64,000 bases of DNA. It comes from a gamma proteobacterium symbiont of Ctena orbiculata. GTDB taxonomy: Bacteria; Pseudomonadota; Gammaproteobacteria; Chromatiales; Chromatiaceae. Both the position numbers and the translations under genes were made by a program. Shown piece after piece: positions 1-64,000 of this stretch. The stretch lies in contig QBVD01000062.1 of the NCBI GenBank assembly GCA_003058525.1, positions 1 to 64,000 on the forward strand, written 5' to 3'. Position 1 is the stretch's first letter. Each line of letters starts with the position of its first letter. Under the pieces are notes generated by a model. The model was given only the letters and a program-made list of their open reading frames with translations. It had not been told where the DNA came from and made no database searches.

Positions 1-67
1 GGCCATTGGCCCAGCATAGGCGTAATACTTCTTTTATCTTCCGCATGGATAACCTCTTTGCAGGCAT
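1..67 (-). CDS. istA: IS21-family transposase IstA, N-terminus (partial)
   Basis: Only the first 22 codons lie in the window; the gene continues off the left edge. The minus strand from 67 reads MPAKRLSMRKIKEVLRL..., the characteristic start of IS21-family IstA (HTH DNA-binding, then DDE integrase, known for the family). A strong Shine-Dalgarno sequence (AGGAAGGGGG) lies about 8 bases before the ATG. The terminal repeats of the element follow upstream of the gene at 154-244, so the element lies mostly to the left of this window and this is its istA-proximal end. Confidence 0.85.
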   Translation of the reverse strand, partial: MPAKRLSMRKIKEVLRLCWANG

Positions 68-153
68 CTGCGCCCCCTTCCTGTTGAATGAAAAGGCGAC
101 AGAATACCGTCAGTTATCCGCGTCGAAGGCCCCGAATTATCACCCTATCGGGG

Positions 154-251
154 GGTGGCAGGATTCGTGAGAATCAGTGGCAGCTTTCAGTGAGAATGGG
201 GGGCAGCTTTGCCTGAGAATCGGTGGCAGGGTTGAGTGAGAATACACAACA
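154..251 (-). mobile_element. Terminal multi-repeat end of IS21-family element
   Basis: Four consecutive 22-23 bp units lie at 154-175, 176-198, 199-221 and 222-244, each of the form GGTGGCAG(N)6-8GAGAAT. Repeated copies at the tips are the hallmark of IS21-family ends, where they bind IstA. Read from the other strand the element would begin with TGTTGTGTATTCTCACTC at about 251. The exact tip and any target duplication cannot be fixed, because the other end is outside the window. Confidence 0.75.
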
Positions 252-358
252 AATCCCTCTTTCACCAATAAACGACGTGGCGCGCTACGACTACCGGTCC
301 ATACACTACCGGTAATACAAACGATTTTTTTACTGTTTGGGATCTGCATGCGTACCAT
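252..358 (-). pseudogene. 5' fragment of a small P-loop protein gene, interrupted by the IS21 element
   Basis: From the ATG at 358 the minus strand encodes about 36 residues starting MVRMQIPNSKKIVCITGS, then reading WTGSRSAPRRLLVKEGF and running straight into the IS end. The hydrophobic strand followed by G-x4-G-S/R and a helix resembles the Walker A region of small nucleotide-binding kinases. The reading frame changes to transposon sequence at about 251, so the gene is broken. The rest presumably lies beyond the element. Function is not assigned; the P-loop resemblance is weak because the lysine of a standard GxxxxGK[ST] is replaced. Confidence 0.4.
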
Positions 359-678
359 TTTTGATTGAAGTGTTTATATCGGTGTTGTAGACAAACCGCC
401 TTTATCTTGCAAAGCCTGCCCTCAACAGGATTGCTTCTGATGACACATCCATGAGTCGCGAACGGTCGGAAAGTTTAGATCAATCCTTTGAATGATAGCT
501 CAGATCGCACGTCAGTGTGATCAGATTGCGTCACACGCATTAAATCGAATATATGTGTTTGAGCGGAATTCGGTTGGTCCTTAGGATTATTCTATTGAAT
601 GATTATTATCGATACCATCCATATGGTCGCGCACATTAATTAGATAGTGGAGTTTTTTAACTTTAGCTACAGAGGACA
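359..678. other. Non-coding stretch between the IS insertion and the ankyrin gene
   Basis: About 320 bases without a supported gene. It is AT-rich towards 560-660. It would hold the promoter of the interrupted P-loop gene and the 3' flank of the ankyrin gene. No clear hairpin terminator with a T run was seen. Confidence 0.5.
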
Positions 679-2745
679 CTAGCGCATAAAATCAAGCAGG
701 CCGCCACTGCCTTTGTTTTTATCGATATAGTCGGCCACCTTGTCGTGGCCATTGCTGCGTGCAATATCGTATGCGTTTTCACGGCGCAGGTTGAGATGAT
801 GGGCATCGGCCTTGACTTCCAGCAGCCGCTTTACGACTTCCATGTTGCCTTGTTCCGCCGCCAGCATCAGGGCTGAATTACCTGCATGGTTGTAATGGTT
901 AAGATCAGGGCCATATCGCAGCAGGATGTCAACGGTGTAGACGGATCCGTTTCTGGCTGCCAGCATCAAGGCGGTATTGCCGTTATCGCTTTCACGGTCT
1001 ATGTACTGTTCATTCTGTATCAGTTCATTGACTAGTTCAGCATGACCGTGGGATGCGGCACGCATCATCGGCGTAAGCCCGTCTTTGGCATGGAGATCGA
1101 TCTTAGCGCCTGATCGCATCAGCAGATAGAAGATATCTTTATTGCCCGCATCGATGGCATGATAGAGCGGTGTGCGGCCTTTCTCATCAGCCTGGTCGAC
1201 GGCTACCCCCTTTTTCAGCAACATCTTGACGATTTCAGGCTGTTGTTTGGCAACCGCCAGAATCAAAGGTGTGATGCCCTCGCCGGTGGCTTTGCTGGCA
1301 TCCGCACGTTGCACCAGTAAGAGTTTTACGAGCGTTGGATTTTTATGTTCCACCGCCATATGCAGTGGCGTTACGCCATTATCACCGACAACATTGACGT
1401 CGGCGTTGTATTCGATCAATTGCCGTGCCAACTCCAGATTGTTCTCCCTGCTGGCGAGCAGCAGCGGAGTAGGGCTTGCTGCGGATGCCAGGTTGGGATC
1501 GGCACCTTTCCCCAGCAACAGGGTTACAACTTCTTTGTGCCCCTGCCAGACACTGCGACTCAAAGGTGTGAGCCCCTCCGGGTCGAAACCGTTAATGTCC
1601 GATCCCTCTTTCAACAAGGCCTCGATCAGCGGCATCTGTCCCCGCCATGCGGCCAGATGCAGGGTACTCCAACCGGCAAAGGGATTTCTCTCTTCGTTGG
1701 CCTTGTTTCTGGACGGCATGACGGATTGGCTGACCTTGGCCAGATCGGGGAATTCGCTCCTTCGGTTCTTGGTCTGGGTGGCTATGCCACCTGCTGTCCT
1801 CAACTTTTTGGCAATCACGTGATATTTACGCAGCTCGGCCAGATCCAGTGGGGTCTGCTTGTTGCGGTTTTTCGCATTCACCTTAGCGCCACCGTTGATC
1901 AGAGCCCCGACCGTTTCTGCCTGTTTCCTGTTGGTTGCGACCAGTAACGGTGTGTTGTTGTTGGCATCATGGGTTTCAAGTTTGGCTCCGGCCTTGATCA
2001 GGCTGCGTACAATGGAGGCGTGCCCCAGACCGGCAGCGGAATGGAGCGGGGAATCGCCCAGGCTGTCACTGGTATTCGGGTTGGCGCCGGCGGCAAGCAA
2101 CATTTCAACTATTTCCTGGCGATTGTTGATTGCCGCCTCGTGAAGTGCGCTACGGCTGAACTCGTCCCGGGTGTCAGGTGAGACGTCGTTGGCGAGCATA
2201 CGTTTGATGGTCTGTGTCTTACCTGCGGCAGCTGCACGGTTGAAGAGTTCCGATATCTGTTTGTCATCCAAGCCATCCGTGGGAGATGTGGAGCCCAGAA
2301 GATCGAGTTTCTTTTGCGCTAGTTTGTGCCCCTGGAAGGCAGCCCTTTGGTACCAGTCAGTGGCTGTTACGAGATCGGCTTTAACTCCCCAGCCATGTTC
2401 GTACATGGTCCCGGTTGTGTATTGCGCTTCGATATGTTCCTGTTTAGCTGCCTGTAGAAACCAGTGATAGGCCCTAGCCGGGTCCTTTTTGACACCACGC
2501 CCTGCACGATAGAGCCCGCCAAGAGCAAATTGAGCTTCCTGATCACCTTGTTGGGCCAGGTTTTGATAGATTTCCGCCGCTTTTATGAAATTGCGCACGC
2601 GTATTGCCGCTTCCGCCTGATCATGGGTGGAGGCGTGGAGTAGCAGTGGAAAGAGGAGTAGGAGGATTAGCAGAGATGCAGCCATAGCGCGGAGTGAGGT
2701 TACATTTCCATCTCTTTTAAGCGGTGCCGTGTTTGGTTTCCACAT
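679..2745 (-). CDS. Exported Sel1-repeat and ankyrin-repeat protein
   Basis: A 688-residue protein. A basic N-terminus and a Leu-rich hydrophobic segment (LLILLLLFPLLLHAS) form a likely signal peptide. Two or three Sel1/TPR-like units follow (for example GGLYRAGRGVKKDPARAYHW), then a long series of about a dozen ankyrin repeats to the C-terminus (recurring G-x-TPL-x-x-A and LL-x-x-GA). Both are protein-binding scaffolds, so it probably acts in the periplasm or at the membrane. The start at 2745 is chosen for an AGGA sequence 7 bases upstream; it overlaps the end of the iron-sulfur flavoprotein gene by 29 bases, so the two are almost certainly co-transcribed. ATG at 2685 is the alternative. 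Its binding partner is unknown; the context suggests the neighbouring electron-transfer proteins. Confidence 0.85.
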   Translation of the reverse strand: MWKPNTAPLKRDGNVTSLRAMAASLLILLLLFPLLLHASTHDQAEAAIRVRNFIKAAEIYQNLAQQGDQEAQFALGGLYRAGRGVKKDPARAYHWFLQAAKQEHIEAQYTTGTMYEHGWGVKADLVTATDWYQRAAFQGHKLAQKKLDLLGSTSPTDGLDDKQISELFNRAAAAGKTQTIKRMLANDVSPDTRDEFSRSALHEAAINNRQEIVEMLLAAGANPNTSDSLGDSPLHSAAGLGHASIVRSLIKAGAKLETHDANNNTPLLVATNRKQAETVGALINGGAKVNAKNRNKQTPLDLAELRKYHVIAKKLRTAGGIATQTKNRRSEFPDLAKVSQSVMPSRNKANEERNPFAGWSTLHLAAWRGQMPLIEALLKEGSDINGFDPEGLTPLSRSVWQGHKEVVTLLLGKGADPNLASAASPTPLLLASRENNLELARQLIEYNADVNVVGDNGVTPLHMAVEHKNPTLVKLLLVQRADASKATGEGITPLILAVAKQQPEIVKMLLKKGVAVDQADEKGRTPLYHAIDAGNKDIFYLLMRSGAKIDLHAKDGLTPMMRAASHGHAELVNELIQNEQYIDRESDNGNTALMLAARNGSVYTVDILLRYGPDLNHYNHAGNSALMLAAEQGNMEVVKRLLEVKADAHHLNLRRENAYDIARSNGHDKVADYIDKNKGSGGLLDFMR

Positions 2746-4042
2746 TGATTCCTGTCTCTTTAAGAAAGCCTGTTGGTAGGATGCCGCCGGCGCATATGAT
2801 GGCTGCGTCATTAGGTATTACAATCTTCTCTCCCCCTTTGTCGATGGTAACTTCCTCAGGTGTGAATTCAACGACATTGGAGCTGAGCAGTAGATTGATT
2901 CTTCCTGTATCCACAGCGGCATCCACCTTCGACCGGTTTTTCTTTTTGGCCCGGCTGAAGGCGCCGCTCCGGTAGGAGAGCGTTACCGTGGTTCCCGGTT
3001 CGTCGGCAATGCTGTGGGCGGCTTCCAAGGCACTGTCACCGCCGCCGACGATCAGGACATGCTGATTCCTGTATTGTTCCGGATCGATCAGCCGGTAGGT
3101 GACTTTACTCAAATCCTCTCCCGGTACGCCGAGTTTTCTGGGTGTGCCGCGCCTGCCGATGGTGAGCAGCACCGTACGGGTATGATAGACGTCTTTATTG
3201 GTTTTGACCTCATATCCTCCCTTGTCATTAGATAGGATCTTCTCCACCCGCTCATGGTAACTGATTTTTACACCGGTTTTTTTCTCTACTTTCTGCCAGA
3301 ATTCCAGCAGTTTCTCCTTGGTTGTTTCGGTGAATTTCACCTCACCGACCAGCGGCATTTTGACGGGCGCGGTCATCACCAATTTCCCCCGGGGGAATTG
3401 AAATACGGTTCCCCCCAAGGATTCCTGTTCAACGGTCTTGTATTTTAGTTTTTTCTCCATGGATCTCAGGGAGGCGCAAAACCCAGCCGGTCCGGCACCG
3501 ACTATTAAGACATCCAGCGGTGCGGAGGCGGAGGCGCCGTTATTGAGATCGTCGACAATGTAATCCAGCGCTTTATAACCCTGTTCTATGGCGTTCCTGA
3601 TCAATCCCATGCCACCTAATTCACCGGCAATATAGATACCGGGCATACTTGTCTCGAAGTTGGGTTTCAGGAGCGGGATATCCACGCCGCGCTTTTCGGT
3701 ACCGAATACCAGGGTAATGGCATCGAACGGGCAGGCGGTCTTGCAGGCGCCGTGGCCGATGCAGTTGGTAGGTGCGATCAGTTCCGCCTTGTTGTCAATC
3801 AGGCCAAGCACAGGGTGATTTGCCTGCTCCGGACAGGCCTTGACGCAGGTGCCGCAGCCCATGCACTTCCCCGGGTCGATTAACGGATGGAGTGATGCGG
3901 GTTCTGTCAAACCGGCCTCGAACTCCTCGGTCTTCAGTGCGAGGTTCCGTTTGCTTTTGCGTTTTGTATAGATGACATAGATTAACCATACCAAAAGTAT
4001 GGGTATTGCGTATATCATGTACAGGTCTAGGGAGTACTGCAT
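2717..4042 (-). CDS. Membrane-anchored 2x[4Fe-4S] FAD/NAD(P)-binding oxidoreductase
   Basis: One N-terminal membrane segment (about residues 7-25, YAIPILLVWLIYVIY) precedes a basic stretch (KRKSKR), placing the rest in the cytoplasm. A ferredoxin domain follows with a canonical cluster motif CMGCGTCVKACP and a second, CIGHGACKTACP, in which His replaces the second Cys. Next comes a thioredoxin-reductase-like flavoprotein: FAD site IVGAGPAG, NAD(P) site IVGGGDSALEAA and a C-terminal CAGGILPTGF. No CxxC redox disulfide is present, so it is not a thioredoxin reductase; electron transfer between NAD(P)H, FAD and FeS clusters is the likely reaction. It is divergent from the cytochrome operon and could supply or accept its electrons. 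The start is the ATG at 4042; TTG at 4060 is possible. Confidence 0.85.
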   Translation of the reverse strand: MQYSLDLYMIYAIPILLVWLIYVIYTKRKSKRNLALKTEEFEAGLTEPASLHPLIDPGKCMGCGTCVKACPEQANHPVLGLIDNKAELIAPTNCIGHGACKTACPFDAITLVFGTEKRGVDIPLLKPNFETSMPGIYIAGELGGMGLIRNAIEQGYKALDYIVDDLNNGASASAPLDVLIVGAGPAGFCASLRSMEKKLKYKTVEQESLGGTVFQFPRGKLVMTAPVKMPLVGEVKFTETTKEKLLEFWQKVEKKTGVKISYHERVEKILSNDKGGYEVKTNKDVYHTRTVLLTIGRRGTPRKLGVPGEDLSKVTYRLIDPEQYRNQHVLIVGGGDSALEAAHSIADEPGTTVTLSYRSGAFSRAKKKNRSKVDAAVDTGRINLLLSSNVVEFTPEEVTIDKGGEKIVIPNDAAIICAGGILPTGFLKETGINVETKHGTA

Positions 4043-4314
4043 CTTGCTGTCTGTACTCAATATTTCAGAGAGTGTTGTAGTTCACATTTCATTAGCTCAG
4101 AGCGCCTGGATTTTACACCCTTACTCATCATTTCGGTCTCTCTGCCGAAAACATAAATGATGTCAGAGTCTGTTTTTGTGAAGCCCTTCATGGATGGGAA
4201 AAATGTCCCAACATAAGATAGCTGCATGTACTAAATTGAGGCTGATCATAAGATACAACTCAATAAAAAATGTTAATAAGTAATTGAATTTATACCAGGT
4301 TACAGGTGATATAG
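4043..4314. promoter_or_regulatory. Divergent intergenic region of the cytochrome locus
   Basis: About 270 bases separate the divergently read flavoprotein and cytochrome-b genes, so both promoters must lie here. The stretch is AT-rich near the right end (4255-4300). No operator with clear dyad symmetry was recognised, and no promoter hexamer pair is strong enough to name. Confidence 0.4.
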
Positions 4315-5226
4315 ATGAATACAGCCGCAATTCCGGCCAGCGTTAATGAGACAGTTCTTGATAGGATTCTCTCCGCATGGCAGCAACGAGCAGGCCTAAT
4401 CACAACCCTAGGATTTACACTGTTTTCCATGCTTTTGCTCTATATGGGATGGCTAAACCATACAGAAGCGGTATGGACGGCAGAATCTGGGTGGGGATAT
4501 TGGTTCGGGATTGTCGGTGGCAGCCTGATGCTGATGTTGTTGCTCTATCCCATGCGCAAGCGGCTTCACTTCATGAACAAGTGGCTGACGGTCAAGTTCT
4601 GGTTTCGCCTGCACATGGTATTTGGTGTCCTGGGGCCGGTATTGATCATGATGCATTCGAGTTTCCACATTGGCTCGTTGAATGGCCAGGTGGCCCTTTA
4701 CAGCATGTTGTTCGTGGCCATCAGTGGCCTGTTCGGCCGTTATTTCTATACCCGAATCCACTATGGTTTGTATGGTAAAAAGGCCACATTTGCCTCTCTG
4801 CATGCGGACTCGGCAGAGCTGAATAAAAAACTCGGTCCCCTGTTCGAGCTCCAGCCCAGGGCGCGAGAGATGATGAAGCAGTATGAGAAAATGGTCATGG
4901 AAGCCCCTAAAGGTCCGATTGCCAGCGCCAAGCACTGGTTCAAGATGCGGCTCATGTCCGTCAGGATCTACCCGACGGTGATGCGCGCACTGAATAAAAA
5001 ACTCCTGGCAGCCGGTCATCGAAAAAACTGGAACAGGGCCAAAGTACGGCGTAAACAACTTCGTATCCGGAAAATGCTGCTGACACATCGCAGTATACTT
5101 CGACAGATTCTCGAGCTACATTTCTACGAGAGGCTCTTCGCTATTTGGCATCTGCTTCATATGCCGCTGTTCATCATGATGGTGATAACCGGTTTTGTGC
5201 ATGTCTATGCTGTTCATGCTTATTAA
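4315..5226 (+). CDS. Integral membrane b-type cytochrome-like protein
   Basis: A 303-residue protein with about five predicted transmembrane segments: near residues 33-47, 62-78, 100-115, 125-140 and 278-298. Several His residues lie inside or at the ends of the helices (RLHMVFGVLGPVLIMMHSSFH; WHLLHMP; GFVHVYAVH), as expected for bis-His haem b ligands in diheme cytochrome b / ferric-reductase-like folds. A basic soluble section (about 150-265) separates the last helix. It is first in a plus-strand run, 26 bases before the 21-heme cytochrome gene. The most economical role is quinone- or flavoprotein-linked electron transfer across the inner membrane to the periplasmic cytochromes. Haem binding is inferred, not shown. 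Confidence 0.7.
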   Translation: MNTAAIPASVNETVLDRILSAWQQRAGLITTLGFTLFSMLLLYMGWLNHTEAVWTAESGWGYWFGIVGGSLMLMLLLYPMRKRLHFMNKWLTVKFWFRLHMVFGVLGPVLIMMHSSFHIGSLNGQVALYSMLFVAISGLFGRYFYTRIHYGLYGKKATFASLHADSAELNKKLGPLFELQPRAREMMKQYEKMVMEAPKGPIASAKHWFKMRLMSVRIYPTVMRALNKKLLAAGHRKNWNRAKVRRKQLRIRKMLLTHRSILRQILELHFYERLFAIWHLLHMPLFIMMVITGFVHVYAVHAY

Positions 5227-5255
5227 TTAACGAGTAACTGTTTTTTAGATTCGTG

Positions 5256-6830
5256 ATGATACGAAATGGCTGTTATGCCTTTTGTCTGTGTCTACTCATG
5301 CTTTGCTCTATTTCTCCTGTGATGGCTGGGAAGCTAGATCTTATTTTGATGCCTGGTCCGGTGATTTCAGGTCATGCCGAGTTTGAGGAAAAGTGCGAAA
5401 GCTGCCACGAGACACTGAAAAAGGCTGAGCAGGTGGAGCGTTGCCTTTCATGTCATGACCATAGTGATGTCGCCAAGGACATCGAACAGGGCATGGGGTA
5501 TCACGGCAGGCTTGATCCGGAACAGGCGAAAAACTGTAAGCGCTGTCATACGGAACACAAAGGCCGGGAGCGGGACATCGTCAATCTGGACAGCGAATCG
5601 TTCGATCACAGTCAAACCGATTTCAGTCTCAAGGGAGCTCACACAACCCTGACATGCCAACTCTGCCATACCCAGGAATACAAGAAATACAGCCAGGCGC
5701 CTTCTCTGTGTTTCGATTGTCATGAATCCGATGATGCCCACAAAGGGAAGCTTGGTAAGGAGTGTGAAACCTGCCATGACGAAAAGAACTGGAGCAAGCA
5801 GACCTTCGACCACGACCTTGATACGGAATACCCACTCAGTGGCAAGCACAGAGAGCTGGACTGCAGACTGTGTCACGCCGATGATCACTACAAGAACACC
5901 CCAAAGGAGTGTGTCGGCTGCCATCTGATCAATGATGCGCACAATGGGCGTTATGGCAAGGTGTGCGCCAAGTGTCACGGTACGGAAGGGTGGAAAGAAC
6001 TGGTCTTCAATCACACTGCAGATACTGAATTTTCACTGGAGGGCCGGCACAAGGATGTCCCTTGCGACACTTGCCATAAGCGTGGTCCTTATGAGAAAAA
6101 GCCCGCCAAGCACTGTTTTTCATGCCATGAAAAAGATGATGTGCACAAAGGCCGAAATGGCGAGAAGTGCGAGGATTGCCACAGCGCTGAGAGCTGGACC
6201 AAGGTGAAGTTCGAGCATGGGAATGACACCCAGTTTCCACTCAAGGGCAAACATCAGGATCTGGTATGTACCGCCTGCCATCGCACAGTGGCGATGGATG
6301 ACCTTCAAGAGGCCGATTGCATCACTTGTCATCGGCCCATCGATGTGCATAAGAATGAGCTGGGTGAAGATTGTGGTTATTGCCATAATGAACAGGGATG
6401 GAACGTTAAACTCTTTTTCGAGCACGACATCACCCGTTTTCCTCTGATCGGTATCCACAGTGTCACCACTTGTGAATCCTGCCATCTGAATGCCGAATTC
6501 CAACAAACCGATAGTGCCTGCCTTGCCTGCCATGAAGCCGAAGAGCCCCACGAGGGCCGCATGGGAGAGAAGTGCGGTGACTGCCACAATCCCAATGCCT
6601 GGTTATTGTGGACCTTCGATCATGACACCCAGACCGACTTTCCGCTGGAGGGCAAGCACGGAGAAATCTACTGTGACAAATGCCATCGGACGGATCTGAC
6701 AGAACATAAACAATCCGCTAACCACTGCTACGGCTGTCACCGGGGAGATGATATACATCGCGGCGGCTTCGGGCGTCACTGCGATCGTTGCCATAGCACA
6801 GAGACCTTCGAGGACCCAGTCATACGTTGA
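5256..6830 (+). CDS. Periplasmic multiheme cytochrome c with 21 CXXCH sites
   Basis: A 524-residue precursor with a signal peptide ending VMAGK. I count 21 CXXCH haem-attachment motifs, one per about 24 residues. The basic module is FDH-x-x-T-x-F-x-L-x-G-x-H followed by two CXXCH about 20 residues apart, seen repeatedly; the extra His residues would be distal ligands, as in the cytochrome c3/c7 class. It ends 19 bases before the next cytochrome gene, whose own N-terminus carries the same module. ATG at 5256 is taken as start; GTG at 5253 is in frame directly before it. Probable role: periplasmic electron carrier between the inner-membrane cytochrome and the giant cytochrome or outer-membrane partner. 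Confidence in cytochrome identity is high; the route is inferred. Confidence 0.92.
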   Translation: MIRNGCYAFCLCLLMLCSISPVMAGKLDLILMPGPVISGHAEFEEKCESCHETLKKAEQVERCLSCHDHSDVAKDIEQGMGYHGRLDPEQAKNCKRCHTEHKGRERDIVNLDSESFDHSQTDFSLKGAHTTLTCQLCHTQEYKKYSQAPSLCFDCHESDDAHKGKLGKECETCHDEKNWSKQTFDHDLDTEYPLSGKHRELDCRLCHADDHYKNTPKECVGCHLINDAHNGRYGKVCAKCHGTEGWKELVFNHTADTEFSLEGRHKDVPCDTCHKRGPYEKKPAKHCFSCHEKDDVHKGRNGEKCEDCHSAESWTKVKFEHGNDTQFPLKGKHQDLVCTACHRTVAMDDLQEADCITCHRPIDVHKNELGEDCGYCHNEQGWNVKLFFEHDITRFPLIGIHSVTTCESCHLNAEFQQTDSACLACHEAEEPHEGRMGEKCGDCHNPNAWLLWTFDHDTQTDFPLEGKHGEIYCDKCHRTDLTEHKQSANHCYGCHRGDDIHRGGFGRHCDRCHSTETFEDPVIR

Positions 6831-6849
6831 CTGTCATCGGAACGGACAA

Positions 6850-9800
6850 ATGATGAATATGACTCAGAACGGCAAAACAGCGTCCGATAACGGATTGACT
6901 CAACTTACTTGGTTGATGCTCATGCTGGCTGTGATTTACAGCGGGTTATTCAGCAGTCCTGCATCAGCGGTATCCACTGATTACGACCATTTCTCCACAG
7001 GATTTCCGCTTACCGGCGAGCATCGCAATGTGGAGTGTGACCAGTGCCACGACACAGGACAGTTTGCAGGCACGCCCGTGTTGTGTAACGGGTGTCATAA
7101 TGATACTGATGCCGCAGGCAAGTCGATGGACCACATTCGCAGTGATGACCAGTGCGACGACTGCCATACCACGGTCGGCTGGCATGTGGCCCGCTTTGAT
7201 CACGGCAGTATTTCCGGTGACTGTTTTGCCTGTCACAACAGCAGTGCCGCTCAGGGCAAGGGCAGTGATCATATCCTGTCGGGCAATACCTGCGAATTCT
7301 GCCATTCAACCTTCAGTTGGGCGAGGGTCAGTCACGTAGACCACACCCAGGTGACCGGCACCTGCGAAAGCTGCCACAACGGCGATATCGCGGCGGGCAA
7401 GCATGCCAGCCATATCGCCACCAATGATCCATGCGATACCTGTCATATCACCCAAAGCTGGCTGCTGGTCTTTTTCGACCACTCCAATGTGGTCAGTGGC
7501 ACCTGTGAGACCTGCCACAACGGAGTCAGTGCTACCGGAAAATCCGCATCCCATATCGTCACCTTTGAGTCCTGCGACCTTTGCCACACCACGAATGGCT
7601 GGCAGGTTGCCAATTTCTCCCACGCCGGCATCAGCGACAACTGTGAAAGCTGCCACAACGGAGTCAGTGCCACCGGTAAGAATGTCGGCCACCTGAACAC
7701 AACCGCACCCTGTGAGCTTTGTCACACCTCAACCAACTCATGGTTGGTCGTCAACTTTATCCATGGGGAGGAGGCATTTGGACAGTGCTCGACCTGTCAT
7801 GACGGTGTCACACAGCCGGGCAAGCATGCACAACATATCCAGACCACTGCGGAATGCGACCGCTGCCATACCTCGACTGAATCCTGGGATCAGGTCGGCT
7901 TCGATCATAGTGAAGTAGTGCCGGGAACCTGTGCCTCCTGTCATGATGGTGTGCAGGCGCCCGGCAAGCACGCCACTCATATCGTGACCAATGAGTCGTG
8001 CGATGTCTGTCATGCGACGACGGCAAACTGGAATGTCATCCGTTTTGACCACAGTAGTTTCGACACGGCCAGTCTCTGTTCGACCTGTCACGACGGTGTT
8101 CGGGCCACCGGCAAGCACGCCACCCATATCCAGACAACCGAGCAGTGCGATACCTGCCATAACTCCACAAACGACTGGGCCAATACCAGTTTCGATCACT
8201 CAGGTGTGGAGACTGCGGGTCTCTGTTCGACCTGTCACGATGGGACAACCGCCACCGGCAAGCACGCCGCCCATATTCAGACCACTGAGCAGTGCGATAC
8301 CTGTCACGGCTCGACCAATGCCTGGAATATCGTGACTTTCAATCACCCGGCGGATGTGGCTGGTCGCTGTTCAACCTGCCATAACGGTATTCAGGCCACC
8401 GGTAAACATGCCAACCATCTGCAGACCAACGGGGAGTGCGATACCTGCCATGTCATTACCGCATGGAATGTATCCAACTTTGACCATACCGATATAGTCA
8501 GCGGTTGCGAGTCATGCCATGACGGTGTGATTGCAACCGGCAAGCATGGCAGCCATATCCCCACCACTTCCTCCTGTGAAGCCTGTCATTCCACCAATGA
8601 CTGGACCCTCGCCAACTTTTCCCACGAGGGTGTCTCGGGTACATGTGAATCCTGCCATGATGGCAATATCGCCACCGGCAAGCATGACAACCACATCCCC
8701 ACCAACGCATCCTGCGACAATTGCCACAACACCAGTGGCTGGGCGATCAGCAACTTCGATCATGAAGGTGTGAGCGGCAGCTGCCAGTCCTGTCACGACG
8801 GCGTGCTCGCCACCGGTAAGCACGATGCCCATGTGGCCACCACCGCGGCCTGCGAGGGCTGTCATACCTCGACCACCAGTTGGGCGGAGGTCAATTTCGA
8901 CCACTCGATCGTCACCGGCGCCTGCGAAAGCTGTCATGACGGCGTCATCGCCACAGGAAAATCGGCGGATCATGTCGAGACCACGGCTGCATGTGATAAC
9001 TGCCATATCTCGAATGAGACCTGGACCAGTGTCAGATTCGACCACAGCGGCATCACCAGCGGATGCGAAAGCTGCCACAACAATGTGGATGCGATCGGTA
9101 AACCCGATACCCATATTCCGACCACTGAGCCTTGTGAAAACTGCCATAATACGGTGACCTGGAGCACCGGCAGATTCGATCATGCCAATGTGGCCGGCGC
9201 CTGCTCAAGCTGTCATGACGGTACCACCGCCACCGGCAAACCGGCGCAGCATATCCTCACCGATGCCCAGTGCGACAGCTGTCATACCTCGACCATCAAC
9301 TGGACACAGATCAGTTTCAATCACGACAATTTCCAGGTGAGCGGAAGATGTTCGGACTGCCATGACGGCACACTGGCCACGGGTAAACATGCCCAGCATA
9401 TCGAGACCACGGCCCAATGCGACACCTGTCATCTCTCCACCCTGGTCTGGACCGATACCAGTTTCGATCACAGCGGTGTCAACACTGCGGGTGCCTGTTC
9501 CACCTGCCATGACGGGACAACCGCTACCGGCAAACATCCCAGCCATCTCTCGACCACGGAAGAGTGCGATGTCTGCCATACTTCGACCACCTCATGGTTG
9601 CGGGTGACATTTGACCACAGTTCGGTACCCACCGCGGGTGTATGCTCCAGCTGTCACAACGGTATCCAGGCCACCGGCAAGCATGCGACCCATATCGATA
9701 CCAATTCCCAGTGCGATGTGTGTCATACCACGAATGGCTGGACGGTCACGACTTTCGATCATAGCGGGGTTACCGATCCCTGTGAGTCTTGCCATGACGG

Positions 9801-11811
9801 CAATACCGCCACCGGCAAACATGCGGCCCACATCCCCACCTCCTCGGCCTGTGATGTCTGCCATACCACCAATGACTGGACTATGGCCGGCTTCAGTCAC
9901 GCGGCGGTGGTCGATCCCTGCGAGGTATGCCACAACGGTGATATCGCAACCGGCAAGAGCCCATCCCATGTGCTGACCAATGCGCCGTGCGACACCTGCC
10001 ACAACACCAACAGCTGGCAGATCAGCAGCTTCAACCATGAAGGGGTAACCGGTAGTTGCTCATCATGCCATGACGGGGTACAGGCGACCGGCAAGCATGC
10101 CTCCCATGTGGCCACGACAGCCTCCTGCGAGGCCTGTCATACCTCCACCAACAACTGGCTGCAGATCAATTTCGATCACTCCGTGGTAACGGGTACCTGT
10201 GCCAGCTGTCACGATGGCAATACCGCCACCGGCAAGCCGGTCGATCATGTCCCGACCGACGCCGCCTGTGATAACTGCCATATCTCCAATACCACTTGGT
10301 TGAACGTGCGGTTCGACCATACCGGCATCGTTGCGGGATGCGAAAGCTGCCACAACAATGTGGACGCCATCGGCAAACCGGCGACCCATATCCCGACCAC
10401 CAGGCCGTGTGAGGATTGCCATACCACCGTTACTTGGGCCACGGGTACTTTCGATCACGTGGGTGTTGTCGGCACCTGCTCGAGTTGTCACAACGGCAAC
10501 ACCGCTACCGGTAAACACGCGGCCCATGTGAATACAAACGGGCAGTGCGACAGCTGTCATACCTCCACCGTGACCTGGCTGTCGGTGAATTTCGATCACA
10601 GTACGGCTACCGGCCCCTGCTCGAGCTGTCACAACGGCACCATTGCCACCGGCAAGTCGGCCAGTCATGTGGCTACAAACGCGGAATGTGATATCTGCCA
10701 CATCTCGCAGAACAACTGGGCTGCTGTGAATTTTGATCATTCAGTGGCGATCGGTGTCTGCTCCAGCTGTCACAACGGCACCACCGCGACCGGGAAGCCG
10801 GTTAACCACATCCAGACGACTTCGGAGTGCGATGCCTGCCATATCTCCCAGACCAACTGGCTGGCGGTACAGTTCGATCACACCAATGCAGCAGGCAACT
10901 GTTCGAATTGCCACGACGGTATCACCGCCACCGGTAAGGATCCCGGGCATGTGCCGACCACGGCACAGTGTGATGATTGCCATCTCTCAACATCCAACTG
11001 GCTGAATGTCCGTTTCGTTCATGGCAACGTGGCCGGTACCTGTTCCACCTGCCACAACGGTGTCACCGCAACCGGTAAACATGCCTCGCATATATCAACC
11101 TCGGCTCAGTGCGACGTATGCCACACCTCAACGTCCGACTGGAGGAGTGTGAACTTCAGTCATAGCGGAATAACCACAGGCTGTTCGAATTGCCACAATG
11201 GCACATTGGCCACCGGCAAGCCGGTCAACCACATACCGACGACGGAAGAGTGCAACGTCTGCCACTTGTCCACCAGCAACTGGCTGAATGTAAGATTCAG
11301 CCATAGCGGTGTGGCCGGCACCTGCTCCAACTGCCACAACGGTAATTTCGCCACAGGCATGCCACCCGGACATGTACCGACCACGGCCCAGTGCGACAAC
11401 TGTCATACCTCCACCACCACGTGGACCGCCGTAACCTTCGATCACACCGGTGTTACCGGGAACTGTGACGCCTGCCATAACGGTACGATTGCCACGGGCA
11501 AACCCAACGGGCATTTCGTGACCACAGTTCAGTGTGACAGCTGCCATACTACGAATGGCTGGTTACCGGTGACCAACTACAGCCATATTTCGAGCAGATA
11601 TCCGGGTGATCATCGCGGTAATTTTGGTTGCAACGTCTGTCACACGAGCAACAACGAATCAGTGCCCTGGCAATATCCCACCTATGCTGGAACTTGTGCA
11701 GGCTGCCATGCGGGTGACTACAGGACAGGCGAAGACGACCATAATGGCCTGAGTGCCGACAGAAACTGTGGTCAGAGTGGTTGCCACAGGGTCAGTGATC
11801 GTGAATGGTGA
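6850..11811 (+). CDS. Giant multiheme cytochrome c, 67 CXXCH plus one CX4CH
   Basis: A 1,653-residue precursor. The signal peptide (hydrophobic LMLMLAVIYSGLF, cut near SPASA) fixes the ATG at 6850. My count by eye is 67 CXXCH motifs plus a last CGQSGCH. Motifs 2-65 form 32 tandem units of about 46 residues: C-x-x-CH-[ND]G-x-x-ATGK-x-x-x-H-[IV]-x-T-x-x-x-C-x-x-CH-x4-6-W-x3-5-F-[DS]H. Each unit offers two extra His, enough for bis-His coordination of both haems. One N-terminal module matches the 21-heme protein; the C-terminal 110 residues break the pattern. No transmembrane anchor or lipobox was seen, so it is periplasmic or secreted. The gene starts 19 bases after the 21-heme gene and is followed by an outer-membrane barrel gene. 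Likely role: long-range haem wire or electron store. Confidence 0.95.
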   Translation: MMNMTQNGKTASDNGLTQLTWLMLMLAVIYSGLFSSPASAVSTDYDHFSTGFPLTGEHRNVECDQCHDTGQFAGTPVLCNGCHNDTDAAGKSMDHIRSDDQCDDCHTTVGWHVARFDHGSISGDCFACHNSSAAQGKGSDHILSGNTCEFCHSTFSWARVSHVDHTQVTGTCESCHNGDIAAGKHASHIATNDPCDTCHITQSWLLVFFDHSNVVSGTCETCHNGVSATGKSASHIVTFESCDLCHTTNGWQVANFSHAGISDNCESCHNGVSATGKNVGHLNTTAPCELCHTSTNSWLVVNFIHGEEAFGQCSTCHDGVTQPGKHAQHIQTTAECDRCHTSTESWDQVGFDHSEVVPGTCASCHDGVQAPGKHATHIVTNESCDVCHATTANWNVIRFDHSSFDTASLCSTCHDGVRATGKHATHIQTTEQCDTCHNSTNDWANTSFDHSGVETAGLCSTCHDGTTATGKHAAHIQTTEQCDTCHGSTNAWNIVTFNHPADVAGRCSTCHNGIQATGKHANHLQTNGECDTCHVITAWNVSNFDHTDIVSGCESCHDGVIATGKHGSHIPTTSSCEACHSTNDWTLANFSHEGVSGTCESCHDGNIATGKHDNHIPTNASCDNCHNTSGWAISNFDHEGVSGSCQSCHDGVLATGKHDAHVATTAACEGCHTSTTSWAEVNFDHSIVTGACESCHDGVIATGKSADHVETTAACDNCHISNETWTSVRFDHSGITSGCESCHNNVDAIGKPDTHIPTTEPCENCHNTVTWSTGRFDHANVAGACSSCHDGTTATGKPAQHILTDAQCDSCHTSTINWTQISFNHDNFQVSGRCSDCHDGTLATGKHAQHIETTAQCDTCHLSTLVWTDTSFDHSGVNTAGACSTCHDGTTATGKHPSHLSTTEECDVCHTSTTSWLRVTFDHSSVPTAGVCSSCHNGIQATGKHATHIDTNSQCDVCHTTNGWTVTTFDHSGVTDPCESCHDGNTATGKHAAHIPTSSACDVCHTTNDWTMAGFSHAAVVDPCEVCHNGDIATGKSPSHVLTNAPCDTCHNTNSWQISSFNHEGVTGSCSSCHDGVQATGKHASHVATTASCEACHTSTNNWLQINFDHSVVTGTCASCHDGNTATGKPVDHVPTDAACDNCHISNTTWLNVRFDHTGIVAGCESCHNNVDAIGKPATHIPTTRPCEDCHTTVTWATGTFDHVGVVGTCSSCHNGNTATGKHAAHVNTNGQCDSCHTSTVTWLSVNFDHSTATGPCSSCHNGTIATGKSASHVATNAECDICHISQNNWAAVNFDHSVAIGVCSSCHNGTTATGKPVNHIQTTSECDACHISQTNWLAVQFDHTNAAGNCSNCHDGITATGKDPGHVPTTAQCDDCHLSTSNWLNVRFVHGNVAGTCSTCHNGVTATGKHASHISTSAQCDVCHTSTSDWRSVNFSHSGITTGCSNCHNGTLATGKPVNHIPTTEECNVCHLSTSNWLNVRFSHSGVAGTCSNCHNGNFATGMPPGHVPTTAQCDNCHTSTTTWTAVTFDHTGVTGNCDACHNGTIATGKPNGHFVTTVQCDSCHTTNGWLPVTNYSHISSRYPGDHRGNFGCNVCHTSNNESVPWQYPTYAGTCAGCHAGDYRTGEDDHNGLSADRNCGQSGCHRVSDREW
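7030..11560 (+). repeat. Tandem array of ~138-bp coding repeats (32 dihaem units)
   Basis: The core of the giant cytochrome gene is a DNA tandem array, each unit 135-144 bp and encoding two haem sites. Adjacent units have diverged, but units nine apart are more alike. A block starting at 8077 matches one starting at 9349 (offset about 1,272 bp), shown by the shared atypical NNVDAIGKP segment in the units near 9064 and 10336 and by matched long linkers. Confidence 0.85.
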
Positions 11812-11823
11812 TAACTCGTTTCT

Positions 11824-11861
11824 TGCCTGGTAATCTTCATGTATTTCGAGATTGCCAGGCA
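11824..11861 (+). terminator. Inverted repeat after the giant cytochrome gene
   Basis: TGCCTGGTAATCT at 11824-11836 pairs with AGATTGCCAGGCA at 11849-11861 (12 of 13). No T run follows, so it could be a transcript-stabilising hairpin or a weak terminator between the cytochrome genes and the outer-membrane gene. Confidence 0.4.
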
Positions 11862-11986
11862 GTTAGCCAGACTTATCCAAGCTTTAGCATTCTAGTTCTA
11901 GCGAGTGGGATCTATTTCTTGTTGTATTCTTGCGAGCGCCTGGATAATCGCTTTTCCGTAGGTTATGCAATAAGGTAAACAAGTCA

Positions 11987-14488
11987 GTGCGGTATATGAT
12001 TCAATCAAGGTTCTATCTCTGGCTGTTGCCAATGCTTCTGTTATGTGTAGGAGCGGCAGGTGCGGCAACCCAGGTATTGGATCGAATCGAATTGACCACC
12101 GAGGGTAAGGATGATGTTGTTAATGTCTATTTCAATATCCCCGTCAGATACGTCTCCCATCTGATCAACGAATCCGGCAATGAAGTCGGCGTCCAATTGA
12201 AGCTTGGTCAGACCGCCGATATCGAGCTGACCGATCTGGTTGAGAGTGATCAGCTGACCTGGAGTCCGAGTGCTGCGGTCCCATTGGAGAAGGTGGAATT
12301 TCAGGGCAATATCATCGGTACATCCACCCTGCTGGTATCCTTTGCCGCTTCAGTGAGCGATGTGAAAATACGGCAGGGACGTGATTTCTATGTCATGCAG
12401 TTTATCCTGCCGGAATCACCGCGGGTTTCGGGTATGGCGGGTTCTCTTGCCAAGGCCATCGATGTCCCGGTACCGGAAACCCGTGCACCGCTCAGTGTCA
12501 AATCGCTGCCCCTGGTCATCTATGTGATCAATCTCGGCACTCAGTCGGAACCTGTGGATTTTACCGAGATTGCACCTGTGGCGGTGGGTGAAAATCAGTT
12601 GCTCTACACCACCAAGACCAAGGTGGAGGAGCGCACCCTGTACCGATTGCGCTTAGGTTTCTTTCGCACCAAGCTTGAGGCCCAGGAGCAACTGAAGGCA
12701 GTAAAGAATTTCTATCCCGATGCCTGGATCGATACCGCGGATATCCAGGAGCGGCGGCAAGCCTTTTTTGATCGGGGGATAGAGCATATCTTCAGTGACG
12801 GACTGATGGAAGAACCGCAGCTGGTGGACGTGGATCCCCGGCTTACCGAGATGATGGAGGTAATCCGCCGCACTATAACCGCGGGGGAGTATGCGAAGGC
12901 GGTCAGGTTACTCGAGGCGCTGCTGGAGGAGCCGGAGAATATCTACTCCAAAGAGGCGCTTGAGCTCCTGGGACTCTCACGCGAGAGAAACGAACAGATC
13001 GCTCATGCCAAGGGGGAGTACCGTCGCTATCTGGAAAAGTATCCGGAAGGTGAGGATGCCGAGCGTGTCTGGCAACGCCTGCTGGGTCTGGAAACCGCAC
13101 CCATGCGGCCAAAGGAGTCACTGCGTAAAAAACAGCAGGAGGAAGAGGGCGAGGATGGACCGAAGGCGGTATGGGATACCTATGGCAGCCTTTCCCAGAA
13201 CTATCGCAGGGACAGCATTGACAGCCCGTTTGTCGAGGATGAGGACAGCGTCACCCGGTCGGAGATCGAGACCTTCATCGATCTGAATTCGAGGCGCAAG
13301 AGTGAAGATTTCGATATGCGTTTCAAGGTCACCGGCAGCTATATCCTAGACCTGTTGGATGACGGAGACGGAAATGACACCACCCTCAGTGACGCCTACA
13401 TCGACGTCGAGCATCTTGACAGTCGCACCAGTGCCCGTTTCGGTCGCCAGCGCTTGCGTTCCAGCGGCATCCTGAACCGTTTCGACGGTCTCGTGCTGGG
13501 CTACCAGTTGACCCCTGATATTACCCTTCGGGCGACGGCTGGTTTACCGGTTGAACGGTCACGCGACACCTTTTTGAACGATCATAAGCAGTTCGCCGGC
13601 CTCAGTGCCGACATCTCAAGCATCTTTAAAAATTGGGATCTCAGCCTCTTCTTAGTGGAACAGCGTGTCGATGATCTGGTAGACAGAAGGGCGATAGGGG
13701 GTGAAATACGCTACTTCGATCCCAACAAATCGCTGTTCAGCCTGCTCGATTACGATATCTTTCATGAAGAGGTGAGTATCTTCATGTTGCAGGGCAACTG
13801 GCGGTTTGAGAATGAGACCCGCATGTATATGAATCTCGATTATCGGAATACACCGATTTTGAGTACATCCAATGCATTGAGTGGTCAGCTCGATCCCGAT
13901 ACGTCGTTACCGATCGAATCGATCGAAGAGCTGCAGAACTTCTTCAGCGATGATGAGATCTATGAGTTGGCGCGGGATAGAACCGCCGAGACTACCTCGC
14001 TATCCCTCGGCATCAATCATCCGTTGTCGAAATCCCTGCAGCTGAGTGGCGATGTGACGGTCAGCAAGACCGGCGAAACACCCGCTTCCGGCGGGGTACA
14101 GGCGACAGAGGAGACTGATAATGAGTTCTTCTACACCTTTCAGGTGATTAAAAACGACCTGTTGAAACAGGGGGATATCGGTATTCTCAGCCTGCGCTAT
14201 TCGGATGCCAACACCTCGGATACATTCCGGGTGGGTATCAGCAGTCGATACCCGATAACCAATAACTGGCGGATCAATCCCCGTATCAATTTCTCCTATC
14301 GCACGAATGACGACAACGATGGTTCACGAAAAACGATCAGCCCCTTTATGCGCATGGATTACCGCTACCGCAAGAACATGACATTCGAACTGGAAGGGGG
14401 GCTTAACTGGTTCGAAGAAGACGATGGTACGGAAGTGACCGATTTTACCGATTATTTCTTCTATGGTGGTTATCGTTGGGATTTTTAA
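11987..14488 (+). CDS. Outer-membrane beta-barrel protein with SPOR and TPR-like N-terminal domains
   Basis: An 833-residue protein with a signal peptide (LWLLPMLLLCVGAAGAA). Residues about 30-150 are a beta-rich domain, perhaps AMIN-like. Residues about 205-245 resemble a SPOR domain (LYRLRLGFF-x-T-x-x-EA), which in known families binds denuded peptidoglycan. Residues about 275-375 are TPR-like helices. From about 415 to the end alternating amphipathic strands rich in Tyr/Phe/Arg, ending in YRWDF with a terminal Phe, indicate an outer-membrane barrel of perhaps 16 or more strands. It lies 175 bases behind the giant cytochrome, on the same strand. A barrel beside multiheme cytochromes recalls porin-cytochrome conduits (MtrB-type), although I see no sequence likeness to MtrB. 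GTG at 11987 is taken as start; ATG at 11996 is possible. Confidence 0.7.
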   Translation: MRYMIQSRFYLWLLPMLLLCVGAAGAATQVLDRIELTTEGKDDVVNVYFNIPVRYVSHLINESGNEVGVQLKLGQTADIELTDLVESDQLTWSPSAAVPLEKVEFQGNIIGTSTLLVSFAASVSDVKIRQGRDFYVMQFILPESPRVSGMAGSLAKAIDVPVPETRAPLSVKSLPLVIYVINLGTQSEPVDFTEIAPVAVGENQLLYTTKTKVEERTLYRLRLGFFRTKLEAQEQLKAVKNFYPDAWIDTADIQERRQAFFDRGIEHIFSDGLMEEPQLVDVDPRLTEMMEVIRRTITAGEYAKAVRLLEALLEEPENIYSKEALELLGLSRERNEQIAHAKGEYRRYLEKYPEGEDAERVWQRLLGLETAPMRPKESLRKKQQEEEGEDGPKAVWDTYGSLSQNYRRDSIDSPFVEDEDSVTRSEIETFIDLNSRRKSEDFDMRFKVTGSYILDLLDDGDGNDTTLSDAYIDVEHLDSRTSARFGRQRLRSSGILNRFDGLVLGYQLTPDITLRATAGLPVERSRDTFLNDHKQFAGLSADISSIFKNWDLSLFLVEQRVDDLVDRRAIGGEIRYFDPNKSLFSLLDYDIFHEEVSIFMLQGNWRFENETRMYMNLDYRNTPILSTSNALSGQLDPDTSLPIESIEELQNFFSDDEIYELARDRTAETTSLSLGINHPLSKSLQLSGDVTVSKTGETPASGGVQATEETDNEFFYTFQVIKNDLLKQGDIGILSLRYSDANTSDTFRVGISSRYPITNNWRINPRINFSYRTNDDNDGSRKTISPFMRMDYRYRKNMTFELEGGLNWFEEDDGTEVTDFTDYFFYGGYRWDF

Positions 14489-14602
14489 CGAACAGCCAAG
14501 ATTTCCAACCATAATTCAGGACTGCTTAAACACTCATTTTAGTTGTCACTGCAATACCCCTGATTACTCCCATTCGGCAACACAGCAGCAATAAAATTAG
14601 TA

Positions 14603-14633
14603 TTAACAGGCACTAGGTAACTGCGGTTATAAT
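14603..14633 (+). promoter_or_regulatory. Probable sigma-70 promoter of crcB
   Basis: TATAAT at 14628-14633 with a TTAACA at 14603-14608, spacing 19 (one or two longer than ideal), 25 bases before the crcB start. No fluoride-riboswitch-like structure was recognised upstream. Confidence 0.35.
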
Positions 14634-14658
14634 CCCGCCTTTATGTTGATGAAAGGTC

Positions 14659-15039
14659 TTGATATTGAACCAGCTGATTGCCATCGCATCCGGGGGCGCA
14701 GTCGGAGCGTTGTTCCGCTTTTGGGTATCCAGTGGCATATACAGCCTGCTCGGTCGCGGGTTTCCCTATGGCACGCTGGTGGTAAACGTGTTGGGATCGC
14801 TGGTAATGGGTTTTCTGTATGTCCTGCTGCTGGAGCGCACGACTGTATCACCGGAAATGCGGGGCGCCTTGCTGATCGGCTTTCTCGGTGCCTTTACCAC
14901 CTTTTCCACCTTCTCTATCGAGACACTCAACCTGCTTGAGCAAGCGGAATTGCTGAAGGCCGGATTGAACATTCTGGTGAGTGTCATCGCGTGTGTTTTG
15001 GCCTGTTGGTTCGGCCTGGTGGTTGGGAGACAGCTATGA
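14659..15039 (+). CDS. crcB: Fluoride efflux channel CrcB/Fluc
   Basis: A 126-residue, four-helix membrane protein with family signatures GGAVGALFR near the N-terminus, GTLVVNVLGS and GFLGAFTTFSTFS in the third helix region. Members form dual-topology dimers that export fluoride. The TTG at 14659 is taken as start (TTG ATA TTG AAC), since it gives the family-length N-terminus and follows GAAAGG. The stop overlaps the start of the DUF190 gene (ATGA), so the two are co-translated, a common pairing. Confidence 0.93.
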   Translation: MILNQLIAIASGGAVGALFRFWVSSGIYSLLGRGFPYGTLVVNVLGSLVMGFLYVLLLERTTVSPEMRGALLIGFLGAFTTFSTFSIETLNLLEQAELLKAGLNILVSVIACVLACWFGLVVGRQL

Positions 15040-15347
15040 AACTGACCGAAGTGACCATGGTGCGGGTCTATTTGACCGAAGGTGATCATCAGTTGCGGAA
15101 ATTGCTCGACTTTTTACATCGGGATGAACAGGTCAGCGGGGTTACCGCGTTTCGCGGTATTGCCGGTTTCGGACGTTCGGGCAAGGCGCACGAGTCAACC
15201 TTGTTGGATATCTCCATGGATCTGCCGCTGGTTGTCGAGTTCTTCGATCTGCCAGAGAAGGTGGATGGGGTGCTGCAAGATCTGAATCAATGGGTTGAAC
15301 CGGGCCACGTTGTAAGCTGGCCCGCACGAATGAATATGGGTGAATAA
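15036..15347 (+). CDS. DUF190 family protein (CrcB-associated)
   Basis: A 103-residue protein beginning MKLTEVTMVRVYLTEGDHQL, with the GVTAFRGIAGFG segment typical of DUF190, a PII-like ferredoxin fold. The start is fixed by the ATGA overlap with crcB. DUF190 genes often neighbour crcB and may regulate the channel; the molecular role is not established. Confidence 0.88.
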   Translation: MKLTEVTMVRVYLTEGDHQLRKLLDFLHRDEQVSGVTAFRGIAGFGRSGKAHESTLLDISMDLPLVVEFFDLPEKVDGVLQDLNQWVEPGHVVSWPARMNMGE

Positions 15348-16625
<1,278 letters not shown>

Positions 16626-16666
16626 CACGAAGGCTTTATGTGATGGCACAGGGATCTAGATGTTGG

Positions 16667-16846
16667 CTAGACCATCATGATAAGCAGGATCACAAATCCG
16701 ATGACAAATGCAATCGGCAATAAGACCGCCTGCCAATCTCCCGTTTGTGCCTTGGGGCTGTTCTTGAGCATATGCTTGGCACGGGGCCAGAGAAACAGAA
16801 TCATCGCGCCCAACAATAACGCCCAGATGATCTTGGTCCAATCCAT
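16667..16846 (-). CDS. Small two-helix membrane protein, unknown function
   Basis: A 59-residue protein, MDWTKIIWALLLGAMILFLW at the start and a second hydrophobic helix (VLLPIAFVIGFVILLIMMV) at the end, joined by a short polar loop. The start at 16846 is supported by AAGGAG about 9 bases upstream. It lies just behind the terminator of the BI-1 gene, so it may be read from its own promoter or by readthrough. I do not recognise the family. Confidence 0.6.
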   Translation of the reverse strand: MDWTKIIWALLLGAMILFLWPRAKHMLKNSPKAQTGDWQAVLLPIAFVIGFVILLIMMV

Positions 16847-16876
16847 CCTACTTGTACTCCTTGCAAACCTCGACAT

Positions 16877-16906
16877 AAAAAACCCCGGCGATGCCGGGGT
16901 TTCTCT
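16877..16906 (-). terminator. Rho-independent terminator of the BI-1/YccA gene
   Basis: AACCCCGGC and GCCGGGGTT enclose a short loop, and on the minus strand the stem is followed by TTTTTTATG, directly downstream of the BI-1 stop codon at 16924. Confidence 0.85.
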
Positions 16907-16923
16907 ACATCCATTTAGGACAA

Positions 16924-17595
16924 TCAATCTTCCCCGGAGAGTGCTCCGAGTAGCGAAAGCAGATGCACGAACAGGTTGTAGATATTCAGGTAGAGGCCAA
17001 TGGTTGCCATGATGTAATTGGTCTCTCCGCCATGCACCATGCGGCTTGTGTCATAGAGAATGAAACCGCTCATCAGCATGATCACGACCGCAGAGATGGC
17101 CAGATGCAATGCAGGCATATTGATGAACAGACCTGCGAGTATGGCTATAAAGACGACCAGTAATCCCGCCATCAGAAAACCGCCCATGAAGCTGAAATCA
17201 CGCTTGCTGGTGAGGGCATAACCTGAAAGGCCAAGGAAGATGATACCGGTGCCGGCCATGGCGGTTCCCACAATCTGGGGGCCGTTAGCCATACTCAGGT
17301 AGATATTCAGGATCGGACCGAGCCCGAATCCCATCAGGCCGGTAATGCCGAAAATGACTGCCAGGCCGGTAGAGGAGTTGGCTGTACGCGGCAGTACGAA
17401 CCAGATCAGCACGATGGCGCCGATCAAAGAGGCCATGTAGGTCCAACCCGGTACGGCAAGAAAGACAGATGCAGTCGCCGTGATCGCGCTGAACAGCAGC
17501 GTCATGGAGAGCAGTATATAAGTGTTTTTTATCAACTTATTAGTTGATATTACGGCCTCCGCAGGACGGGCGGCGCTTATATCTAGACGATTCAT
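16924..17595 (-). CDS. yccA: Bax inhibitor-1/YccA family membrane protein
   Basis: A 223-residue protein with seven predicted transmembrane helices and the family C-terminal signature (SGFILYDTSRMVHGGETNYI). Bacterial members include YccA, an FtsH-modulating protein of the inner membrane, and calcium-leak channels; the Asp in LYD and nearby residues belong to the proposed pH-sensing site. It is monocistronic, ended by its own hairpin, and convergent with serS. Confidence 0.9.
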   Translation of the reverse strand: MNRLDISAARPAEAVISTNKLIKNTYILLSMTLLFSAITATASVFLAVPGWTYMASLIGAIVLIWFVLPRTANSSTGLAVIFGITGLMGFGLGPILNIYLSMANGPQIVGTAMAGTGIIFLGLSGYALTSKRDFSFMGGFLMAGLLVVFIAILAGLFINMPALHLAISAVVIMLMSGFILYDTSRMVHGGETNYIMATIGLYLNIYNLFVHLLSLLGALSGED

Positions 17596-17765
17596 ATTGG
17601 CTTAATCTCCTGATTACTTCCCTAAAATCAATCTGATTGGTGAGACAGTTATGGTTGTGATTCGTTCAGCACAGGATACTGTTCCTGGCGAAAAGATCAA
17701 TACATATAAAATGGTGGTAATTAGTGGATATTTCAAGGTTAGTTAGTGTATGCTAGCGCCGCTTC

Positions 17766-17856
17766 GGAGAGGTGGCAGAGCGGTTGAATGCGGCGGTCTT
17801 GAAAACCGTTGAGGGTTAGTAGCCCTCCCAGGGTTCGAATCCCTGCCTCTCCGCCA
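17766..17856 (+). tRNA. serT: tRNA-Ser (anticodon UGA)
   Basis: Acceptor stem GGAGAGG pairs with CCTCTCC, followed by discriminator G and encoded CCA. The anticodon loop is CTTGAAA (anticodon TGA) on a five-pair stem; a long variable arm (GAGGGTTAGTAGCCCTC) and the T-loop GGTTCGAATCC are present. It is the integration site of the island to its right, and the insertion leaves the tRNA intact. Confidence 0.95.
17795..17856 (+). repeat. attL core: 62-bp direct repeat within tRNA-Ser
   Basis: The 62 bases from the anticodon stem to the CCA end are repeated exactly at 27599-27660. Flanking bases differ on both sides, so the repeat is exactly this length. This defines a 9.8-kb element integrated at the 3' part of the tRNA gene. 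Confidence 0.95.
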
Positions 17857-17863
17857 TGAAATC

Positions 17864-17899
17864 AAAGGCTTACATCTATCAGGGTGTGGGCTTTTTTTA
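17864..17899 (+). terminator. Island-supplied terminator behind tRNA-Ser
   Basis: An imperfect hairpin (AAAGGCTTACA against TGTGGGCTTT) ends in seven Ts, eight bases after the tRNA. It replaces the original terminator, which is now stranded at 27664-27690. Confidence 0.55.
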
Positions 17900-17912
17900 T
17901 GCCAGATCCTCA

Positions 17913-17936
17913 AATTGGTCCAAATTTGGTCCACTC
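17913..17936 (+). repeat. Putative integrase arm-type site, left end of island
   Basis: Two TTGGTCCA boxes (17915-17922 and 17926-17933) lie in ATTGGTCCAAATTTGGTCCA. A nearly identical double box occurs at 27476-27496 near the right end. Paired short repeats inside both ends are what arm-type integrase or Xis sites look like; binding is inferred. Confidence 0.4.
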
Positions 17937-18047
17937 CTAAATAATCGCCTACAATAAGGTACAGCAGCGTACAAATAAACAAGCCCCCAAGGTGCGTCGA
18001 CACCAAGGAGGCTTTGACCACTACCCAACCTGGTCAGGAGGTTCGGC

Positions 18048-18089
18048 ATGGCTACCCAGAAGCATAACACTCAATTCTGTGAGGCGTGA
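18048..18089 (+). CDS. Possible 13-residue leader peptide before the integrase gene
   Basis: ATG GCT ACC CAG ... TGA encodes MATQKHNTQFCEA. It has a good Shine-Dalgarno (CAGGAGG) 6 bases upstream and its stop lies one base before the integrase ATG, an arrangement suited to translational coupling. It may simply be chance. Confidence 0.3.
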   Translation: MATQKHNTQFCEA

Positions 18090-18090
18090 T

Positions 18091-19158
18091 ATGGCCTCTA
18101 TCGTCAAACGTGAAGGCAAAAAGGGATCCACCTATAGGGTGAGAGTCCGAAAAGGTGGAAGGTATGTCTCAAAGACGTTTACCCGTTTGACTGATGCAAA
18201 ATCTTGGGCATCGGAAATGGAATCGAAGATCGACAGCCGGCAACTACCGTCTGCCGAAGCTCTCAAGCATTCTCTGGCTGACCTCATAGACAGGTATCTC
18301 GAGAATGAGCTGGGAGAGGTCAAGACCGCAAAGGATAAGGCCCGGCATCTCAGGTGGTGGAAAGATCAGGTTGGTGGGGTCAAGCTGGCCGACATTACAC
18401 CAACCCTGCTGTCTGAATACCGGGACAAACTAAAGAAAAGGATGCAGCCGGGTACAGTCAACCGCTATCTGACCAGTATTTCGCATGCCTTCAGTGTGGC
18501 AGTCCGTGAATGGGGCTGGATCGAGTTGAATCCTGTTTCCAAGGTTCGAAAGTTAAAAGAACCGCGGGGTAGGGTGCGGTTCCTGAGTGAGGATTCTGTC
18601 GATCAACAGGGTAGGGCGGTCCACGGTGAAAGAACTCGACTTCTCGATGCCTGCCATAAATCCCGTAGTCCTGTCCTGCATGACATTGTGGTGCTGGCGC
18701 TCTCAACTGGGATGCGTCAGGGCGAGATTCTGAATCTGACCTGGAAGGATGTAGATTTTCGGGATGGTCGTATCACTCTACTCGATACCAAAAATGGTGA
18801 TATCCGAGCAATACCAATCATAGGTATGGCGCTCGAACTACTGAAAAAGCGCGCCAAGGTTAGAAGACTTGATACTCAACTTGTCTTTCCGGATAAATCC
18901 GGGAAGGCGCCGGCAAAGTTTCGGGATGCGTGGCTGGCGGCTCTCGAACGGGCTGAGATTGACGATTTTCGTTTCCATGACCTTCGGCATACAGCGGCAT
19001 CGTATCTCGCTATGAGCGGCGCAACGCTGGCCGAGATTGCAGAAATACTCGGTCATAAAACGCTAGCTATGGTAAAGCGTTACAGCCATTTCTCAACTGA
19101 TCACGTGAGCGGTGTTCTTTCTAAATTGGATGACCGCATGTTCGGGGGTGGCTCATGA
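18091..19158 (+). CDS. int: Tyrosine recombinase (island integrase)
   Basis: A 355-residue phage-type integrase. An N-terminal arm-binding region (MASIVKREGKKGSTYRVRVR) is followed by a SAM-like core-binding domain (about 60-160) and the catalytic domain. The catalytic residues are visible: Arg in STGMRQGEIL, Lys in the following hairpin (LDTKNGD), H-x-x-R in FHDLRHTAAS, His/Trp position in LGHKT, and Tyr in VKRYSHFS. It catalyses integration at and excision from the tRNA-Ser att site. It reads inward from attL. The ATG at 18091 is chosen over an earlier in-frame codon at 17992 because family members start near this point and GAGG precedes it. Its stop overlaps the next gene by 4 bases. Confidence 0.95.
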   Translation: MASIVKREGKKGSTYRVRVRKGGRYVSKTFTRLTDAKSWASEMESKIDSRQLPSAEALKHSLADLIDRYLENELGEVKTAKDKARHLRWWKDQVGGVKLADITPTLLSEYRDKLKKRMQPGTVNRYLTSISHAFSVAVREWGWIELNPVSKVRKLKEPRGRVRFLSEDSVDQQGRAVHGERTRLLDACHKSRSPVLHDIVVLALSTGMRQGEILNLTWKDVDFRDGRITLLDTKNGDIRAIPIIGMALELLKKRAKVRRLDTQLVFPDKSGKAPAKFRDAWLAALERAEIDDFRFHDLRHTAASYLAMSGATLAEIAEILGHKTLAMVKRYSHFSTDHVSGVLSKLDDRMFGGGS

Positions 19159-19784
19159 CAGAATCAAAAAGGCTTTCTTGTAAGATTACGTTTACTAAAG
19201 CTCAGACAGATGCCCTTAAGAAAATCTGTGCTAAACCTGACTTCTTAAGCCAGATTTCTGTAGTTATATTAAATCAAATTTATTGGGATGCGTTTAGAGA
19301 AACAATTGACGAAAGAAATCAGGCATTAAAAAAGATCAAAGGCTATGCCAAGAAGATATTAAGTGAAAAGAAATATCTTTTTGGTATTGATTTGTACGGG
19401 GTTAAAGACATCGATTTTAATAAATTCGAAAAACACATTTCTTCATTAGAGCCGGTCAAAAAAATATCACGCACTGAGAATGCATTGTTTGCCATTGCCT
19501 ACATCTTAAGGAAGAATGGCTATTCAATAAATTTGAATCCTACTAAAAATGAGATAGGGGAGTTTCTTACAACGGCAGAAATTGTTTTTAATGTAGCAGG
19601 TATAAACGCTACACGAGAAAGCATTGAGAAAGCTGCCCGTCGAGCTGGAATTGAATCTGGCAACGGCCAAGTTCCCTTTCACCCCAGTATGTTACCTTTG
19701 TCACCTTTAGGGTGGAACGCGGAATGTTCATATGCTACATCGAATGGCTGTTTTAGCGCGACTTACACCTATAGTGCGATCTAA
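19155..19784 (+). CDS. Island protein of unknown function
   Basis: A 209-residue, lysine-rich soluble protein (MTESKRLSCKITFTKAQTDA), coupled to the integrase by ATGA. No signal peptide, membrane helix or known motif is seen. Its composition is more AT-rich than the integrase, which suggests a separate origin. I do not recognise it. Confidence 0.65.
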   Translation: MTESKRLSCKITFTKAQTDALKKICAKPDFLSQISVVILNQIYWDAFRETIDERNQALKKIKGYAKKILSEKKYLFGIDLYGVKDIDFNKFEKHISSLEPVKKISRTENALFAIAYILRKNGYSINLNPTKNEIGEFLTTAEIVFNVAGINATRESIEKAARRAGIESGNGQVPFHPSMLPLSPLGWNAECSYATSNGCFSATYTYSAI

Positions 19785-19921
19785 TATCTCTCCTAATTTA
19801 AGACATATTATTATTTTTTTGTTTATTTTTGTCCTAGATAATTCTGCCGGCTGAATTTACATTTATCCTCAATCAATAAGAATAATTCTCAGTATTTTTC
19901 ATAAATGTAGAGGATATAGCA

Positions 19922-20128
19922 ATGCCGATTCCGACACTTTCAACAGTCAAGCAATTCTCAGCTAAATACCCCGCATGGTCAGAGGCAAGCGTCCGCTGGA
20001 ATGTCTTCAACGCAGAGAAAAATGGTTTGGCCGAGGCTGGTGCGATTATCAGGGATGGCGGAAAGGTTTTGATCAATGAAGAAAAATGGTTTGAAGTAAA
20101 ACTCAATTTTAGAGAATCAAGGAGTTAA
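19922..20128 (+). CDS. Small DNA-binding protein, AlpA/excisionase-like
   Basis: A 68-residue protein starting MPIPTLSTVKQFSAKYPAWS and including VRWNVFNAEKNGLAEAGAI and GGKVLINEEKWFE. The arrangement of helix-turn-helix plus a KVLI-x-E-x-x-WF wing resembles the short regulators found next to the integrase in P4-like satellites and islands, which act as activators or recombination directionality factors. The assignment rests on size, place and fold pattern. Confidence 0.6.
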   Translation: MPIPTLSTVKQFSAKYPAWSEASVRWNVFNAEKNGLAEAGAIIRDGGKVLINEEKWFEVKLNFRESRS

Positions 20129-20185
20129 TAAGGATTAACAAAAACAGCTAATAAGACAAACCATTTTTTGAAGTGGAATCATCAC

Positions 20186-20389
20186 ATGGATAACAAATCA
20201 AAGATTACGCCAATCCACTCCGAGTACCCTGCAGGATCCTACGGCTGGCGTTTACAACGTGGGCTGTTGACACTTTCAGACCATGGTAAGGCAGGCAGAA
20301 ACAGAGAGCATATATGTACTACTTGTGGCGAATCATTTCAGTCGTCCAGTAGTGATGAAGATTTGTGTAGTTCCTGTTTGGAGTTGTAA
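20186..20389 (+). CDS. Small zinc-ribbon protein
   Basis: A 67-residue protein whose C-terminal third has two Cys pairs (CTTC and CSSC, 17 residues apart), a likely zinc ribbon. The N-terminal part includes SYGWRLQRGLLTLSD. Its stop overlaps the primase start by one base (TAATG), so translation is coupled. Perhaps a primase accessory factor; unproven. Confidence 0.6.
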   Translation: MDNKSKITPIHSEYPAGSYGWRLQRGLLTLSDHGKAGRNREHICTTCGESFQSSSSDEDLCSSCLEL

Positions 20390-21873
20390 TGAGACTTCCG
20401 GAGTTACCGCCTAAACTGGTTGAGATGATTCGCTCGGAGGAGCATTTACGAGCGGAGTCTATATTGTGGCTTGGCAGCTGCGTGAATGGCGACGACCCAT
20501 GGCCAGTTATTGAGGCTGCACATAAGGTTAATCCCGGGCTAGATAAATATGCAATGTTCAAAGCGCTGGGAGGAACAGAAGCCCCACCAATTGCAGAAGA
20601 TGCGACCCATTATGATTTAGCAAGTCACTATATAAATAGTCTTGGTAAACCTAAACCGGTGGCCGATGAAAACCATATATGGTTGCCAGATACATCAACA
20701 GGTTTATGGAAGTGCCGCACACTTGCTTCTCTGCAGGCTGAAATAGGTAGTAATTACACTGTTAAATACTGTAAGCGCCTTTCTGATTATCGGGCAGTTG
20801 CACAACTCACATACGACCTTTGCTATGACCCGCTTTTTTTTACAGCTGCGCCAATAGGCTTGGCCGTAGATGGCGAGTTTTACCAAGTCAAAGATCAGCA
20901 GATTGATTGTGTTCCATTGACACCGGAATTAAGACAGCGTTTTGCAGTTAACGTCCGCCCAGAGAAGGGTAATCCAACATTATTTCTGGCTTTTCTTGAA
21001 AGCACATTCGCGCATGTTAATAGAGATGTGCAAGATCAACAGATTAAACTGTTACAAGAAGTAGTTGGCGCTGTTCTTTGCGGTATTGCGTACAAGTTTG
21101 AAGTTGTTGTTTTGCTGATCGGGCCCGGAGGCGCCGGCAAGTCGACATTGCTACGCATTATTGAGGCGCTGATTCCACGTGAGTATGTCTGCGCAATATC
21201 GCCATTTGCTTGGGGCAATGAATACTACCGGGCATCCCTGGCCGGCAAACGGATGAATCTGGTTGGCGAACTACCTGGTGATAAACAGATACCTGCTGAT
21301 CAATTCAAACAGGTGACTGGTCGGGACCGAGTGACGGGTCGATACCCACATGGCAGGCCATTTGACTTTCAACCTACTGCAGCACATCTATTTAACTCAA
21401 ATCACTTCCCAAACACTCGGGATCAATCCAGTGGCTTTTGGCGGCGGTGGCTATGCCTGGGGTTTGACAATCCAGTAAAGGAAGATCAGCGGGAAAAGGA
21501 TCTCGATAGATCAATTATTCAGCATGAACTACCCGCGATCGTACATTGGGCCTTGGAGGGTTCTGCACGTGTAGTGGCCCAAGATGGTTTCAGCAGGAGT
21601 CAACGGTCTGATCAGCTCATCGATGAGTGGCGGCAGAAGTCTGATGCTGTGGCTGAGTTCATTCACGATACTGAGGCTGTAACTATTGATACAACACATG
21701 ACACACCACGAACCGAAGTCTACGAGTCATTCAAACAATGGTGTAGAGATGTTCAACGCAGGCCTATGTCCAAAGCAGTCTTCTATTCCAGACTTGAGGG
21801 ACTTGGTTTCCGTTTAAAACGCAAGCACGGCTATGACTATGTAGAGGGTCTCCGCCTTCTAAATCGGTCATGA
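20389..21873 (+). CDS. P4/D5-type primase-helicase (SF3 helicase)
   Basis: A 494-residue replication protein. The N-terminal 200 residues fit a D5_N-like region. The SF3 helicase core follows with Walker A GPGGAGKST (about residue 246), Walker B-like NLVGELPG, and sensor motif AHLFNSNHFP; the C-terminal winged part (KAVFYSRLEGLGFRLKRKHG) resembles that of phage/plasmid primases. It lacks an obvious zinc-binding primase head, so it may be helicase only. Role: replicate the excised island. The 3' end of the gene forms the first part of a repeat duplicated just downstream. Confidence 0.88.
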   Translation: MRLPELPPKLVEMIRSEEHLRAESILWLGSCVNGDDPWPVIEAAHKVNPGLDKYAMFKALGGTEAPPIAEDATHYDLASHYINSLGKPKPVADENHIWLPDTSTGLWKCRTLASLQAEIGSNYTVKYCKRLSDYRAVAQLTYDLCYDPLFFTAAPIGLAVDGEFYQVKDQQIDCVPLTPELRQRFAVNVRPEKGNPTLFLAFLESTFAHVNRDVQDQQIKLLQEVVGAVLCGIAYKFEVVVLLIGPGGAGKSTLLRIIEALIPREYVCAISPFAWGNEYYRASLAGKRMNLVGELPGDKQIPADQFKQVTGRDRVTGRYPHGRPFDFQPTAAHLFNSNHFPNTRDQSSGFWRRWLCLGFDNPVKEDQREKDLDRSIIQHELPAIVHWALEGSARVVAQDGFSRSQRSDQLIDEWRQKSDAVAEFIHDTEAVTIDTTHDTPRTEVYESFKQWCRDVQRRPMSKAVFYSRLEGLGFRLKRKHGYDYVEGLRLLNRS

Positions 21874-22133
21874 ATAAGGGGGAAAAAGGGGAAGAAATAT
21901 GGTTACAAAGTTTTGTATGCGCGCGGGTAGAAACTTTTACTGTCTTTTTCCTTCCCTTTTTTCCCCCAATCAGGGTGAACCTAATAAAACAAGGAGTTAG
22001 AAGGTCTACGCCTTCTAATGCGGTCATGAATCAGGGGGAATCAGGGGGAAAAAGGGGAAAAACTATGGTTACAAAGATTTGTATACGCGCGGGTAGAAAC
22101 TTTTACCGTCTTTTACCTTCCCTTTTTTCCCCA
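21843..22133 (+). repeat. Two copies of a ~125-bp repeat, each a long inverted repeat (possible replication origin)
   Basis: Copy 1 is 21843-21966 and copy 2 about 22000-22133. Both start with the last codons of the primase (GGTCT-x-CGCCTTCTAA...CGGTCATGAAT), then a GGGGGAAAAAGGGGAA arm, TATGGTTACAAAG, a GCGCGGGTAGAAACTTTTAC core and a CTTCCCTTTTTTCCCC arm complementary to the first. Copy 2 also has an extra AATCAGGGGG. Iterated purine/pyrimidine dyads directly behind a satellite primase suggest an origin or primase-binding site. Confidence 0.6.
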
Positions 22134-22332
22134 AGCATGGAGCAATTTTAGGGTGGAACCAATTAGAGGGAGGGGGGGTTAGAAGTCTAGAGGGTTGCCG
22201 GATCTAGACCGAACGCTACTAGACGCATTTACAAGCGGGAATTATAGAGGGGGGGTATATCAACTGATTGATTTGAACATGAATTTTAGCACTCCATGAA
22301 CGAAAGACATTTACAACTGATGGGAGTTGGCA

Positions 22333-22569
22333 ATGAATGAACCACACAAATACTTCGAAGAAGAACTTGCCGGAAAAATCGAGGAAGCCTGCGAACCACT
22401 TTCGAAACAGTACAGTTTCAATGACATTAGTCTTGCTCTGCTATCTGTATCTGTTAAGCGCCTTATTAAAGCTGGCGGGCCGATTGCAGCAATGGGGCAA
22501 TTGATAAAAATAATTAATTTTTTACCCAAGCTAACCCCTAAAGATATCAAACCACATGAAATCAACTAG
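22333..22569 (+). CDS. Small helical island protein, unknown function
   Basis: A 78-residue protein (MNEPHKYFEEELAGKIEEAC...), acidic N-terminus, mostly helical by composition. ATG at 22333 follows GGGAG by 8 bases. It precedes the capsid gene group. I do not recognise it. Confidence 0.55.
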   Translation: MNEPHKYFEEELAGKIEEACEPLSKQYSFNDISLALLSVSVKRLIKAGGPIAAMGQLIKIINFLPKLTPKDIKPHEIN

Positions 22570-22619
22570 TGATTCATACTATGAAATGTTGTAAAATTAG
22601 TAACATAGGAGACATCGGA

Positions 22620-22817
22620 ATGATTCTTCTATCGGAGTCGACACCGGATCGCCATATCCCTATTGTTGACTGTAGTAGCTCCCCTCTTCCGCCCCGTCAT
22701 AGGCTCGAGTGTACGCTACCGATAAATGTTGAATTTGTTAATTCGGCATCGGTATCACGTGCACTCAATTCAATACGTCACCGATGCCTCAATTATGAGG
22801 TGACTCATGAAAAATAA
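22620..22817 (+). CDS. Small protein overlapping the capsid gene start, unknown
   Basis: A 65-residue frame from ATG 22620, preceded by AGGAG at the right distance (MILLSESTPDRHIPIVDCSS). Its last 11 bases overlap the capsid start, suggesting coupling. It may be a small head-assembly or regulatory protein; no motif supports a choice. Confidence 0.45.
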   Translation: MILLSESTPDRHIPIVDCSSSPLPPRHRLECTLPINVEFVNSASVSRALNSIRHRCLNYEVTHEK

Positions 22818-24078
22818 ATCAGTACAAGATTATCTCGAAGACCGTGGAAAGGTCGTCGATAAAATGCGTGGCATGCTTGATGCGGCCGCTTTAGAAGGCC
22901 GTGATTTAACGCCTGAAGAGATCGAGAAATATGAAGCTCTAGAACGGAAGCAAGAGGCACTTGGCAAACAAGCTGAGTTGATGGAAAGTCAGGACACCCT
23001 TGAAGACAAGCTATCACAACCATGGAAACCATTACAAAATAACCGATCGCTAAATGGTGGTGCTGCTGGTCAGGGTAATCAACCAAAAAATATTGTTCCA
23101 GCAAGTGAAATATTTTCTGAAGCAACGGACGCACCGCAACCTTCGCCAGGCGTCACACTCGGCGGTATTCTGCGAGCGATGGCAGGTGCAGGAACGACAC
23201 CGGTTATACAAAACGCCCTCAGTATCGGGACAGATACCGCCGGTGGTTATACGGTACCTACGGCGCTCTTGGCACAACTCATAGACGCATTACGAGCAAA
23301 AAGTGTGTGTAATGCTGCGGGATGTCAAACTGTTGTACTCAACACCAAGGAGACAAACGTAGCCCGGCTAGATGCCGATCCTATAGCCGCATGGCGTGCT
23401 GAACAAGCGCTCGTCGCGGAGAGTGATCCGACGTTCGGCAACGTACAATTCAATGCGGAAAGCTTGGCCGTGCTGGTAAAGGTTAGTTTCGAACTCCTAC
23501 AAGACTCGTTAAACGTCGAACAGGCGCTTATGAACGCCTTCGCTCAGAGTCTTGCGCTAACGCTCGATCAAGCCGCCCTCAATGGTGCAGGATCAGCAAA
23601 TGAACCACTAGGCATTGTTAATACGCCAGGTATCAAAACAGTCGACATGGGAGTAAATGGGGCAGCCTTATCCAACTATGACCCGATGATTAATTCATCC
23701 TACGAATTGGCAAATGCAAACGCAGGTAAGGCTACGGCCGCAGTGATGGCGCCGAGAACGGAAATGGAATTTGCAAAATTGGTCGATTCGACCGGTCAGC
23801 CTTTACAGCGGCCATCGATGATCAAAGACCTACCCTTCCTATCAACAACTACGATGCCGATTACTGAGACGCATGGTACAGCAAATAACGCCAGCTCCAT
23901 CATAGTCGGTGATTTTAGTCAGTTGTGGATTGGGATCAGGCAACAACTTCGGATAGAGGTTCTACGTGAGAAGTTCATGGACAACCTTCAGGTAGGCTTT
24001 ATCGCCCACCTAAGAGCCGATGTTGCGCTTGCCCACCCACAGAGTTTCTGTCATGTGCAGGGGGTGGTACCTACCTAA
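22807..24078 (+). CDS. HK97-fold phage major capsid protein
   Basis: A 423-residue protein. The N-terminal 80 residues form an acidic/basic coiled-coil delta-like domain (EDRGKVVDKMRGMLDAAALEGRDLTPEEIEKYEALE). From about residue 120 the HK97 fold is recognisable: GTDTAGGYTVPT, AESDPTFGNVQF, a helix SFELLQDSLNVEQALMNAF, DQAALNGAG and C-terminal REKFMDNLQVGFIAHLRAD. No protease, portal, terminase or tail gene accompanies it in the island. It may form small shells for island DNA with helper-phage parts, or interfere with helper capsids. An encapsulin-type compartment is a less likely alternative because the delta-like domain is present. Confidence 0.88.
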   Translation: MKNKSVQDYLEDRGKVVDKMRGMLDAAALEGRDLTPEEIEKYEALERKQEALGKQAELMESQDTLEDKLSQPWKPLQNNRSLNGGAAGQGNQPKNIVPASEIFSEATDAPQPSPGVTLGGILRAMAGAGTTPVIQNALSIGTDTAGGYTVPTALLAQLIDALRAKSVCNAAGCQTVVLNTKETNVARLDADPIAAWRAEQALVAESDPTFGNVQFNAESLAVLVKVSFELLQDSLNVEQALMNAFAQSLALTLDQAALNGAGSANEPLGIVNTPGIKTVDMGVNGAALSNYDPMINSSYELANANAGKATAAVMAPRTEMEFAKLVDSTGQPLQRPSMIKDLPFLSTTTMPITETHGTANNASSIIVGDFSQLWIGIRQQLRIEVLREKFMDNLQVGFIAHLRADVALAHPQSFCHVQGVVPT

Positions 24079-24273
24079 ACTTATATACGGCCCTGGGCAT
24101 GGCTAAAAAAACTACCCAATTTCTGTAGAGCCTCCTAGAGGGCCAGTATTAGTCGGCGAGTGCCTGGTTCATAGAAATAACCCCGACAGCCTGCGGCCCG
24201 AAATTATGAGCCCATTGTGGCTTACCTCCTCGGGCGTGGCAGGCAATATAAAAGATCCTTTACGACTATTGGC

Positions 24274-24531
24274 TTAATCTGACTCGATCGACGCGCCAAG
24301 GTCGACCATTTTCTTGTACACACGGTTGAGTTCGTCGCTGTTCATGGTGAGTTTCGCGGCAAGGAAAAACAGCATATGAAAACTCATGTACCGGGGGTTT
24401 TTCCCGCCAGTATATTTTCGCCACTGCTGACCGCCAGCAACATGGATATAGTCGGCCATCTCGGATTGAGTGAGACCAAGCTCCTTGCGGATCACCTGTA
24501 GATCATCAGTTGTCGGTGGTGTGTATTTCAT
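24274..24531 (-). CDS. HTH (XRE-like) regulator of the island
   Basis: An 85-residue protein with LQVIRKELGLTQSEMADYIHV, a clear XRE-type helix-turn-helix, then GGQQWRKYTGGKNPRYMSFH, a pattern seen in short phage-associated regulators. AGGG precedes the ATG at 24531. It is read away from the immunity-RNA region and is probably its divergent regulator. Confidence 0.75.
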   Translation of the reverse strand: MKYTPPTTDDLQVIRKELGLTQSEMADYIHVAGGQQWRKYTGGKNPRYMSFHMLFFLAAKLTMNSDELNRVYKKMVDLGASIESD

Positions 24532-24631
24532 GGGGGTTCCCTGGCTTTTATCCTCGGTTTTTGGCCGGAATCTATGTATGTCACTGATCGGGAATTGTGT
24601 CAATCAGATCCATGGACGGGGTGGAAAATCT

Positions 24632-24659
24632 TTGAAATTCTGGCTGGGTGCGGTATTCT
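24632..24659 (+). promoter_or_regulatory. Promoter of the immunity-RNA transcript
   Basis: TTGAAA at 24632-24637 and TATTCT at 24654-24659, spacing 16, would start transcription near 24666, directly before the seqA-like element at 24668. Confidence 0.5.
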
Positions 24660-24667
24660 GAATCTAC

Positions 24668-24857
24668 TACTAATCTACAAGCGGACTCCGCACCCGTCAG
24701 ACCTGCGGTTTTTTTGTGCCTGTAATCCGGGCATGACCGGTTTTTATGGCGGGTTGATAGGGCCGAATAAAAGACCTTAGGGGAATAAGCCCAGCCGTCT
24801 TGTAGCGGTAGTTGAGACCCGCCACCCTTATTTTGGTGGCGAATACTAAACTACAAG
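24668..24857 (+). ncRNA. P4-like immunity RNA region (seqA/seqB/seqC-like)
   Basis: TACTAATCTACAAG at 24668-24681 and TACTAAACTACAAG at 24844-24857 agree in 13 of 14 bases. Between them CTTGTAGCGGTAGT at 24799-24812 is complementary to both. In phage P4, seqB in the CI RNA pairs with seqA and seqC in the leader and causes early termination. Here a hairpin with seven Ts (24688-24715) lies directly after seqA, seqC contains the Shine-Dalgarno of the next gene, and a CGCCACC/GGTGGCG stem lies at 24820-24841. The layout is seen; RNA processing and function are inferred. Confidence 0.5.
24688..24715 (+). terminator. Early terminator after the seqA-like element
   Basis: CCGCA (24688-24692) and TGCGG (24704-24708) form a short stem followed by seven Ts. 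It would end the leader transcript before the HTH gene, as the P4 t1 site does. Confidence 0.5.
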
Positions 24858-24866
24858 GAGATCATC

Positions 24867-25244
24867 ATGACCACTAAGATGCATAGTGTATCCCGACCGC
24901 ATAGTAGCTATTGTCAATCTTCAGTACCGAGAGTTGATTTCAACCTAATAGGTTTGCGCCTCAAAATGGAAAGAAAATCACTCGGGCTATCGCAGTTAGA
25001 AGTGGCTGAGTTTCTTGGTGTCTCGGAAAGATCAGTCGGGAGATATGAAAGGCTCGGTATCAGAGATTTGGCTGTACTAGACCAAGTGTGTCGTATGTAC
25101 GATATTTTACTCCCTGATATAATATCGACACACGATAATTATGACTGGATTTCAGAGGCGATTAAGCGATTAGGCCCCGAGGCTGTTACCGTTCTGTCCG
25201 CACTGTGTAACAGCATCGAAGCAGATAGGGGGGTTCTATCATGA
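24867..25244 (+). CDS. XRE-family HTH regulator
   Basis: A 125-residue protein. Residues about 28-80 hold the helix-turn-helix (GLRLKMERKSLGLSQLEVAE, then FLGVSERSVGRYE), followed by an acidic C-terminal region. ACAAGGAG lies 5 bases before the ATG and is part of the seqC-like repeat, so its translation could be regulated by RNA pairing. Its stop overlaps the next small frame (ATGA). Confidence 0.8.
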   Translation: MTTKMHSVSRPHSSYCQSSVPRVDFNLIGLRLKMERKSLGLSQLEVAEFLGVSERSVGRYERLGIRDLAVLDQVCRMYDILLPDIISTHDNYDWISEAIKRLGPEAVTVLSALCNSIEADRGVLS

Positions 25245-25382
25245 CTGCTAAAATAGTCCAGCTAACCCCTCCTACATCATCGGCTTTAAGAAGTATTATC
25301 CGATCTGATTAGTGAAGCAGTATCGAGTAAAGCCCAGTTGTTTAGCTCACTATCTGGTTTCGTTGAAAACTTATTGAAATAG
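25241..25382 (+). pseudogene. Short coupled gene, apparently frameshifted
   Basis: ATG at 25241 (overlapping the HTH stop) reads MTAKIVQLTPPTSSALRSI and stops at 25312. In the next frame, from 25296 to 25382, a plausible C-terminus continues (LSDLISEAVSSKAQLFSSLS...), ending just at the terminator. One inserted base near 25290-25297 would join them into a roughly 46-residue protein. Sequencing error, decay or programmed shift cannot be told apart. Confidence 0.35.
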
Positions 25383-25406
25383 CCCCGCTTTGTCGGGGCT
25401 TTAAAA
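25381..25406 (+). terminator. Rho-independent terminator of the HTH operon
   Basis: AGCCCCG and CGGGGCT enclose a CTTTGT loop and are followed by TTAAAA; it lies exactly at the end of the preceding small gene. Confidence 0.75.
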
Positions 25407-25468
25407 TAAGTATAATTTCTCTTAATAATATATAGGCAGTAATTTCTTATTGGCTAAATGCGAGAGTA

Positions 25469-26446
25469 TTATGCTGATATCATATAATCTCGAAACAATT
25501 CCCAAGAATAGTCTTCATTGAATAACTTAAATAAGTTGGTTGCCCATTTTTGCTCAAGTGTCGATTGATCAGAAAACCGTAAAGGTTTTTTGAAACTTGC
25601 TTCAAGATTAATAGTTATTCCAAGTAGTTTTATATGCTCATTTTTATTGTTAATACCAAATTTGTTCATTAATTCTATATCTTGCAAATAAGGATATTTT
25701 GGTAAAGAACTAAAGGCACAGTGTACGGCTTCAAACTTAACAACAGTATTATTAGTATGTATACTAAATTTCATGCCGAATTGTTCATACTTATCTCGTA
25801 TAACTTTTGTACCTTTAGGAACGTGAAGAGTAATGCTTTTAGCTTTTAATAGGGGATTCCAGTCTTCTTTCTTTGCATTAATAGTATAGTGAATTAGATC
25901 TTTTGGGATGAGCCCGCTAGACCCGCCGGCTCCCCCCAAAAGTGTCACTGTACCTGTATCAGTATAACCAATTAGGGTATACGGCTCGCTTAGCCAATCT
26001 AATATTGAGTACTCAAGCAGGTTCCCGATTATCTTATTAGATTGGCAAATGTCATTGCTCTTCAAAAGGTTCCATTCTGGTAGATCTTTCAAGGCAGTAT
26101 ATTTTTGGTAAATGCTTAGATTTTTAATGCCTCTAAATTTATAAGTGTAATCAATTGGTTCATTATTCAAGTTTCGCCCGATAGGTAAGATCACTCCATT
26201 AGTTGCGTCGTATGCAATAAAAACATTAGTTTTCTGAACAACAGCTGGTGGGGCGTCAATCCATATTTCTTTAACGCCTAAGTAAACAGATAGTAAAATA
26301 GCGCCAATAGTAGGAAAAATTATGTGGATTGTTTTGTTATTAAAATCATTAATGTATAAAAAATAAGTTACAGCAATAAAAAATGAAACGATAATTATAT
26401 AAAAAAATATAACCATTTTTTTTCCATTTATTTCGAATGAGTACAT
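25469..26446 (-). CDS. Two-TM membrane protein, probable partner of the NDT/TIR-like protein
   Basis: A 325-residue protein with two N-terminal membrane helices (VIFFYIIIVSFFIAVTYFLY and IIFPTIGAILLSVYLG) and a large soluble C-terminal part without a known motif; a Gly-rich LLGGAGGSSG loop occurs near residue 175. AT-rich like its partner and unlike the flanking chromosome. It follows the deoxyribosyltransferase-like gene by 28 bases in one transcript. By analogy with two-gene defence systems it could be the membrane-damaging effector, but this is inference. ATG at 26416 is an alternative start. Confidence 0.6.
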   Translation of the reverse strand: MYSFEINGKKMVIFFYIIIVSFFIAVTYFLYINDFNNKTIHIIFPTIGAILLSVYLGVKEIWIDAPPAVVQKTNVFIAYDATNGVILPIGRNLNNEPIDYTYKFRGIKNLSIYQKYTALKDLPEWNLLKSNDICQSNKIIGNLLEYSILDWLSEPYTLIGYTDTGTVTLLGGAGGSSGLIPKDLIHYTINAKKEDWNPLLKAKSITLHVPKGTKVIRDKYEQFGMKFSIHTNNTVVKFEAVHCAFSSLPKYPYLQDIELMNKFGINNKNEHIKLLGITINLEASFKKPLRFSDQSTLEQKWATNLFKLFNEDYSWELFRDYMISA

Positions 26447-26474
26447 ATAGTGACTTATGTGATTAACTGATGAT

Positions 26475-27260
26475 TTACTTTTTCTTATGAGGGGGTATTG
26501 GGTTTTCTGGTACTACTCGATCATACATACTAAGGAGGCCTTTGCCTGGAAAAGGCGTAGCACCAATTCTCTTCATCCCAAACTTCACATTTGTGTCCTT
26601 GGAATCATCAGATGCTGAATCGCTTGGAAAACCTAGAGAATTGCTTAATATATCTGTACGGATGTCATTCCTAATCAGGTCATTATTTATCTGTTTTTGT
26701 TCATTCTCTAGTTTAGTAACTCTATCCATTAGGTGGGCGATTAGTGCATCTTTTGGATCTCCAGTGTTTTTGAGAGATTCATAGCCTCTTGCACGTGTCA
26801 CAGGATTTTGAACTTGGTAGTCTTTTTCTAACGTTGCTTTAATTTTCTGTTCTAAATCCTCTTTTGCTTTTTGATGAAATTTAGGGTTTGAAAGATTGTA
26901 TTTGATGATCCTTTGGTCAATAACGTCAAATGGAGGCTCTTCATCTTCTGCAATCATGTGGATTGTAGGCTTTCCTTCAGCGTGACGGATACCAAGTTCG
27001 TAAAAGGCGTTTGCGTTATGACCTGTAAGATCAGCTATGACAAGGTCCGAATTAATAGTATCAAGTATTACTCTATCCGTGATTGTGCCTGGATCATCGA
27101 CCTCATCAGCCCTATATACTTTATAATTAAGGCTATCGTCACTAAAAGCCGGTTTTATTATGTACTCGAGAAGAATATCAGCTTTGTCCCTTTTCTCGGT
27201 ACCCTCTTTACCAATCGGTCCAATCACAAAACATATTTTTTTTGTCTCATCCTCAGCCAT
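26475..27260 (-). CDS. Nucleoside 2-deoxyribosyltransferase/TIR-like protein
   Basis: A 261-residue protein. KKICFVIGPIG, the following R-x-x-AD-x-x-LEYIIKPA, YRADEVDDPG, NSDLVIADLTGHNANAFYE and LGIRHAEGKP are the conserved stations of a nucleoside deoxyribosyltransferase-like Rossmann fold, related to TIR/SLOG sensors; the Glu in FYELGIRH is the catalytic position. The C-terminal 100 residues are a coiled coil (TKLENEQKQINND) and a disordered tail. Such proteins occur mainly in defence islands as nucleotide or NAD-processing enzymes or sensors. ATG at 27260 is chosen for AGGGA 9 bases upstream. Confidence 0.75.
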   Translation of the reverse strand: MAEDETKKICFVIGPIGKEGTEKRDKADILLEYIIKPAFSDDSLNYKVYRADEVDDPGTITDRVILDTINSDLVIADLTGHNANAFYELGIRHAEGKPTIHMIAEDEEPPFDVIDQRIIKYNLSNPKFHQKAKEDLEQKIKATLEKDYQVQNPVTRARGYESLKNTGDPKDALIAHLMDRVTKLENEQKQINNDLIRNDIRTDILSNSLGFPSDSASDDSKDTNVKFGMKRIGATPFPGKGLLSMYDRVVPENPIPPHKKK

Positions 27261-27284
27261 ATTAATCATCCCTACTAACTGCAA

Positions 27285-27598
27285 TAAAAAAATATACCAT
27301 GGGGTACATATAATAAATGTATAAACACAATATTATCGTAAGTAAAAATACTTACAATAATTAGGGTAAACCCTTATAATCAACTCATATTTGACTCACC
27401 TTTGTATACATTGCAACCAGGAAGATCGGTGAAGGTGGTTTTTAAATTTTGAAATAGCCATATGTGGGCAAAAACTTTGTCCAAAATTGGTCCACTGAAG
27501 TTCAAAAACTCACAAATGTATGCAATAATCACCAATTGTAAGTTATTGATATTTCTTTAGTGAGTTATTGTATGTTATTGTAATATATGGGGAAAGTA
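27285..27598. other. AT-rich right end of island, no gene
   Basis: About 310 bases with no gene. It holds the promoter side of the minus-strand cargo operon and, at 27476-27496, the right-hand copy of the arm-type repeat. The final bases run into the right attachment repeat. Confidence 0.5.
27476..27496 (+). repeat. Putative integrase arm-type site, right end of island
   Basis: TTTGTCCA (27476-27483) and TTGGTCCACT (27487-27496) reproduce the double box of 17913-17936 in the same orientation and spacing, with about three mismatches over 22 bases. Confidence 0.4.
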
Positions 27599-27660
27599 GG
27601 TCTTGAAAACCGTTGAGGGTTAGTAGCCCTCCCAGGGTTCGAATCCCTGCCTCTCCGCCA
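27599..27660 (+). repeat. attR core: 62-bp copy of the tRNA-Ser 3' part
   Basis: Exact duplicate of 17795-17856. It lacks the acceptor 5' strand and D arm, so it is not a tRNA gene. It marks the right boundary of the island. Confidence 0.95.
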
Positions 27661-27663
27661 ATT

Positions 27664-27690
27664 AAAAAGGGGCCCAAATGGCCCCTTTTT
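27664..27690. terminator. Original tRNA-Ser terminator, displaced by the island
   Basis: A perfect 11-bp stem (AAAAAGGGGCC / GGCCCCTTTTT) with loop CAAAT, a few bases after the attR CCA. Before integration it would have ended the tRNA transcript; the symmetric A/T runs make it bidirectional. Confidence 0.75.
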
Positions 27691-27694
27691 AATT

Positions 27695-28099
27695 GGCGGC
27701 GCGGCAGGATTAGATTCGAACCCTTCGTTCGACAAGGCGCGTAGCGCCGCAGGACGCCGAGCATAGCGAAGGCGCCCCGAAGGGGTGAGCCTGCTTTAGC
27801 AGGCGAATCAATCCCTGCCCATCCGTTGGCACCGCAAATTTCGTGTAGCCTCATGGCCCCCTCTTAGTATGGCGGCGCGGCAGGATTAGATTCGAACCCT
27901 TCGTTCGACAAGGCGCGTAGCGCCGCAGGACGCCGAGCATAGCGAAGGCGCCCCGAAGGGGTGAGCCTGCTTTAGCAGGCGAATCAATCCCTGCCCATCC
28001 GTTGGCACGGCAAACTTCGTGTAACCCCATGACCCCCTTTTTAATTGGCGGCGCGGCAGGATTAGATTCGAACCCTTCGTTCGACAAGGCGCGTAGCGC
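27695..28099. repeat. 176-bp tandem repeat, 2.3 copies, with tRNA-like inverted segments
   Basis: Units begin at 27695, 27871 and 28047 (period exactly 176) and the third is cut at 28099. Each starts GGCGGCGCGGCAGGATTAGA then TTCGAACCC; on the opposite strand this reads as a T-loop plus degenerate acceptor end (GGGTTCGAATC...CCGCC), an inverted likeness of the att tRNA end. Several small hairpins follow (GGCGCGTAGCGCC, GCCCCGAAGGGG, GCCTGCTTTAGCAGGC). The minus-strand reading frames across it are by-products. It appears to be an intergenic repeat family. Confidence 0.8.
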
Positions 28100-28188
28100 C
28101 CCCATTAATTGGGAACTTCTCTTGAAATCAATCATCAATGCATCAATATTCACATAAAAAATTGAATACCTGACCTGGTGAATCGAAG

Positions 28189-29061
28189 ATGATGAGAATT
28201 GCGCTGTTTTTAGGTACTAATCTGGCAATCTTGATGCTGATCAGCATCACTTTCAGATTGCTCGGTATAGAGGGTCTGCTGTTGGAGAATGGGGTCGATC
28301 TCAACCTCAATGCATTGCTGGTCTATTCAGCCGTTATCGGTTTTTCGGGTTCGCTGATATCGCTCTTTATCTCCAAATGGATGGCGAAACGCAGCATGGG
28401 TGTCGAGGTGATCGAGGCACCGGGAAACGAAGTCGAGAGATGGTTGTTCAATACCATTGAAAGGCAGGCGCAACAGGCCAATATCGGTATGCCGGAAGTG
28501 GGGATTTTCGATCATGCCTCACCCAATGCTTTTGCCACAGGGTGGAACAAAAACAGTGCCTTGGTTGCGGTCAGCACCGGTTTGCTGCAGCAGATGAACA
28601 GGGATGAGGTCGAGGCCGTGCTGGGGCATGAGGTCAGCCATGTAGCGAACGGCGATATGGTTACACTGTCATTGATACAGGGGGTGGTCAACACATTTGT
28701 CGTTTTCCTCTCCCGGGTCATAGGGCATACGGTTGATCGCATCGTATTCAAGACCGAACGCGGCTATGGTCCCGCCTTCTTCATCGTTTCCATGATTGCC
28801 GAGTTCGTTCTTGGGATCCTGGCGATGACGATAGTCATGTGGTTTTCCCGCTGGCGGGAGTTTCGCGCCGATAGAGGAGGGGCCGAGCTGGCGGGTAGGG
28901 AGAAGATGATTGCCGCCCTGAGGCGTTTACAGCAGGCCCATGAGCCGGATTCACTGCCTGACGAGATAGCAGCATTCGCAATCAGTGCCGGTAAAGTGCA
29001 AAAGTTGTTTGCGAGCCATCCACCGCTGGAATCGCGGATCAAGGCACTCCAGTCTGAGTAG
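28189..29061 (+). CDS. htpX: Membrane zinc metalloprotease HtpX
   Basis: A 290-residue M48 peptidase of usual length. Two N-terminal membrane helices, the zinc motif HEVSH (about residue 146) with the third ligand Glu in REFRADRGGAE, two further helices (about 155-215), and a C-terminal FASHPPLESRI signature. It degrades misfolded inner-membrane proteins together with FtsH. Monocistronic; two consecutive ATG codons (28189, 28192) are possible starts. Confidence 0.96.
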   Translation: MMRIALFLGTNLAILMLISITFRLLGIEGLLLENGVDLNLNALLVYSAVIGFSGSLISLFISKWMAKRSMGVEVIEAPGNEVERWLFNTIERQAQQANIGMPEVGIFDHASPNAFATGWNKNSALVAVSTGLLQQMNRDEVEAVLGHEVSHVANGDMVTLSLIQGVVNTFVVFLSRVIGHTVDRIVFKTERGYGPAFFIVSMIAEFVLGILAMTIVMWFSRWREFRADRGGAELAGREKMIAALRRLQQAHEPDSLPDEIAAFAISAGKVQKLFASHPPLESRIKALQSE

Positions 29062-29265
29062 GCGATCAGCTGTCTGAAGTGCTTGATTTTGGGCGAAAAT
29101 AACGGGGAGAGAGCAAATACCGAACCCTACCTGTGATCACAAAAATATCGTGCAGGTAATAGTGTTTATACTTGTTGCAACGACAGGCCAGGAATACCCA
29201 GCCTGTCATTGTTGGTAATTCAGTGTGGTGCTCAGGCCACCATCACAAGCGTGATGGGCAGACTG

Positions 29266-29547
29266 TTACCAGCGACCGCCACCACCACCACCAGAGCTGC
29301 GTTTTGGCTTATCCATAGCTTCATTGATTCTCAAGTCACGGCCCTGAAAGTCCTTGCCATTGAGCTGAGAGATCGCCTTTTCAGCATCACCTTGGCTCAT
29401 TTCTACAAAGGCAAATCCCCTTGAGCGACGGGTTTCTCGATCCAAAATAAGGTTTGCCGACTGCACCTCGCCAATGCCTGAGAAAAGCTCCCGGACATCA
29501 TCTTCTGTGGCAGACCAGGGAAGGTTGCCAACATACAATTTAGTCAT
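29266..29547 (-). CDS. RRM-type RNA-binding protein (Rbp family)
   Basis: A 93-residue single RRM. RNP2 LYVGNL and RNP1 RGFAFVEM are intact, followed by a short basic Gly-rich tail (SSGGGGGGRW). Bacterial members resemble cyanobacterial Rbp and cold-inducible RNA-binding proteins. It stands alone with a long upstream region that could hold a regulated leader. Confidence 0.93.
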   Translation of the reverse strand: MTKLYVGNLPWSATEDDVRELFSGIGEVQSANLILDRETRRSRGFAFVEMSQGDAEKAISQLNGKDFQGRDLRINEAMDKPKRSSGGGGGGRW

Positions 29548-30121
29548 CTATCTACATTCCTAACAAAATATATTCATATGTCCAGGGTCTGAAGGTCCCA
29601 TGCAAACCTGCCAGACAGACCGTGAACGCTAAATGGCACGGCTTTTCATCTACCTTGCCTGAGCCTGGAAACCGAAGGATGCCGATTCTCGACCTGAAGA
29701 AAATCAAATGAGGAAGCGGTTATGGGTCTGTTTCGTAGCGTATTCAGATCATACCCCTGAATAAAACAATATGCTAATGATTTTTTTATAAAAATCGTCA
29801 TGGATAATGTATGTTAATTTTGTCCCAAATCAGCTTGAATGTAGACTGCTGCAGAAATTGTTCAGAGACTTTATCAGACCTTTCGGAAGTGTTTGAGGTG
29901 GGTAGACCAGTGGCAGAGTCGAGAACAGGTCTTATTGCGGACTCTATTATCTTATGAGATTTCTGGGATTTAAGATTCCATTAAGGAATCAGGGCTAATT
30001 TGAGAAAACTGGGTTCAAGGCACGAATAAGCAACAGATTAATGAAAATATTCAAAAGTAATCTTTGATTAATTCAAAGCCACCATAGGATTTAAGTAACT
30101 GACTTAAATGAGAGTTTAAAG
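29548..30121. other. Long divergent intergenic region, no gene
   Basis: 574 bases between the RRM gene and the response regulator, both read outward, so it contains both promoters. An ATTTAAGT-AACTG-ACTTAAAT palindrome lies at 30089-30109, 13 bases before the regulator start, and could be an autoregulatory operator or could mask its ribosome site. I see no small gene or obvious RNA. Confidence 0.5.
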
Positions 30122-30790
30122 ATGCGTATCCTGCTGGCGGAAGATGATCAATATCTGGGCGAAGGGTTGGCGCTGGGATTGAAACAGCTTGGGCACACCG
30201 TAGACTGGGTCAAGGACGGTATGGCTGCAGAACAGGCCTTGTCAACCGAAAACCTGGATGCAGTGATTCTTGATCTGGGCCTGCCAAGGCAGGATGGGCT
30301 GCATGTATTGCAAAAGTTGCGTAAACAGGGCAAGGATCTTCCAGTGCTGGTCCTGACAGCCCGCGATGCGGTTGAACAACGCATCGAGGGTCTTGATTCA
30401 GGGGCTGATGACTATGTTGTCAAACCCTTTGATCTGCTGGAAGTCAATGCGCGATTGCGTGCGATTACAAGGCGCCGCGAAGGGCGTTCGGCTTCGGTCA
30501 TCACTTATGGTGACCTGGTACTGAACCCTGCAGCACGCAGTCTCACCAAGGCCGGTGAAGAGATAATGCTGGGCGCGAGCGAATTTGCCGTTTTGGAGTC
30601 ATTGCTGACTCATCAGGGGCGCATACTCTCCCGGCAGGTATTGGAAGAGGCGTTGTATGGTTGGGACGAGGGTGTGGAAAGTAATGCTGTAGAGGTCTAT
30701 ATACACCATTTACGCAAGAAGTTGGGCAAGGATCTTATCAGGACCGTTCGCGGAGTCGGTTACACTATCCAGAAGTTGGTTCATCAATGA
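30122..30790 (+). CDS. OmpR/PhoB-type response regulator (QseB/PmrA-like)
   Basis: A 222-residue protein. Receiver domain with acidic pair AEDD, phospho-acceptor Asp51 (VILDLGLP) and switch Lys in VVKPFD; C-terminal winged helix (GASEFAVLESLL, then VEVYIHHLRKKLG). Receptor length and the motif GLDSGADDYVVKPF match the QseB/PmrA/TctD class. It activates or represses promoters when phosphorylated by the downstream kinase, 9 bases away. The signal is unknown. Confidence 0.94.
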   Translation: MRILLAEDDQYLGEGLALGLKQLGHTVDWVKDGMAAEQALSTENLDAVILDLGLPRQDGLHVLQKLRKQGKDLPVLVLTARDAVEQRIEGLDSGADDYVVKPFDLLEVNARLRAITRRREGRSASVITYGDLVLNPAARSLTKAGEEIMLGASEFAVLESLLTHQGRILSRQVLEEALYGWDEGVESNAVEVYIHHLRKKLGKDLIRTVRGVGYTIQKLVHQ

Positions 30791-30799
30791 GATTTAAGC

Positions 30800-32281
30800 G
30801 TGCAGCAGACCACTAACCTTTCGATACGCAGAAGACTCTTAATCAGTCTGATATCCACAATAGTCATCCTTTGGTTAATATCTGCCTATTTTGTCTTTCT
30901 TGCCGCGCACCATGAAGTAGAAGAGATCTACGATGCGACTTTGGCTCAGGAGTCCCGCATCCTTGCCACATTGATGCTTCACGAGGTGGAAGAGGATAAT
31001 GAGGCGAGGGAAGACTTACAGAATCTTGTCAAGGAGTTAGGTGAGGATTTCATCAATGACTCTGCCTCATTCAAACTGTTTATTGATGAATTCATGGCTG
31101 ATGAGAGTGAAAAGGATTATCTGACACTGGTACCTCGTGAGTATACAACCGGTCACCGTTATGAAGCGAAACTTGCCTTTCTCATAAAAGGGGTCAATGG
31201 AAGAACCTACTTAAGATCAAATTTGCCGACCTCGTTTAACACATTTACCGAAGGTTATAACAATCAAATCGTGGATGGCAAACTGTGGCGGATGTACGGT
31301 TTGAAGGAACCCAGCGGTCAGTTCCATGTGCAGATCGGGGAATTGATGTCAGTCCGTCAAGAGACTGTGTCGGAGATCGTTTTCAACAGTTTGTGGCCGA
31401 TAATCGTCTCATTGCCCTTCATTGGGCTGCTTATCTGGATCGTTGTGGGCGGCGGACTCAAACCGTTACAATCCATCGCCGATAAAGTTAAGAATAGGGA
31501 TCCAAAATCACTAGAATCGATATCCACGCTTGGTGTGCCCAGAGAGGTCGTACCGATGGTGACCTCCCTAAATAGCCTATTCCGTCGGGTGCAGAGAGTA
31601 TTAGACAATGAGCGGAGGTTTACAGCGGATGCTGCTCATGAATTGAGAACACCGATTGCTGCATTGAAGACGCTGGCTCAGGCCAAATCACTTGCCGACG
31701 AAAAGAATGGGCATGGCAATTTTCTGAATCAAGTGATACGGGGAGTCGATCGTGCAACTCACTTACTGGAACAGCTACTGACCCTCGCCCGTATGGATAG
31801 TCGGTCCCTCGAGCATTCGCATGTAGATGAAGTGGACCTGCATGGTGAATCGATTAACATACTAGCATCATTGGGTGCGACAGCCCTGGCGAAAGATATC
31901 GAACTCGCCTATGAAGGTGCGGAACATCCTGTAATGGTGCCTGGTTATTCACCAGGCATACAGATTCTGTTAAGAAATCTTATCGACAATGCAATTCGCT
32001 ATACACCAGAAAAAGGGGAAGTGAGTGTAATATTGAATGAGCATGAATCAGATATTAAATTGGTTGTCATTGATACCGGTCCCGGCATTCCAGAGGAGAA
32101 TCAACAGGGGTTGTATCAGAGATTCAGGCGAGGGGAGGGTGCCAATAGTCAAGGAAGCGGACTTGGGTTATCTATCGTCAAACGTATTGTTGATTTGCAT
32201 CATGCAACGATAGAAATGGCGAATCGAAGTGATCGTAGCGGACTTACCGTTACAGTTTCTTTTCCCAGGGCTCATGCATAG
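30800..32281 (+). CDS. Sensor histidine kinase (QseC-like)
   Basis: A 493-residue inner-membrane kinase. TM1 at about 12-32, a periplasmic sensor of about 165 residues, TM2 at about 197-215 (PIIVSLPFIGLLIWIVVGG), a HAMP-like linker, the H-box FTADAAHELRTPIAALK (His about 280), N-box LIDNAIRYTP, and G-boxes DTGPGIP and GSGLGLSIV. It autophosphorylates and passes phosphate to the adjacent regulator. GTG at 30800 is the start that keeps the N-terminal helix intact. Confidence 0.94.
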   Translation: MQQTTNLSIRRRLLISLISTIVILWLISAYFVFLAAHHEVEEIYDATLAQESRILATLMLHEVEEDNEAREDLQNLVKELGEDFINDSASFKLFIDEFMADESEKDYLTLVPREYTTGHRYEAKLAFLIKGVNGRTYLRSNLPTSFNTFTEGYNNQIVDGKLWRMYGLKEPSGQFHVQIGELMSVRQETVSEIVFNSLWPIIVSLPFIGLLIWIVVGGGLKPLQSIADKVKNRDPKSLESISTLGVPREVVPMVTSLNSLFRRVQRVLDNERRFTADAAHELRTPIAALKTLAQAKSLADEKNGHGNFLNQVIRGVDRATHLLEQLLTLARMDSRSLEHSHVDEVDLHGESINILASLGATALAKDIELAYEGAEHPVMVPGYSPGIQILLRNLIDNAIRYTPEKGEVSVILNEHESDIKLVVIDTGPGIPEENQQGLYQRFRRGEGANSQGSGLGLSIVKRIVDLHHATIEMANRSDRSGLTVTVSFPRAHA

Positions 32282-32328
32282 GATAGTAATCTATTTTGTC
32301 ACCGGTTAACAATGACTGGCACCAAGAT

Positions 32329-33042
32329 TCAATCTGGTTGCTGGTGCTGATCACAGATTTTCTTTGCCATCACCAACAGATGCTCTAAATATCGAAGGCG
32401 TTTGTCTGACAGCTCAACCTTGTCTTTTAATTCCGAGTCTTCTTCACCATTATCGATGATATGAAAGGTGTCCTCAAAGAAAAAGACAAAGAAACTATCA
32501 AGAAATCGAATCTCCCGGTTGGTGTCCATAATCAGATTATCAATGCCGAAAAGATCGATCATTTTTGGGTTGTCCGAGTTGCGCCAGGCTTGAGCCGCTT
32601 TGACGAAGCGGGCCAGCTGTATGCGGGCTTTTGGGTATCTGCACAACAGCTTCATCGCCTCTTCTTCATTCTGCTGATTCGCTATGTTGAACCATATATT
32701 GACTGCTTTTGCCAGGACCAAAATACTCGGCCTGCCGTTGATTTTGCTGACCACAAACAGGGCATCTGGGATGATTTCGTCGAGTGTTTCCTTCAATTGA
32801 CGATAGTGACGAGCTAGCAGCCTCGCCTCACTGATAGTGTGGTCGGAAAATGGCCGTTTGATGACAAATTCCGTATAGATCACACCATCTTCAATGGATT
32901 CTGTTCCCTGCCGCTTATTGCTGCGCCATACTTCACAGTGGCTGCCAATAGTCGATACAAGGGTCGGTCGCAGGCGTTTTAGGTCGAGACAGGCAATATT
33001 TACTGATATCTGGCCTCCATGCTTATTTTCATTATTCTGCAT
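32329..33042 (-). CDS. Uncharacterised protein with faint kinase-like features
   Basis: A 237-residue soluble protein. VIYTEFVIKRP followed by a helix with conserved E (SEARLLARHY) and, later, IDLFGIDNLIMDTNREIRFL then DSFF recalls the nucleotide-lysine, Asn and Asp-Phe stations of small protein-kinase-like folds. The catalytic-loop His/Asp is not evident, so it could be a pseudokinase or a chance likeness. Convergent with the kinase gene; no operon partner is clear. Confidence 0.5.
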   Translation of the reverse strand: MQNNENKHGGQISVNIACLDLKRLRPTLVSTIGSHCEVWRSNKRQGTESIEDGVIYTEFVIKRPFSDHTISEARLLARHYRQLKETLDEIIPDALFVVSKINGRPSILVLAKAVNIWFNIANQQNEEEAMKLLCRYPKARIQLARFVKAAQAWRNSDNPKMIDLFGIDNLIMDTNREIRFLDSFFVFFFEDTFHIIDNGEEDSELKDKVELSDKRLRYLEHLLVMAKKICDQHQQPD

Positions 33043-33129
33043 CTGGTTGGTACCTTCAACTCAGGGATAGATGAGAGAGAAAGGCTGCATGTATTGGGCG
33101 AAATGCCTCACAGCACTTTGTAGATTGTG

Positions 33130-34098
33130 TCAATCTTGGGCGAGCACCTGTTTCAGGAATGCTGGAATACGATGATCCAGCCAGTAGACAGGCTGTCCGG
33201 GAAGGGTACCCTGAACAAATCCCACATGACCTCCTCTATCTGAAAGTTCTAGTGAAACACCCGGACCGAGATCTTGCAAGCCTGGCACATCCTTCGGTTG
33301 CATGAATGGGTCATCCCGTGCGTGTATAATAAGGGTGGGAGTTGTGATGTGCTTCAGGAATTGTGCGCAACTGCAACGGTGGTAGTAGTCAGCGGCATCG
33401 ACAAATCCATTCTGTATGGCAGTGATTCGATCATCAAAATCATAGATAGTGCGTATAGAAATGAGATTCTCCACAACGGAAAATGATCTGGTACGACACT
33501 TTTGCATATAGGATTTCAACAGCTTCCGCAAAAGATGGCGATTGTATACTTGTGAAAAGCCTTGCTCGAGACGTGTTACAGCACTTTCCAGATTAAAGGG
33601 AACTGACACAGCAACAGCCGCCTTTAAAGCTGAATCATGAGCTGATTCACCGAGATATTTGAGTAACAGATTGCCGCCAAGCGATATGCCAATGATAGCC
33701 TGTGGTACATCTCCTTTGATGCGCAGAAACTCGATTATTTCAACCAGATCTTCCGTGGCCCCGGAGTGGTAACTGCGTTGCAGTCGGTTAGGTACGCCGC
33801 TGCAACCTCTCAAATGCATGAACAGACATCTGAAACCAGCTTTGCTTAAGGCTGAGATGAGTGTGGTCGCATAGTGGGAGTCGAGAGAGCCTTCAAGTCC
33901 GTGTACCAACAAAACCAAGGGACCTTCAGACTCATGCCAGGTCAGGTCGATAAAATCCCCATCACGCAGTTCGACCCGCTCCCAGTGGAGATCGAGGAGT
34001 GGACGGTGTCTGAACAGGCTGGGCCAAATAGTCTGCAGATGAGGAGAAGGTAACCACCAGGCCGGTTTGAATTCACTTCTGATCAATTGTTTCATCAT
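33130..34098 (-). CDS. YheT-family alpha/beta hydrolase
   Basis: A 322-residue hydrolase. Family opening FKPAWWLPSPHLQTIWPSL, oxyanion HGLEGS, nucleophile Ser in GISLGGNLL, acid in HARDDPFMQP and catalytic His in RGGHVGF. YheT/EMB8 proteins are esterases of unclear substrate. Probably in one transcript with the Lon-N-domain gene just upstream on the same strand. Confidence 0.92.
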   Translation of the reverse strand: MMKQLIRSEFKPAWWLPSPHLQTIWPSLFRHRPLLDLHWERVELRDGDFIDLTWHESEGPLVLLVHGLEGSLDSHYATTLISALSKAGFRCLFMHLRGCSGVPNRLQRSYHSGATEDLVEIIEFLRIKGDVPQAIIGISLGGNLLLKYLGESAHDSALKAAVAVSVPFNLESAVTRLEQGFSQVYNRHLLRKLLKSYMQKCRTRSFSVVENLISIRTIYDFDDRITAIQNGFVDAADYYHRCSCAQFLKHITTPTLIIHARDDPFMQPKDVPGLQDLGPGVSLELSDRGGHVGFVQGTLPGQPVYWLDHRIPAFLKQVLAQD

Positions 34099-34157
34099 TT
34101 TTTTTGTTGTTAGCCGAGAGTGAATGCCTCACTTGAAAGCTGGCAAATGGACCGGGT

Positions 34158-34811
34158 TCAATGGGTCAAATGACCGGTGTTATTGCTGCTCGCCATCTCC
34201 AGTTTCGTCATCAGCAGCAGAAAACGTTCATCAAATGAGACCGCATCAAGGATGGACTGTTTGTCTTCATGAGATAAAGGCAGAGCCGTGGTCAAGACAT
34301 TCACAAGCTGTGGTGTCGTCAGTTTCTTAAGCTGATCGGTGTCTGTCTCCAGGGCATTGAAGGTCAGGTATCGATCCAGACTGGAATAGATGCTGTTTCG
34401 CTTCTCTTCCGTGGTCCTCAGATTGAAATCATAATCGGATTCGAATCGCTCCCAATTGGGTTTAATCAGTCGATAACCCCGATCCGACGGCAACTCAGTC
34501 TGTATATCGAATCGACAGACACCTGTGATTATGATTTCGATGCGTCCATCGAGGGTCTCATTATAGAAAGAGATTCGAGCTGCACATCCTGTGGTGTGTA
34601 GTTGGTGTATTGTCGAGTGTTCACTGTCATCGGGCTGTATCATACCGATCAAATGATGGCTGCCCAGTGCATCCTGCACCATGTTCAGGTATCGGGGTTC
34701 GAAGATGTTGAGCGGTAGTTGTGCCCCAGGCATGACAACTGCCCCGCTAAGTGGAAAGATAGGGAGCATCGACGGTAACTGCGGATAGTCGGGGATAAAT
34801 GGATTTTGCAT
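34158..34811 (-). CDS. Lon N-terminal (LAN) substrate-binding domain protein
   Basis: A 217-residue protein with the LON-SB signature near its start (LPIFPLSGAVVMPGAQLPLN, then IFEPRY) and no ATPase or protease part. Such proteins occur widely and are thought to bind unfolded substrates or regulate proteolysis. ATG at 34811 is chosen for AGGAG 7 bases upstream; an earlier in-frame codon at 34847 lacks this. Confidence 0.88.
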   Translation of the reverse strand: MQNPFIPDYPQLPSMLPIFPLSGAVVMPGAQLPLNIFEPRYLNMVQDALGSHHLIGMIQPDDSEHSTIHQLHTTGCAARISFYNETLDGRIEIIITGVCRFDIQTELPSDRGYRLIKPNWERFESDYDFNLRTTEEKRNSIYSSLDRYLTFNALETDTDQLKKLTTPQLVNVLTTALPLSHEDKQSILDAVSFDERFLLLMTKLEMASSNNTGHLTH

Positions 34812-35280
34812 GAATGAACTCCTATAGCCAGTAAGAGTTGCTGTCAATCTGAATTGTTCCGTATCTTTCCCCGATCGTTAGGGCCTGATATTGCTAATCC
34901 AATCGGCTCTGATATGCCTATTCATCTGCCCAGCAATGCAGTATTGGACAATTTATATTGAGCTACAAGAGAGAATGATAACACCACTGGACAGAAAAAT
35001 AGCCCCAGCCCTTTTGGTGCAACAGGGCCTGTTGCACTAGTGTTGACAGACATCAGGATCAGGATTGATCACAGACTGATATCAATTCACTTACATAACC
35101 GTGTCATGATTCTATAATTCGAATAGGAGAAGCTGTCCCTATACTTTAGTCAGATAGTATCAATATCCATATATCCATCTGGTGACAACCGGACCGTGAA
35201 GACCAGGCACGGATTTTAAGGTTGATCAGTAGAGTGGTATGTCCAGGTAATTCCTTTTGGGTAAACACAAGGAGAGACAG
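34812..35280. promoter_or_regulatory. Upstream region of fbaB with a 21-bp palindrome
   Basis: GTGCAACAGG (35017-35026) and CCTGTTGCAC (35028-35037) form a perfect 10-bp dyad around one G, a possible operator. Further on, TTACAT at 35091-35096 and TATAAT at 35113-35118 (spacing 16) form a good sigma-70 promoter reading to the aldolase, leaving an mRNA leader of about 155 bases. Confidence 0.45.
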
Positions 35281-36333
35281 ATGAGTTATATCGAATCCCT
35301 GCTCGGTAATGAGGCTGAAAGCTTGCTGGCCCACAGCTGCGAGACTATTGATAAAAAGATGTTGCAACTACCTGGTCATGATTACGTCGATAGGGTGTTG
35401 AGCCAAAAAGATCTCAAGCCGGGTGTGCTGCGCGCAATGCAGACATTGATTGGTACAGGACGTCTGAGCGGTAGCGGTTATCTCTCCATTTTACCTGTAG
35501 ACCAGGGTGTGGAGCACTCGGGAGGAGCATCTTTTGCCGCCAATCCAATCTATTTCGACCCCGCCAATATAGTTGAACTCGCCATCGAGGGCGGGTGCAA
35601 TGCGGTCGCTTCCACCCTGGGTGTACTGGGTTCGGTGGCCCGTCGGTATGCCCACAAGATCCCCTTTTTGGTCAAAATCAACCACAATGAAATACTCAGT
35701 TATCCCAATTTTTATGATCAAACTCTGTTTGCATCGGTGGAGCAGGCCTTTGATATGGGGGCGGTTGCCATAGGTGCGACTGTCTATTATGGGTCTGAGG
35801 AGTCAAGGCGGCAGATTCAGGAGATTTCGGAAGCTTTCCAACATGCCCATGAGTTGGGCATGGTTACTGTGCTATGGGCCTACCTCAGAAACAGTTCTTT
35901 TAAAGTGGATGGTGTCGACTACCATACAGCTGCAGATCTGACAGGTCAGGCCAATCATCTGGCAGCGACGATTGAGGCAGATATCGTTAAACAGAAACAA
36001 GCGGTGGGAAATGGAGGCTATAAAGCCATCAAATTTGGCAAAACAGACAAAAAAGTCTATACAGAACTCACCACCGAGCACCCAATTGATCTGGTGCGCT
36101 ACCAAGTGGCCAACTGTTATATGGGTAGGGCCGGGCTTATCAACTCTGGTGGTGCCTCTTCAGGGGAGGGCGATTTGGCACAAGCGGTACGAACCGCTGT
36201 CATCAACAGACGAGCAGGCGGTATGGGTATGATCTCCGGGCGCAAAGCATTTCAACGGCCTATGGCGGAGGGTGTTGATCTGCTTCATGCAATTCAGGAC
36301 GTCTATCTCAGCGATCAAGTTACAATTGCGTGA
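35281..36333 (+). CDS. fbaB: Class I fructose-bisphosphate aldolase (FbaB-type)
   Basis: A 350-residue DhnA/FbaB-type enzyme. [20 protein letters not shown] near the N-terminus, the [14 protein letters not shown] helix-strand, and the Schiff-base lysine region [12 protein letters not shown] are present, with phosphate-binding [14 protein letters not shown] near the C-terminus. It interconverts fructose 1,6-bisphosphate with two triose phosphates in glycolysis or the Calvin cycle. ATG at 35281 follows AAGGAGAG. Confidence 0.93.
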
Positions 36334-36340
36334 AATATCA

Positions 36341-36817
36341 ATGAGTTATGGGCTTTTGTCTTATATTCGGAACGGCAGTGCTGATGATAGATCGGGCTAT
36401 TTGGGTAACATGATGTGGGTATTTATCAAAGGGATTTCTGAAGAAATTTCGGTCAAGCAACTGCATAAGTTGATAACTCGCCAACTCAGTCCTCTCTGGT
36501 CTATCATGCCAATCAGAGGGGTGAAGGTGGAAGAGAGTAAAATCCTTAAAATCATGCACACCAGGTCCAGAGTCTGGGAATACTATGGACTTGTCTGTAT
36601 CAAGCCCTCACGACAAGTTCATGCGGTAATAGGCAGGTTGAACACCATAAAAATCAATGGAATGAGATTGCAAGCTCATCCCTATATCAGGCGGCGTAAG
36701 AGTAGGGATCGACGTCAGCAGCTGGTCGAGGGAACAGAACAATTTCCGGGGGACCGTAGGCGTAGAGACCGCCGGCGTGGAAACCTGGTGAGTCAGGTCA
36801 GCGATCCCATGGACTGA
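36341..36817 (+). CDS. RRM-like protein with basic C-terminal tail
   Basis: A 158-residue protein. MMWVFIKGISEEISVKQLHK resembles strand 1 and helix 1 of an RRM, and WEYYGLVCIKPSRQVHAVIG then RLNTIKINGMRLQ resemble strands 3-4. The C-terminal 35 residues are strongly basic (RRRKSRDRR, RRRRDRRRG). It starts 7 bases after fbaB, so it is co-transcribed. RNA binding is inferred from fold pattern and charge. Confidence 0.5.
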   Translation: MSYGLLSYIRNGSADDRSGYLGNMMWVFIKGISEEISVKQLHKLITRQLSPLWSIMPIRGVKVEESKILKIMHTRSRVWEYYGLVCIKPSRQVHAVIGRLNTIKINGMRLQAHPYIRRRKSRDRRQQLVEGTEQFPGDRRRRDRRRGNLVSQVSDPMD

Positions 36818-36958
36818 CTGGCTGAAGTGCGGAGCCCATTTATCGATAATCTATTAAGGAGACGTGGAAGTTAACATTTTTTTTAAAATCACAGCTTTCG
36901 ATAGGGTTTTACTGGCCCTAGAGTGATAGTACCCAAAACCAACTATAGAGAGATAACA

Positions 36959-37363
36959 ATGACAAAGTTAGTCGACATTGAAGGTATCGGTGATAAGTAT
37001 GCTGCAAAGTTGACGTCAGCGGGGATCACCAGTCTGGAAAATCTGTTGGAAAAGGGAAGTACCAAAAAAGGCCGCAAGGAGATCGAAGATGCGACTTCGA
37101 TTAGCGGAAAGCTGATTTTAAGATGGATCAACATGGCTGATCTATTCAGAATAAAAGGTATCGGTGAGCAATACTCGGACCTGTTAGAGGCTGCCGGTGT
37201 GGATACTGTGCCGGAACTGGCGCAGCGTAAAGCGGAAAATCTGCAGAAGAAGATGGTTGAGGTCAATGAAGCCAAAAACCTTGTACGTGCCACGCCGAGC
37301 CTCTCATCGGTTGAAAAGTGGGTGGCGGAAGCTAAACAACTACCCCGTGTGGTCACCTATTGA
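36959..37363 (+). CDS. DUF4332 helix-hairpin-helix protein
   Basis: A 134-residue protein with two HhH-type segments: VDIEGIGDKYAAKLTSAGI near the start and FRIKGIGEQYSDLLEAAGV in the middle, each followed by a helical half. This duplicated pattern is typical of DUF4332, implied in DNA or protein binding. The start follows AGAGAGATAAC. It has its own terminator. Confidence 0.85.
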   Translation: MTKLVDIEGIGDKYAAKLTSAGITSLENLLEKGSTKKGRKEIEDATSISGKLILRWINMADLFRIKGIGEQYSDLLEAAGVDTVPELAQRKAENLQKKMVEVNEAKNLVRATPSLSSVEKWVAEAKQLPRVVTY

Positions 37364-37416
37364 TACCGGGTGTGCCGCAAAATGGCTTTCCAGGTAGGGA
37401 AAGCAGGGCATCTTAC

Positions 37417-37453
37417 GAAAAGGCCACTGTCGTCTGATAGTGGCCTTTTCTAC
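37417..37453 (+). terminator. Rho-independent terminator after the DUF4332 gene
   Basis: AAAAGGCCACT and AGTGGCCTTTT form an 11-bp stem around a loop of about ten bases, ending in TTTTC. Confidence 0.8.
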
Positions 37454-37567
37454 GTGCACTGAATGATTGCGGGACTGATAGATACCCTTGTTGTAGTACG
37501 TTTCTGGATGAGAGTTTATTGGGTAGAATAGGCAGAGTTTAGGTAGGAACAAATCGGAGTCTGAAAT

Positions 37568-37825
37568 ATGCCGACCTATGATTACTATTGTGATGCCAAC
37601 GGCGAGAAGGTTGAGGTCTTTCATCCCATGAATGAGTTGATCAGTAATTGGGGTGAATTATGCAGCAAAGTTAACAGGCCTCTAGGGGATACCGCAGGCA
37701 ACGAACCAGTGCGGAGGTTAATCAGCAGTGCAGCTGTTATCAGTAGCACAAGCCTTGTTGACAGTGAACCGGCATGCCAAACTGGAGGTTGTTGTCCAGG
37801 TGGCAGTTGTGGATTTAACGAATAA
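37568..37825 (+). CDS. FmdB-like zinc-ribbon protein
   Basis: An 85-residue protein starting MPTYDYYCDANGEKVEVFHPM and ending with a Cys-rich cluster (CQTGGCCPGGSCGFNE). This is the FmdB-related zinc-ribbon family of gammaproteobacteria, whose function is unknown. It begins a short run with the following peptidase gene, 25 bases away. Confidence 0.88.
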   Translation: MPTYDYYCDANGEKVEVFHPMNELISNWGELCSKVNRPLGDTAGNEPVRRLISSAAVISSTSLVDSEPACQTGGCCPGGSCGFNE

Positions 37826-37850
37826 TATGAGCAGGCCCTGATCAAGGGAG

Positions 37851-38534
37851 ATGGTCTATTTTCTACTGCTGGGGATACTGCTGCTGTTGATACTGGGACC
37901 ACAGTTGTGGGTGCAGCATGTAATGACGAAATACAATCGTCACCAAGAACAGAACTTCCCTGGCAATGGCGCAGAACTGGCCAGGCATCTCCTGGACCGC
38001 TATGGCCTGAATAAGGTCCAGGTAGAAAAAGCCGAATCCGGTGATCATTATGATCCCAGGGATAAAGCGGTTCGATTGTCAAAAGACAAACTGGAGGGGA
38101 GAACCCTTACGGCCATTACAATAGCAGCCCATGAGGTCGGACATGCATTGCAGGATGCCGCGGGGGAATCGCTCTTTCAATGGCGCAGCCGACTCGGATC
38201 GATTACTGTAGGGGCACAGCGGCTTGGTTCATTTTTGCTCTTCGTGTCACCGATTCTCTCCATTGTCACGCGTGCACCCTCGGCAGGCCTGTTGAGTGCA
38301 ACGGCGGCATTTCTTGTGATGGGCTCAAATGTGATCCTGCAATTGGCAACTCTGCCTGTTGAGCTTGATGCCAGTTTTAAAAAGGCTTTGCCGCTGCTCA
38401 AGAGCGGATACTTGGAGCCGGAGCAGTATCGTGGGGCAGAAAAAATCTTAAGGGCAGCTGCATTCACCTACCTATCTGCCTCGTTGGCCGGCTTACTCAA
38501 TTTCTGGCAATGGATACGCGTGCTAAAGAGATAG
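37851..38534 (+). CDS. YugP-like membrane zinc metallopeptidase
   Basis: A 227-residue protein. N-terminal helix LLLGILLLLILGPQLWVQ, then DHYDPRDKAVRLS, the zinc motif HEVGHALQ (about residue 88), two central helices (SFLLFVSPILSIV; SATAAFLVMGSNVILQLATL) and PVELDASFKKAL, all as in the YugP/Zn_peptidase_2 family. Membrane-bound peptidase of unknown substrate. Confidence 0.93.
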   Translation: MVYFLLLGILLLLILGPQLWVQHVMTKYNRHQEQNFPGNGAELARHLLDRYGLNKVQVEKAESGDHYDPRDKAVRLSKDKLEGRTLTAITIAAHEVGHALQDAAGESLFQWRSRLGSITVGAQRLGSFLLFVSPILSIVTRAPSAGLLSATAAFLVMGSNVILQLATLPVELDASFKKALPLLKSGYLEPEQYRGAEKILRAAAFTYLSASLAGLLNFWQWIRVLKR

Positions 38535-38689
38535 AGGTAAAAAAATGTATTTCAGTAATATCTTCTGTAACCAATGATGATTGATCAGGGATAGAACGAG
38601 AATATTGACATAGAAGAATAACATCAAATATAGAATGCCAAAACAAATGAGAGATCATCTACAGAAACGAAATAGGAGCGGAGGAGAGG

Positions 38690-39133
38690 ATGCCTGGTTA
38701 TTTTAGATGGATTTGTCCAGTACGGCCGATCGGTGCATTCCTGTTCTTGCAGCTATTTTCAATTAGTCTATCCGCTGAAGAGTTGCAGGTGTCACCTGTT
38801 CCTGAAGCCTATGTGGCCAGAGCACAGTTCACGACAGCAGTTGTCGATAGAGAACCGGTTGATCAGGTTGTAAAACTCGATGCACAGGCAACCAGGATCT
38901 TTTTCTTCACCGATTTGAGAAACCTGCAAGGTCGAACTGTGACCCATCGCTGGGAGTTTGATGGGCAGATCGTGAGTGAAGTGGATTTTGAAGTAGGTGG
39001 ACCCCGCTGGCGAGTCTATTCAGCAAAAAGTTTGAATCCTGGTGAATCGGGAAAATGGACTGTGTTTGTGGTAGACGAGTCAGGTTGGCCCTTGCACGCA
39101 TCAATTTTTGAGCATGGAGAGATTGCAAAATAG
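38690..39133 (+). CDS. DUF2914 domain periplasmic protein
   Basis: A 147-residue protein with a signal peptide (GAFLFLQLFSISLSAE) and the DUF2914 pattern: ARAQFTTAVVDREPVDQV, FFFTDLRNLQGRTVTHRWEF and GPRWRVYSAKSLNPGESGKW. Found as a stand-alone periplasmic beta protein or fused to membrane helices; function unknown. Confidence 0.85.
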   Translation: MPGYFRWICPVRPIGAFLFLQLFSISLSAEELQVSPVPEAYVARAQFTTAVVDREPVDQVVKLDAQATRIFFFTDLRNLQGRTVTHRWEFDGQIVSEVDFEVGGPRWRVYSAKSLNPGESGKWTVFVVDESGWPLHASIFEHGEIAK

Positions 39134-39272
39134 CAGACCAGAGCGATATGGAGTTCACCACATCAGACTGGGAGGATTCAGTCCACCATTGAACCATCTT
39201 GGTTTTTTTTAACGAATGGAAGGGGGATAACCTAAGGCGGAGTTGCTTGTTGGCCAATAAGAATCTCTATGC

Positions 39273-41783
39273 CTATTGTGCCTTGAGATTGAATTCCTCT
39301 TCTGCCATTTTGCGCAGTGTCAGCTCCTTTTCCAGCCTCATCTCATCGGAAATCTTCCTGACATCATTTTTTTCAGTCACTGATGGCGTTTTGATTGCTG
39401 TAGGATTCCGTGCCGGTTGTTGTGAGGACACGGCAGCTTTTGAATCAGCTGGCGTAGTATGTGGTTCTACCTGGTTTAGTCCTGACTGAATATCCATGGG
39501 TGTCCCACCAACAGCCGGATTGTCATTAAAAACCGTATACAGATAAACACCACCGATTATCAGCATGATTGTAAATATTATACCGGCTATAGTGAAGGAG
39601 GAGAGCTGGAAGCCATTTTTAAACAGCAGGGGCTCCGGCTCCACCCGAAATGGAGGAATGGCCGGCTTGTTTTTAAACTGTTGTTTGGATTGTATCTGAT
39701 CTTGATCCGGGAATAGATGTACACTGGGAGGTTCGCTTGTTTCAGAATAGAGGTTGCTGTCCGGCGTGGCTTTGAGTGACAGATCCGAGTTTTGCGAATC
39801 GCTGATGAAATCGGAATTAGACTGCAGCGGAGGTTTTGTTTTAGCGACAGTGCTGTCTCTATCTATGCGCTCTGCACCGGATTTGGCCGCGCTCTGATTT
39901 TTCAGTTGTTCTTCTGTTAGTTGTTGCTGCAACTGGTCAAGCTGCATATTTAGTAGTTTGATGTTGTCTTTTAGGCTGTTTACCAATTGATTGGATTTAA
40001 CATTCTCAACCTCGGCCTTCTCGGCGCGGCTGGTTAGCTCGGCCAGCTGATTCCGGAGATGCCTATTCTCTTCCTCGATAAATTGTTTGTTCTCATTACC
40101 GGAACTGGTAAGTGACTCTTCAATCAAGGTCGCGTTTTCAATCTCTATGGCCTGAAGCCGTTGCAGAAGGTCTCTGTTTTCACTCTCTACTGCTTCGGTC
40201 CGCTGCAAGATGTTTTTGTTTTCACTTTCTACCGTTTCTGTCTTTAGCAGAAGATTTGTGTTTTCACTTTCTGCCGCTTCTGTCCGTAGCAGAAGGTTTT
40301 TGTTTTCAGACTCTACGGTTTCAGTCTGTTGAAGAAGATTTGTATTCTCATTTTGCAGTTCTATAAATTTGAGCTGTAGTTGTTGCTGTTGGCTTTCGAC
40401 CTCAAACAACTGTCTACGCAGATTGTCAGCCTCAGCGGACTGATTTTTCCAGTGTGCAATCTCATTGATCAATTGACGATTTTCATTCGTCAAACGCTCA
40501 ATCGTCTGTTTGTGTTCAATCAATTCGCTGGCTTCATCATACTCTCCGTCCAGGTCACTGCCGTATTTGGCCTTGATTTCAGCAACCTGTTCAGCCGCAA
40601 GGCGATGAATCTCAGAGGCACTGCGAGTAGAAGTGGATTGTGAATAGGTCGTACTACTGATGGATTGCCGGGATTGACTGGATAATTCTGAGGAGTCGCC
40701 TGTAAGATTGACCGGTGTCAGGGCCTCATTGCCTTTATCGACCACCTTGTTTCCGCCATTTTCAACTGCTGCTTTCAGACGACCTTCAGCCAGGGATATC
40801 AGCTCGATCAGACGTGTGCCGGGTTTGATATCAGGGGCGGAGATACCGATGCTGCTACTGACGATCTGTTCGGATTCACCCAGATAAAACTGTTTTGACG
40901 AGAGATCTTCAAGGATCCTTCTGCCGAGATAGCGTGTTCCGATGGCGTTTGAGGCTGGTCGTAGGATGGCAAACTGCCCCGTGCCGAAGTAGGCCAGGGT
41001 GTCGTCAGGGTGAATGTGTTGTTTGATTATCTCAACCAGCGTGTGCAGTATGTGTTCAATTGCCGGGTCGCTGTATTGAGTCGTGATCTCATCGATTTGA
41101 TCTATTTTGATAAGCGCTATGGCTAGCTCGTTCTTATTGCGAATGGCGAAGGCGAGTTCACGACTGGCGGACTCCATGAAATGTTCTCTATCGACAACAC
41201 CACCAAGAAAATCAGATTGTGGTTCGATCTCATCATGTTGGCAGATATCAGTTTCGAGGTGAGCGAGGTCAGGTTGCTGATTCCTGTCGCCCAGTAGTGT
41301 AAGAAAATTCCTGATATTTGAGGGATCGAAAGGTTTGTTGATGACCTCATCTGCGCCTAATTGAGTCAATTCCTGGCGTATTTCCGGGCTCTCCTCGTTT
41401 CCGGTGACAACGATGAAAGGCATTGTCGCTATCTGTGAGGAGTCTGAAGCCCTGATTTTGGTCAATAGGCCCCTGCCATCGAGTTTCGGCATAGAGAGAT
41501 CACTGAAGACAAGAGTGATCGACGGGGTATTGCAGAGTATATCCCACGCCTCCTGACCGTTCTCTGCTTCGATGACCTGGCAATCGTCTTTTAAAATATT
41601 CTTCAGTGAAACCCTTACAACTCGAGAGTCGTCAGCAATAAGCACCATCGGCTTATCGCTGGCATGATGAGAAAAGCTTGTCAGGGCATGTTCAGCCATT
41701 CCGTTTGATTCTTCTTGCTTAAGCATGGGTAAATTATGTCTACCTTTAGCTTCGACTAATCGGCTAAAAACTTTAGATGCCAT
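39273..41783 (-). CDS. Response regulator with degenerate GGDEF, long coiled coil and C-terminal TM helix
   Basis: An 836-residue protein in four parts. Receiver domain (about 45-165): IADDSR, phospho-acceptor FSDLSMP, VVTG and NKPFD intact. GGDEF-like domain (about 195-345) with GTGQF in place of GGDEF, so no cyclase activity is expected. Coiled coil (about 400-640) built partly of 14-residue repeats of the form L-x-x-TE-x-x-ESEN-x-x-L. One C-terminal membrane helix (TIAGIIFTIMLIIGGVYLY) with a short tail. The order is inverted from usual sensors: receiver first, membrane anchor last. ATG at 41783 or 41726 may be the start; none has a good ribosome site. Confidence 0.75.
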   Translation of the reverse strand: MASKVFSRLVEAKGRHNLPMLKQEESNGMAEHALTSFSHHASDKPMVLIADDSRVVRVSLKNILKDDCQVIEAENGQEAWDILCNTPSITLVFSDLSMPKLDGRGLLTKIRASDSSQIATMPFIVVTGNEESPEIRQELTQLGADEVINKPFDPSNIRNFLTLLGDRNQQPDLAHLETDICQHDEIEPQSDFLGGVVDREHFMESASRELAFAIRNKNELAIALIKIDQIDEITTQYSDPAIEHILHTLVEIIKQHIHPDDTLAYFGTGQFAILRPASNAIGTRYLGRRILEDLSSKQFYLGESEQIVSSSIGISAPDIKPGTRLIELISLAEGRLKAAVENGGNKVVDKGNEALTPVNLTGDSSELSSQSRQSISSTTYSQSTSTRSASEIHRLAAEQVAEIKAKYGSDLDGEYDEASELIEHKQTIERLTNENRQLINEIAHWKNQSAEADNLRRQLFEVESQQQQLQLKFIELQNENTNLLQQTETVESENKNLLLRTEAAESENTNLLLKTETVESENKNILQRTEAVESENRDLLQRLQAIEIENATLIEESLTSSGNENKQFIEEENRHLRNQLAELTSRAEKAEVENVKSNQLVNSLKDNIKLLNMQLDQLQQQLTEEQLKNQSAAKSGAERIDRDSTVAKTKPPLQSNSDFISDSQNSDLSLKATPDSNLYSETSEPPSVHLFPDQDQIQSKQQFKNKPAIPPFRVEPEPLLFKNGFQLSSFTIAGIIFTIMLIIGGVYLYTVFNDNPAVGGTPMDIQSGLNQVEPHTTPADSKAAVSSQQPARNPTAIKTPSVTEKNDVRKISDEMRLEKELTLRKMAEEEFNLKAQ

Positions 41784-41795
41784 TAATTCGTGCAA

Positions 41796-42278
41796 TGCAT
41801 TAGATATATACTATAAGATACTGTTAAATATAAATAAGAATATTAATCCCATGTCACAAAATGTGAAAAATGAGAGATGTATCACCCATGTATTCAAGGA
41901 TCCGGCCAAGGTTCCAGTTTTCTGAAATCGAAACTGACAGAGTCCGTGAGCATGATGTGGCGCCAGCCGATCCCGGCGTACTGTGTGAGGTCTCTTCCTG
42001 AGGGTTTAAACAGCAGCATACTCGCAAGCGATGAAAAGATTTCGGAACGGGGTCAAATATTATAAAAGTATTACCTATTATGGGGTTATTAGAGTCTGTT
42101 AATGTAATCTAAACTCAGACTGCACAAACCGGAATGCATGGTTAAAGCACTGAAAGTTGTGAACCTTGACGCACTCCTATCCCTCAACTAGTTTGAACAG
42201 CAGGTCGACCTGGAGATATTCTTTATCCTGCCGATACTCAAATTGATCACCACAACCATAAAGTCAATGCAGGTATAG
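41796..42278. other. Intergenic region between two signalling genes, no gene
   Basis: About 480 bases between divergent genes. The left part is very AT-rich (41800-41870) and could hold the promoter of the minus-strand response regulator. Short frames here have no support. Nothing else recognised. Confidence 0.45.
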
Positions 42279-43187
42279 ATGACAAAGTCAGTCTTTTATC
42301 TTTCGGATGGTGCGCCGGTAGAAGCCGAGGATGTAAAAGAGGCTCGGGACAAGGAGCGTGAGAACAGCATCATAAAACCTTTTATGGACTCGGTTAAGGA
42401 AGACCTGGTTGCAAACAAGATTTACCTTCCTACGCTGCCCGCATTAGCACTCGAGGCCTTGGTGGTTATCAATGATGCCGACAGTTCGGCACATGACCTG
42501 GAAAAGGTGATTTCCCGGGACGCGGCGCTCACCGCAAGACTGATTCGATATGCAAACAGCCCACTCTATCGGGGCTTGAATACCATAGCCTCCATAAAAC
42601 CGGCAATCACTCGAATAGGCTTTCAAAGAGTAAAAAATGCTGTCTATGCCGTATCGATGAAGGAGGTTTTTCGCACCTCGGAGAAAGAGATCGAGAGACG
42701 CATGAATCAATTATGGGCACATTCGGTGAAAGTTGGCGCGCAGGCGGCGATGATTGCCAAGGAGCAACCCGGTCTCGATCCGGATATCGCCCTTGTCGCA
42801 GGGCTGGTCCATGATATCGGCCAAATCCCCTTATTGATCAAGGCGTGTAATTATCCGGATATGATTGCCAATCCTGAATTTCTGAATAAGGTGTTATTGA
42901 AATTACATACACAACTGGGTGGCAGCATATTGAAATTATGGAAGTTCGATCAACATGTCATCGACGCCGCTGCAGAGCATGAAGATCTCAAACGTGATCC
43001 GGGTGACGCACCCATAGATTATGTGGATCTGGTTCAGGCTGCGAATATTCTGGCCTACGAAGGTACAGATCATCCCCTGGCAAACGTAGACCGTTCCACC
43101 ATCAAGGCCTTCTCCCGTTTAGAGAAGTCTGGTAATGATGAATCACTGGATGAAGAGACAAAAAAAGTCGAGGATGTATTCTTCTGA
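42279..43187 (+). CDS. HDOD domain protein
   Basis: A 302-residue cytoplasmic protein. The HDOD domain (about 45-240) includes YLPTLPALALEALVVIND, DAALTARLIRYANSPLY and GLVHDIGQIPL. HDOD proteins act in signalling, often next to receiver or GGDEF proteins, usually without phosphodiesterase activity. Divergent from the receiver-coiled-coil gene, which may be functionally linked. Confidence 0.9.
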   Translation: MTKSVFYLSDGAPVEAEDVKEARDKERENSIIKPFMDSVKEDLVANKIYLPTLPALALEALVVINDADSSAHDLEKVISRDAALTARLIRYANSPLYRGLNTIASIKPAITRIGFQRVKNAVYAVSMKEVFRTSEKEIERRMNQLWAHSVKVGAQAAMIAKEQPGLDPDIALVAGLVHDIGQIPLLIKACNYPDMIANPEFLNKVLLKLHTQLGGSILKLWKFDQHVIDAAAEHEDLKRDPGDAPIDYVDLVQAANILAYEGTDHPLANVDRSTIKAFSRLEKSGNDESLDEETKKVEDVFF

Positions 43188-43205
43188 CGAAATTTGTAAT
43201 GCGGG

Positions 43206-43811
43206 CTACTCTGCCAGCACATCGAGCCCCTCATTGCGTAACATTGCAATAAGGCGTATCAGCGGCAGGCCGATCAGGGCATTTGGATCCTCCCCCTCCA
43301 ATCGTTCGAAAAGTGAGATTCCCAGTCCTTCCGATTTGAACGAGCCGGCGCAATTATAGGGCTTCTCTTTGAGCAGATAGTTTTCAATCTCACTTTTCTG
43401 CAAGACCCGGAATATGACATGAAAGGGTTCGCAGCATAGCTGGATATGCCCGGATTCGCTGTTCAACAGGCACAGGCCGGTTAAAAAACTGACACGCTTA
43501 CCGGAGACACTGAGCAATTGTTCCACTGCCTGTTGATGACCTCCCGGTTTTCCCATGATCGTCCCATCTACGACCGCCACCTGATCTGAACCGATGACAA
43601 GCGCTCCTTTGTGATCTTTCGCAACCTCCCTTGCCTTGCTTTCTGCAAGGCGGGTTACCAGCCTCTCCGGTGGCTCATCCAGCAGTGCGCTTTCGTCGAT
43701 ATCCGGTGACATACTGCTGAACTCGACCCCCAGTCGACTCAATAGCTCTCGGCGAAATGGGGAACTGGAGGCAAGGATCAGAGGTTGATGTGGGTTTTCG
43801 GAGTAGGGCAT
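43206..43811 (-). CDS. yceF: Maf/YceF nucleotide pyrophosphatase
   Basis: A 201-residue protein of the Maf family. LILASSSPFRRELLSRLG opens the fold, followed by DIDESAL, the catalytic ESKAREVA, GSDQVAVVDG and KPGGHQQA. YceF prefers 7-methyl-GTP among non-canonical nucleotides. In enteric bacteria yceF is divergent from yceD-rpmF-plsX; here the oad genes lie between them. Confidence 0.95.
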   Translation of the reverse strand: MPYSENPHQPLILASSSPFRRELLSRLGVEFSSMSPDIDESALLDEPPERLVTRLAESKAREVAKDHKGALVIGSDQVAVVDGTIMGKPGGHQQAVEQLLSVSGKRVSFLTGLCLLNSESGHIQLCCEPFHVIFRVLQKSEIENYLLKEKPYNCAGSFKSEGLGISLFERLEGEDPNALIGLPLIRLIAMLRNEGLDVLAE

Positions 43812-44112
43812 TGAGATACAACTGTAATTGACAATGTAAATTCATAGTATCAAAAAAATCGAGTCCCTTAGCATCGTCCTGACAGTCGGGCTGTGGCGGA
43901 AAATATCCGACCAGCTATATTGGTTATTAGCAAGGGTTGAAGAGTTAATTATTAACATGTTAAATACATATCATATAAATTCTAAATAAAAAATTATTTT
44001 TTGCATGAAAAACAGTACGATAGCTATTTCTTGATGTTTCTGGCTCGCTTGACAAAAGGAGTAGAGCCAACGTAGAAAGGCGGAATCATTCGTTACAGAG
44101 TTCAGATCCACT
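43812..44112. promoter_or_regulatory. Divergent region between yceF and oadG
   Basis: About 300 bases, very AT-rich at 43930-44000. A TTGACA lies at 44049-44054, but no matching -10 box was seen at the right distance. No gene. Confidence 0.35.
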
Positions 44113-44367
44113 ATGCCAATAACAGATTTGCTAATGTCCGGCATCAATCTCATGGTCACCGGAATGGGGATCGTCTTTACGTTCCTTTTGATCCTGGTTT
44201 TCGCCATGAAGGGGATGTCTAAGTTTGCGATGTTTGTTACTGAGCGACACGGGACTCCTGAGAGGGTATCATCTCAGCCCGTGATTAAGGGGCAGGAAGG
44301 TATGCGGGGTGATTTGGTTGCAGTCATTGCGGCTGCCATCAACAGCTATCGCGCTACACACAGATAG
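44113..44367 (+). CDS. oadG: Oxaloacetate decarboxylase gamma subunit
   Basis: An 84-residue protein with one N-terminal membrane helix (INLMVTGMGIVFTFLLILVFAMKGM) and a short hydrophilic tail. OadG joins the alpha and beta subunits and binds zinc. The gene order G-A-B and the size are those of the sodium-pump decarboxylase operon. Confidence 0.93.
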   Translation: MPITDLLMSGINLMVTGMGIVFTFLLILVFAMKGMSKFAMFVTERHGTPERVSSQPVIKGQEGMRGDLVAVIAAAINSYRATHR

Positions 44368-44438
44368 ATCTGTTAAAGTTCCTAAGTTTTATTAAGAAGC
44401 AACTTTTTGGCTGTTTACCAATCAACGGCGGCTAGTTT

Positions 44439-46253
44439 ATGAGTGAAAAGAAACCACTTGGAATCACTGATGTCGTGCTACGCGATGCACATCAGTCCCT
44501 GTTTGCAACCAGAATGCGTATCGAAGATATGCTGCCCATCGCAGAGAAGCTTGATAACGTAGGCTTTTGGTCTTTGGAGACCTGGGGTGGTGCAACCTTC
44601 GATGCCTGTATTCGATTTCTGGGTGAAGATCCCTGGGAGCGTATCCGAACACTTAAGGCCGCGATGCCGAAAACTCCCATGCAGATGCTTTTCCGCGGAC
44701 AGAATATCCTCGGTTATAGGCACTACGCTGATGATGTGGTCGATAAATTTGTCGAGAGGGCGGCAGTCAACGGCGTCGATGTCTTCCGTATATTCGACGC
44801 CATGAATGACCTGCGTAATCTTGAGACCGCAATCAAGGCAACACTCAAGGTCGACAAGCATGCCCAGGGCACCATGTCTTATACGGTCAGTCCCGTACAC
44901 AACATGAATTATTGGGTTGACATGGGTAAACGCCTGGAAGAGATGGGTTGCGATTCGATCTGCATCAAGGATATGGCAGGCCTGTTGAATCCCTATCTCG
45001 GCTATGAACTGGTGACCCGTCTCAAGGAGGCGATATCCATACCCATCGCCATGCAAAGCCATGCCACCACCGGTATGAGTACGGCCACCAATATCAAGTG
45101 TGCTGAAGCCGGTATCGACATGCTCGATACCTCCATCTCCTCGATGAGTATGACCTATGGGCATTCGGCAACGGAATCTGTGGTGGCGATCCTGCAGGAA
45201 AGCGATCGCGACACTGGATTGGATCTGAATCTGCTGCAGGAGATCGCTGCCTACTTTCGTGAAGTGCGCAAGAAGTACGCCAAGTTCGAAGGTTCGCTCA
45301 AAGGTGTCGATTCACGCATCCTGGTGGCACAGGTGCCTGGCGGTATGTTGACCAACATGGAGAATCAGCTCAGGGAGCAGGGGGCCAGCGATAAACTGGA
45401 TCAGGTACTCGAAGAGATCCCCCGTGTGCGCAAGGACCTGGGTTATATTCCCCTGGTGACGCCAACATCACAGATTGTCGGTACCCAGGCAGTGATCAAC
45501 GTCCTGATGGGCGAGCGCTACAAGAGCATCGCCAAAGAGACGGAGGGTGTGCTCAAGGGTGAGTATGGCGCCACTCCGGCACCTGTTAACAGTGAACTTC
45601 AGCTGAAGGTCCTTGACGGGGCTGAGCCTGTCACCTGTCGTCCCGCAGATCTGCTGGATGATGAGATGGACAGGCTTTCCGCTGAATTTAACGGATTGGC
45701 CGAAGAACATGGTATCAGGGTTGCTGATGATGAGGTGGATGATGTACTCATCTACGCGCTCTTTCCTCAGGTTGGCCTGAAATTCCTCAGGAATCGCGAC
45801 AATCCAGATGCCTTCGAGCCACCACCCGGTGCCGAATCCGCAGCGCCTGCCCAAGCCCAGGCCCCGACTCCCGTTAAAGCGACTGGTACAGCAGGCGGAC
45901 CAGAGTCCTATCAGGTCGAGGTCAACGGTGTTACCTACAATGTGAAGGTCACTCCATCAGGTGCCGTGAGCGAAGTAATCCAGACATCCACACCGGCGAC
46001 GGCTCAGAGTGCGGCGCCGGTTGCCGCGGTCAACCCTGGCGGGGATGTAATCAACGCACCGTTGTCCGGTAACATCCATGCCATCAAGGTCGCCGCGGGA
46101 GATGCCATCGCTGCCGGCGATGTCGTGATGGTTCTCGAGGCCATGAAGATGGAGACGGAGGTACGTGCCACTTCAGCAGGAACCGTTGCCCAGATTTTAG
46201 TAAAAGAGGGTGAAACCGTTCAGGTTGGATCACCTCTAATGAGTCTCTCCTGA
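44439..46253 (+). CDS. oadA: Oxaloacetate decarboxylase alpha subunit (biotin carrier)
   Basis: A 604-residue protein. The N-terminal carboxyltransferase TIM barrel ([15 protein letters not shown] at the metal site; [18 protein letters not shown]) is followed by the PYC/OADA association domain, an Ala/Pro-rich linker near 460-490, and a biotinyl domain whose carrier Lys lies in [10 protein letters not shown]. It transfers carboxyl from oxaloacetate to biotin; the beta subunit then releases CO2 while exporting sodium. Confidence 0.97.
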
Positions 46254-46254
46254 T

Positions 46255-47394
46255 ATGATCGAAATAGGTATTCAGCCACTTTGGCAGTCAACCGGGCTGG
46301 CCAACATGGGGTGGGGGCAACTGCTCATGATGGGCGTCGGCTGCCTGTTAATTTACTTGGCAGTGGTCAAGAAGTTCGAACCACTGTTGTTGGTGCCGAT
46401 CGGATTTGGCGCCATCCTGAGCAACATCCCGCTTGCCGGCATCAGCGGCCCTGACGGTATATTGGGCTATATCTACCATGTTGGTATTGAGACAGGTGTT
46501 TTCCCCCTGCTGATTTTTATGGGGGTCGGCGCACTGACTGATTTCGGCGCACTGATTGCGATGCCCTGGACACTGTTACTGGGAGCTGCAGCCCAGTTTG
46601 GCATTTTCGTCACCCTGCTGGGTGCCTTGGCGTTGAATTTCATACCCGGTTTCGAATTCAGTCTGGCCGATGCATCCGCCATAGCGATCATTGGGGGCGC
46701 GGATGGACCGACAGCAATCTTTCTCGCCTCGAGACTATCCCCCGACCTGCTGGGAGCAATAGCCGTCGCGGCATATTCATACATGGCGCTGGTGCCGATC
46801 ATTCAACCTCCGATCATGCGTCTTCTGACCACCAGTAAAGAGCGCAATGTGGAGATGCAGCAGTTACGCCACGTCACCAAGCTGGAGAAGGTTCTTTTCC
46901 CGTTTGCGGTGTTGTTCCTGTGCGCAATCTTCCTCCCTTCCGCGGCTCCCCTGATCGGTATGCTGACATTCGGTAATCTGCTCAGAGAGTGTGGTGTGGT
47001 AGAGCGATTGAGCCACGCTTCGCAAAACGAGATCATCAACGTTGTGACTATTTTCTTGGGGCTGGCTGTGGGCTCGAAACTTTCGGCAGATAAGTTCCTT
47101 ACCGTCGAGACTTTGGGTATTTTGGCACTTGGGGCCTTCGCCTTCTGCATCGGTACGGCGACCGGTGTCATCATGGGTAAGATCATGTATCGGGTAACGG
47201 GCGGAAAGGTGAACCCACTGATTGGAGCTGCGGGTGTCTCTGCGGTACCGATGGCGGCCCGTGTCGTCAATAAGGTCGGTCTGGAATCCAATCACCATAA
47301 TTTCCTTCTGATGCATGCCATGGGGCCGAATGTGGCGGGTGTCATCGGATCGGCCGTGGCCGCCGGTATCCTGCTGGCCCTGGTCGGCCACTAA
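46255..47394 (+). CDS. oadB: Oxaloacetate decarboxylase beta subunit, sodium pump
   Basis: A 379-residue integral membrane protein. Family marks: the helix with [21 protein letters not shown] (sodium and carboxybiotin site region), [17 protein letters not shown] and [15 protein letters not shown] near the C-terminus. It couples decarboxylation to export of one or two Na+ per turnover. One base separates it from oadA. Confidence 0.97.
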
Positions 47395-47407
47395 CCAAGT
47401 CCTACAC

Positions 47408-47432
47408 CGCCCATGTCATTTTGACATGGGCG
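47408..47432. terminator. Perfect hairpin between oadB and yceD
   Basis: CGCCCATGTCA and TGACATGGGCG form an 11-bp stem around TTT. There is no T run, so it may be an mRNA-stabilising hairpin or a rho-dependent end. Confidence 0.45.
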
Positions 47433-47459
47433 CCATACTCATAATATTATTGTCCGCTT

Positions 47460-47987
47460 ATGTCGAAGCGCTTTCCTGATCGGTTAGATCCGTGGCGTTT
47501 CGCCGATCTTGGCAAAGAGATCGGCGGAGAGCTTCCTTTGGATACCTTTTCAAGGTTGGGCGCTTGCTTGCTGAAACCAGCGGGAAACGTCAGTTTCAAG
47601 CTGTCGTTTGGTCGTGACCAGGAGCGGCGGGCGATACTCAGAGGATGGCTCAAGGCGGAATTGTCGCTGCAGTGCCAGCGGTGTCTGGAAGAGGTGAATC
47701 TTCCGATCGATACCCAACTGTCCGTAGTATTCGTCCAAGGGTTGGATGAGGCCGAGATGCTGGCTGAAGACCTGGATCCTTGTTTGGTCGAGGATGATCA
47801 GGTGGTGTTCAGAGACTTGATCGAAGACGAATTGCTTCTGGCATTGCCGCAAGTGGCCATGCATGATCCTGGGGCTTGTGCCGCACCCGTGTTGGGAGTG
47901 GCTGGAGAAAAGCCGATAGAGAGCAGTGGGCAAGAACGAGAAAACCCGTTTGCGGCTCTGGCAGAGCTGAAGCGGGACAAAGAGTAA
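47460..47987 (+). CDS. yceD: YceD, DUF177 protein
   Basis: A 175-residue protein with the DUF177 pattern: [14 protein letters not shown] in the centre and an acidic middle section ([18 protein letters not shown]), ending [11 protein letters not shown]. Known to act in 23S rRNA maturation in some bacteria and plants. It precedes rpmF, as in most proteobacteria. Confidence 0.94.
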
Positions 47988-48022
47988 ATTGGTTAACAGA
48001 AAGAATATTCGGGAGATCAGCC

Positions 48023-48202
48023 ATGGCTGTTCAGCAAAATAGAAAGACTCCTTCAAAGCGTGGCATGCGCCGCGCTCATGATTCGCTGAAAGGTGAAACG
48101 CTCTCAATCGATTCCACTTCGGGTGAAACCCATCTTCGTCATCATGTAACAGCGGATGGCTTTTATAAAGGCCGTAAGGTAGTCAACTCAAAGGGCGAGT
48201 GA
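48023..48202 (+). CDS. rpmF: Ribosomal protein bL32
   Basis: A 59-residue protein starting [20 protein letters not shown] and ending [11 protein letters not shown], of usual length. GGGAG lies 7 bases before the ATG. This is the form without zinc-binding cysteines. Part of the yceD-rpmF-plsX transcript. Confidence 0.96.
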
Positions 48203-48231
48203 TCCCCCGATTCCCACTATTCATGATTTAG

Positions 48232-48268
48232 AAACCCATCAAGGGTGATCCCTTGTTGGGTTCTTTAA
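48232..48268 (+). terminator. Hairpin after rpmF, probable partial terminator
   Basis: AACCCATCAAGGG and CCCTTGTTGGGTT (one mismatch) enclose TGAT and are followed by CTTTAATT. It lies between rpmF and plsX, so it could reduce expression of the fatty acid genes relative to the ribosomal protein. Confidence 0.55.
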
Positions 48269-48411
48269 TTGATAGGCAGAATCTTCGATTGGCATGTCTC
48301 TCGTAATTGGAGTATTCCGGTTATATCTGTTGGCACAATTCGATTCTGTATACAACTTGAAAAATGACAAACGGTCCAACGGGTTTCAGTGGATGGGTGA
48401 ATCGTTAGCAC

Positions 48412-49434
48412 ATGAGTAAACCAGTAACAATCGCATTGGATGCCATGGGAGGGGATATTGGCGCAGATGTCGTGATACCTGCTGCCAGGGAGTATCTCCG
48501 ACGTGATCATGAGACCGCGCTAATTCTGGTTGGTGACGATAATATCCTGACAAAGAAGTTGGGGCCTCATCCGTTTGGCGAGCGACTGCAAATCAAACAT
48601 GCTTCCCAAACTGTTGCGATGGATGAACTGCCATCCAAAGCCTTGCGAAACAAGAAAGACTCGTCAATGCGTGTGGCGATCGATCTGGTCAAGAGCGGGG
48701 AAGCAAATGCCTGTGTCAGCGCCGGCAACACAGGGGCGCTGATGGCTACATCTCGCTTCGTGTTAAAGATGCTGCCTAATATAGATAGACCTGCGATTAT
48801 CACCGCCTTGCCATCCGTCACCGGCCAGACCTTTATGCTGGATCTTGGCGCGAATGTCGATTGCAGTGCTGAGCACCTGGTTCAATTTGCTGTCATGGGC
48901 AGTGAGACTGTGGCGGCAGTGACTGATATCGCCAATCCGAAAATCGGTCTGCTGAATATCGGACAGGAAGAGATCAAAGGTAACGAACAGGTTAAAGAGG
49001 CACACGAGCTCTTACTGCAGAGTTCTCTGAACTACGTGGGTTATGTCGAAGGTGATGATATCTACCAGGGCGGTACTGATGTGATTGTTTCCGACGGTTT
49101 TGTCGGCAACATAGCGCTGAAGAGCAGCGAGGGCGTGGCGAAGATGATTCGTCATTTTATGACCCTTGAATTCAAAAAGAACCCGCTGACTAAACTGGCA
49201 GGTTTGATTGCAATGCCTGTGCTGAGAGCATTTCGCAAGCGAATAGACCACAGACGCTATAACGGCGCCAGCCTGTTGGGACTGCGTGGAATAGTGATCA
49301 AGAGCCATGGCAGTGCTGACAAACTGGCTTTCATGAATGCAATCAGCATTGCGCGCAAGGAAGTTTCATGTGATGTCCCGCATCGCATATCCGAGCAGGT
49401 TAAAACTCATCTGGAAAAAAGGGAGATCGCGTGA
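48412..49434 (+). CDS. plsX: Acyl-ACP:phosphate acyltransferase PlsX
   Basis: A 340-residue protein with [13 protein letters not shown] near the start, [12 protein letters not shown], and [15 protein letters not shown] at the end. It makes acyl-phosphate from acyl-ACP for phospholipid synthesis, at the cytoplasmic face of the membrane. Stop overlaps the GTG start of fabH. Confidence 0.96.
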
Positions 49435-50399
49435 TCTATTCGCGTATCACAGGCACTGGTGGATATCTGCCCGAAAAGGTGCTCACAAACCAGGATCTTG
49501 AGAAGATTGTAGATACCACTGATCAGTGGATCTTCGATCGTACAGGTATTCGTAAGCGGCATATTGCGGCCGATGACGAGTTTACATGTGATCTGGCGGA
49601 AAAGGCCGCGCTTAATGCGATTGAGATGGCAGGTATCGAAGCCAGTGACATCGATCTGATTGTCGTTGCCACAACAACCGCTGATCAGGTTTTTCCCAGC
49701 ACTGCGTGTCTTCTGCAAGCCCGCCTTGGGATCAGGGGGCCTGCCGCATTTGATGTTCAGGCTGTCTGCACCGGTTTTGTTTATGCACTTGGCGTCGCTG
49801 ATAACTTTATCCGGTCCGGGGCGGCGAAAAGGGCGCTGGTTGTTGGTGCCGAAACCTTCTCTCGCATTATTGACTGGAGTGACCGAAATACCTGTGTGTT
49901 GTTTGGCGACGGTGCCGGCGCGGTTGTTATCGAAGCGAGTGATGAACCGGGTATTATCTCCACTCACCTGCATGCGGACGGTGCCTATGAGAGCCTGCTC
50001 CGGGTCCCAACCGGTATCTCACGCGGTTATAAAGAGATACTACAGGGTTCGGCATATGTCGAGATGAAGGGAAATGAAGTCTTCAAGGTTGCGGTGACCA
50101 CCTTGGGTAGAATCGTAGATGAGACCTTGGCCGCCAATAACATGGAAAAATCAGATGTGGATTGGTTAATTCCCCATCAGGCCAATATAAGGATCATCAA
50201 TGCAACCGCGAAAAAGCTACAGACCCCGATGGATCATGTGGTTGTCACAGTGGATGAACATGGCAACACTTCTGCTGCGTCGGTACCTCTCGCTTTGGAT
50301 GTGGCGGTCAGGGATGGTCGGATTAAGCGTGGTGAGACTATCCTCATGGAGGCATTTGGCGGCGGTTTTACCTGGGGTTCGGTTTTAGCGAAATTTTAG
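49431..50399 (+). CDS. fabH: 3-oxoacyl-ACP synthase III
   Basis: A 322-residue enzyme. Catalytic Cys in [14 protein letters not shown], His in [10 protein letters not shown] and Asn in [13 protein letters not shown]. It starts fatty acid synthesis by condensing an acyl-CoA with malonyl-ACP. GTG start at 49431 overlapping the plsX stop (GTGA). Confidence 0.97.
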
Positions 50400-50418
50400 T
50401 GATTTGACAGTGTAAGCT

Positions 50419-51360
50419 ATGAGTAATTCATCGTTCGGTATCGTTTTTCCAGGACAGGGGTCTCAGTCCGTTGGGATGTTGAGTGAATTGGCAGCAGCCC
50501 ATCCAATCGTCAGTCAGACATTCGCAGAGGCTACGGACGTCTTGGGCTATGATCTGTGGGAACTGGTTCAAAATGGTCCGAATGACTCACTCAACCAGAC
50601 AACGAAGACACAACCCGCGATGCTTGCTGCCGGGGTGTCTGTATGGCGGGTCTGGCTGGAACAGGGTGGCGCCAAGCCCATAATCATGGCGGGACACAGT
50701 CTGGGAGAATACACGGCATTGGTTTGTGCGGATGCGATCGAATTTACCGATGCAGTCAGGCTGGTGGCCGAGCGAGGCCGATTTATGCAGGAGGCCGTGC
50801 CTGAGGGGAGCGGCGGCATGGCGGCAATCCTTGGACTCGACGACGATCAGGTGAAAACGGTCTGTGCAGAAGCCGCATCCGGTGATGTGATAGAAGCGGT
50901 AAACTTCAATTCACCCGGCCAGGTCGTCGTTGCCGGTCATAAAGAGGCAGTGGACCGGGCATGCGTATTGGCTAAGGAGGCAGGCGCTAAACGTGCATTG
51001 CCACTCCCGGTCAGTGTGCCATCGCATTGTGCATTGATGAAACCGGCTGCAGAGCGATTGGCTCAATTGCTTAATGAAGTCAGCATTTCACAACCCTCAA
51101 TCTCGGTGATACACAACGCAAGTGTCGCGGCGGCAAAGGATGCCGAGTCGATACGCAAGCAGCTTGCCGCTCAGTTATACAGTCCTGTGCGATGGGTGGA
51201 AACGGTACAGATGATGGCGACCTCGGGTATTTCGAGCCTGCTTGAAACAGGGCCCGGAAAGGTCCTGGCAGGATTGACTAAAAGAATCGATCGTAGTCTT
51301 GTCGGATTGCCTGTGTTTGATGCAAAAAGCTTGATGCAAGCGCTGGAGACATTGAAATGA
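50419..51360 (+). CDS. fabD: Malonyl-CoA:ACP transacylase
   Basis: A 313-residue enzyme: FPGQGSQSVGM oxyanion region, nucleophile in GHSLGEYTAL, and catalytic His in PVSVPSHCALM. It loads malonyl onto ACP. Overlaps fabG by 4 bases (ATGA). Confidence 0.97.
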   Translation: MSNSSFGIVFPGQGSQSVGMLSELAAAHPIVSQTFAEATDVLGYDLWELVQNGPNDSLNQTTKTQPAMLAAGVSVWRVWLEQGGAKPIIMAGHSLGEYTALVCADAIEFTDAVRLVAERGRFMQEAVPEGSGGMAAILGLDDDQVKTVCAEAASGDVIEAVNFNSPGQVVVAGHKEAVDRACVLAKEAGAKRALPLPVSVPSHCALMKPAAERLAQLLNEVSISQPSISVIHNASVAAAKDAESIRKQLAAQLYSPVRWVETVQMMATSGISSLLETGPGKVLAGLTKRIDRSLVGLPVFDAKSLMQALETLK

Positions 51361-52100
51361 GTCTGGAGAATGAGATAGCAGTGGTTACCGGCGCCAGTCG
51401 CGGTATCGGCGCAGCCATTGCAGACACCCTGGCGCATGCGGGTGCAACAGTGATCGGCACAGCGACCTCCGAGGCTGGTGCGCAAGGGATTACAGAACGT
51501 TTTAAGTCTGCGGGACATGCCGGGTGTGGCATGGTGTTGAATGTCACTGATGTTGAATCTATCGATGCGCTCATTGGGGCGGTCGGTAAGGAGTTCGGTA
51601 ATCCTACTGTATTGGTGAACAATGCCGGTATTACCCGCGATAACCTCCTCATGCGCATGAAGGATGAGGAGTGGGAAAGCATCATCAACACCAACCTGAC
51701 CTCTGTTTTTCGCCTTAGCAAGGCGGTATTGCGCGGCATGATGAAGGCGCGAAAGGGGCGTATTATCAACATCTCATCCGTAGTCGGGGCAATGGGGAAT
51801 GCCGGTCAGACCAACTATGCTGCCGCCAAAGCGGGAATCCACGGTTTTACACGCTCTTTGGCCAGGGAGGTGGGTTCGAGAGGGATTACCGTCAATTCTG
51901 TGGCGCCGGGCTTTATCGAGACAGATATGACGAACGAGCTGCCTGAGGAACAACGCAAGAGTCTTGAAGTGAACATCCCTTTGCAAAGATTGGGATCACC
52001 GGAGGATATTGCCAATGCGGTTTTGTTCCTGGCGGGGCAATCCGGACGTTATATTACCGGTGAAACACTCCATGTTAACGGCGGAATGTACATGAGTTGA
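51357..52100 (+). CDS. fabG: 3-oxoacyl-ACP reductase
   Basis: A 247-residue short-chain dehydrogenase. NADP site TGASRGIG, NNAGITRDN, and catalytic Ser-Tyr-Lys in NISSVVG and NYAAAKAG. Reduces 3-oxoacyl-ACP. Length and context are standard. Confidence 0.97.
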   Translation: MSLENEIAVVTGASRGIGAAIADTLAHAGATVIGTATSEAGAQGITERFKSAGHAGCGMVLNVTDVESIDALIGAVGKEFGNPTVLVNNAGITRDNLLMRMKDEEWESIINTNLTSVFRLSKAVLRGMMKARKGRIINISSVVGAMGNAGQTNYAAAKAGIHGFTRSLAREVGSRGITVNSVAPGFIETDMTNELPEEQRKSLEVNIPLQRLGSPEDIANAVLFLAGQSGRYITGETLHVNGGMYMS

Positions 52101-52297
52101 TATGTGAAAACTCGAGATCAATTCTCATAATTAACATAAATAAATTATCATAACATATTGTTTAATAAATTTATTTATGGTGAATTTGAGATGCGAAAGT
52201 TATCTGAGGATTACGCTTTTCTCAAGTGTTTTTTGTTACTACAATACCGCATCGGTCCTTTTCGAGGCCGGCGGATAATCCAGAGGAAATTAATAAC

Positions 52298-52531
52298 ATG
52301 AGCGATGTCGTAGAACGAGTTCGTAAAATTGTCGTAGAACAACTAGGCGTGAAGGAAGAGGAGGTAACGTTAGAAGCCTCTTTTGTCGATGATCTTGGCG
52401 CTGACTCTCTCGACACAGTGGAATTGGTTATGGCTCTTGAAGAGGAATTTGAAACCGAGATTCCTGATGAAGAGGCTGAAAAGATCACGACTGTGCAACT
52501 TGCTGTCGATTACATCAACGCACACAGTTAA
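52298..52531 (+). CDS. acpP: Acyl carrier protein
   Basis: A 77-residue acidic protein. The phosphopantetheine serine lies in [21 protein letters not shown] at 52298 gives the usual length; AGAGGAAA precedes it. A 197-base AT-rich gap before it very likely contains a separate strong promoter, since ACP is made in excess. It is followed by a hairpin. Confidence 0.98.
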
Positions 52532-52560
52532 TCTTTGCGCAAAGATTTTCTATTTTTTAT

Positions 52561-52602
52561 AGGCCGCCAAGCTCTATCAATAGAAAGGGGTGCGGCCTTT
52601 TG
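52561..52602 (+). terminator. Terminator/attenuator between acpP and fabF
   Basis: AGGCCGC (52561-52567) pairs with GCGGCCT (52592-52598), followed by TTTTGC. A partial terminator here would lower fabF relative to acpP. Confidence 0.6.
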
Positions 52603-52641
52603 CTTTTCAGCAACACCACTGAACTTTGGGGGTAGTCATAC

Positions 52642-53883
52642 ATGACTGCAAGAAGGGTCGTCGTTACGGGTTTAGGTATGGTAGCGCCTGTCGGGCTGGA
52701 TATTCCTACATCGTGGGAGAATATTCAGGCCGGCAAAAGTGGTATCCAACCCATTACCCATTTTGATGTTGGGTCATTTTCTACCCAGTTCGGTGGTCCC
52801 ATCTACGGTTTCGAAATCACCGATTACATAGCGAAGAAAGAAGCCAAGAAAATGGATAAGTTTATCCATTATGGCATCGCTGCCGGTATACAGGCGATTA
52901 AAGATGCAGGGCTTGAGGTGACTGAGGAGAATGCAGAACGCATCGGTGTTCTGATTGGCTCAGGTATCGGCGGCATTACCGGTATCGAAAACAGTTACCA
53001 GGCCTACCTGGATGGCGGTCCTCGTAAAATCTCGCCATTTTTCGTGCCTTCAAGCATTATCAACATGGTGTCCGGTAACCTCTCTATCATGTATGGATTG
53101 AAGGGACCCAACTACTCGATCGTTTCCGCATGCAGCAGTGGCGCCCACAGCATCGCCGAGGCTGCTATGATGATCCGGCATGGCCGTACGGACGTGATGA
53201 TCGCCGGTGGCGCCGAAATGGCCACATCACCGGTTGGCTTGGGTGGGTTCGCAGCGGCACGGGCGCTTTCTCGTCGCAACGACGATCCACAGGGAGCCAG
53301 TCGCCCTTGGGATAAAGACCGGGATGGTTTCGTACTCAGCGATGGCGCCGGTGTAGTTGTGCTGGAGGAGTATGAGCAGGCCAAGGCGCGTGGCGCGAAG
53401 ATCTATGCCGAATTGGCCGGTATCGGAATGAACTCCGATGCCTACCACATGACAGCACCCTCAGTAGACGGATCAGGTGCTGCCAAATGCATGGAGCTGG
53501 CACTTCAGGATGGTGGAATCAACGTGGATGAGGTTGATTATATCAACGCACATGGAACCTCTACCCCGGCCGGCGATGTGGCGGAGACTATGGCGGTCAA
53601 ACGTGCCTTCGGTGATCATGCATACAAGCTTTGTGTCAGTTCCACGAAATCGATGACCGGTCATATGCTGGGTGCGGCAGGTGGTGCAGAGGCCGTTTAT
53701 ACGATTCTGGCACTCTACAATCAGGTTGTGCCACCCACCATCAACTTGGAAAACCAGGATCCAGAATGCGACCTGGATTATGTTCCCAATAGCGCAAGAG
53801 CGATGAAGCTGGACGTGGTGATTTCCAACTCATTTGGATTTGGCGGCACTAACGGTACCCTGGCATTCCGCCGTGTAAACTGA
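52642..53883 (+). CDS. fabF: 3-oxoacyl-ACP synthase II
   Basis: A 413-residue condensing enzyme. Catalytic Cys in [16 protein letters not shown], His in [13 protein letters not shown] and His in [18 protein letters not shown]. It elongates acyl-ACP with malonyl-ACP. Confidence 0.98.
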
Positions 53884-53896
53884 GGACGAAGGCTAA

Positions 53897-54712
53897 TTGC
53901 TAATTAACGGCAAACCAGGCGATCTGATACCGTTCTCTGATCGTGGTCTGCAATACGGCGATGGTTTGTTCGAGACTTTGGCTGTCAGACAGGGGCGTCC
54001 CTGTTTATGGCGGCGACACATGGCCCGACTTTCCCGTGGGGAAACAGCAATCGGCCTCCCTCCCAGCGATAAGCAGCTGCTTGAAAAAGAGGTTCTCGCA
54101 CTCTGTGCCGAGCATGATCTGGCGGTTTTGAAGATCATACTTACCCGGGGCAGTGGGGGCAGGGGATATGCCCCTCCCAGCCCCGCTTCACCGCGACGCA
54201 TTATCAGTCTCCATCCCTGGCCCGACTATCCTCAGAGCTGGTATGCAGAAGGTATTCATCTTGGGATTTGCCGCACCAGGATTGGCCGAAACAGACAGCT
54301 GGCAGGTTACAAACACTTAAACCGTCTTGAACAAGTACTGGCGCGTAGGGAATGCCAGGATGACGCCTTATCCGAGTGCCTGATGATGGATGAAAGGGAG
54401 AAGGTGATCTGCGGCACACAGTCCAACCTGTTCATGCTGCAGGGCAATACGATCTATACGCCTGATCTTACCCATTCAGGCATTGCGGGTGTGGTCAGAG
54501 AATTGGTGATTGAAATTGCAGGGCAGCTCTCAATCCCATTGCACATCACCGATTTGGATAGGGATAGGCTGATGAGTGCCGATGCCATGTTTGTAACCAA
54601 TTCTGTGATGGGATTCTGTCCGGTCGCGGCGCTGAATAAGCGGCAATTTGACCAGGAGAATATTCCCCATGAGTTGCGTCACAGGGTGGAGAAAGCCTGT
54701 AGCGCGGCTTAG
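53897..54712 (+). CDS. pabC: Aminodeoxychorismate lyase
   Basis: A 271-residue class IV PLP enzyme: INGKPGDLIPFSDRGLQYGDG then LFET near the start, PLP lysine in AGYKHLNRLEQVLARRE, and TQSNLFML. It makes p-aminobenzoate for folate. TTG at 53897 is the only start giving the family N-terminus. Position between fabF and mltG is conserved in gammaproteobacteria. Confidence 0.94.
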   Translation: MLINGKPGDLIPFSDRGLQYGDGLFETLAVRQGRPCLWRRHMARLSRGETAIGLPPSDKQLLEKEVLALCAEHDLAVLKIILTRGSGGRGYAPPSPASPRRIISLHPWPDYPQSWYAEGIHLGICRTRIGRNRQLAGYKHLNRLEQVLARRECQDDALSECLMMDEREKVICGTQSNLFMLQGNTIYTPDLTHSGIAGVVRELVIEIAGQLSIPLHITDLDRDRLMSADAMFVTNSVMGFCPVAALNKRQFDQENIPHELRHRVEKACSAA

Positions 54713-54837
54713 TATTTACTCTTTTGGTTATCCAAAAGTCGTGGTAATCAACTTCACCCCGCGGATTTTTCCAGTAGAATGACGTAATGCTCAACGCCAA
54801 CGATTTTTTCCAATTAGTAGAGTCCGACTGGTGAGAA

Positions 54838-55839
54838 ATGCGGGTTAATCGTCTGCTCGGTATTCTGATCTTTGTCGCCAGCATCCTTCTGGCTTGGGGT
54901 TGGATGGAATATGACGGATTTGTCAACAAATCCCTGAATTTACCCGAGGAGGGCGTGAACTATATTCTGCATCCGGGTATGACGGTCAGAAGTTTGGCGG
55001 AGGATCTGCAGCAACGAGGTATGCTCGAGAAGCCCATGCTGTTGAGATTCATTGCACGTTGGCAGGGTCAAGCCAGTAAACTGAAGGCCGGCGAATACTA
55101 TCTGCCTGCTGAAACCACGCCACCGAAGCTGCTCGAAATCCTCAGCTCCTCACAGGTTGTTCAATATGCCCTCACAATCATCGAGGGGTGGACATTCGAC
55201 CAGTTGATGGCTGCGATCAGACGTGATCCTGTATTGGAACATAGCCTGAAGGAGGTAACGAACGATCAGGTGATGCGACATCTTGGCCTGGACGATCTGC
55301 ATCCGGAGGGGCGATTCTACCCTGATACCTATCACTTTCCACGCGGTACCACCGATGCGGCCTTTCTAAAGCGGGCCTATAAACGAATGGAATCTGTATT
55401 GGAACAGACCTGGCAACAGCGGAAAAAGCAGCTGCCGCTGAAAAGCCCATATGAGGCTCTCATACTGGCCTCGATTATCGAGCGGGAGACCGGCATACCA
55501 GAGGAGCGGGGCAAGATAGCCGGTGTTTTCATAAGGCGCCTGAAGCGCGGCATGTTGTTGCAGACCGATCCTACGGTTATCTACGGTATGGGAGAGAGCT
55601 ATAACGGCAATATCCGCAAGCGGGACCTCACTCGCGACACCCCTTACAACACCTATCTGCACAAAGGATTGACACCGACACCAATTGCCATGCCGAGCGG
55701 CGCTGCAATACGTGCGGCTTTGAATCCGGAAGAGGGCAATTCGCTCTATTTCGTCGCAACCGGTGATGGCGGACACTACTTCTCTTCAACCCTTGAGGAG
55801 CACAACAAAGCGGTACGAAAGTATCAGTTGAAGAGATGA
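54838..55839 (+). CDS. mltG: Endolytic murein transglycosylase MltG
   Basis: A 333-residue protein with one N-terminal membrane helix (LLGILIFVASILLAWGW), a LysM-like part and the YceG catalytic domain: ALILASIIERETGIPEER with the catalytic Glu, LQTDPTVIYGMG and NTYLHKGLTPTPIAMPS. It cuts nascent glycan strands and ends chain extension. Stop overlaps tmk (ATGA). Confidence 0.97.
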   Translation: MRVNRLLGILIFVASILLAWGWMEYDGFVNKSLNLPEEGVNYILHPGMTVRSLAEDLQQRGMLEKPMLLRFIARWQGQASKLKAGEYYLPAETTPPKLLEILSSSQVVQYALTIIEGWTFDQLMAAIRRDPVLEHSLKEVTNDQVMRHLGLDDLHPEGRFYPDTYHFPRGTTDAAFLKRAYKRMESVLEQTWQQRKKQLPLKSPYEALILASIIERETGIPEERGKIAGVFIRRLKRGMLLQTDPTVIYGMGESYNGNIRKRDLTRDTPYNTYLHKGLTPTPIAMPSGAAIRAALNPEEGNSLYFVATGDGGHYFSSTLEEHNKAVRKYQLKR

Positions 55840-56489
55840 CTGCAATGAAAAAGACGGCAAAAGGACGATTCATCACCGTTGAAGGCGGTGAAGGGGCTGG
55901 AAAAAGCAGTAATCTGGCATTCATCCAATCCTTGATTGAAACCGCCGGTAAACAGGTGCTTTTTACCCGGGAACCGGGTGGAACACCGCTTGGCGAAGCC
56001 ATTCGTGAATTGCTGTTGGGGCACAAACACACAGGTATGGCGGACGATACGGAACTGCTGTTGATGTTCGCCGCGCGTGCGGAGCATCTGCAACAAAAAA
56101 TCCTACCGGCCCTTGAGCGGGGAATCTGGGTGTTGTGCGATCGTTTCACTGATGCAAGCTTTGCCTATCAAGGGGCGGGAAGAGGTCTATCGCTGGAGAA
56201 GATTGCCAAGTTACAGCAGTTCGTTCAGGGTACGTTGCGTCCCGATCTGACATTGTTGCTCGACGTGCCGGTGGATACCGGTTTGCAGCGTGCCGGGAAG
56301 CGTTCAGAGCCTGATCGATTTGAAAGCGAGAACCGCGACTTCTTTGAGAAAGTGAGAGCGGGATATCTGCAGATCGCCACGCAGGAGCCTGATCGTGTCC
56401 AGGTGATCGATGCATCTCCTGCCTTGGAAATGGTGCAGGATCAAATCAAAACGGTCGTTCAACACTATCTGGAGAGCCAGGGTGAGTGA
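55836..56489 (+). CDS. tmk: Thymidylate kinase
   Basis: A 217-residue kinase. P-loop VEGGEGAGKSSN, DRX motif LCDRFTDASFAYQGAGRG and LID-region RSEPDRFES. Phosphorylates dTMP. Overlaps both neighbours. Confidence 0.97.
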   Translation: MTAMKKTAKGRFITVEGGEGAGKSSNLAFIQSLIETAGKQVLFTREPGGTPLGEAIRELLLGHKHTGMADDTELLLMFAARAEHLQQKILPALERGIWVLCDRFTDASFAYQGAGRGLSLEKIAKLQQFVQGTLRPDLTLLLDVPVDTGLQRAGKRSEPDRFESENRDFFEKVRAGYLQIATQEPDRVQVIDASPALEMVQDQIKTVVQHYLESQGE

Positions 56490-57486
56490 GTTGCGTTATC
56501 ATCGCCTACCATGGCACGACGAGCAGTGGCATTTTTTACAACGGGCCGTTGAACAGCACCGACTGCCCCATGCCTTATTACTTTCTGGACCTCCCGGATT
56601 GGGAAAAGAGCAGTTCGTGCTCAGTTTTGCCCAATCCGTGTTGTGTGTGGATAGAGACCGTTACGGTGTCGCCTGCGGCGTCTGTCGTCAGTGTCAGTTG
56701 CTGTACAGCGGTAACCATCCCGATTTTAAATGGTTGAAACCGGATGAAGAGAGTAAAAGCGGTGAGATAACGATAGAAGCAATTCGGAGCCTTACCGCCA
56801 ATGCTTCATTAACCAGCCATGCCGGCGGTAACAAGGTCATCGCCATACAACCGGCCCATCGAATGAACAAAGCCGCGGCCAACAGTCTCCTCAAAACCTT
56901 GGAAGAGCCTACGCCGGGCAGCGTGATATTGCTGTTGACCGATCAACCGGGCAGATTACTTGCCACTATCCGCAGCCGCTGTCAGAAAGTAGATTTCAAA
57001 CCTCCGCACAGGACACAGGCCATCGAGTGGCTCTCTGACAAGGTGACCCAGGAAGATCCGCAACTGTTGCTGACACTGGCCAACGGTGCGCCACTCAAGG
57101 CGCTTCAACTTGACAACAGTGAACTCCTGAATGCCCGCAAAGAAATGGCAAAAGGATTTCTACAACTTCTGGGTGGGAAACGTGATCCGGTCAGCCTGGC
57201 GCGTGGATGGGGAGCCTTTGACAGCGTCTTGTTGTTGGAGTGGCTGACGGGCTGGGTGATCGATCTGATTCGTCTGCAGGAAGGGGGAGATGAGGGGGGG
57301 ATCTTTAATCGGGATCTCACTCAAGCTTTGCGGAAAACGGCCGACAAGATAAACTCGAGGACTCTGCATGGCTATCTGCTCCAGGTTTATGCGGCCAGGA
57401 GTACCGTAGAGAGCAATTTAAACCCGCAATTGACCTTGGAAAAGCTGCTGATTTCCTGGTGTGATTGCAGAACCCAGGCGTGTTAG
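56482..57486 (+). CDS. holB: DNA polymerase III delta-prime subunit
   Basis: A 334-residue clamp-loader protein. P-loop SGPPGLGKEQF, a four-Cys zinc site (CVDRDRYGVACGVCRQC), MNKAAANSLLKTLEEP and arginine region ATIRSRCQ. GTG at 56482 overlaps the tmk stop by 8 bases and gives the family N-terminus. Confidence 0.94.
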   Translation: MSELRYHRLPWHDEQWHFLQRAVEQHRLPHALLLSGPPGLGKEQFVLSFAQSVLCVDRDRYGVACGVCRQCQLLYSGNHPDFKWLKPDEESKSGEITIEAIRSLTANASLTSHAGGNKVIAIQPAHRMNKAAANSLLKTLEEPTPGSVILLLTDQPGRLLATIRSRCQKVDFKPPHRTQAIEWLSDKVTQEDPQLLLTLANGAPLKALQLDNSELLNARKEMAKGFLQLLGGKRDPVSLARGWGAFDSVLLLEWLTGWVIDLIRLQEGGDEGGIFNRDLTQALRKTADKINSRTLHGYLLQVYAARSTVESNLNPQLTLEKLLISWCDCRTQAC

Positions 57487-57504
57487 ACAGAAACTGAGAA
57501 TCGT

Positions 57505-57852
57505 ATGGCTGGTGGACCCAAACAAGGAATACTCTCGCTGACAATCAAGGATAAAAATGCCTTGTATGCGGCCTACATGCAATTTGTTGAATTTGGTGGA
57601 CTTTTTATTCCCACTACCAAGCAGTACCGATTGGGTGACGAGGTTTTCATGCTGCTGACGCTGATGGACGAGACGGAGCGTCTGCCGGTGGCCGGTAAGA
57701 TCATCTGGATCACACCCGTCGGCGCGGAGGGTAACAGAGCAGCCGGCATCGGTGTCCAGTTCAGTGATCAGGATGGCGGTGCAGCACGCAACAAGATCGA
57801 GACCTATCTTGCCGGTGCCCTGAAATCAGACCGTCCTACACACACGCTATAG
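57505..57852 (+). CDS. pilZ: PilZ domain type IV pilus protein
   Basis: A 115-residue protein resembling PilZ itself: ILSLTIKDKNALYAAYMQFV, then GLFIPTTKQYRLGDEV and GIGVQFSD. The type IV pilus PilZ does not bind c-di-GMP and lacks the RxxxR motif; the same is true here. Location after holB is that of Pseudomonas. Confidence 0.93.
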   Translation: MAGGPKQGILSLTIKDKNALYAAYMQFVEFGGLFIPTTKQYRLGDEVFMLLTLMDETERLPVAGKIIWITPVGAEGNRAAGIGVQFSDQDGGAARNKIETYLAGALKSDRPTHTL

Positions 57853-58060
57853 TCATAAGCCGACTAACATGCGGATTCTCTATCTGACCAATGGTTAGTT
57901 ATTTTTCTTTTTGTGACACAACCGAAATGGAGATCTTTATCAGCCCCCTGCCGGTGGAGCTGCTGATAAGTATCGTTCACAGAACGAAATTATCGAGTCT
58001 GGTGTTGAAGATGCAGCTACAATCCCCTGTCAAAATCAGGAACGGCCCGAATAAAGCTCC

Positions 58061-58873
58061 ATGTTAGTCGATTCCCACTGCCATCTCGATCGTGTCTCTC
58101 TTGCTCCCCATAACGGGGATTTTGCCAGCTTTATGAGCAGCACCCTTGCACAAGGTATCGATCATCTGTTGTGCGTCTCAATCGATCTTGAATCCTGGCC
58201 GGCCATGGTGGCCCTGGTAGCGGATTACCCACAGATTTCCATATCGGTGGGCGTGCATCCAAATGATAAGGAGCGTCATGAACCCACGGTTGAGGAGTTG
58301 CTGAGGCTCTCACGCCGTGAAAAGGTCGTCGCCATCGGGGAGACTGGACTGGATTATTTTCATGGTGAAGGGGATCTGGATTGGCAGCGTGAACGGTTTC
58401 GGCAGCATATTAGAGCAGCCAAGGAGGCGAAGCTGCCTCTCATCATCCACACCCGGGATTCCCGGATCGATACAATCCAGATCATGCAGGATGAGGGGGC
58501 GGACGATGTGGGTGGGGTGATGCACTGCTTCACAGAGAACTGGTCCATGGCGATGCAGGCACTGGAGATGGGTTTTTATATCTCATTTTCCGGCATCATC
58601 ACCTTCAGGAATGCGGTCGAGTTGCGTGAGGTCGCAAAACGGGTGCCGATGGATCATCTGCTGATCGAGACAGACTCCCCCTACCTGGCGCCGGTACCCC
58701 ATCGCGGCAAACCCAATCAGCCGATCCATGTGCGGCATGTTGCTGAATGTGTGGCCGAGCTGAAAGGGCTGACACTAGAGGCAATTGCCGACCGGACAAC
58801 CGCCAATTTCTATCGCTGTTTCCCTCTGGCACAGAGCGCGCTATCCATTTCTCGCGGATTAGATTATGAATAA
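58061..58873 (+). CDS. tatD: TatD-family metal-dependent hydrolase
   Basis: A 270-residue TIM-barrel protein. Metal ligands in LVDSHCHLD, GETGLDYF, IIHTRDS, GVMHCF and ETDSPYLAPVPHRGK are intact. Members are 3'-5' DNases or YcfH-like; role in DNA quality control. Overlaps the porin gene start by 8 bases. Confidence 0.95.
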   Translation: MLVDSHCHLDRVSLAPHNGDFASFMSSTLAQGIDHLLCVSIDLESWPAMVALVADYPQISISVGVHPNDKERHEPTVEELLRLSRREKVVAIGETGLDYFHGEGDLDWQRERFRQHIRAAKEAKLPLIIHTRDSRIDTIQIMQDEGADDVGGVMHCFTENWSMAMQALEMGFYISFSGIITFRNAVELREVAKRVPMDHLLIETDSPYLAPVPHRGKPNQPIHVRHVAECVAELKGLTLEAIADRTTANFYRCFPLAQSALSISRGLDYE

Positions 58874-60068
58874 ATCAGTAGCTTTATGGTTACTCTGTAG
58901 CTTCTTTTCCGCAGCCCTGACGGCTCAAGATAGGAGTACAGAAGGTTATGAGGATTTGGTCATCAACACCAAAGGCGGTCTTGAGGTGACCACGACCGAT
59001 GGCGAGTTCTCCATACAGTTGGGGGGCAGGATCCTGGCTGATGCCGCAGTATATGATGAGGATAAAAATGCCCTGGGCAATGGGAGCGAACTGCGTGATT
59101 TAAGACTCGATCTGGAAGGACGGCTGTATGCCGATTTCATCTACGAGTTCAGTGTCGACTTCTCCGATGGGGAAGCGGACGTCAAGGATGCCTGGTTTGC
59201 CTATGATGCCATCTACCCCTGGCGCTTTTCCGTTGGACATTTCAAACAGCCATTCAGCCTGGAGGAGATGACCAGCAAGCGATATCTGACCTTTATGGAG
59301 CGTGCCTTGCCCAATGCGTTCGCTCCAGGAAGAAGCATGGGTATTGGTGCCCAGTGGTCGGGTGAGCAGATGACCTTTGCCGCCGGCCTGTTCGGTGATG
59401 ATTACAACGATGACACTGATGATGAGGGTGATGAAGGCTGGGGTGTCACCAGCCGCTGGACTTATGCGCCGCTTGCTGAAGATAGATCCGCATTTCACAT
59501 GGGCATAGCTGCCAGCTACAGAAGGTTGGATGATGAAGAGGAGGTTCGAATCGATAGCAGGCCGGAGTCTCACCTGACCGATATTCGATATCTCGATACG
59601 GGCAAACTCAAGCAGAGTCGATCTACCAGGCTACTGGGTCTGGAATGTGCATGGGTGTCAGGTCCGTTTTCCCTGCAGGGTGAGTGGATGCAAGCAAAAA
59701 TTGAGCGTGACGAAGGTACGGAGCCCACCTTTGAAGGCTGGTATCTACAGGTTAGTTGGTTCCTGACAGGTGAAAGCCGCCACTATAAGCAGCGTTCGGC
59801 AAAATTTGGGCGGATTAGGCCGCTTTCCGACCATGGCGCTGTAGAGGTGGCCGCACGTTTCAGCTCCCTGGATCTCAACGATGGGGAGATCGAGGGTGGA
59901 TCCAGCGACAACATCACACTGGGAATCAATTGGTATATCAATCGGCAGATTCGCCTGATGGCCAACGCAATCATTGTCGATAATGACAGCTATGCCGATG
60001 CGGATGGTGATGTGGAGGGGGAGGATACGCCCTCTATTCTTCAACTTCGGGCTCAAGTTGATTTCTAG
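58866..60068 (+). CDS. OprP/OprO-like phosphate-selective porin
   Basis: A 400-residue precursor with signal peptide (ALWLLCSFFSAALTAQ). The pattern YADFIYEFSVDFSDGEADVKD then AWFAYDA, the GHFKQPFSLEEMTS segment and AFAPGRSMG belong to the OprP/OprO family, which takes up phosphate or pyrophosphate. The last residue is Phe, as required for barrel assembly. Next to a PhnD-like binding protein, it may work in anion uptake or sensing. Confidence 0.9.
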   Translation: MNKSVALWLLCSFFSAALTAQDRSTEGYEDLVINTKGGLEVTTTDGEFSIQLGGRILADAAVYDEDKNALGNGSELRDLRLDLEGRLYADFIYEFSVDFSDGEADVKDAWFAYDAIYPWRFSVGHFKQPFSLEEMTSKRYLTFMERALPNAFAPGRSMGIGAQWSGEQMTFAAGLFGDDYNDDTDDEGDEGWGVTSRWTYAPLAEDRSAFHMGIAASYRRLDDEEEVRIDSRPESHLTDIRYLDTGKLKQSRSTRLLGLECAWVSGPFSLQGEWMQAKIERDEGTEPTFEGWYLQVSWFLTGESRHYKQRSAKFGRIRPLSDHGAVEVAARFSSLDLNDGEIEGGSSDNITLGINWYINRQIRLMANAIIVDNDSYADADGDVEGEDTPSILQLRAQVDF

Positions 60069-60111
60069 GTTGTGACGATGATAGTCAAATTTGTCTATAC
60101 AGGCCCTCAAA

Positions 60112-61044
60112 ATGATACGTAACTTAGGCACAGGAGCGCTTCTGCTGCTGTTCCTTCTCTCCTGGTCGATACCGTCCCATGTTGCAGCAAGTGGCAGTGA
60201 TCCGAATACATTGGTAATAGGTAAGATCAGCCACAATCCAAAAAAACACTATCGTTACTTGAAACCCATGCTGATGTATGTGGTGGAAAGAATGCGTGAC
60301 CTCGGAATCACAAAAGGCAAGATCCGCATGGCAAAAAGCAAAGAGCATATGGCGGAGTTGTTGGCCAGAGGTGATGTGGACTGGGTGACGGAAACACCTA
60401 TTGCCGCATCATATCTGCATGAGAAAAGCGGTGCGGAGCTATTACTTAGAAAGTGGAAAAAAAATACATCTGAATACTACACGGTATTTTTTTCACTTAA
60501 AGATGGGGCAGTAAAGAAACTTGAGGACTTGAAGGGAAAGATCATTGCCCTGGAGGATCCAGCATCAACGACAGCCTACTATTTGCCTGTCCATGCAATG
60601 TTACAGAGTGGATTGACGCCTGTTAAATTGAGAAATTTTCGGGAAACACCACCGGCGGATAAGGTTGGCTTTGTGTTTGTCCGGGAAGAGATCAATATAG
60701 CCACACTGGTGAATAAAGGTCTGGCCCATGCCGGTGCGTTCAGCAATCTGGATTGGGATAAGGAAGATCATCTGCCTTCCCAGTATCGTGCTCAGTTTTC
60801 CATTTTTAAAAAGCTTCCACCTGTCGTTCGCGCAGTGGAATTGGTGCGCCGTGATTTAAACCCGGCTTTAAAAAGACGCCTCGAAGGGATTTTGTTGCAG
60901 GCCGGTGATGATCCGAAGGCTCAGCCTGTCCTGCATGCCTACCAGCGAACAAAAAAATTCGATGTACTGAGTGATGAGCAGAAACAGTCGATATACGACA
61001 TGTACTCTATAGTCGATAAAGTCGATCGAGCACTCACACCCTAA
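60112..61044 (+). CDS. PhnD-like phosphate/phosphonate binding protein
   Basis: A 310-residue periplasmic binding protein with signal peptide (LLLLFLLSWSIPSHVAAS). LVIGKISHNPKKHYRYLKPM, GDVDWVTETPIAASYL, LKGKIIALEDPASTTAYYLP and HAGAFSNLDW fit the PhnD/SsuA-like fold. No ABC permease or ATPase gene follows; instead a GGDEF-EAL enzyme lies 129 bases on. It more likely serves as a sensor input than as a transport component. Confidence 0.85.
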   Translation: MIRNLGTGALLLLFLLSWSIPSHVAASGSDPNTLVIGKISHNPKKHYRYLKPMLMYVVERMRDLGITKGKIRMAKSKEHMAELLARGDVDWVTETPIAASYLHEKSGAELLLRKWKKNTSEYYTVFFSLKDGAVKKLEDLKGKIIALEDPASTTAYYLPVHAMLQSGLTPVKLRNFRETPPADKVGFVFVREEINIATLVNKGLAHAGAFSNLDWDKEDHLPSQYRAQFSIFKKLPPVVRAVELVRRDLNPALKRRLEGILLQAGDDPKAQPVLHAYQRTKKFDVLSDEQKQSIYDMYSIVDKVDRALTP

Positions 61045-61173
61045 AAGGATCAAGTCATGCGCAAAGGTAAAATTACGATGCAAAGCATGAAGAACATTTA
61101 CATACAATCACAAGGATTGAATGTATGTGTAGCTTGATGCAGCCCTGTTGAATCCTGATGGGCTACTGATTCA

Positions 61174-63627
61174 ATGGCAAGAAATCTACAGTTCAGATAT
61201 ACCGTTGCTATTGGTGCCGGAATCGTCATTGTTACGATTATCCTAGCTACACTGTTTTTCTTCCAGTCTAAGGACCTGCTATCCAATATCAAAACCACTA
61301 CCTCCTCCACAATGAGTGTTGCCCTACATAATGAGGCAAAAAAACGCCTTATGAATCTAAGTGCAATTCTGAGCGAGGATGTGGCAAACCCCCTCTATAA
61401 TTTTGATATGCTCGCTATCCTGCATCTGCTGCAGAGCGTTGCCAATCTGGATGACATCGTCTATGTCATGGTGATCGATCCGCAGGGTGTGATCGTTCAC
61501 GATGGAACCGAACTGTTAGACAACTACGGCAAGCAAATAGAAGACGGAAAAATTCTGGACTGGATTAAAAAGGAATCGGTGCCACTGCTAAAAAACTCAA
61601 AAGATGTGATGGAGATAGTCTCTCCAGTCCATATTGCCGATGAAAGACTGGGTTGGGTCAGAATTGCGCTATCTAAAAAGGGGCAACTGGAAAACACAGA
61701 GAAACTGACTCGGCAGTTATCCGAATTAACCTCGAAATCGCATCAACGCGAACAATATCTGCTGTTTTTCGTTACCGGTATTTTACTGTTGCTAGGCTTG
61801 GCTTTGGCTGCATTGATCTCAAATAGATTAGTGTCACCGATTCGAACACTGACAGAATATGTGAAACGTGTCGGTGAAGGCGCCTATGGCATTGAGCTGG
61901 AAAAAAACCGAAGTGACGAGATCGGTCAACTGATCCACTCATTCAACCGTATGAGCAGGGATCTTTCCAATACATCGGTATCTAGACAGTATTTGAATGA
62001 TGTACTCAATAATTTGCGTGATGCATTGATCGTGGTCTCTGTCGATAAGAATATTATCATGGTCAATAATGCTGCTGTTGATATGATCGGTTACGATAAA
62101 GAGCGGTTGGTGGGTATGTCATATTACGACATTATCGACAGTCGAGATGGTGTGCGCGTCAAGCAATGGCTCACCTATCATATGAAGGATGAGGCGGATA
62201 GTATTGACGCCAGATATATTACTGCTGAGGGTTCCTGCGTGCTGGTCTCCCTGTCAGGCGCCTATCTCGAATTTTCAGGAGGTCCTGGGCAGATCATCAC
62301 GGTTGCGCAGGATGTCAGCGAGCATAGAAAGAACGAGGAACATATACGCTATCTGGCCCAATATGATGGCTTGACCAATCTGCCCAATCGACAACTATTC
62401 AGCGATCGGTTAAAACATGCCATGGAGCAGGCTGATCGGGGAGAGTATCTTGTCGCCTTGATGTTTATCGATCTGGACCGCTTTAAGAAGGTCAATGACA
62501 GCCTTGGCCACCATGCTGGTGATCTGCTGTTGAAAAAGGCAGCTGTGCGATTGAAGAAGATGCTGCGTGTGGGTGATACTGTGGCGCGTTTGGGGGGCGA
62601 TGAATTCACCATTATTGCGGAGCAGATCAAATCGATAAGCGATGGTGTAAACATTGCAAAAACCATCCTTGAAACCATCAGGGAACCGTTCGAGATCGAA
62701 TCAAGGAAGGTGCATATCGGATGCAGCATCGGTATCGTCTTCTATCCATTCTCCAAGGATGACATCGGTAGTTTGATTCAGAAGGCCGATATGGCCATGT
62801 ATCAAGCAAAAAGGAGTGGGCGCGGGCAGTATTGCGTCTACAATCATTTGCTGGGTGCCAATGAGGACGGCCTGATACAACAGGAGAGTGAGTTGATGGA
62901 GGCGTTGAAGACAAAAAGTTTTCATCTGCTCTACCAGCCAATTATCGATGTCAATACAGAATCAATGGTCGGAATGGAGGCCTTGTTGCGGTGGGATAAT
63001 CCAAGACGCGGTTTAGTGGATCCCACAGAGTTTCTTCCATTTCTCGAAAATTCAGGTTTAATCATCGAATTGGGTGATTGGATTTTGGAACGGGCCTGTA
63101 TAGAAATACTTGCCTGTGACGATAACGGCGATCGGCCATTACAATTGAATGTCAATGTCTCCATACATCAATTTAATCAAGGTGATTTTTCCCATCGTGT
63201 TGAGTCGATTCTGACCAGGACAGGCTTCGATCCAAAGCGACTTGAGTTGGAAATCACAGAAAGCAGTCTGATAGAAGATATCGAACTGAGCAGGTACGTC
63301 GTACGCAGTCTGAAAAAGCTTGGTGTTCGTATCGCAGTCGATGATTTTGGCACAGGTTATTCTTCCTTCTCTTATCTCAGGGACTTTGCGCTGGATACTC
63401 TGAAACTTGATTCCAGTTTCACCAAGGGATTACCCGCAGACAATTATGCCACCGGTATCTGCACGGCACTGATAAAAATGGCGGAAATCATGGATCTGAA
63501 CGTGGTTGCTGAAGGAGTGGAAAATTCACGGCAGTTAGAGTGGTTAAGTCAAGAGAATGTACAACAGTGCCAGGGCTACTACTTTAGCGAACCTGTTATT
63601 CTGACTGACCAGGAAACCTCTAATTGA
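61174..63627 (+). CDS. Membrane GGDEF-EAL c-di-GMP enzyme with periplasmic sensor, HAMP and PAS
   Basis: An 817-residue protein. TM1 (about 8-30), periplasmic sensor (about 35-185), TM2 (about 192-212), HAMP (RLVSPIRTLTEYVKRVGEG), PAS (about 270-390), GGDEF intact (RLGGDEFTII) and EAL intact (MEALLRW, EITESSL, VDDFGTGYSSF, KLDSSF, AEGVE). It could both make and break c-di-GMP. The adjacent PhnD-like protein could present a ligand to its periplasmic domain, a pairing known from other bacteria. Confidence 0.94.
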   Translation: MARNLQFRYTVAIGAGIVIVTIILATLFFFQSKDLLSNIKTTTSSTMSVALHNEAKKRLMNLSAILSEDVANPLYNFDMLAILHLLQSVANLDDIVYVMVIDPQGVIVHDGTELLDNYGKQIEDGKILDWIKKESVPLLKNSKDVMEIVSPVHIADERLGWVRIALSKKGQLENTEKLTRQLSELTSKSHQREQYLLFFVTGILLLLGLALAALISNRLVSPIRTLTEYVKRVGEGAYGIELEKNRSDEIGQLIHSFNRMSRDLSNTSVSRQYLNDVLNNLRDALIVVSVDKNIIMVNNAAVDMIGYDKERLVGMSYYDIIDSRDGVRVKQWLTYHMKDEADSIDARYITAEGSCVLVSLSGAYLEFSGGPGQIITVAQDVSEHRKNEEHIRYLAQYDGLTNLPNRQLFSDRLKHAMEQADRGEYLVALMFIDLDRFKKVNDSLGHHAGDLLLKKAAVRLKKMLRVGDTVARLGGDEFTIIAEQIKSISDGVNIAKTILETIREPFEIESRKVHIGCSIGIVFYPFSKDDIGSLIQKADMAMYQAKRSGRGQYCVYNHLLGANEDGLIQQESELMEALKTKSFHLLYQPIIDVNTESMVGMEALLRWDNPRRGLVDPTEFLPFLENSGLIIELGDWILERACIEILACDDNGDRPLQLNVNVSIHQFNQGDFSHRVESILTRTGFDPKRLELEITESSLIEDIELSRYVVRSLKKLGVRIAVDDFGTGYSSFSYLRDFALDTLKLDSSFTKGLPADNYATGICTALIKMAEIMDLNVVAEGVENSRQLEWLSQENVQQCQGYYFSEPVILTDQETSN

Positions 63628-63754
63628 TTCAGAATTTCAGGCAGTACAGTAATGTACCGCCGTTTTTCATTGTCGCAAGTGAATGAAAAAAACCGACAGC
63701 GGAAAATCGTATTTTCTGTTTGATAATTGATGCTGTATGAGACGGTAGCCTCAC

Positions 63755-64000
63755 TCAATGCCCGATATACATTTCATCATACTCTTTGGCATATCGCTCA
63801 AGGATGTTTTTCCGCTTCAGCTTCAGAGTGGGAGTGATCAAACCGTTCTCCACGCTCCAGGGTTCACCGAGCACGGTCACACGGATGATCTTCGCATAAC
63901 CGGGAAAGTTGTCCAGGTGATTGTTGATGCGGGCCAATAATTCCTGCATCTGCTGTTCGCTGATATTGCCGGGGTTCAAACCAAGTATTTGGGCGTGTTC
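63755..64000 (-). CDS. AMP-forming long-chain acyl-CoA ligase, C-terminus (partial)
   Basis: The last 81 residues; the gene continues off the right edge. INNHLDNFPGYAKIIRVTVL, EPWSVENGLITPTLKLKRKN and ILERYAKEYDEMY are the C-terminal domain of FadD15-like ligases, with the catalytic-lysine region LTPTLKLKR. Activates fatty acids with ATP and CoA. Confidence 0.88.
   Translation of the reverse strand, partial: EHAQILGLNPGNISEQQMQELLARINNHLDNFPGYAKIIRVTVLGEPWSVENGLITPTLKLKRKNILERYAKEYDEMYIGH

Follow-up and report, generated by a model that had tools for sequence, protein, structure and literature searches.

The closest described counterparts of the locus analysed here are the PCC3 porin–cytochrome clusters, which were defined by He et al. 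(2017; PMC5566968) as comprising a porin, an extracellular multihaem cytochrome (MHC), a periplasmic MHC and an inner-membrane protein (IMP), and which are presented as four-component systems in PMC10734462 too. According to the available parts of the first account, the extracellular MHCs have a median of 34 haems and the periplasmic ones a median of 21, with 22–39 amino acids per haem and a maximum of 85 haems in Agromonas oligotrophica, the figure for Amphritea atlantica being 63; other partly available papers give 10–57 haems for PCC3 subunits (PMC13386937) and 86 haems in an ANME-2c archaeon (PMC9012536), and PCC3 is described as functionally unverified in the accessible text of PMC12442390. 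The PCC3 clusters share with the present locus the gene set, the IMP motifs, a 21-haem periplasmic MHC and a low ratio of residues to haem, and they have likewise been found in gammaproteobacterial animal symbionts; the lucinid symbiont genus dealt with here was not found named in the available portion of PMC5566968.

The window, by which is meant the whole stretch of 64,000 nucleotides analysed, belongs to a 4.74-Mb assembly in 112 contigs, for which Ca. T. endolucinida is the best named match (97 %). The relatives of this genome are members of Candidatus Thiodiazotropha, symbionts of lucinid clams. Between positions 4315 and 14488, the window carries, in this order, genes for the IMP, a 21-haem cytochrome, a cytochrome with 67 CXXCH motifs and one CX4CH, and a large outer-membrane protein; judged by sequence and gene order, the large cytochrome is the ‘extracellular’ member of a PCC3 porin–cytochrome cluster. 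The gene of a flavoprotein lies next to that of the IMP and is divergent from it. The chance that we are dealing with a PCC3 trans-envelope conduit, in which the 67+1-haem protein lies outermost and the NAD(P)H-linked flavoprotein at the inner end, is put at about two in three. New here are the association of PCC3 with the flavoprotein and a series of haem counts across the family. The features concerned, with the evidence for each in brackets, are the following.

2717..4060, minus strand: membrane-anchored flavoprotein of 447 amino acids, with a hydrophobic N-terminal helix, two 4Fe–4S motifs and an FAD/NAD(P) two-Rossmann domain (Pfam, NCBIfam and PDB relatives)
4315..5226, plus strand: PCC3 IMP of 303 amino acids, with two WX3HX13H motifs and one SGXXG (motif script)
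5253..6830, plus strand: predicted periplasmic multihaem cytochrome with 21 CXXCH motifs in seven trihaem repeats (motif count; Pfam Cytochrome_C7)
6850..11811, plus strand: ‘extracellular’ PCC3 multihaem cytochrome with 67 CXXCH and one CX4CH (motif script; genus alignment)
6850..6969, plus strand: predicted Sec signal peptide, residues 1–40, ending in ASA (hydropathy; cleavage site placed by eye)
7930..9201, plus strand: first copy of an 18-haem block, haems 14–31 (alignment to the second copy)
9202..10476, plus strand: second copy of the 18-haem block, haems 32–49 (alignment to the first copy)
11767..11787, plus strand: C-terminal CX4CH of the large cytochrome, the probable 68th haem site (invariant in 14/14 genus sequences)
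11987..14488, plus strand: PCC3 outer-membrane protein with a SPOR domain, a TPR-like N-terminal part and a C-terminal Phe (Pfam; relatives)
12614..12730, plus strand: SPOR domain of that porin, residues 210–248 (Pfam)

The frame of the large cytochrome, at 6850–11811 on the plus strand, is open throughout its 1,653 amino acids. A motif script finds in it 67 C..CH, one C....CH and no C...CH, which is exactly the count that an earlier note on this DNA had made by eye, and every cysteine of the protein falls within these 68 motifs; 500 shuffles of its residues gave a mean of 1.0 CXXCH and a maximum of six. With the mature protein taken from residue 41 (1,613 amino acids), there are 23.7 amino acids per haem site, in agreement with the same note’s estimate of one site per about 24 residues, and the spacing from one CXXCH to the next is 16 at first and 22–26 afterwards, with a single step of 32 close to the end. 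The mass to be expected for the mature protein carrying 68 haems is about 212 kDa. As regards the start of translation, an alternative in-frame ATG at 6748 would run into the preceding gene, and the start at 6850 yields a normal signal peptide. The protein has no lipobox, since its first cysteine comes only at residue 63 or later. Its position outside the cell is a prediction, taken from the PCC3 literature, against which it may be said that the signal peptide is a plain one and that a lipid anchor is missing. CcmF, which serves haem attachment, is encoded in the window’s genome. A literature search found no report of a 67-haem multihaem cytochrome.

The gene is repetitive, and in two genus relatives (G010 and G012) it is split across contig ends, as might be expected if the large cytochrome were an artefact of assembly or annotation; the probability of this is nevertheless negligible, given its record across the genus. 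Strong matches to the large cytochrome are present in 18 of the 20 genus relatives searched, and 13 of the 20 have the full-length 67+1 frame, among them the single-contig genome G015; another single-contig genome, G779, which is of the same species as the window’s, has 67+1 motifs as well. When the 14 full-length genus sequences, including the window’s, are aligned, 67/67 CXXCH and the CX4CH are invariant, as are 982/1,613 mature columns, and gaps occur in just two alignment columns from residue 41 on. At the DNA level, Tandem Repeats Finder (TRF) reported no array at 6000–12500. The two single-contig genomes, the near-gapless alignment and the absent DNA array together exclude an artefact; the earlier note’s worry that sequencing collapse might have distorted the length is likewise settled, in that the single-contig genomes hold 67+1 and the length is genuine. 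Most of the genus thus keeps to one number of haems, from which a few members depart: 61+1 motifs are present in G004 and G018 and 49+1 in the PCC3 locus of G013, and in the genus search G006 gave a weak match to the large cytochrome and G014 none.

According to the motif script, haems 2–64 alternate between an A-type (32 copies) and a B-type (31 copies), with a His at position 17 and a Gly at position 12 each present in 32/32 A-type units, and a Trp and an [FVY]xH each present in 31/31 B-type units. The 32 dihaem units that had been proposed from the first look at the sequence are therefore regular pairs as claimed, but they amount to 31 full A–B units plus a lone A at haem 64; the extra His and the Trp, for which conservation had also been proposed, are retained across the 14 genus sequences (His in 31/32 A-type and 31/31 B-type units; Trp in 31/31). 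Since each repeat pair offers two distal His, the haems of the large cytochrome are probably bis-His ligated and closely packed along a single chain. Pairwise comparison of the 31 two-haem units places the greatest similarity at an offset of nine units; when the order of the units was shuffled 5,000 times, the best of 15 offsets reached this peak twice. The two 18-haem blocks are identical at 281/424 aligned residues and at 71 % of the DNA; the presence of two diverged copies indicates that the chain grew via block duplication with divergence afterwards, and the large cytochrome as a whole was built up by dihaem units plus this 18-haem duplication.

How the window’s protein compares with PCC3 cytochromes at large was assessed from a search with the IMP across 369 genomes of the class, which identified 42 genomes with a total of 47 places at E≤1e-20. 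Loci were taken at 45 of the 47 places, the window and G009, a close relative of it, being excepted, together with genus and family loci, and the first frame in the direction of transcription that contained 12 or more CXXCH was treated as periplasmic (except at L116, for which see below); five cut extracellular cytochromes and five loci lacking such a frame, one of each from the genus, were left out of the haem tally. Outside the genus, the 42 complete periplasmic cytochromes have 21 haems (34 proteins), 24 (six) or 18 (two), all divisible by three, in keeping with the trihaem repeat of the window’s 21-haem protein. The 37 complete extracellular cytochromes outside the genus, from 33 loci, range from 15 to 133 CXXCH with a median of 23; their CXXCH count is odd in 30/37, and a CX3CH or CX4CH lies no more than 70 residues from the C-terminal end, also in 30/37. 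Three of the 37 have more than 67 CXXCH, namely 69 (L076), 73 (L104) and 133 (L081). The earlier suggestion that placed the window’s protein towards the top of the known range is accordingly to be trimmed: with 67 haem sites it is in the upper tail of the PCC3 family but not extreme, and a record is ruled out by the 85 and 86 haems of published proteins as well as by the 69, 73 and 133 of the sample. A series of single chains with 15 to 133 CXXCH amounts to a natural set of lengths for testing long-range haem conduction. Up to 113 haems have reportedly been seen in Methanoperedens, a figure that a literature search did not bear out.

Three loci met with in this survey deserve a description of their own. 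At L081 (G246:C17), a stop-free frame from 4177 encodes 4,086 amino acids with 133 CXXCH, ten CX4CH and one CX3CH, a count above the published 85 and 86; TRF finds an array there of about three 339-base copies with a 76 % match, so the copies are not identical. L104 (G070:C126) is a PCC3 cluster in which four or more extracellular-type cytochromes follow one another, with 23, 33 and 73 CXXCH and, in a cut one, at least 21, and its flavoprotein is on the IMP’s strand. L116 (G013:C4) encodes a second giant Thiodiazotropha cytochrome of 1,879 amino acids with 70 CXXCH and one CX4CH, in which the N-terminus looks, by eye, like that of a lipoprotein and the interval pattern recurs after 34 haems; neither an IMP nor a 21-haem frame was found in the 14 kb around it.

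Of the traits by which PCC3 is recognized, the window shows a repeat-rich large MHC with 23.7 amino acids per site, a 21-haem MHC and an IMP of about 300 amino acids with the expected motifs. In the IMP, these motifs read W96-x3-H100-x13-H114, S137GLFG and W278-x3-H282-x13-H296, and His100, 114, 282 and 296 are invariant in 55/55 rows of an alignment that omitted one fetched match of fewer than 230 residues, which makes it probable that the protein carries two b haems. Its hydropathy profile peaks in five regions, the PCC3 criterion being five transmembrane helices, and an AlphaFold2 model built on 48 rows (47 of the 54 fetched relatives plus the window) is all-helical with a pLDDT of 86. Searches for known folds were less telling: no Pfam family matched at E≤0.001, a profile search of PDB sequences gave nothing relevant at E≤1, the best Foldseek matches of the model were to cytochrome b561 at E 0.69 or worse, and VIA-align returned mostly generic helical bundles, with b561 rows covering model residues 160–269 and missing the four His. 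The outer-membrane protein is homologous to the large proteins of other PCC3 loci, and its C-terminal part is probably a beta-barrel; one of eight porin relatives gave a barrel match, weak and below the cut-off, and the window’s protein has a weak BamD-like match, also below the cut-off. The TPR-like region recurs in relatives, and a SPOR domain is present in the window’s porin and in seven of the eight other PCC3 porins scanned. SPOR domains bind peptidoglycan, which suggests that the PCC3 porin contacts peptidoglycan through this domain.

Among better-known cytochromes, MtrA, MtoA and DmsE have in common with the window’s protein that they form the wire of a porin–cytochrome system, but they have ten haems, as opposed to 68 sites, and MtrA lies inside its porin, according to the partly available literature, whereas the window’s large cytochrome is predicted to be outside. 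The large cytochrome does exceed the cut-off of TIGR03508 (201.0 against 192.2), yet because this score is summed over ten repeat stretches, membership of the MtrA/DmsE decahaem family is rejected, 68 sites in 1,653 residues being set against ten in about 300. Pfam Cytochrome_C7 and the TIGR04257 triheme domain also match above their cut-offs. A 12-haem profile has as its nearest solved sequences 6r2q_A (E 7.6e-7), which is presumably MtrA although the label retrieved with the entry reads otherwise, and UndA (E 1.9e-4). With the cytochrome c7-type chains and the OmcS, OmcE and OmcZ nanowires, the protein shares a His-ligated multihaem chain; unlike OmcS, OmcE and OmcZ, which are polymers of small subunits, it is one chain of covalent repeats. 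That it forms a single continuous haem wire, as the earlier note envisaged, is plausible, and the idea of a wire is in print for PCC3 in the available text of PMC5566968 and PMC10734462. An AlphaFold2 model of a 12-haem piece (haems 46–57) had a mean pLDDT of 58.7 and a pTM of 0.28, values too poor for reading wire geometry; its alignment of 40 rows comprised the window and 39 of 67 chosen stretches, periplasmic-type and the weakest ones being left out, and slipped repeat registers (361 columns for 281 residues) may be behind the poor model.

The flavoprotein beside the IMP matches NCBIfam YpdA below the cut-off, and the solved structures nearest to its Rossmann part are YpdA-type and ferredoxin–NADP reductases; the CxxC pattern of thioredoxin reductases also fits an Fe–S motif and is hence uninformative here. 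Conservation was read from 53 rows, which represent 50 distinct genes, as three were fetched twice (L082/L129, L087/L148 and L104/L166). The four cysteines of the first cluster are present in 53, 48, 53 and 53 of the 53 rows, with Ser or Thr in place of the second in five, and the C, H, C and C of the second cluster, CxxHxxCxxxCP, are each present in 53/53. A hydropathy peak above 1.6 precedes the first cluster in 40/53 rows, 5/53 being unscored as their first motif was unmatched. In the window, the second motif is at 3731–3763 on the minus strand (residues 100–110), with His replacing the second Cys, and it possibly holds a 4Fe–4S cluster with a His ligand.

The flavoprotein is tied to PCC3 by co-occurrence. 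Among the 369 genomes of the class sample, the IMP is present in 42, the flavoprotein in 43 and both in 41, so that 2 of the 327 genomes without an IMP have the flavoprotein (Fisher p 7e-51, a value that ignores shared ancestry). Copy numbers of the two are equal in 41/41 genomes, five of which have two of each. At 35 of the 47 IMP places, the flavoprotein gene is no more than 1.5 kb upstream of the IMP, divergent at 34 of the 35; at the other 12, it is 1.5–12.8 kb away on the contig (six places) or off the contig (six). The flavoprotein is thus retained irrespective of its adjacency to the IMP. In a phylum sample of 398 genomes, which overlaps the class sample by at least two genomes (G000 and G120), the same six genomes carry the IMP at E≤1e-20 and the flavoprotein, and a seventh has a weak IMP match (3e-11). 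For the reading of these figures, the IMP cut-off of E≤1e-20 was chosen after a gap in E-values had been seen (at 1e-3, 62 class genomes are listed), the flavoprotein cut-off of E≤1e-60 was chosen after earlier scores had been seen, and in both the class and the phylum searches the best four flavoprotein candidates per genome were scored.

The exceptions are few. G224 has an IMP and, at the cut-off, no flavoprotein, and a 69-bit partial match adjoins its IMP; G132 and G211 have a flavoprotein and no IMP, G211 being 72 % complete with pieces of cytochrome at a contig end and G132 having none. Of the 22 genus genomes, 19 contain the flavoprotein. In G006 and G014, strong matches to the 67-haem, 21-haem and flavoprotein genes are absent together, and in G011 the contig stops about 1.4 kb past the 21-haem gene, with no copy of the flavoprotein found elsewhere in the genome. 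We propose, from these sequence data, that the flavoprotein is an overlooked fifth component of PCC3 which would connect the conduit with NAD(P)H, whether in place of quinones or in addition to them. In the available part of the PCC3 account in PMC5566968, no mention was found of such a flavoprotein or of the SPOR domain of the porin. The same source likens the two HX13H pairs of the IMP to those that hold two b haems in NADPH oxidases and ferric reductases (the FRD superfamily); the likeness extends to the FAD/NAD(P) module, which is encoded beside the window’s IMP. Unlike its FRD/NOX counterpart, the window’s flavoprotein is separate and has two Fe–S clusters and a YpdA-like domain.

In the mechanism proposed, electrons would pass from cytoplasmic NAD(P)H to the FAD and then the two 4Fe–4S clusters of the flavoprotein, from these to the two b haems of the IMP, on to the 21-haem cytochrome that would span the periplasm, through the porin with its SPOR domain near the peptidoglycan, and finally to the 68-haem cytochrome outside the cell, such that the logic of a ferric reductase or NADPH oxidase would be placed ahead of a cytochrome wire. 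MtrA, with its 10 haems, is about 100 Å long, as quoted in the available text of PMC5566968, and if length scales from it, the 68-haem chain when fully extended would reach several tens of nanometres. The further-going statement, that PCC3 in general is a five-component NAD(P)H conduit whose covalently continuous 21- and 68-haem cytochromes reach tens of nanometres out and bypass the quinone pool, is tentative, its odds being a little short of even. If the flavoprotein belongs to PCC3, which is widespread, the conduit becomes directly testable at its cytoplasmic end, and both the direction of flow and the redox range can be reasoned about.

In the model already in print for PCC3, the IMP exchanges electrons with the quinone pool and the system takes them up from Fe(II) or minerals, in which case the flavoprotein would serve some other end. 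PMC5566968, in its available part, proposes a quinone-reactive IMP and a conduit ending at the quinone pool, and in Sideroxydans CL21 the IMP of one PCC3 copy is increased in iron-oxidising cells according to the accessible text of PMC12442390, an increase that speaks against a purely outward role. Such a model nevertheless leaves unexplained why the flavoprotein tracks the IMP in 41/42 genomes and in copy number, and both PCC3 clusters of Sideroxydans ES-1 are at lower levels with Fe(II) than with thiosulfate (available text of PMC8788666), so that a dedicated iron oxidase is the less likely in that strain; on balance, it seems unlikely, though well worth keeping in mind. The published expression data for PCC3 thus point in both directions. 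Against the conduit proposed here, the large PCC3 cytochrome Slit_1448 has the value 0 in all eight columns of the accessible proteome table of S. lithotrophicus ES-1 (PMC12016527).

Returning to the conduit that ends at NAD(P)H, flow through it would be reversible; the resemblance of the cytoplasmic end to a low-potential NAD(P)H/ferredoxin module slightly favours the outward direction, in which NAD(P)H would be disposed of to an acceptor outside the cell whenever oxygen runs short. Outward flow would enable a sulphur-oxidising symbiont to shed reductant outside under oxygen shortage; inward flow would supply NAD(P)H for carbon fixation. Inward flow to NAD(P)H must work against the membrane potential. 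If the proposal is right, sulphur-oxidising symbionts of clams might exchange electrons with solids or with neighbours; the literature available to us, in part as excerpts, yielded no report of extracellular electron transfer or of large multihaem cytochromes in Thiodiazotropha.

A long cytochrome could also act mainly as a capacitor that buffers electrons during swings in oxygen in the clam gill or the sediment, without contact to a distant partner. Sixty-eight haems could store about 68 electrons, haem number ranges from 15 to 133 across the 37 complete relatives, and storage is raised in the available part of PMC10734462. We regard this as improbable, more so than the quinone-linked model, since a capacitor needs no porin or 21-haem partner, yet both lie beside the large cytochrome, in the window as well as in those relatives whose loci can be read in their entirety. 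The conduit with the flavoprotein at its inner end is the preferred explanation.

Two other features of the window may be recorded. On the minus strand at 679–2811, adjoining the flavoprotein gene, there is an exported-looking protein with Sel1 and ankyrin repeats, which could meet the animal host, although none of its NCBIfam matches reaches the respective cut-off. At 17766–25244, beside a tRNA-Ser(TGA), lies a phage-like element that encodes integrase, primase-like, major head and repressor-like proteins.
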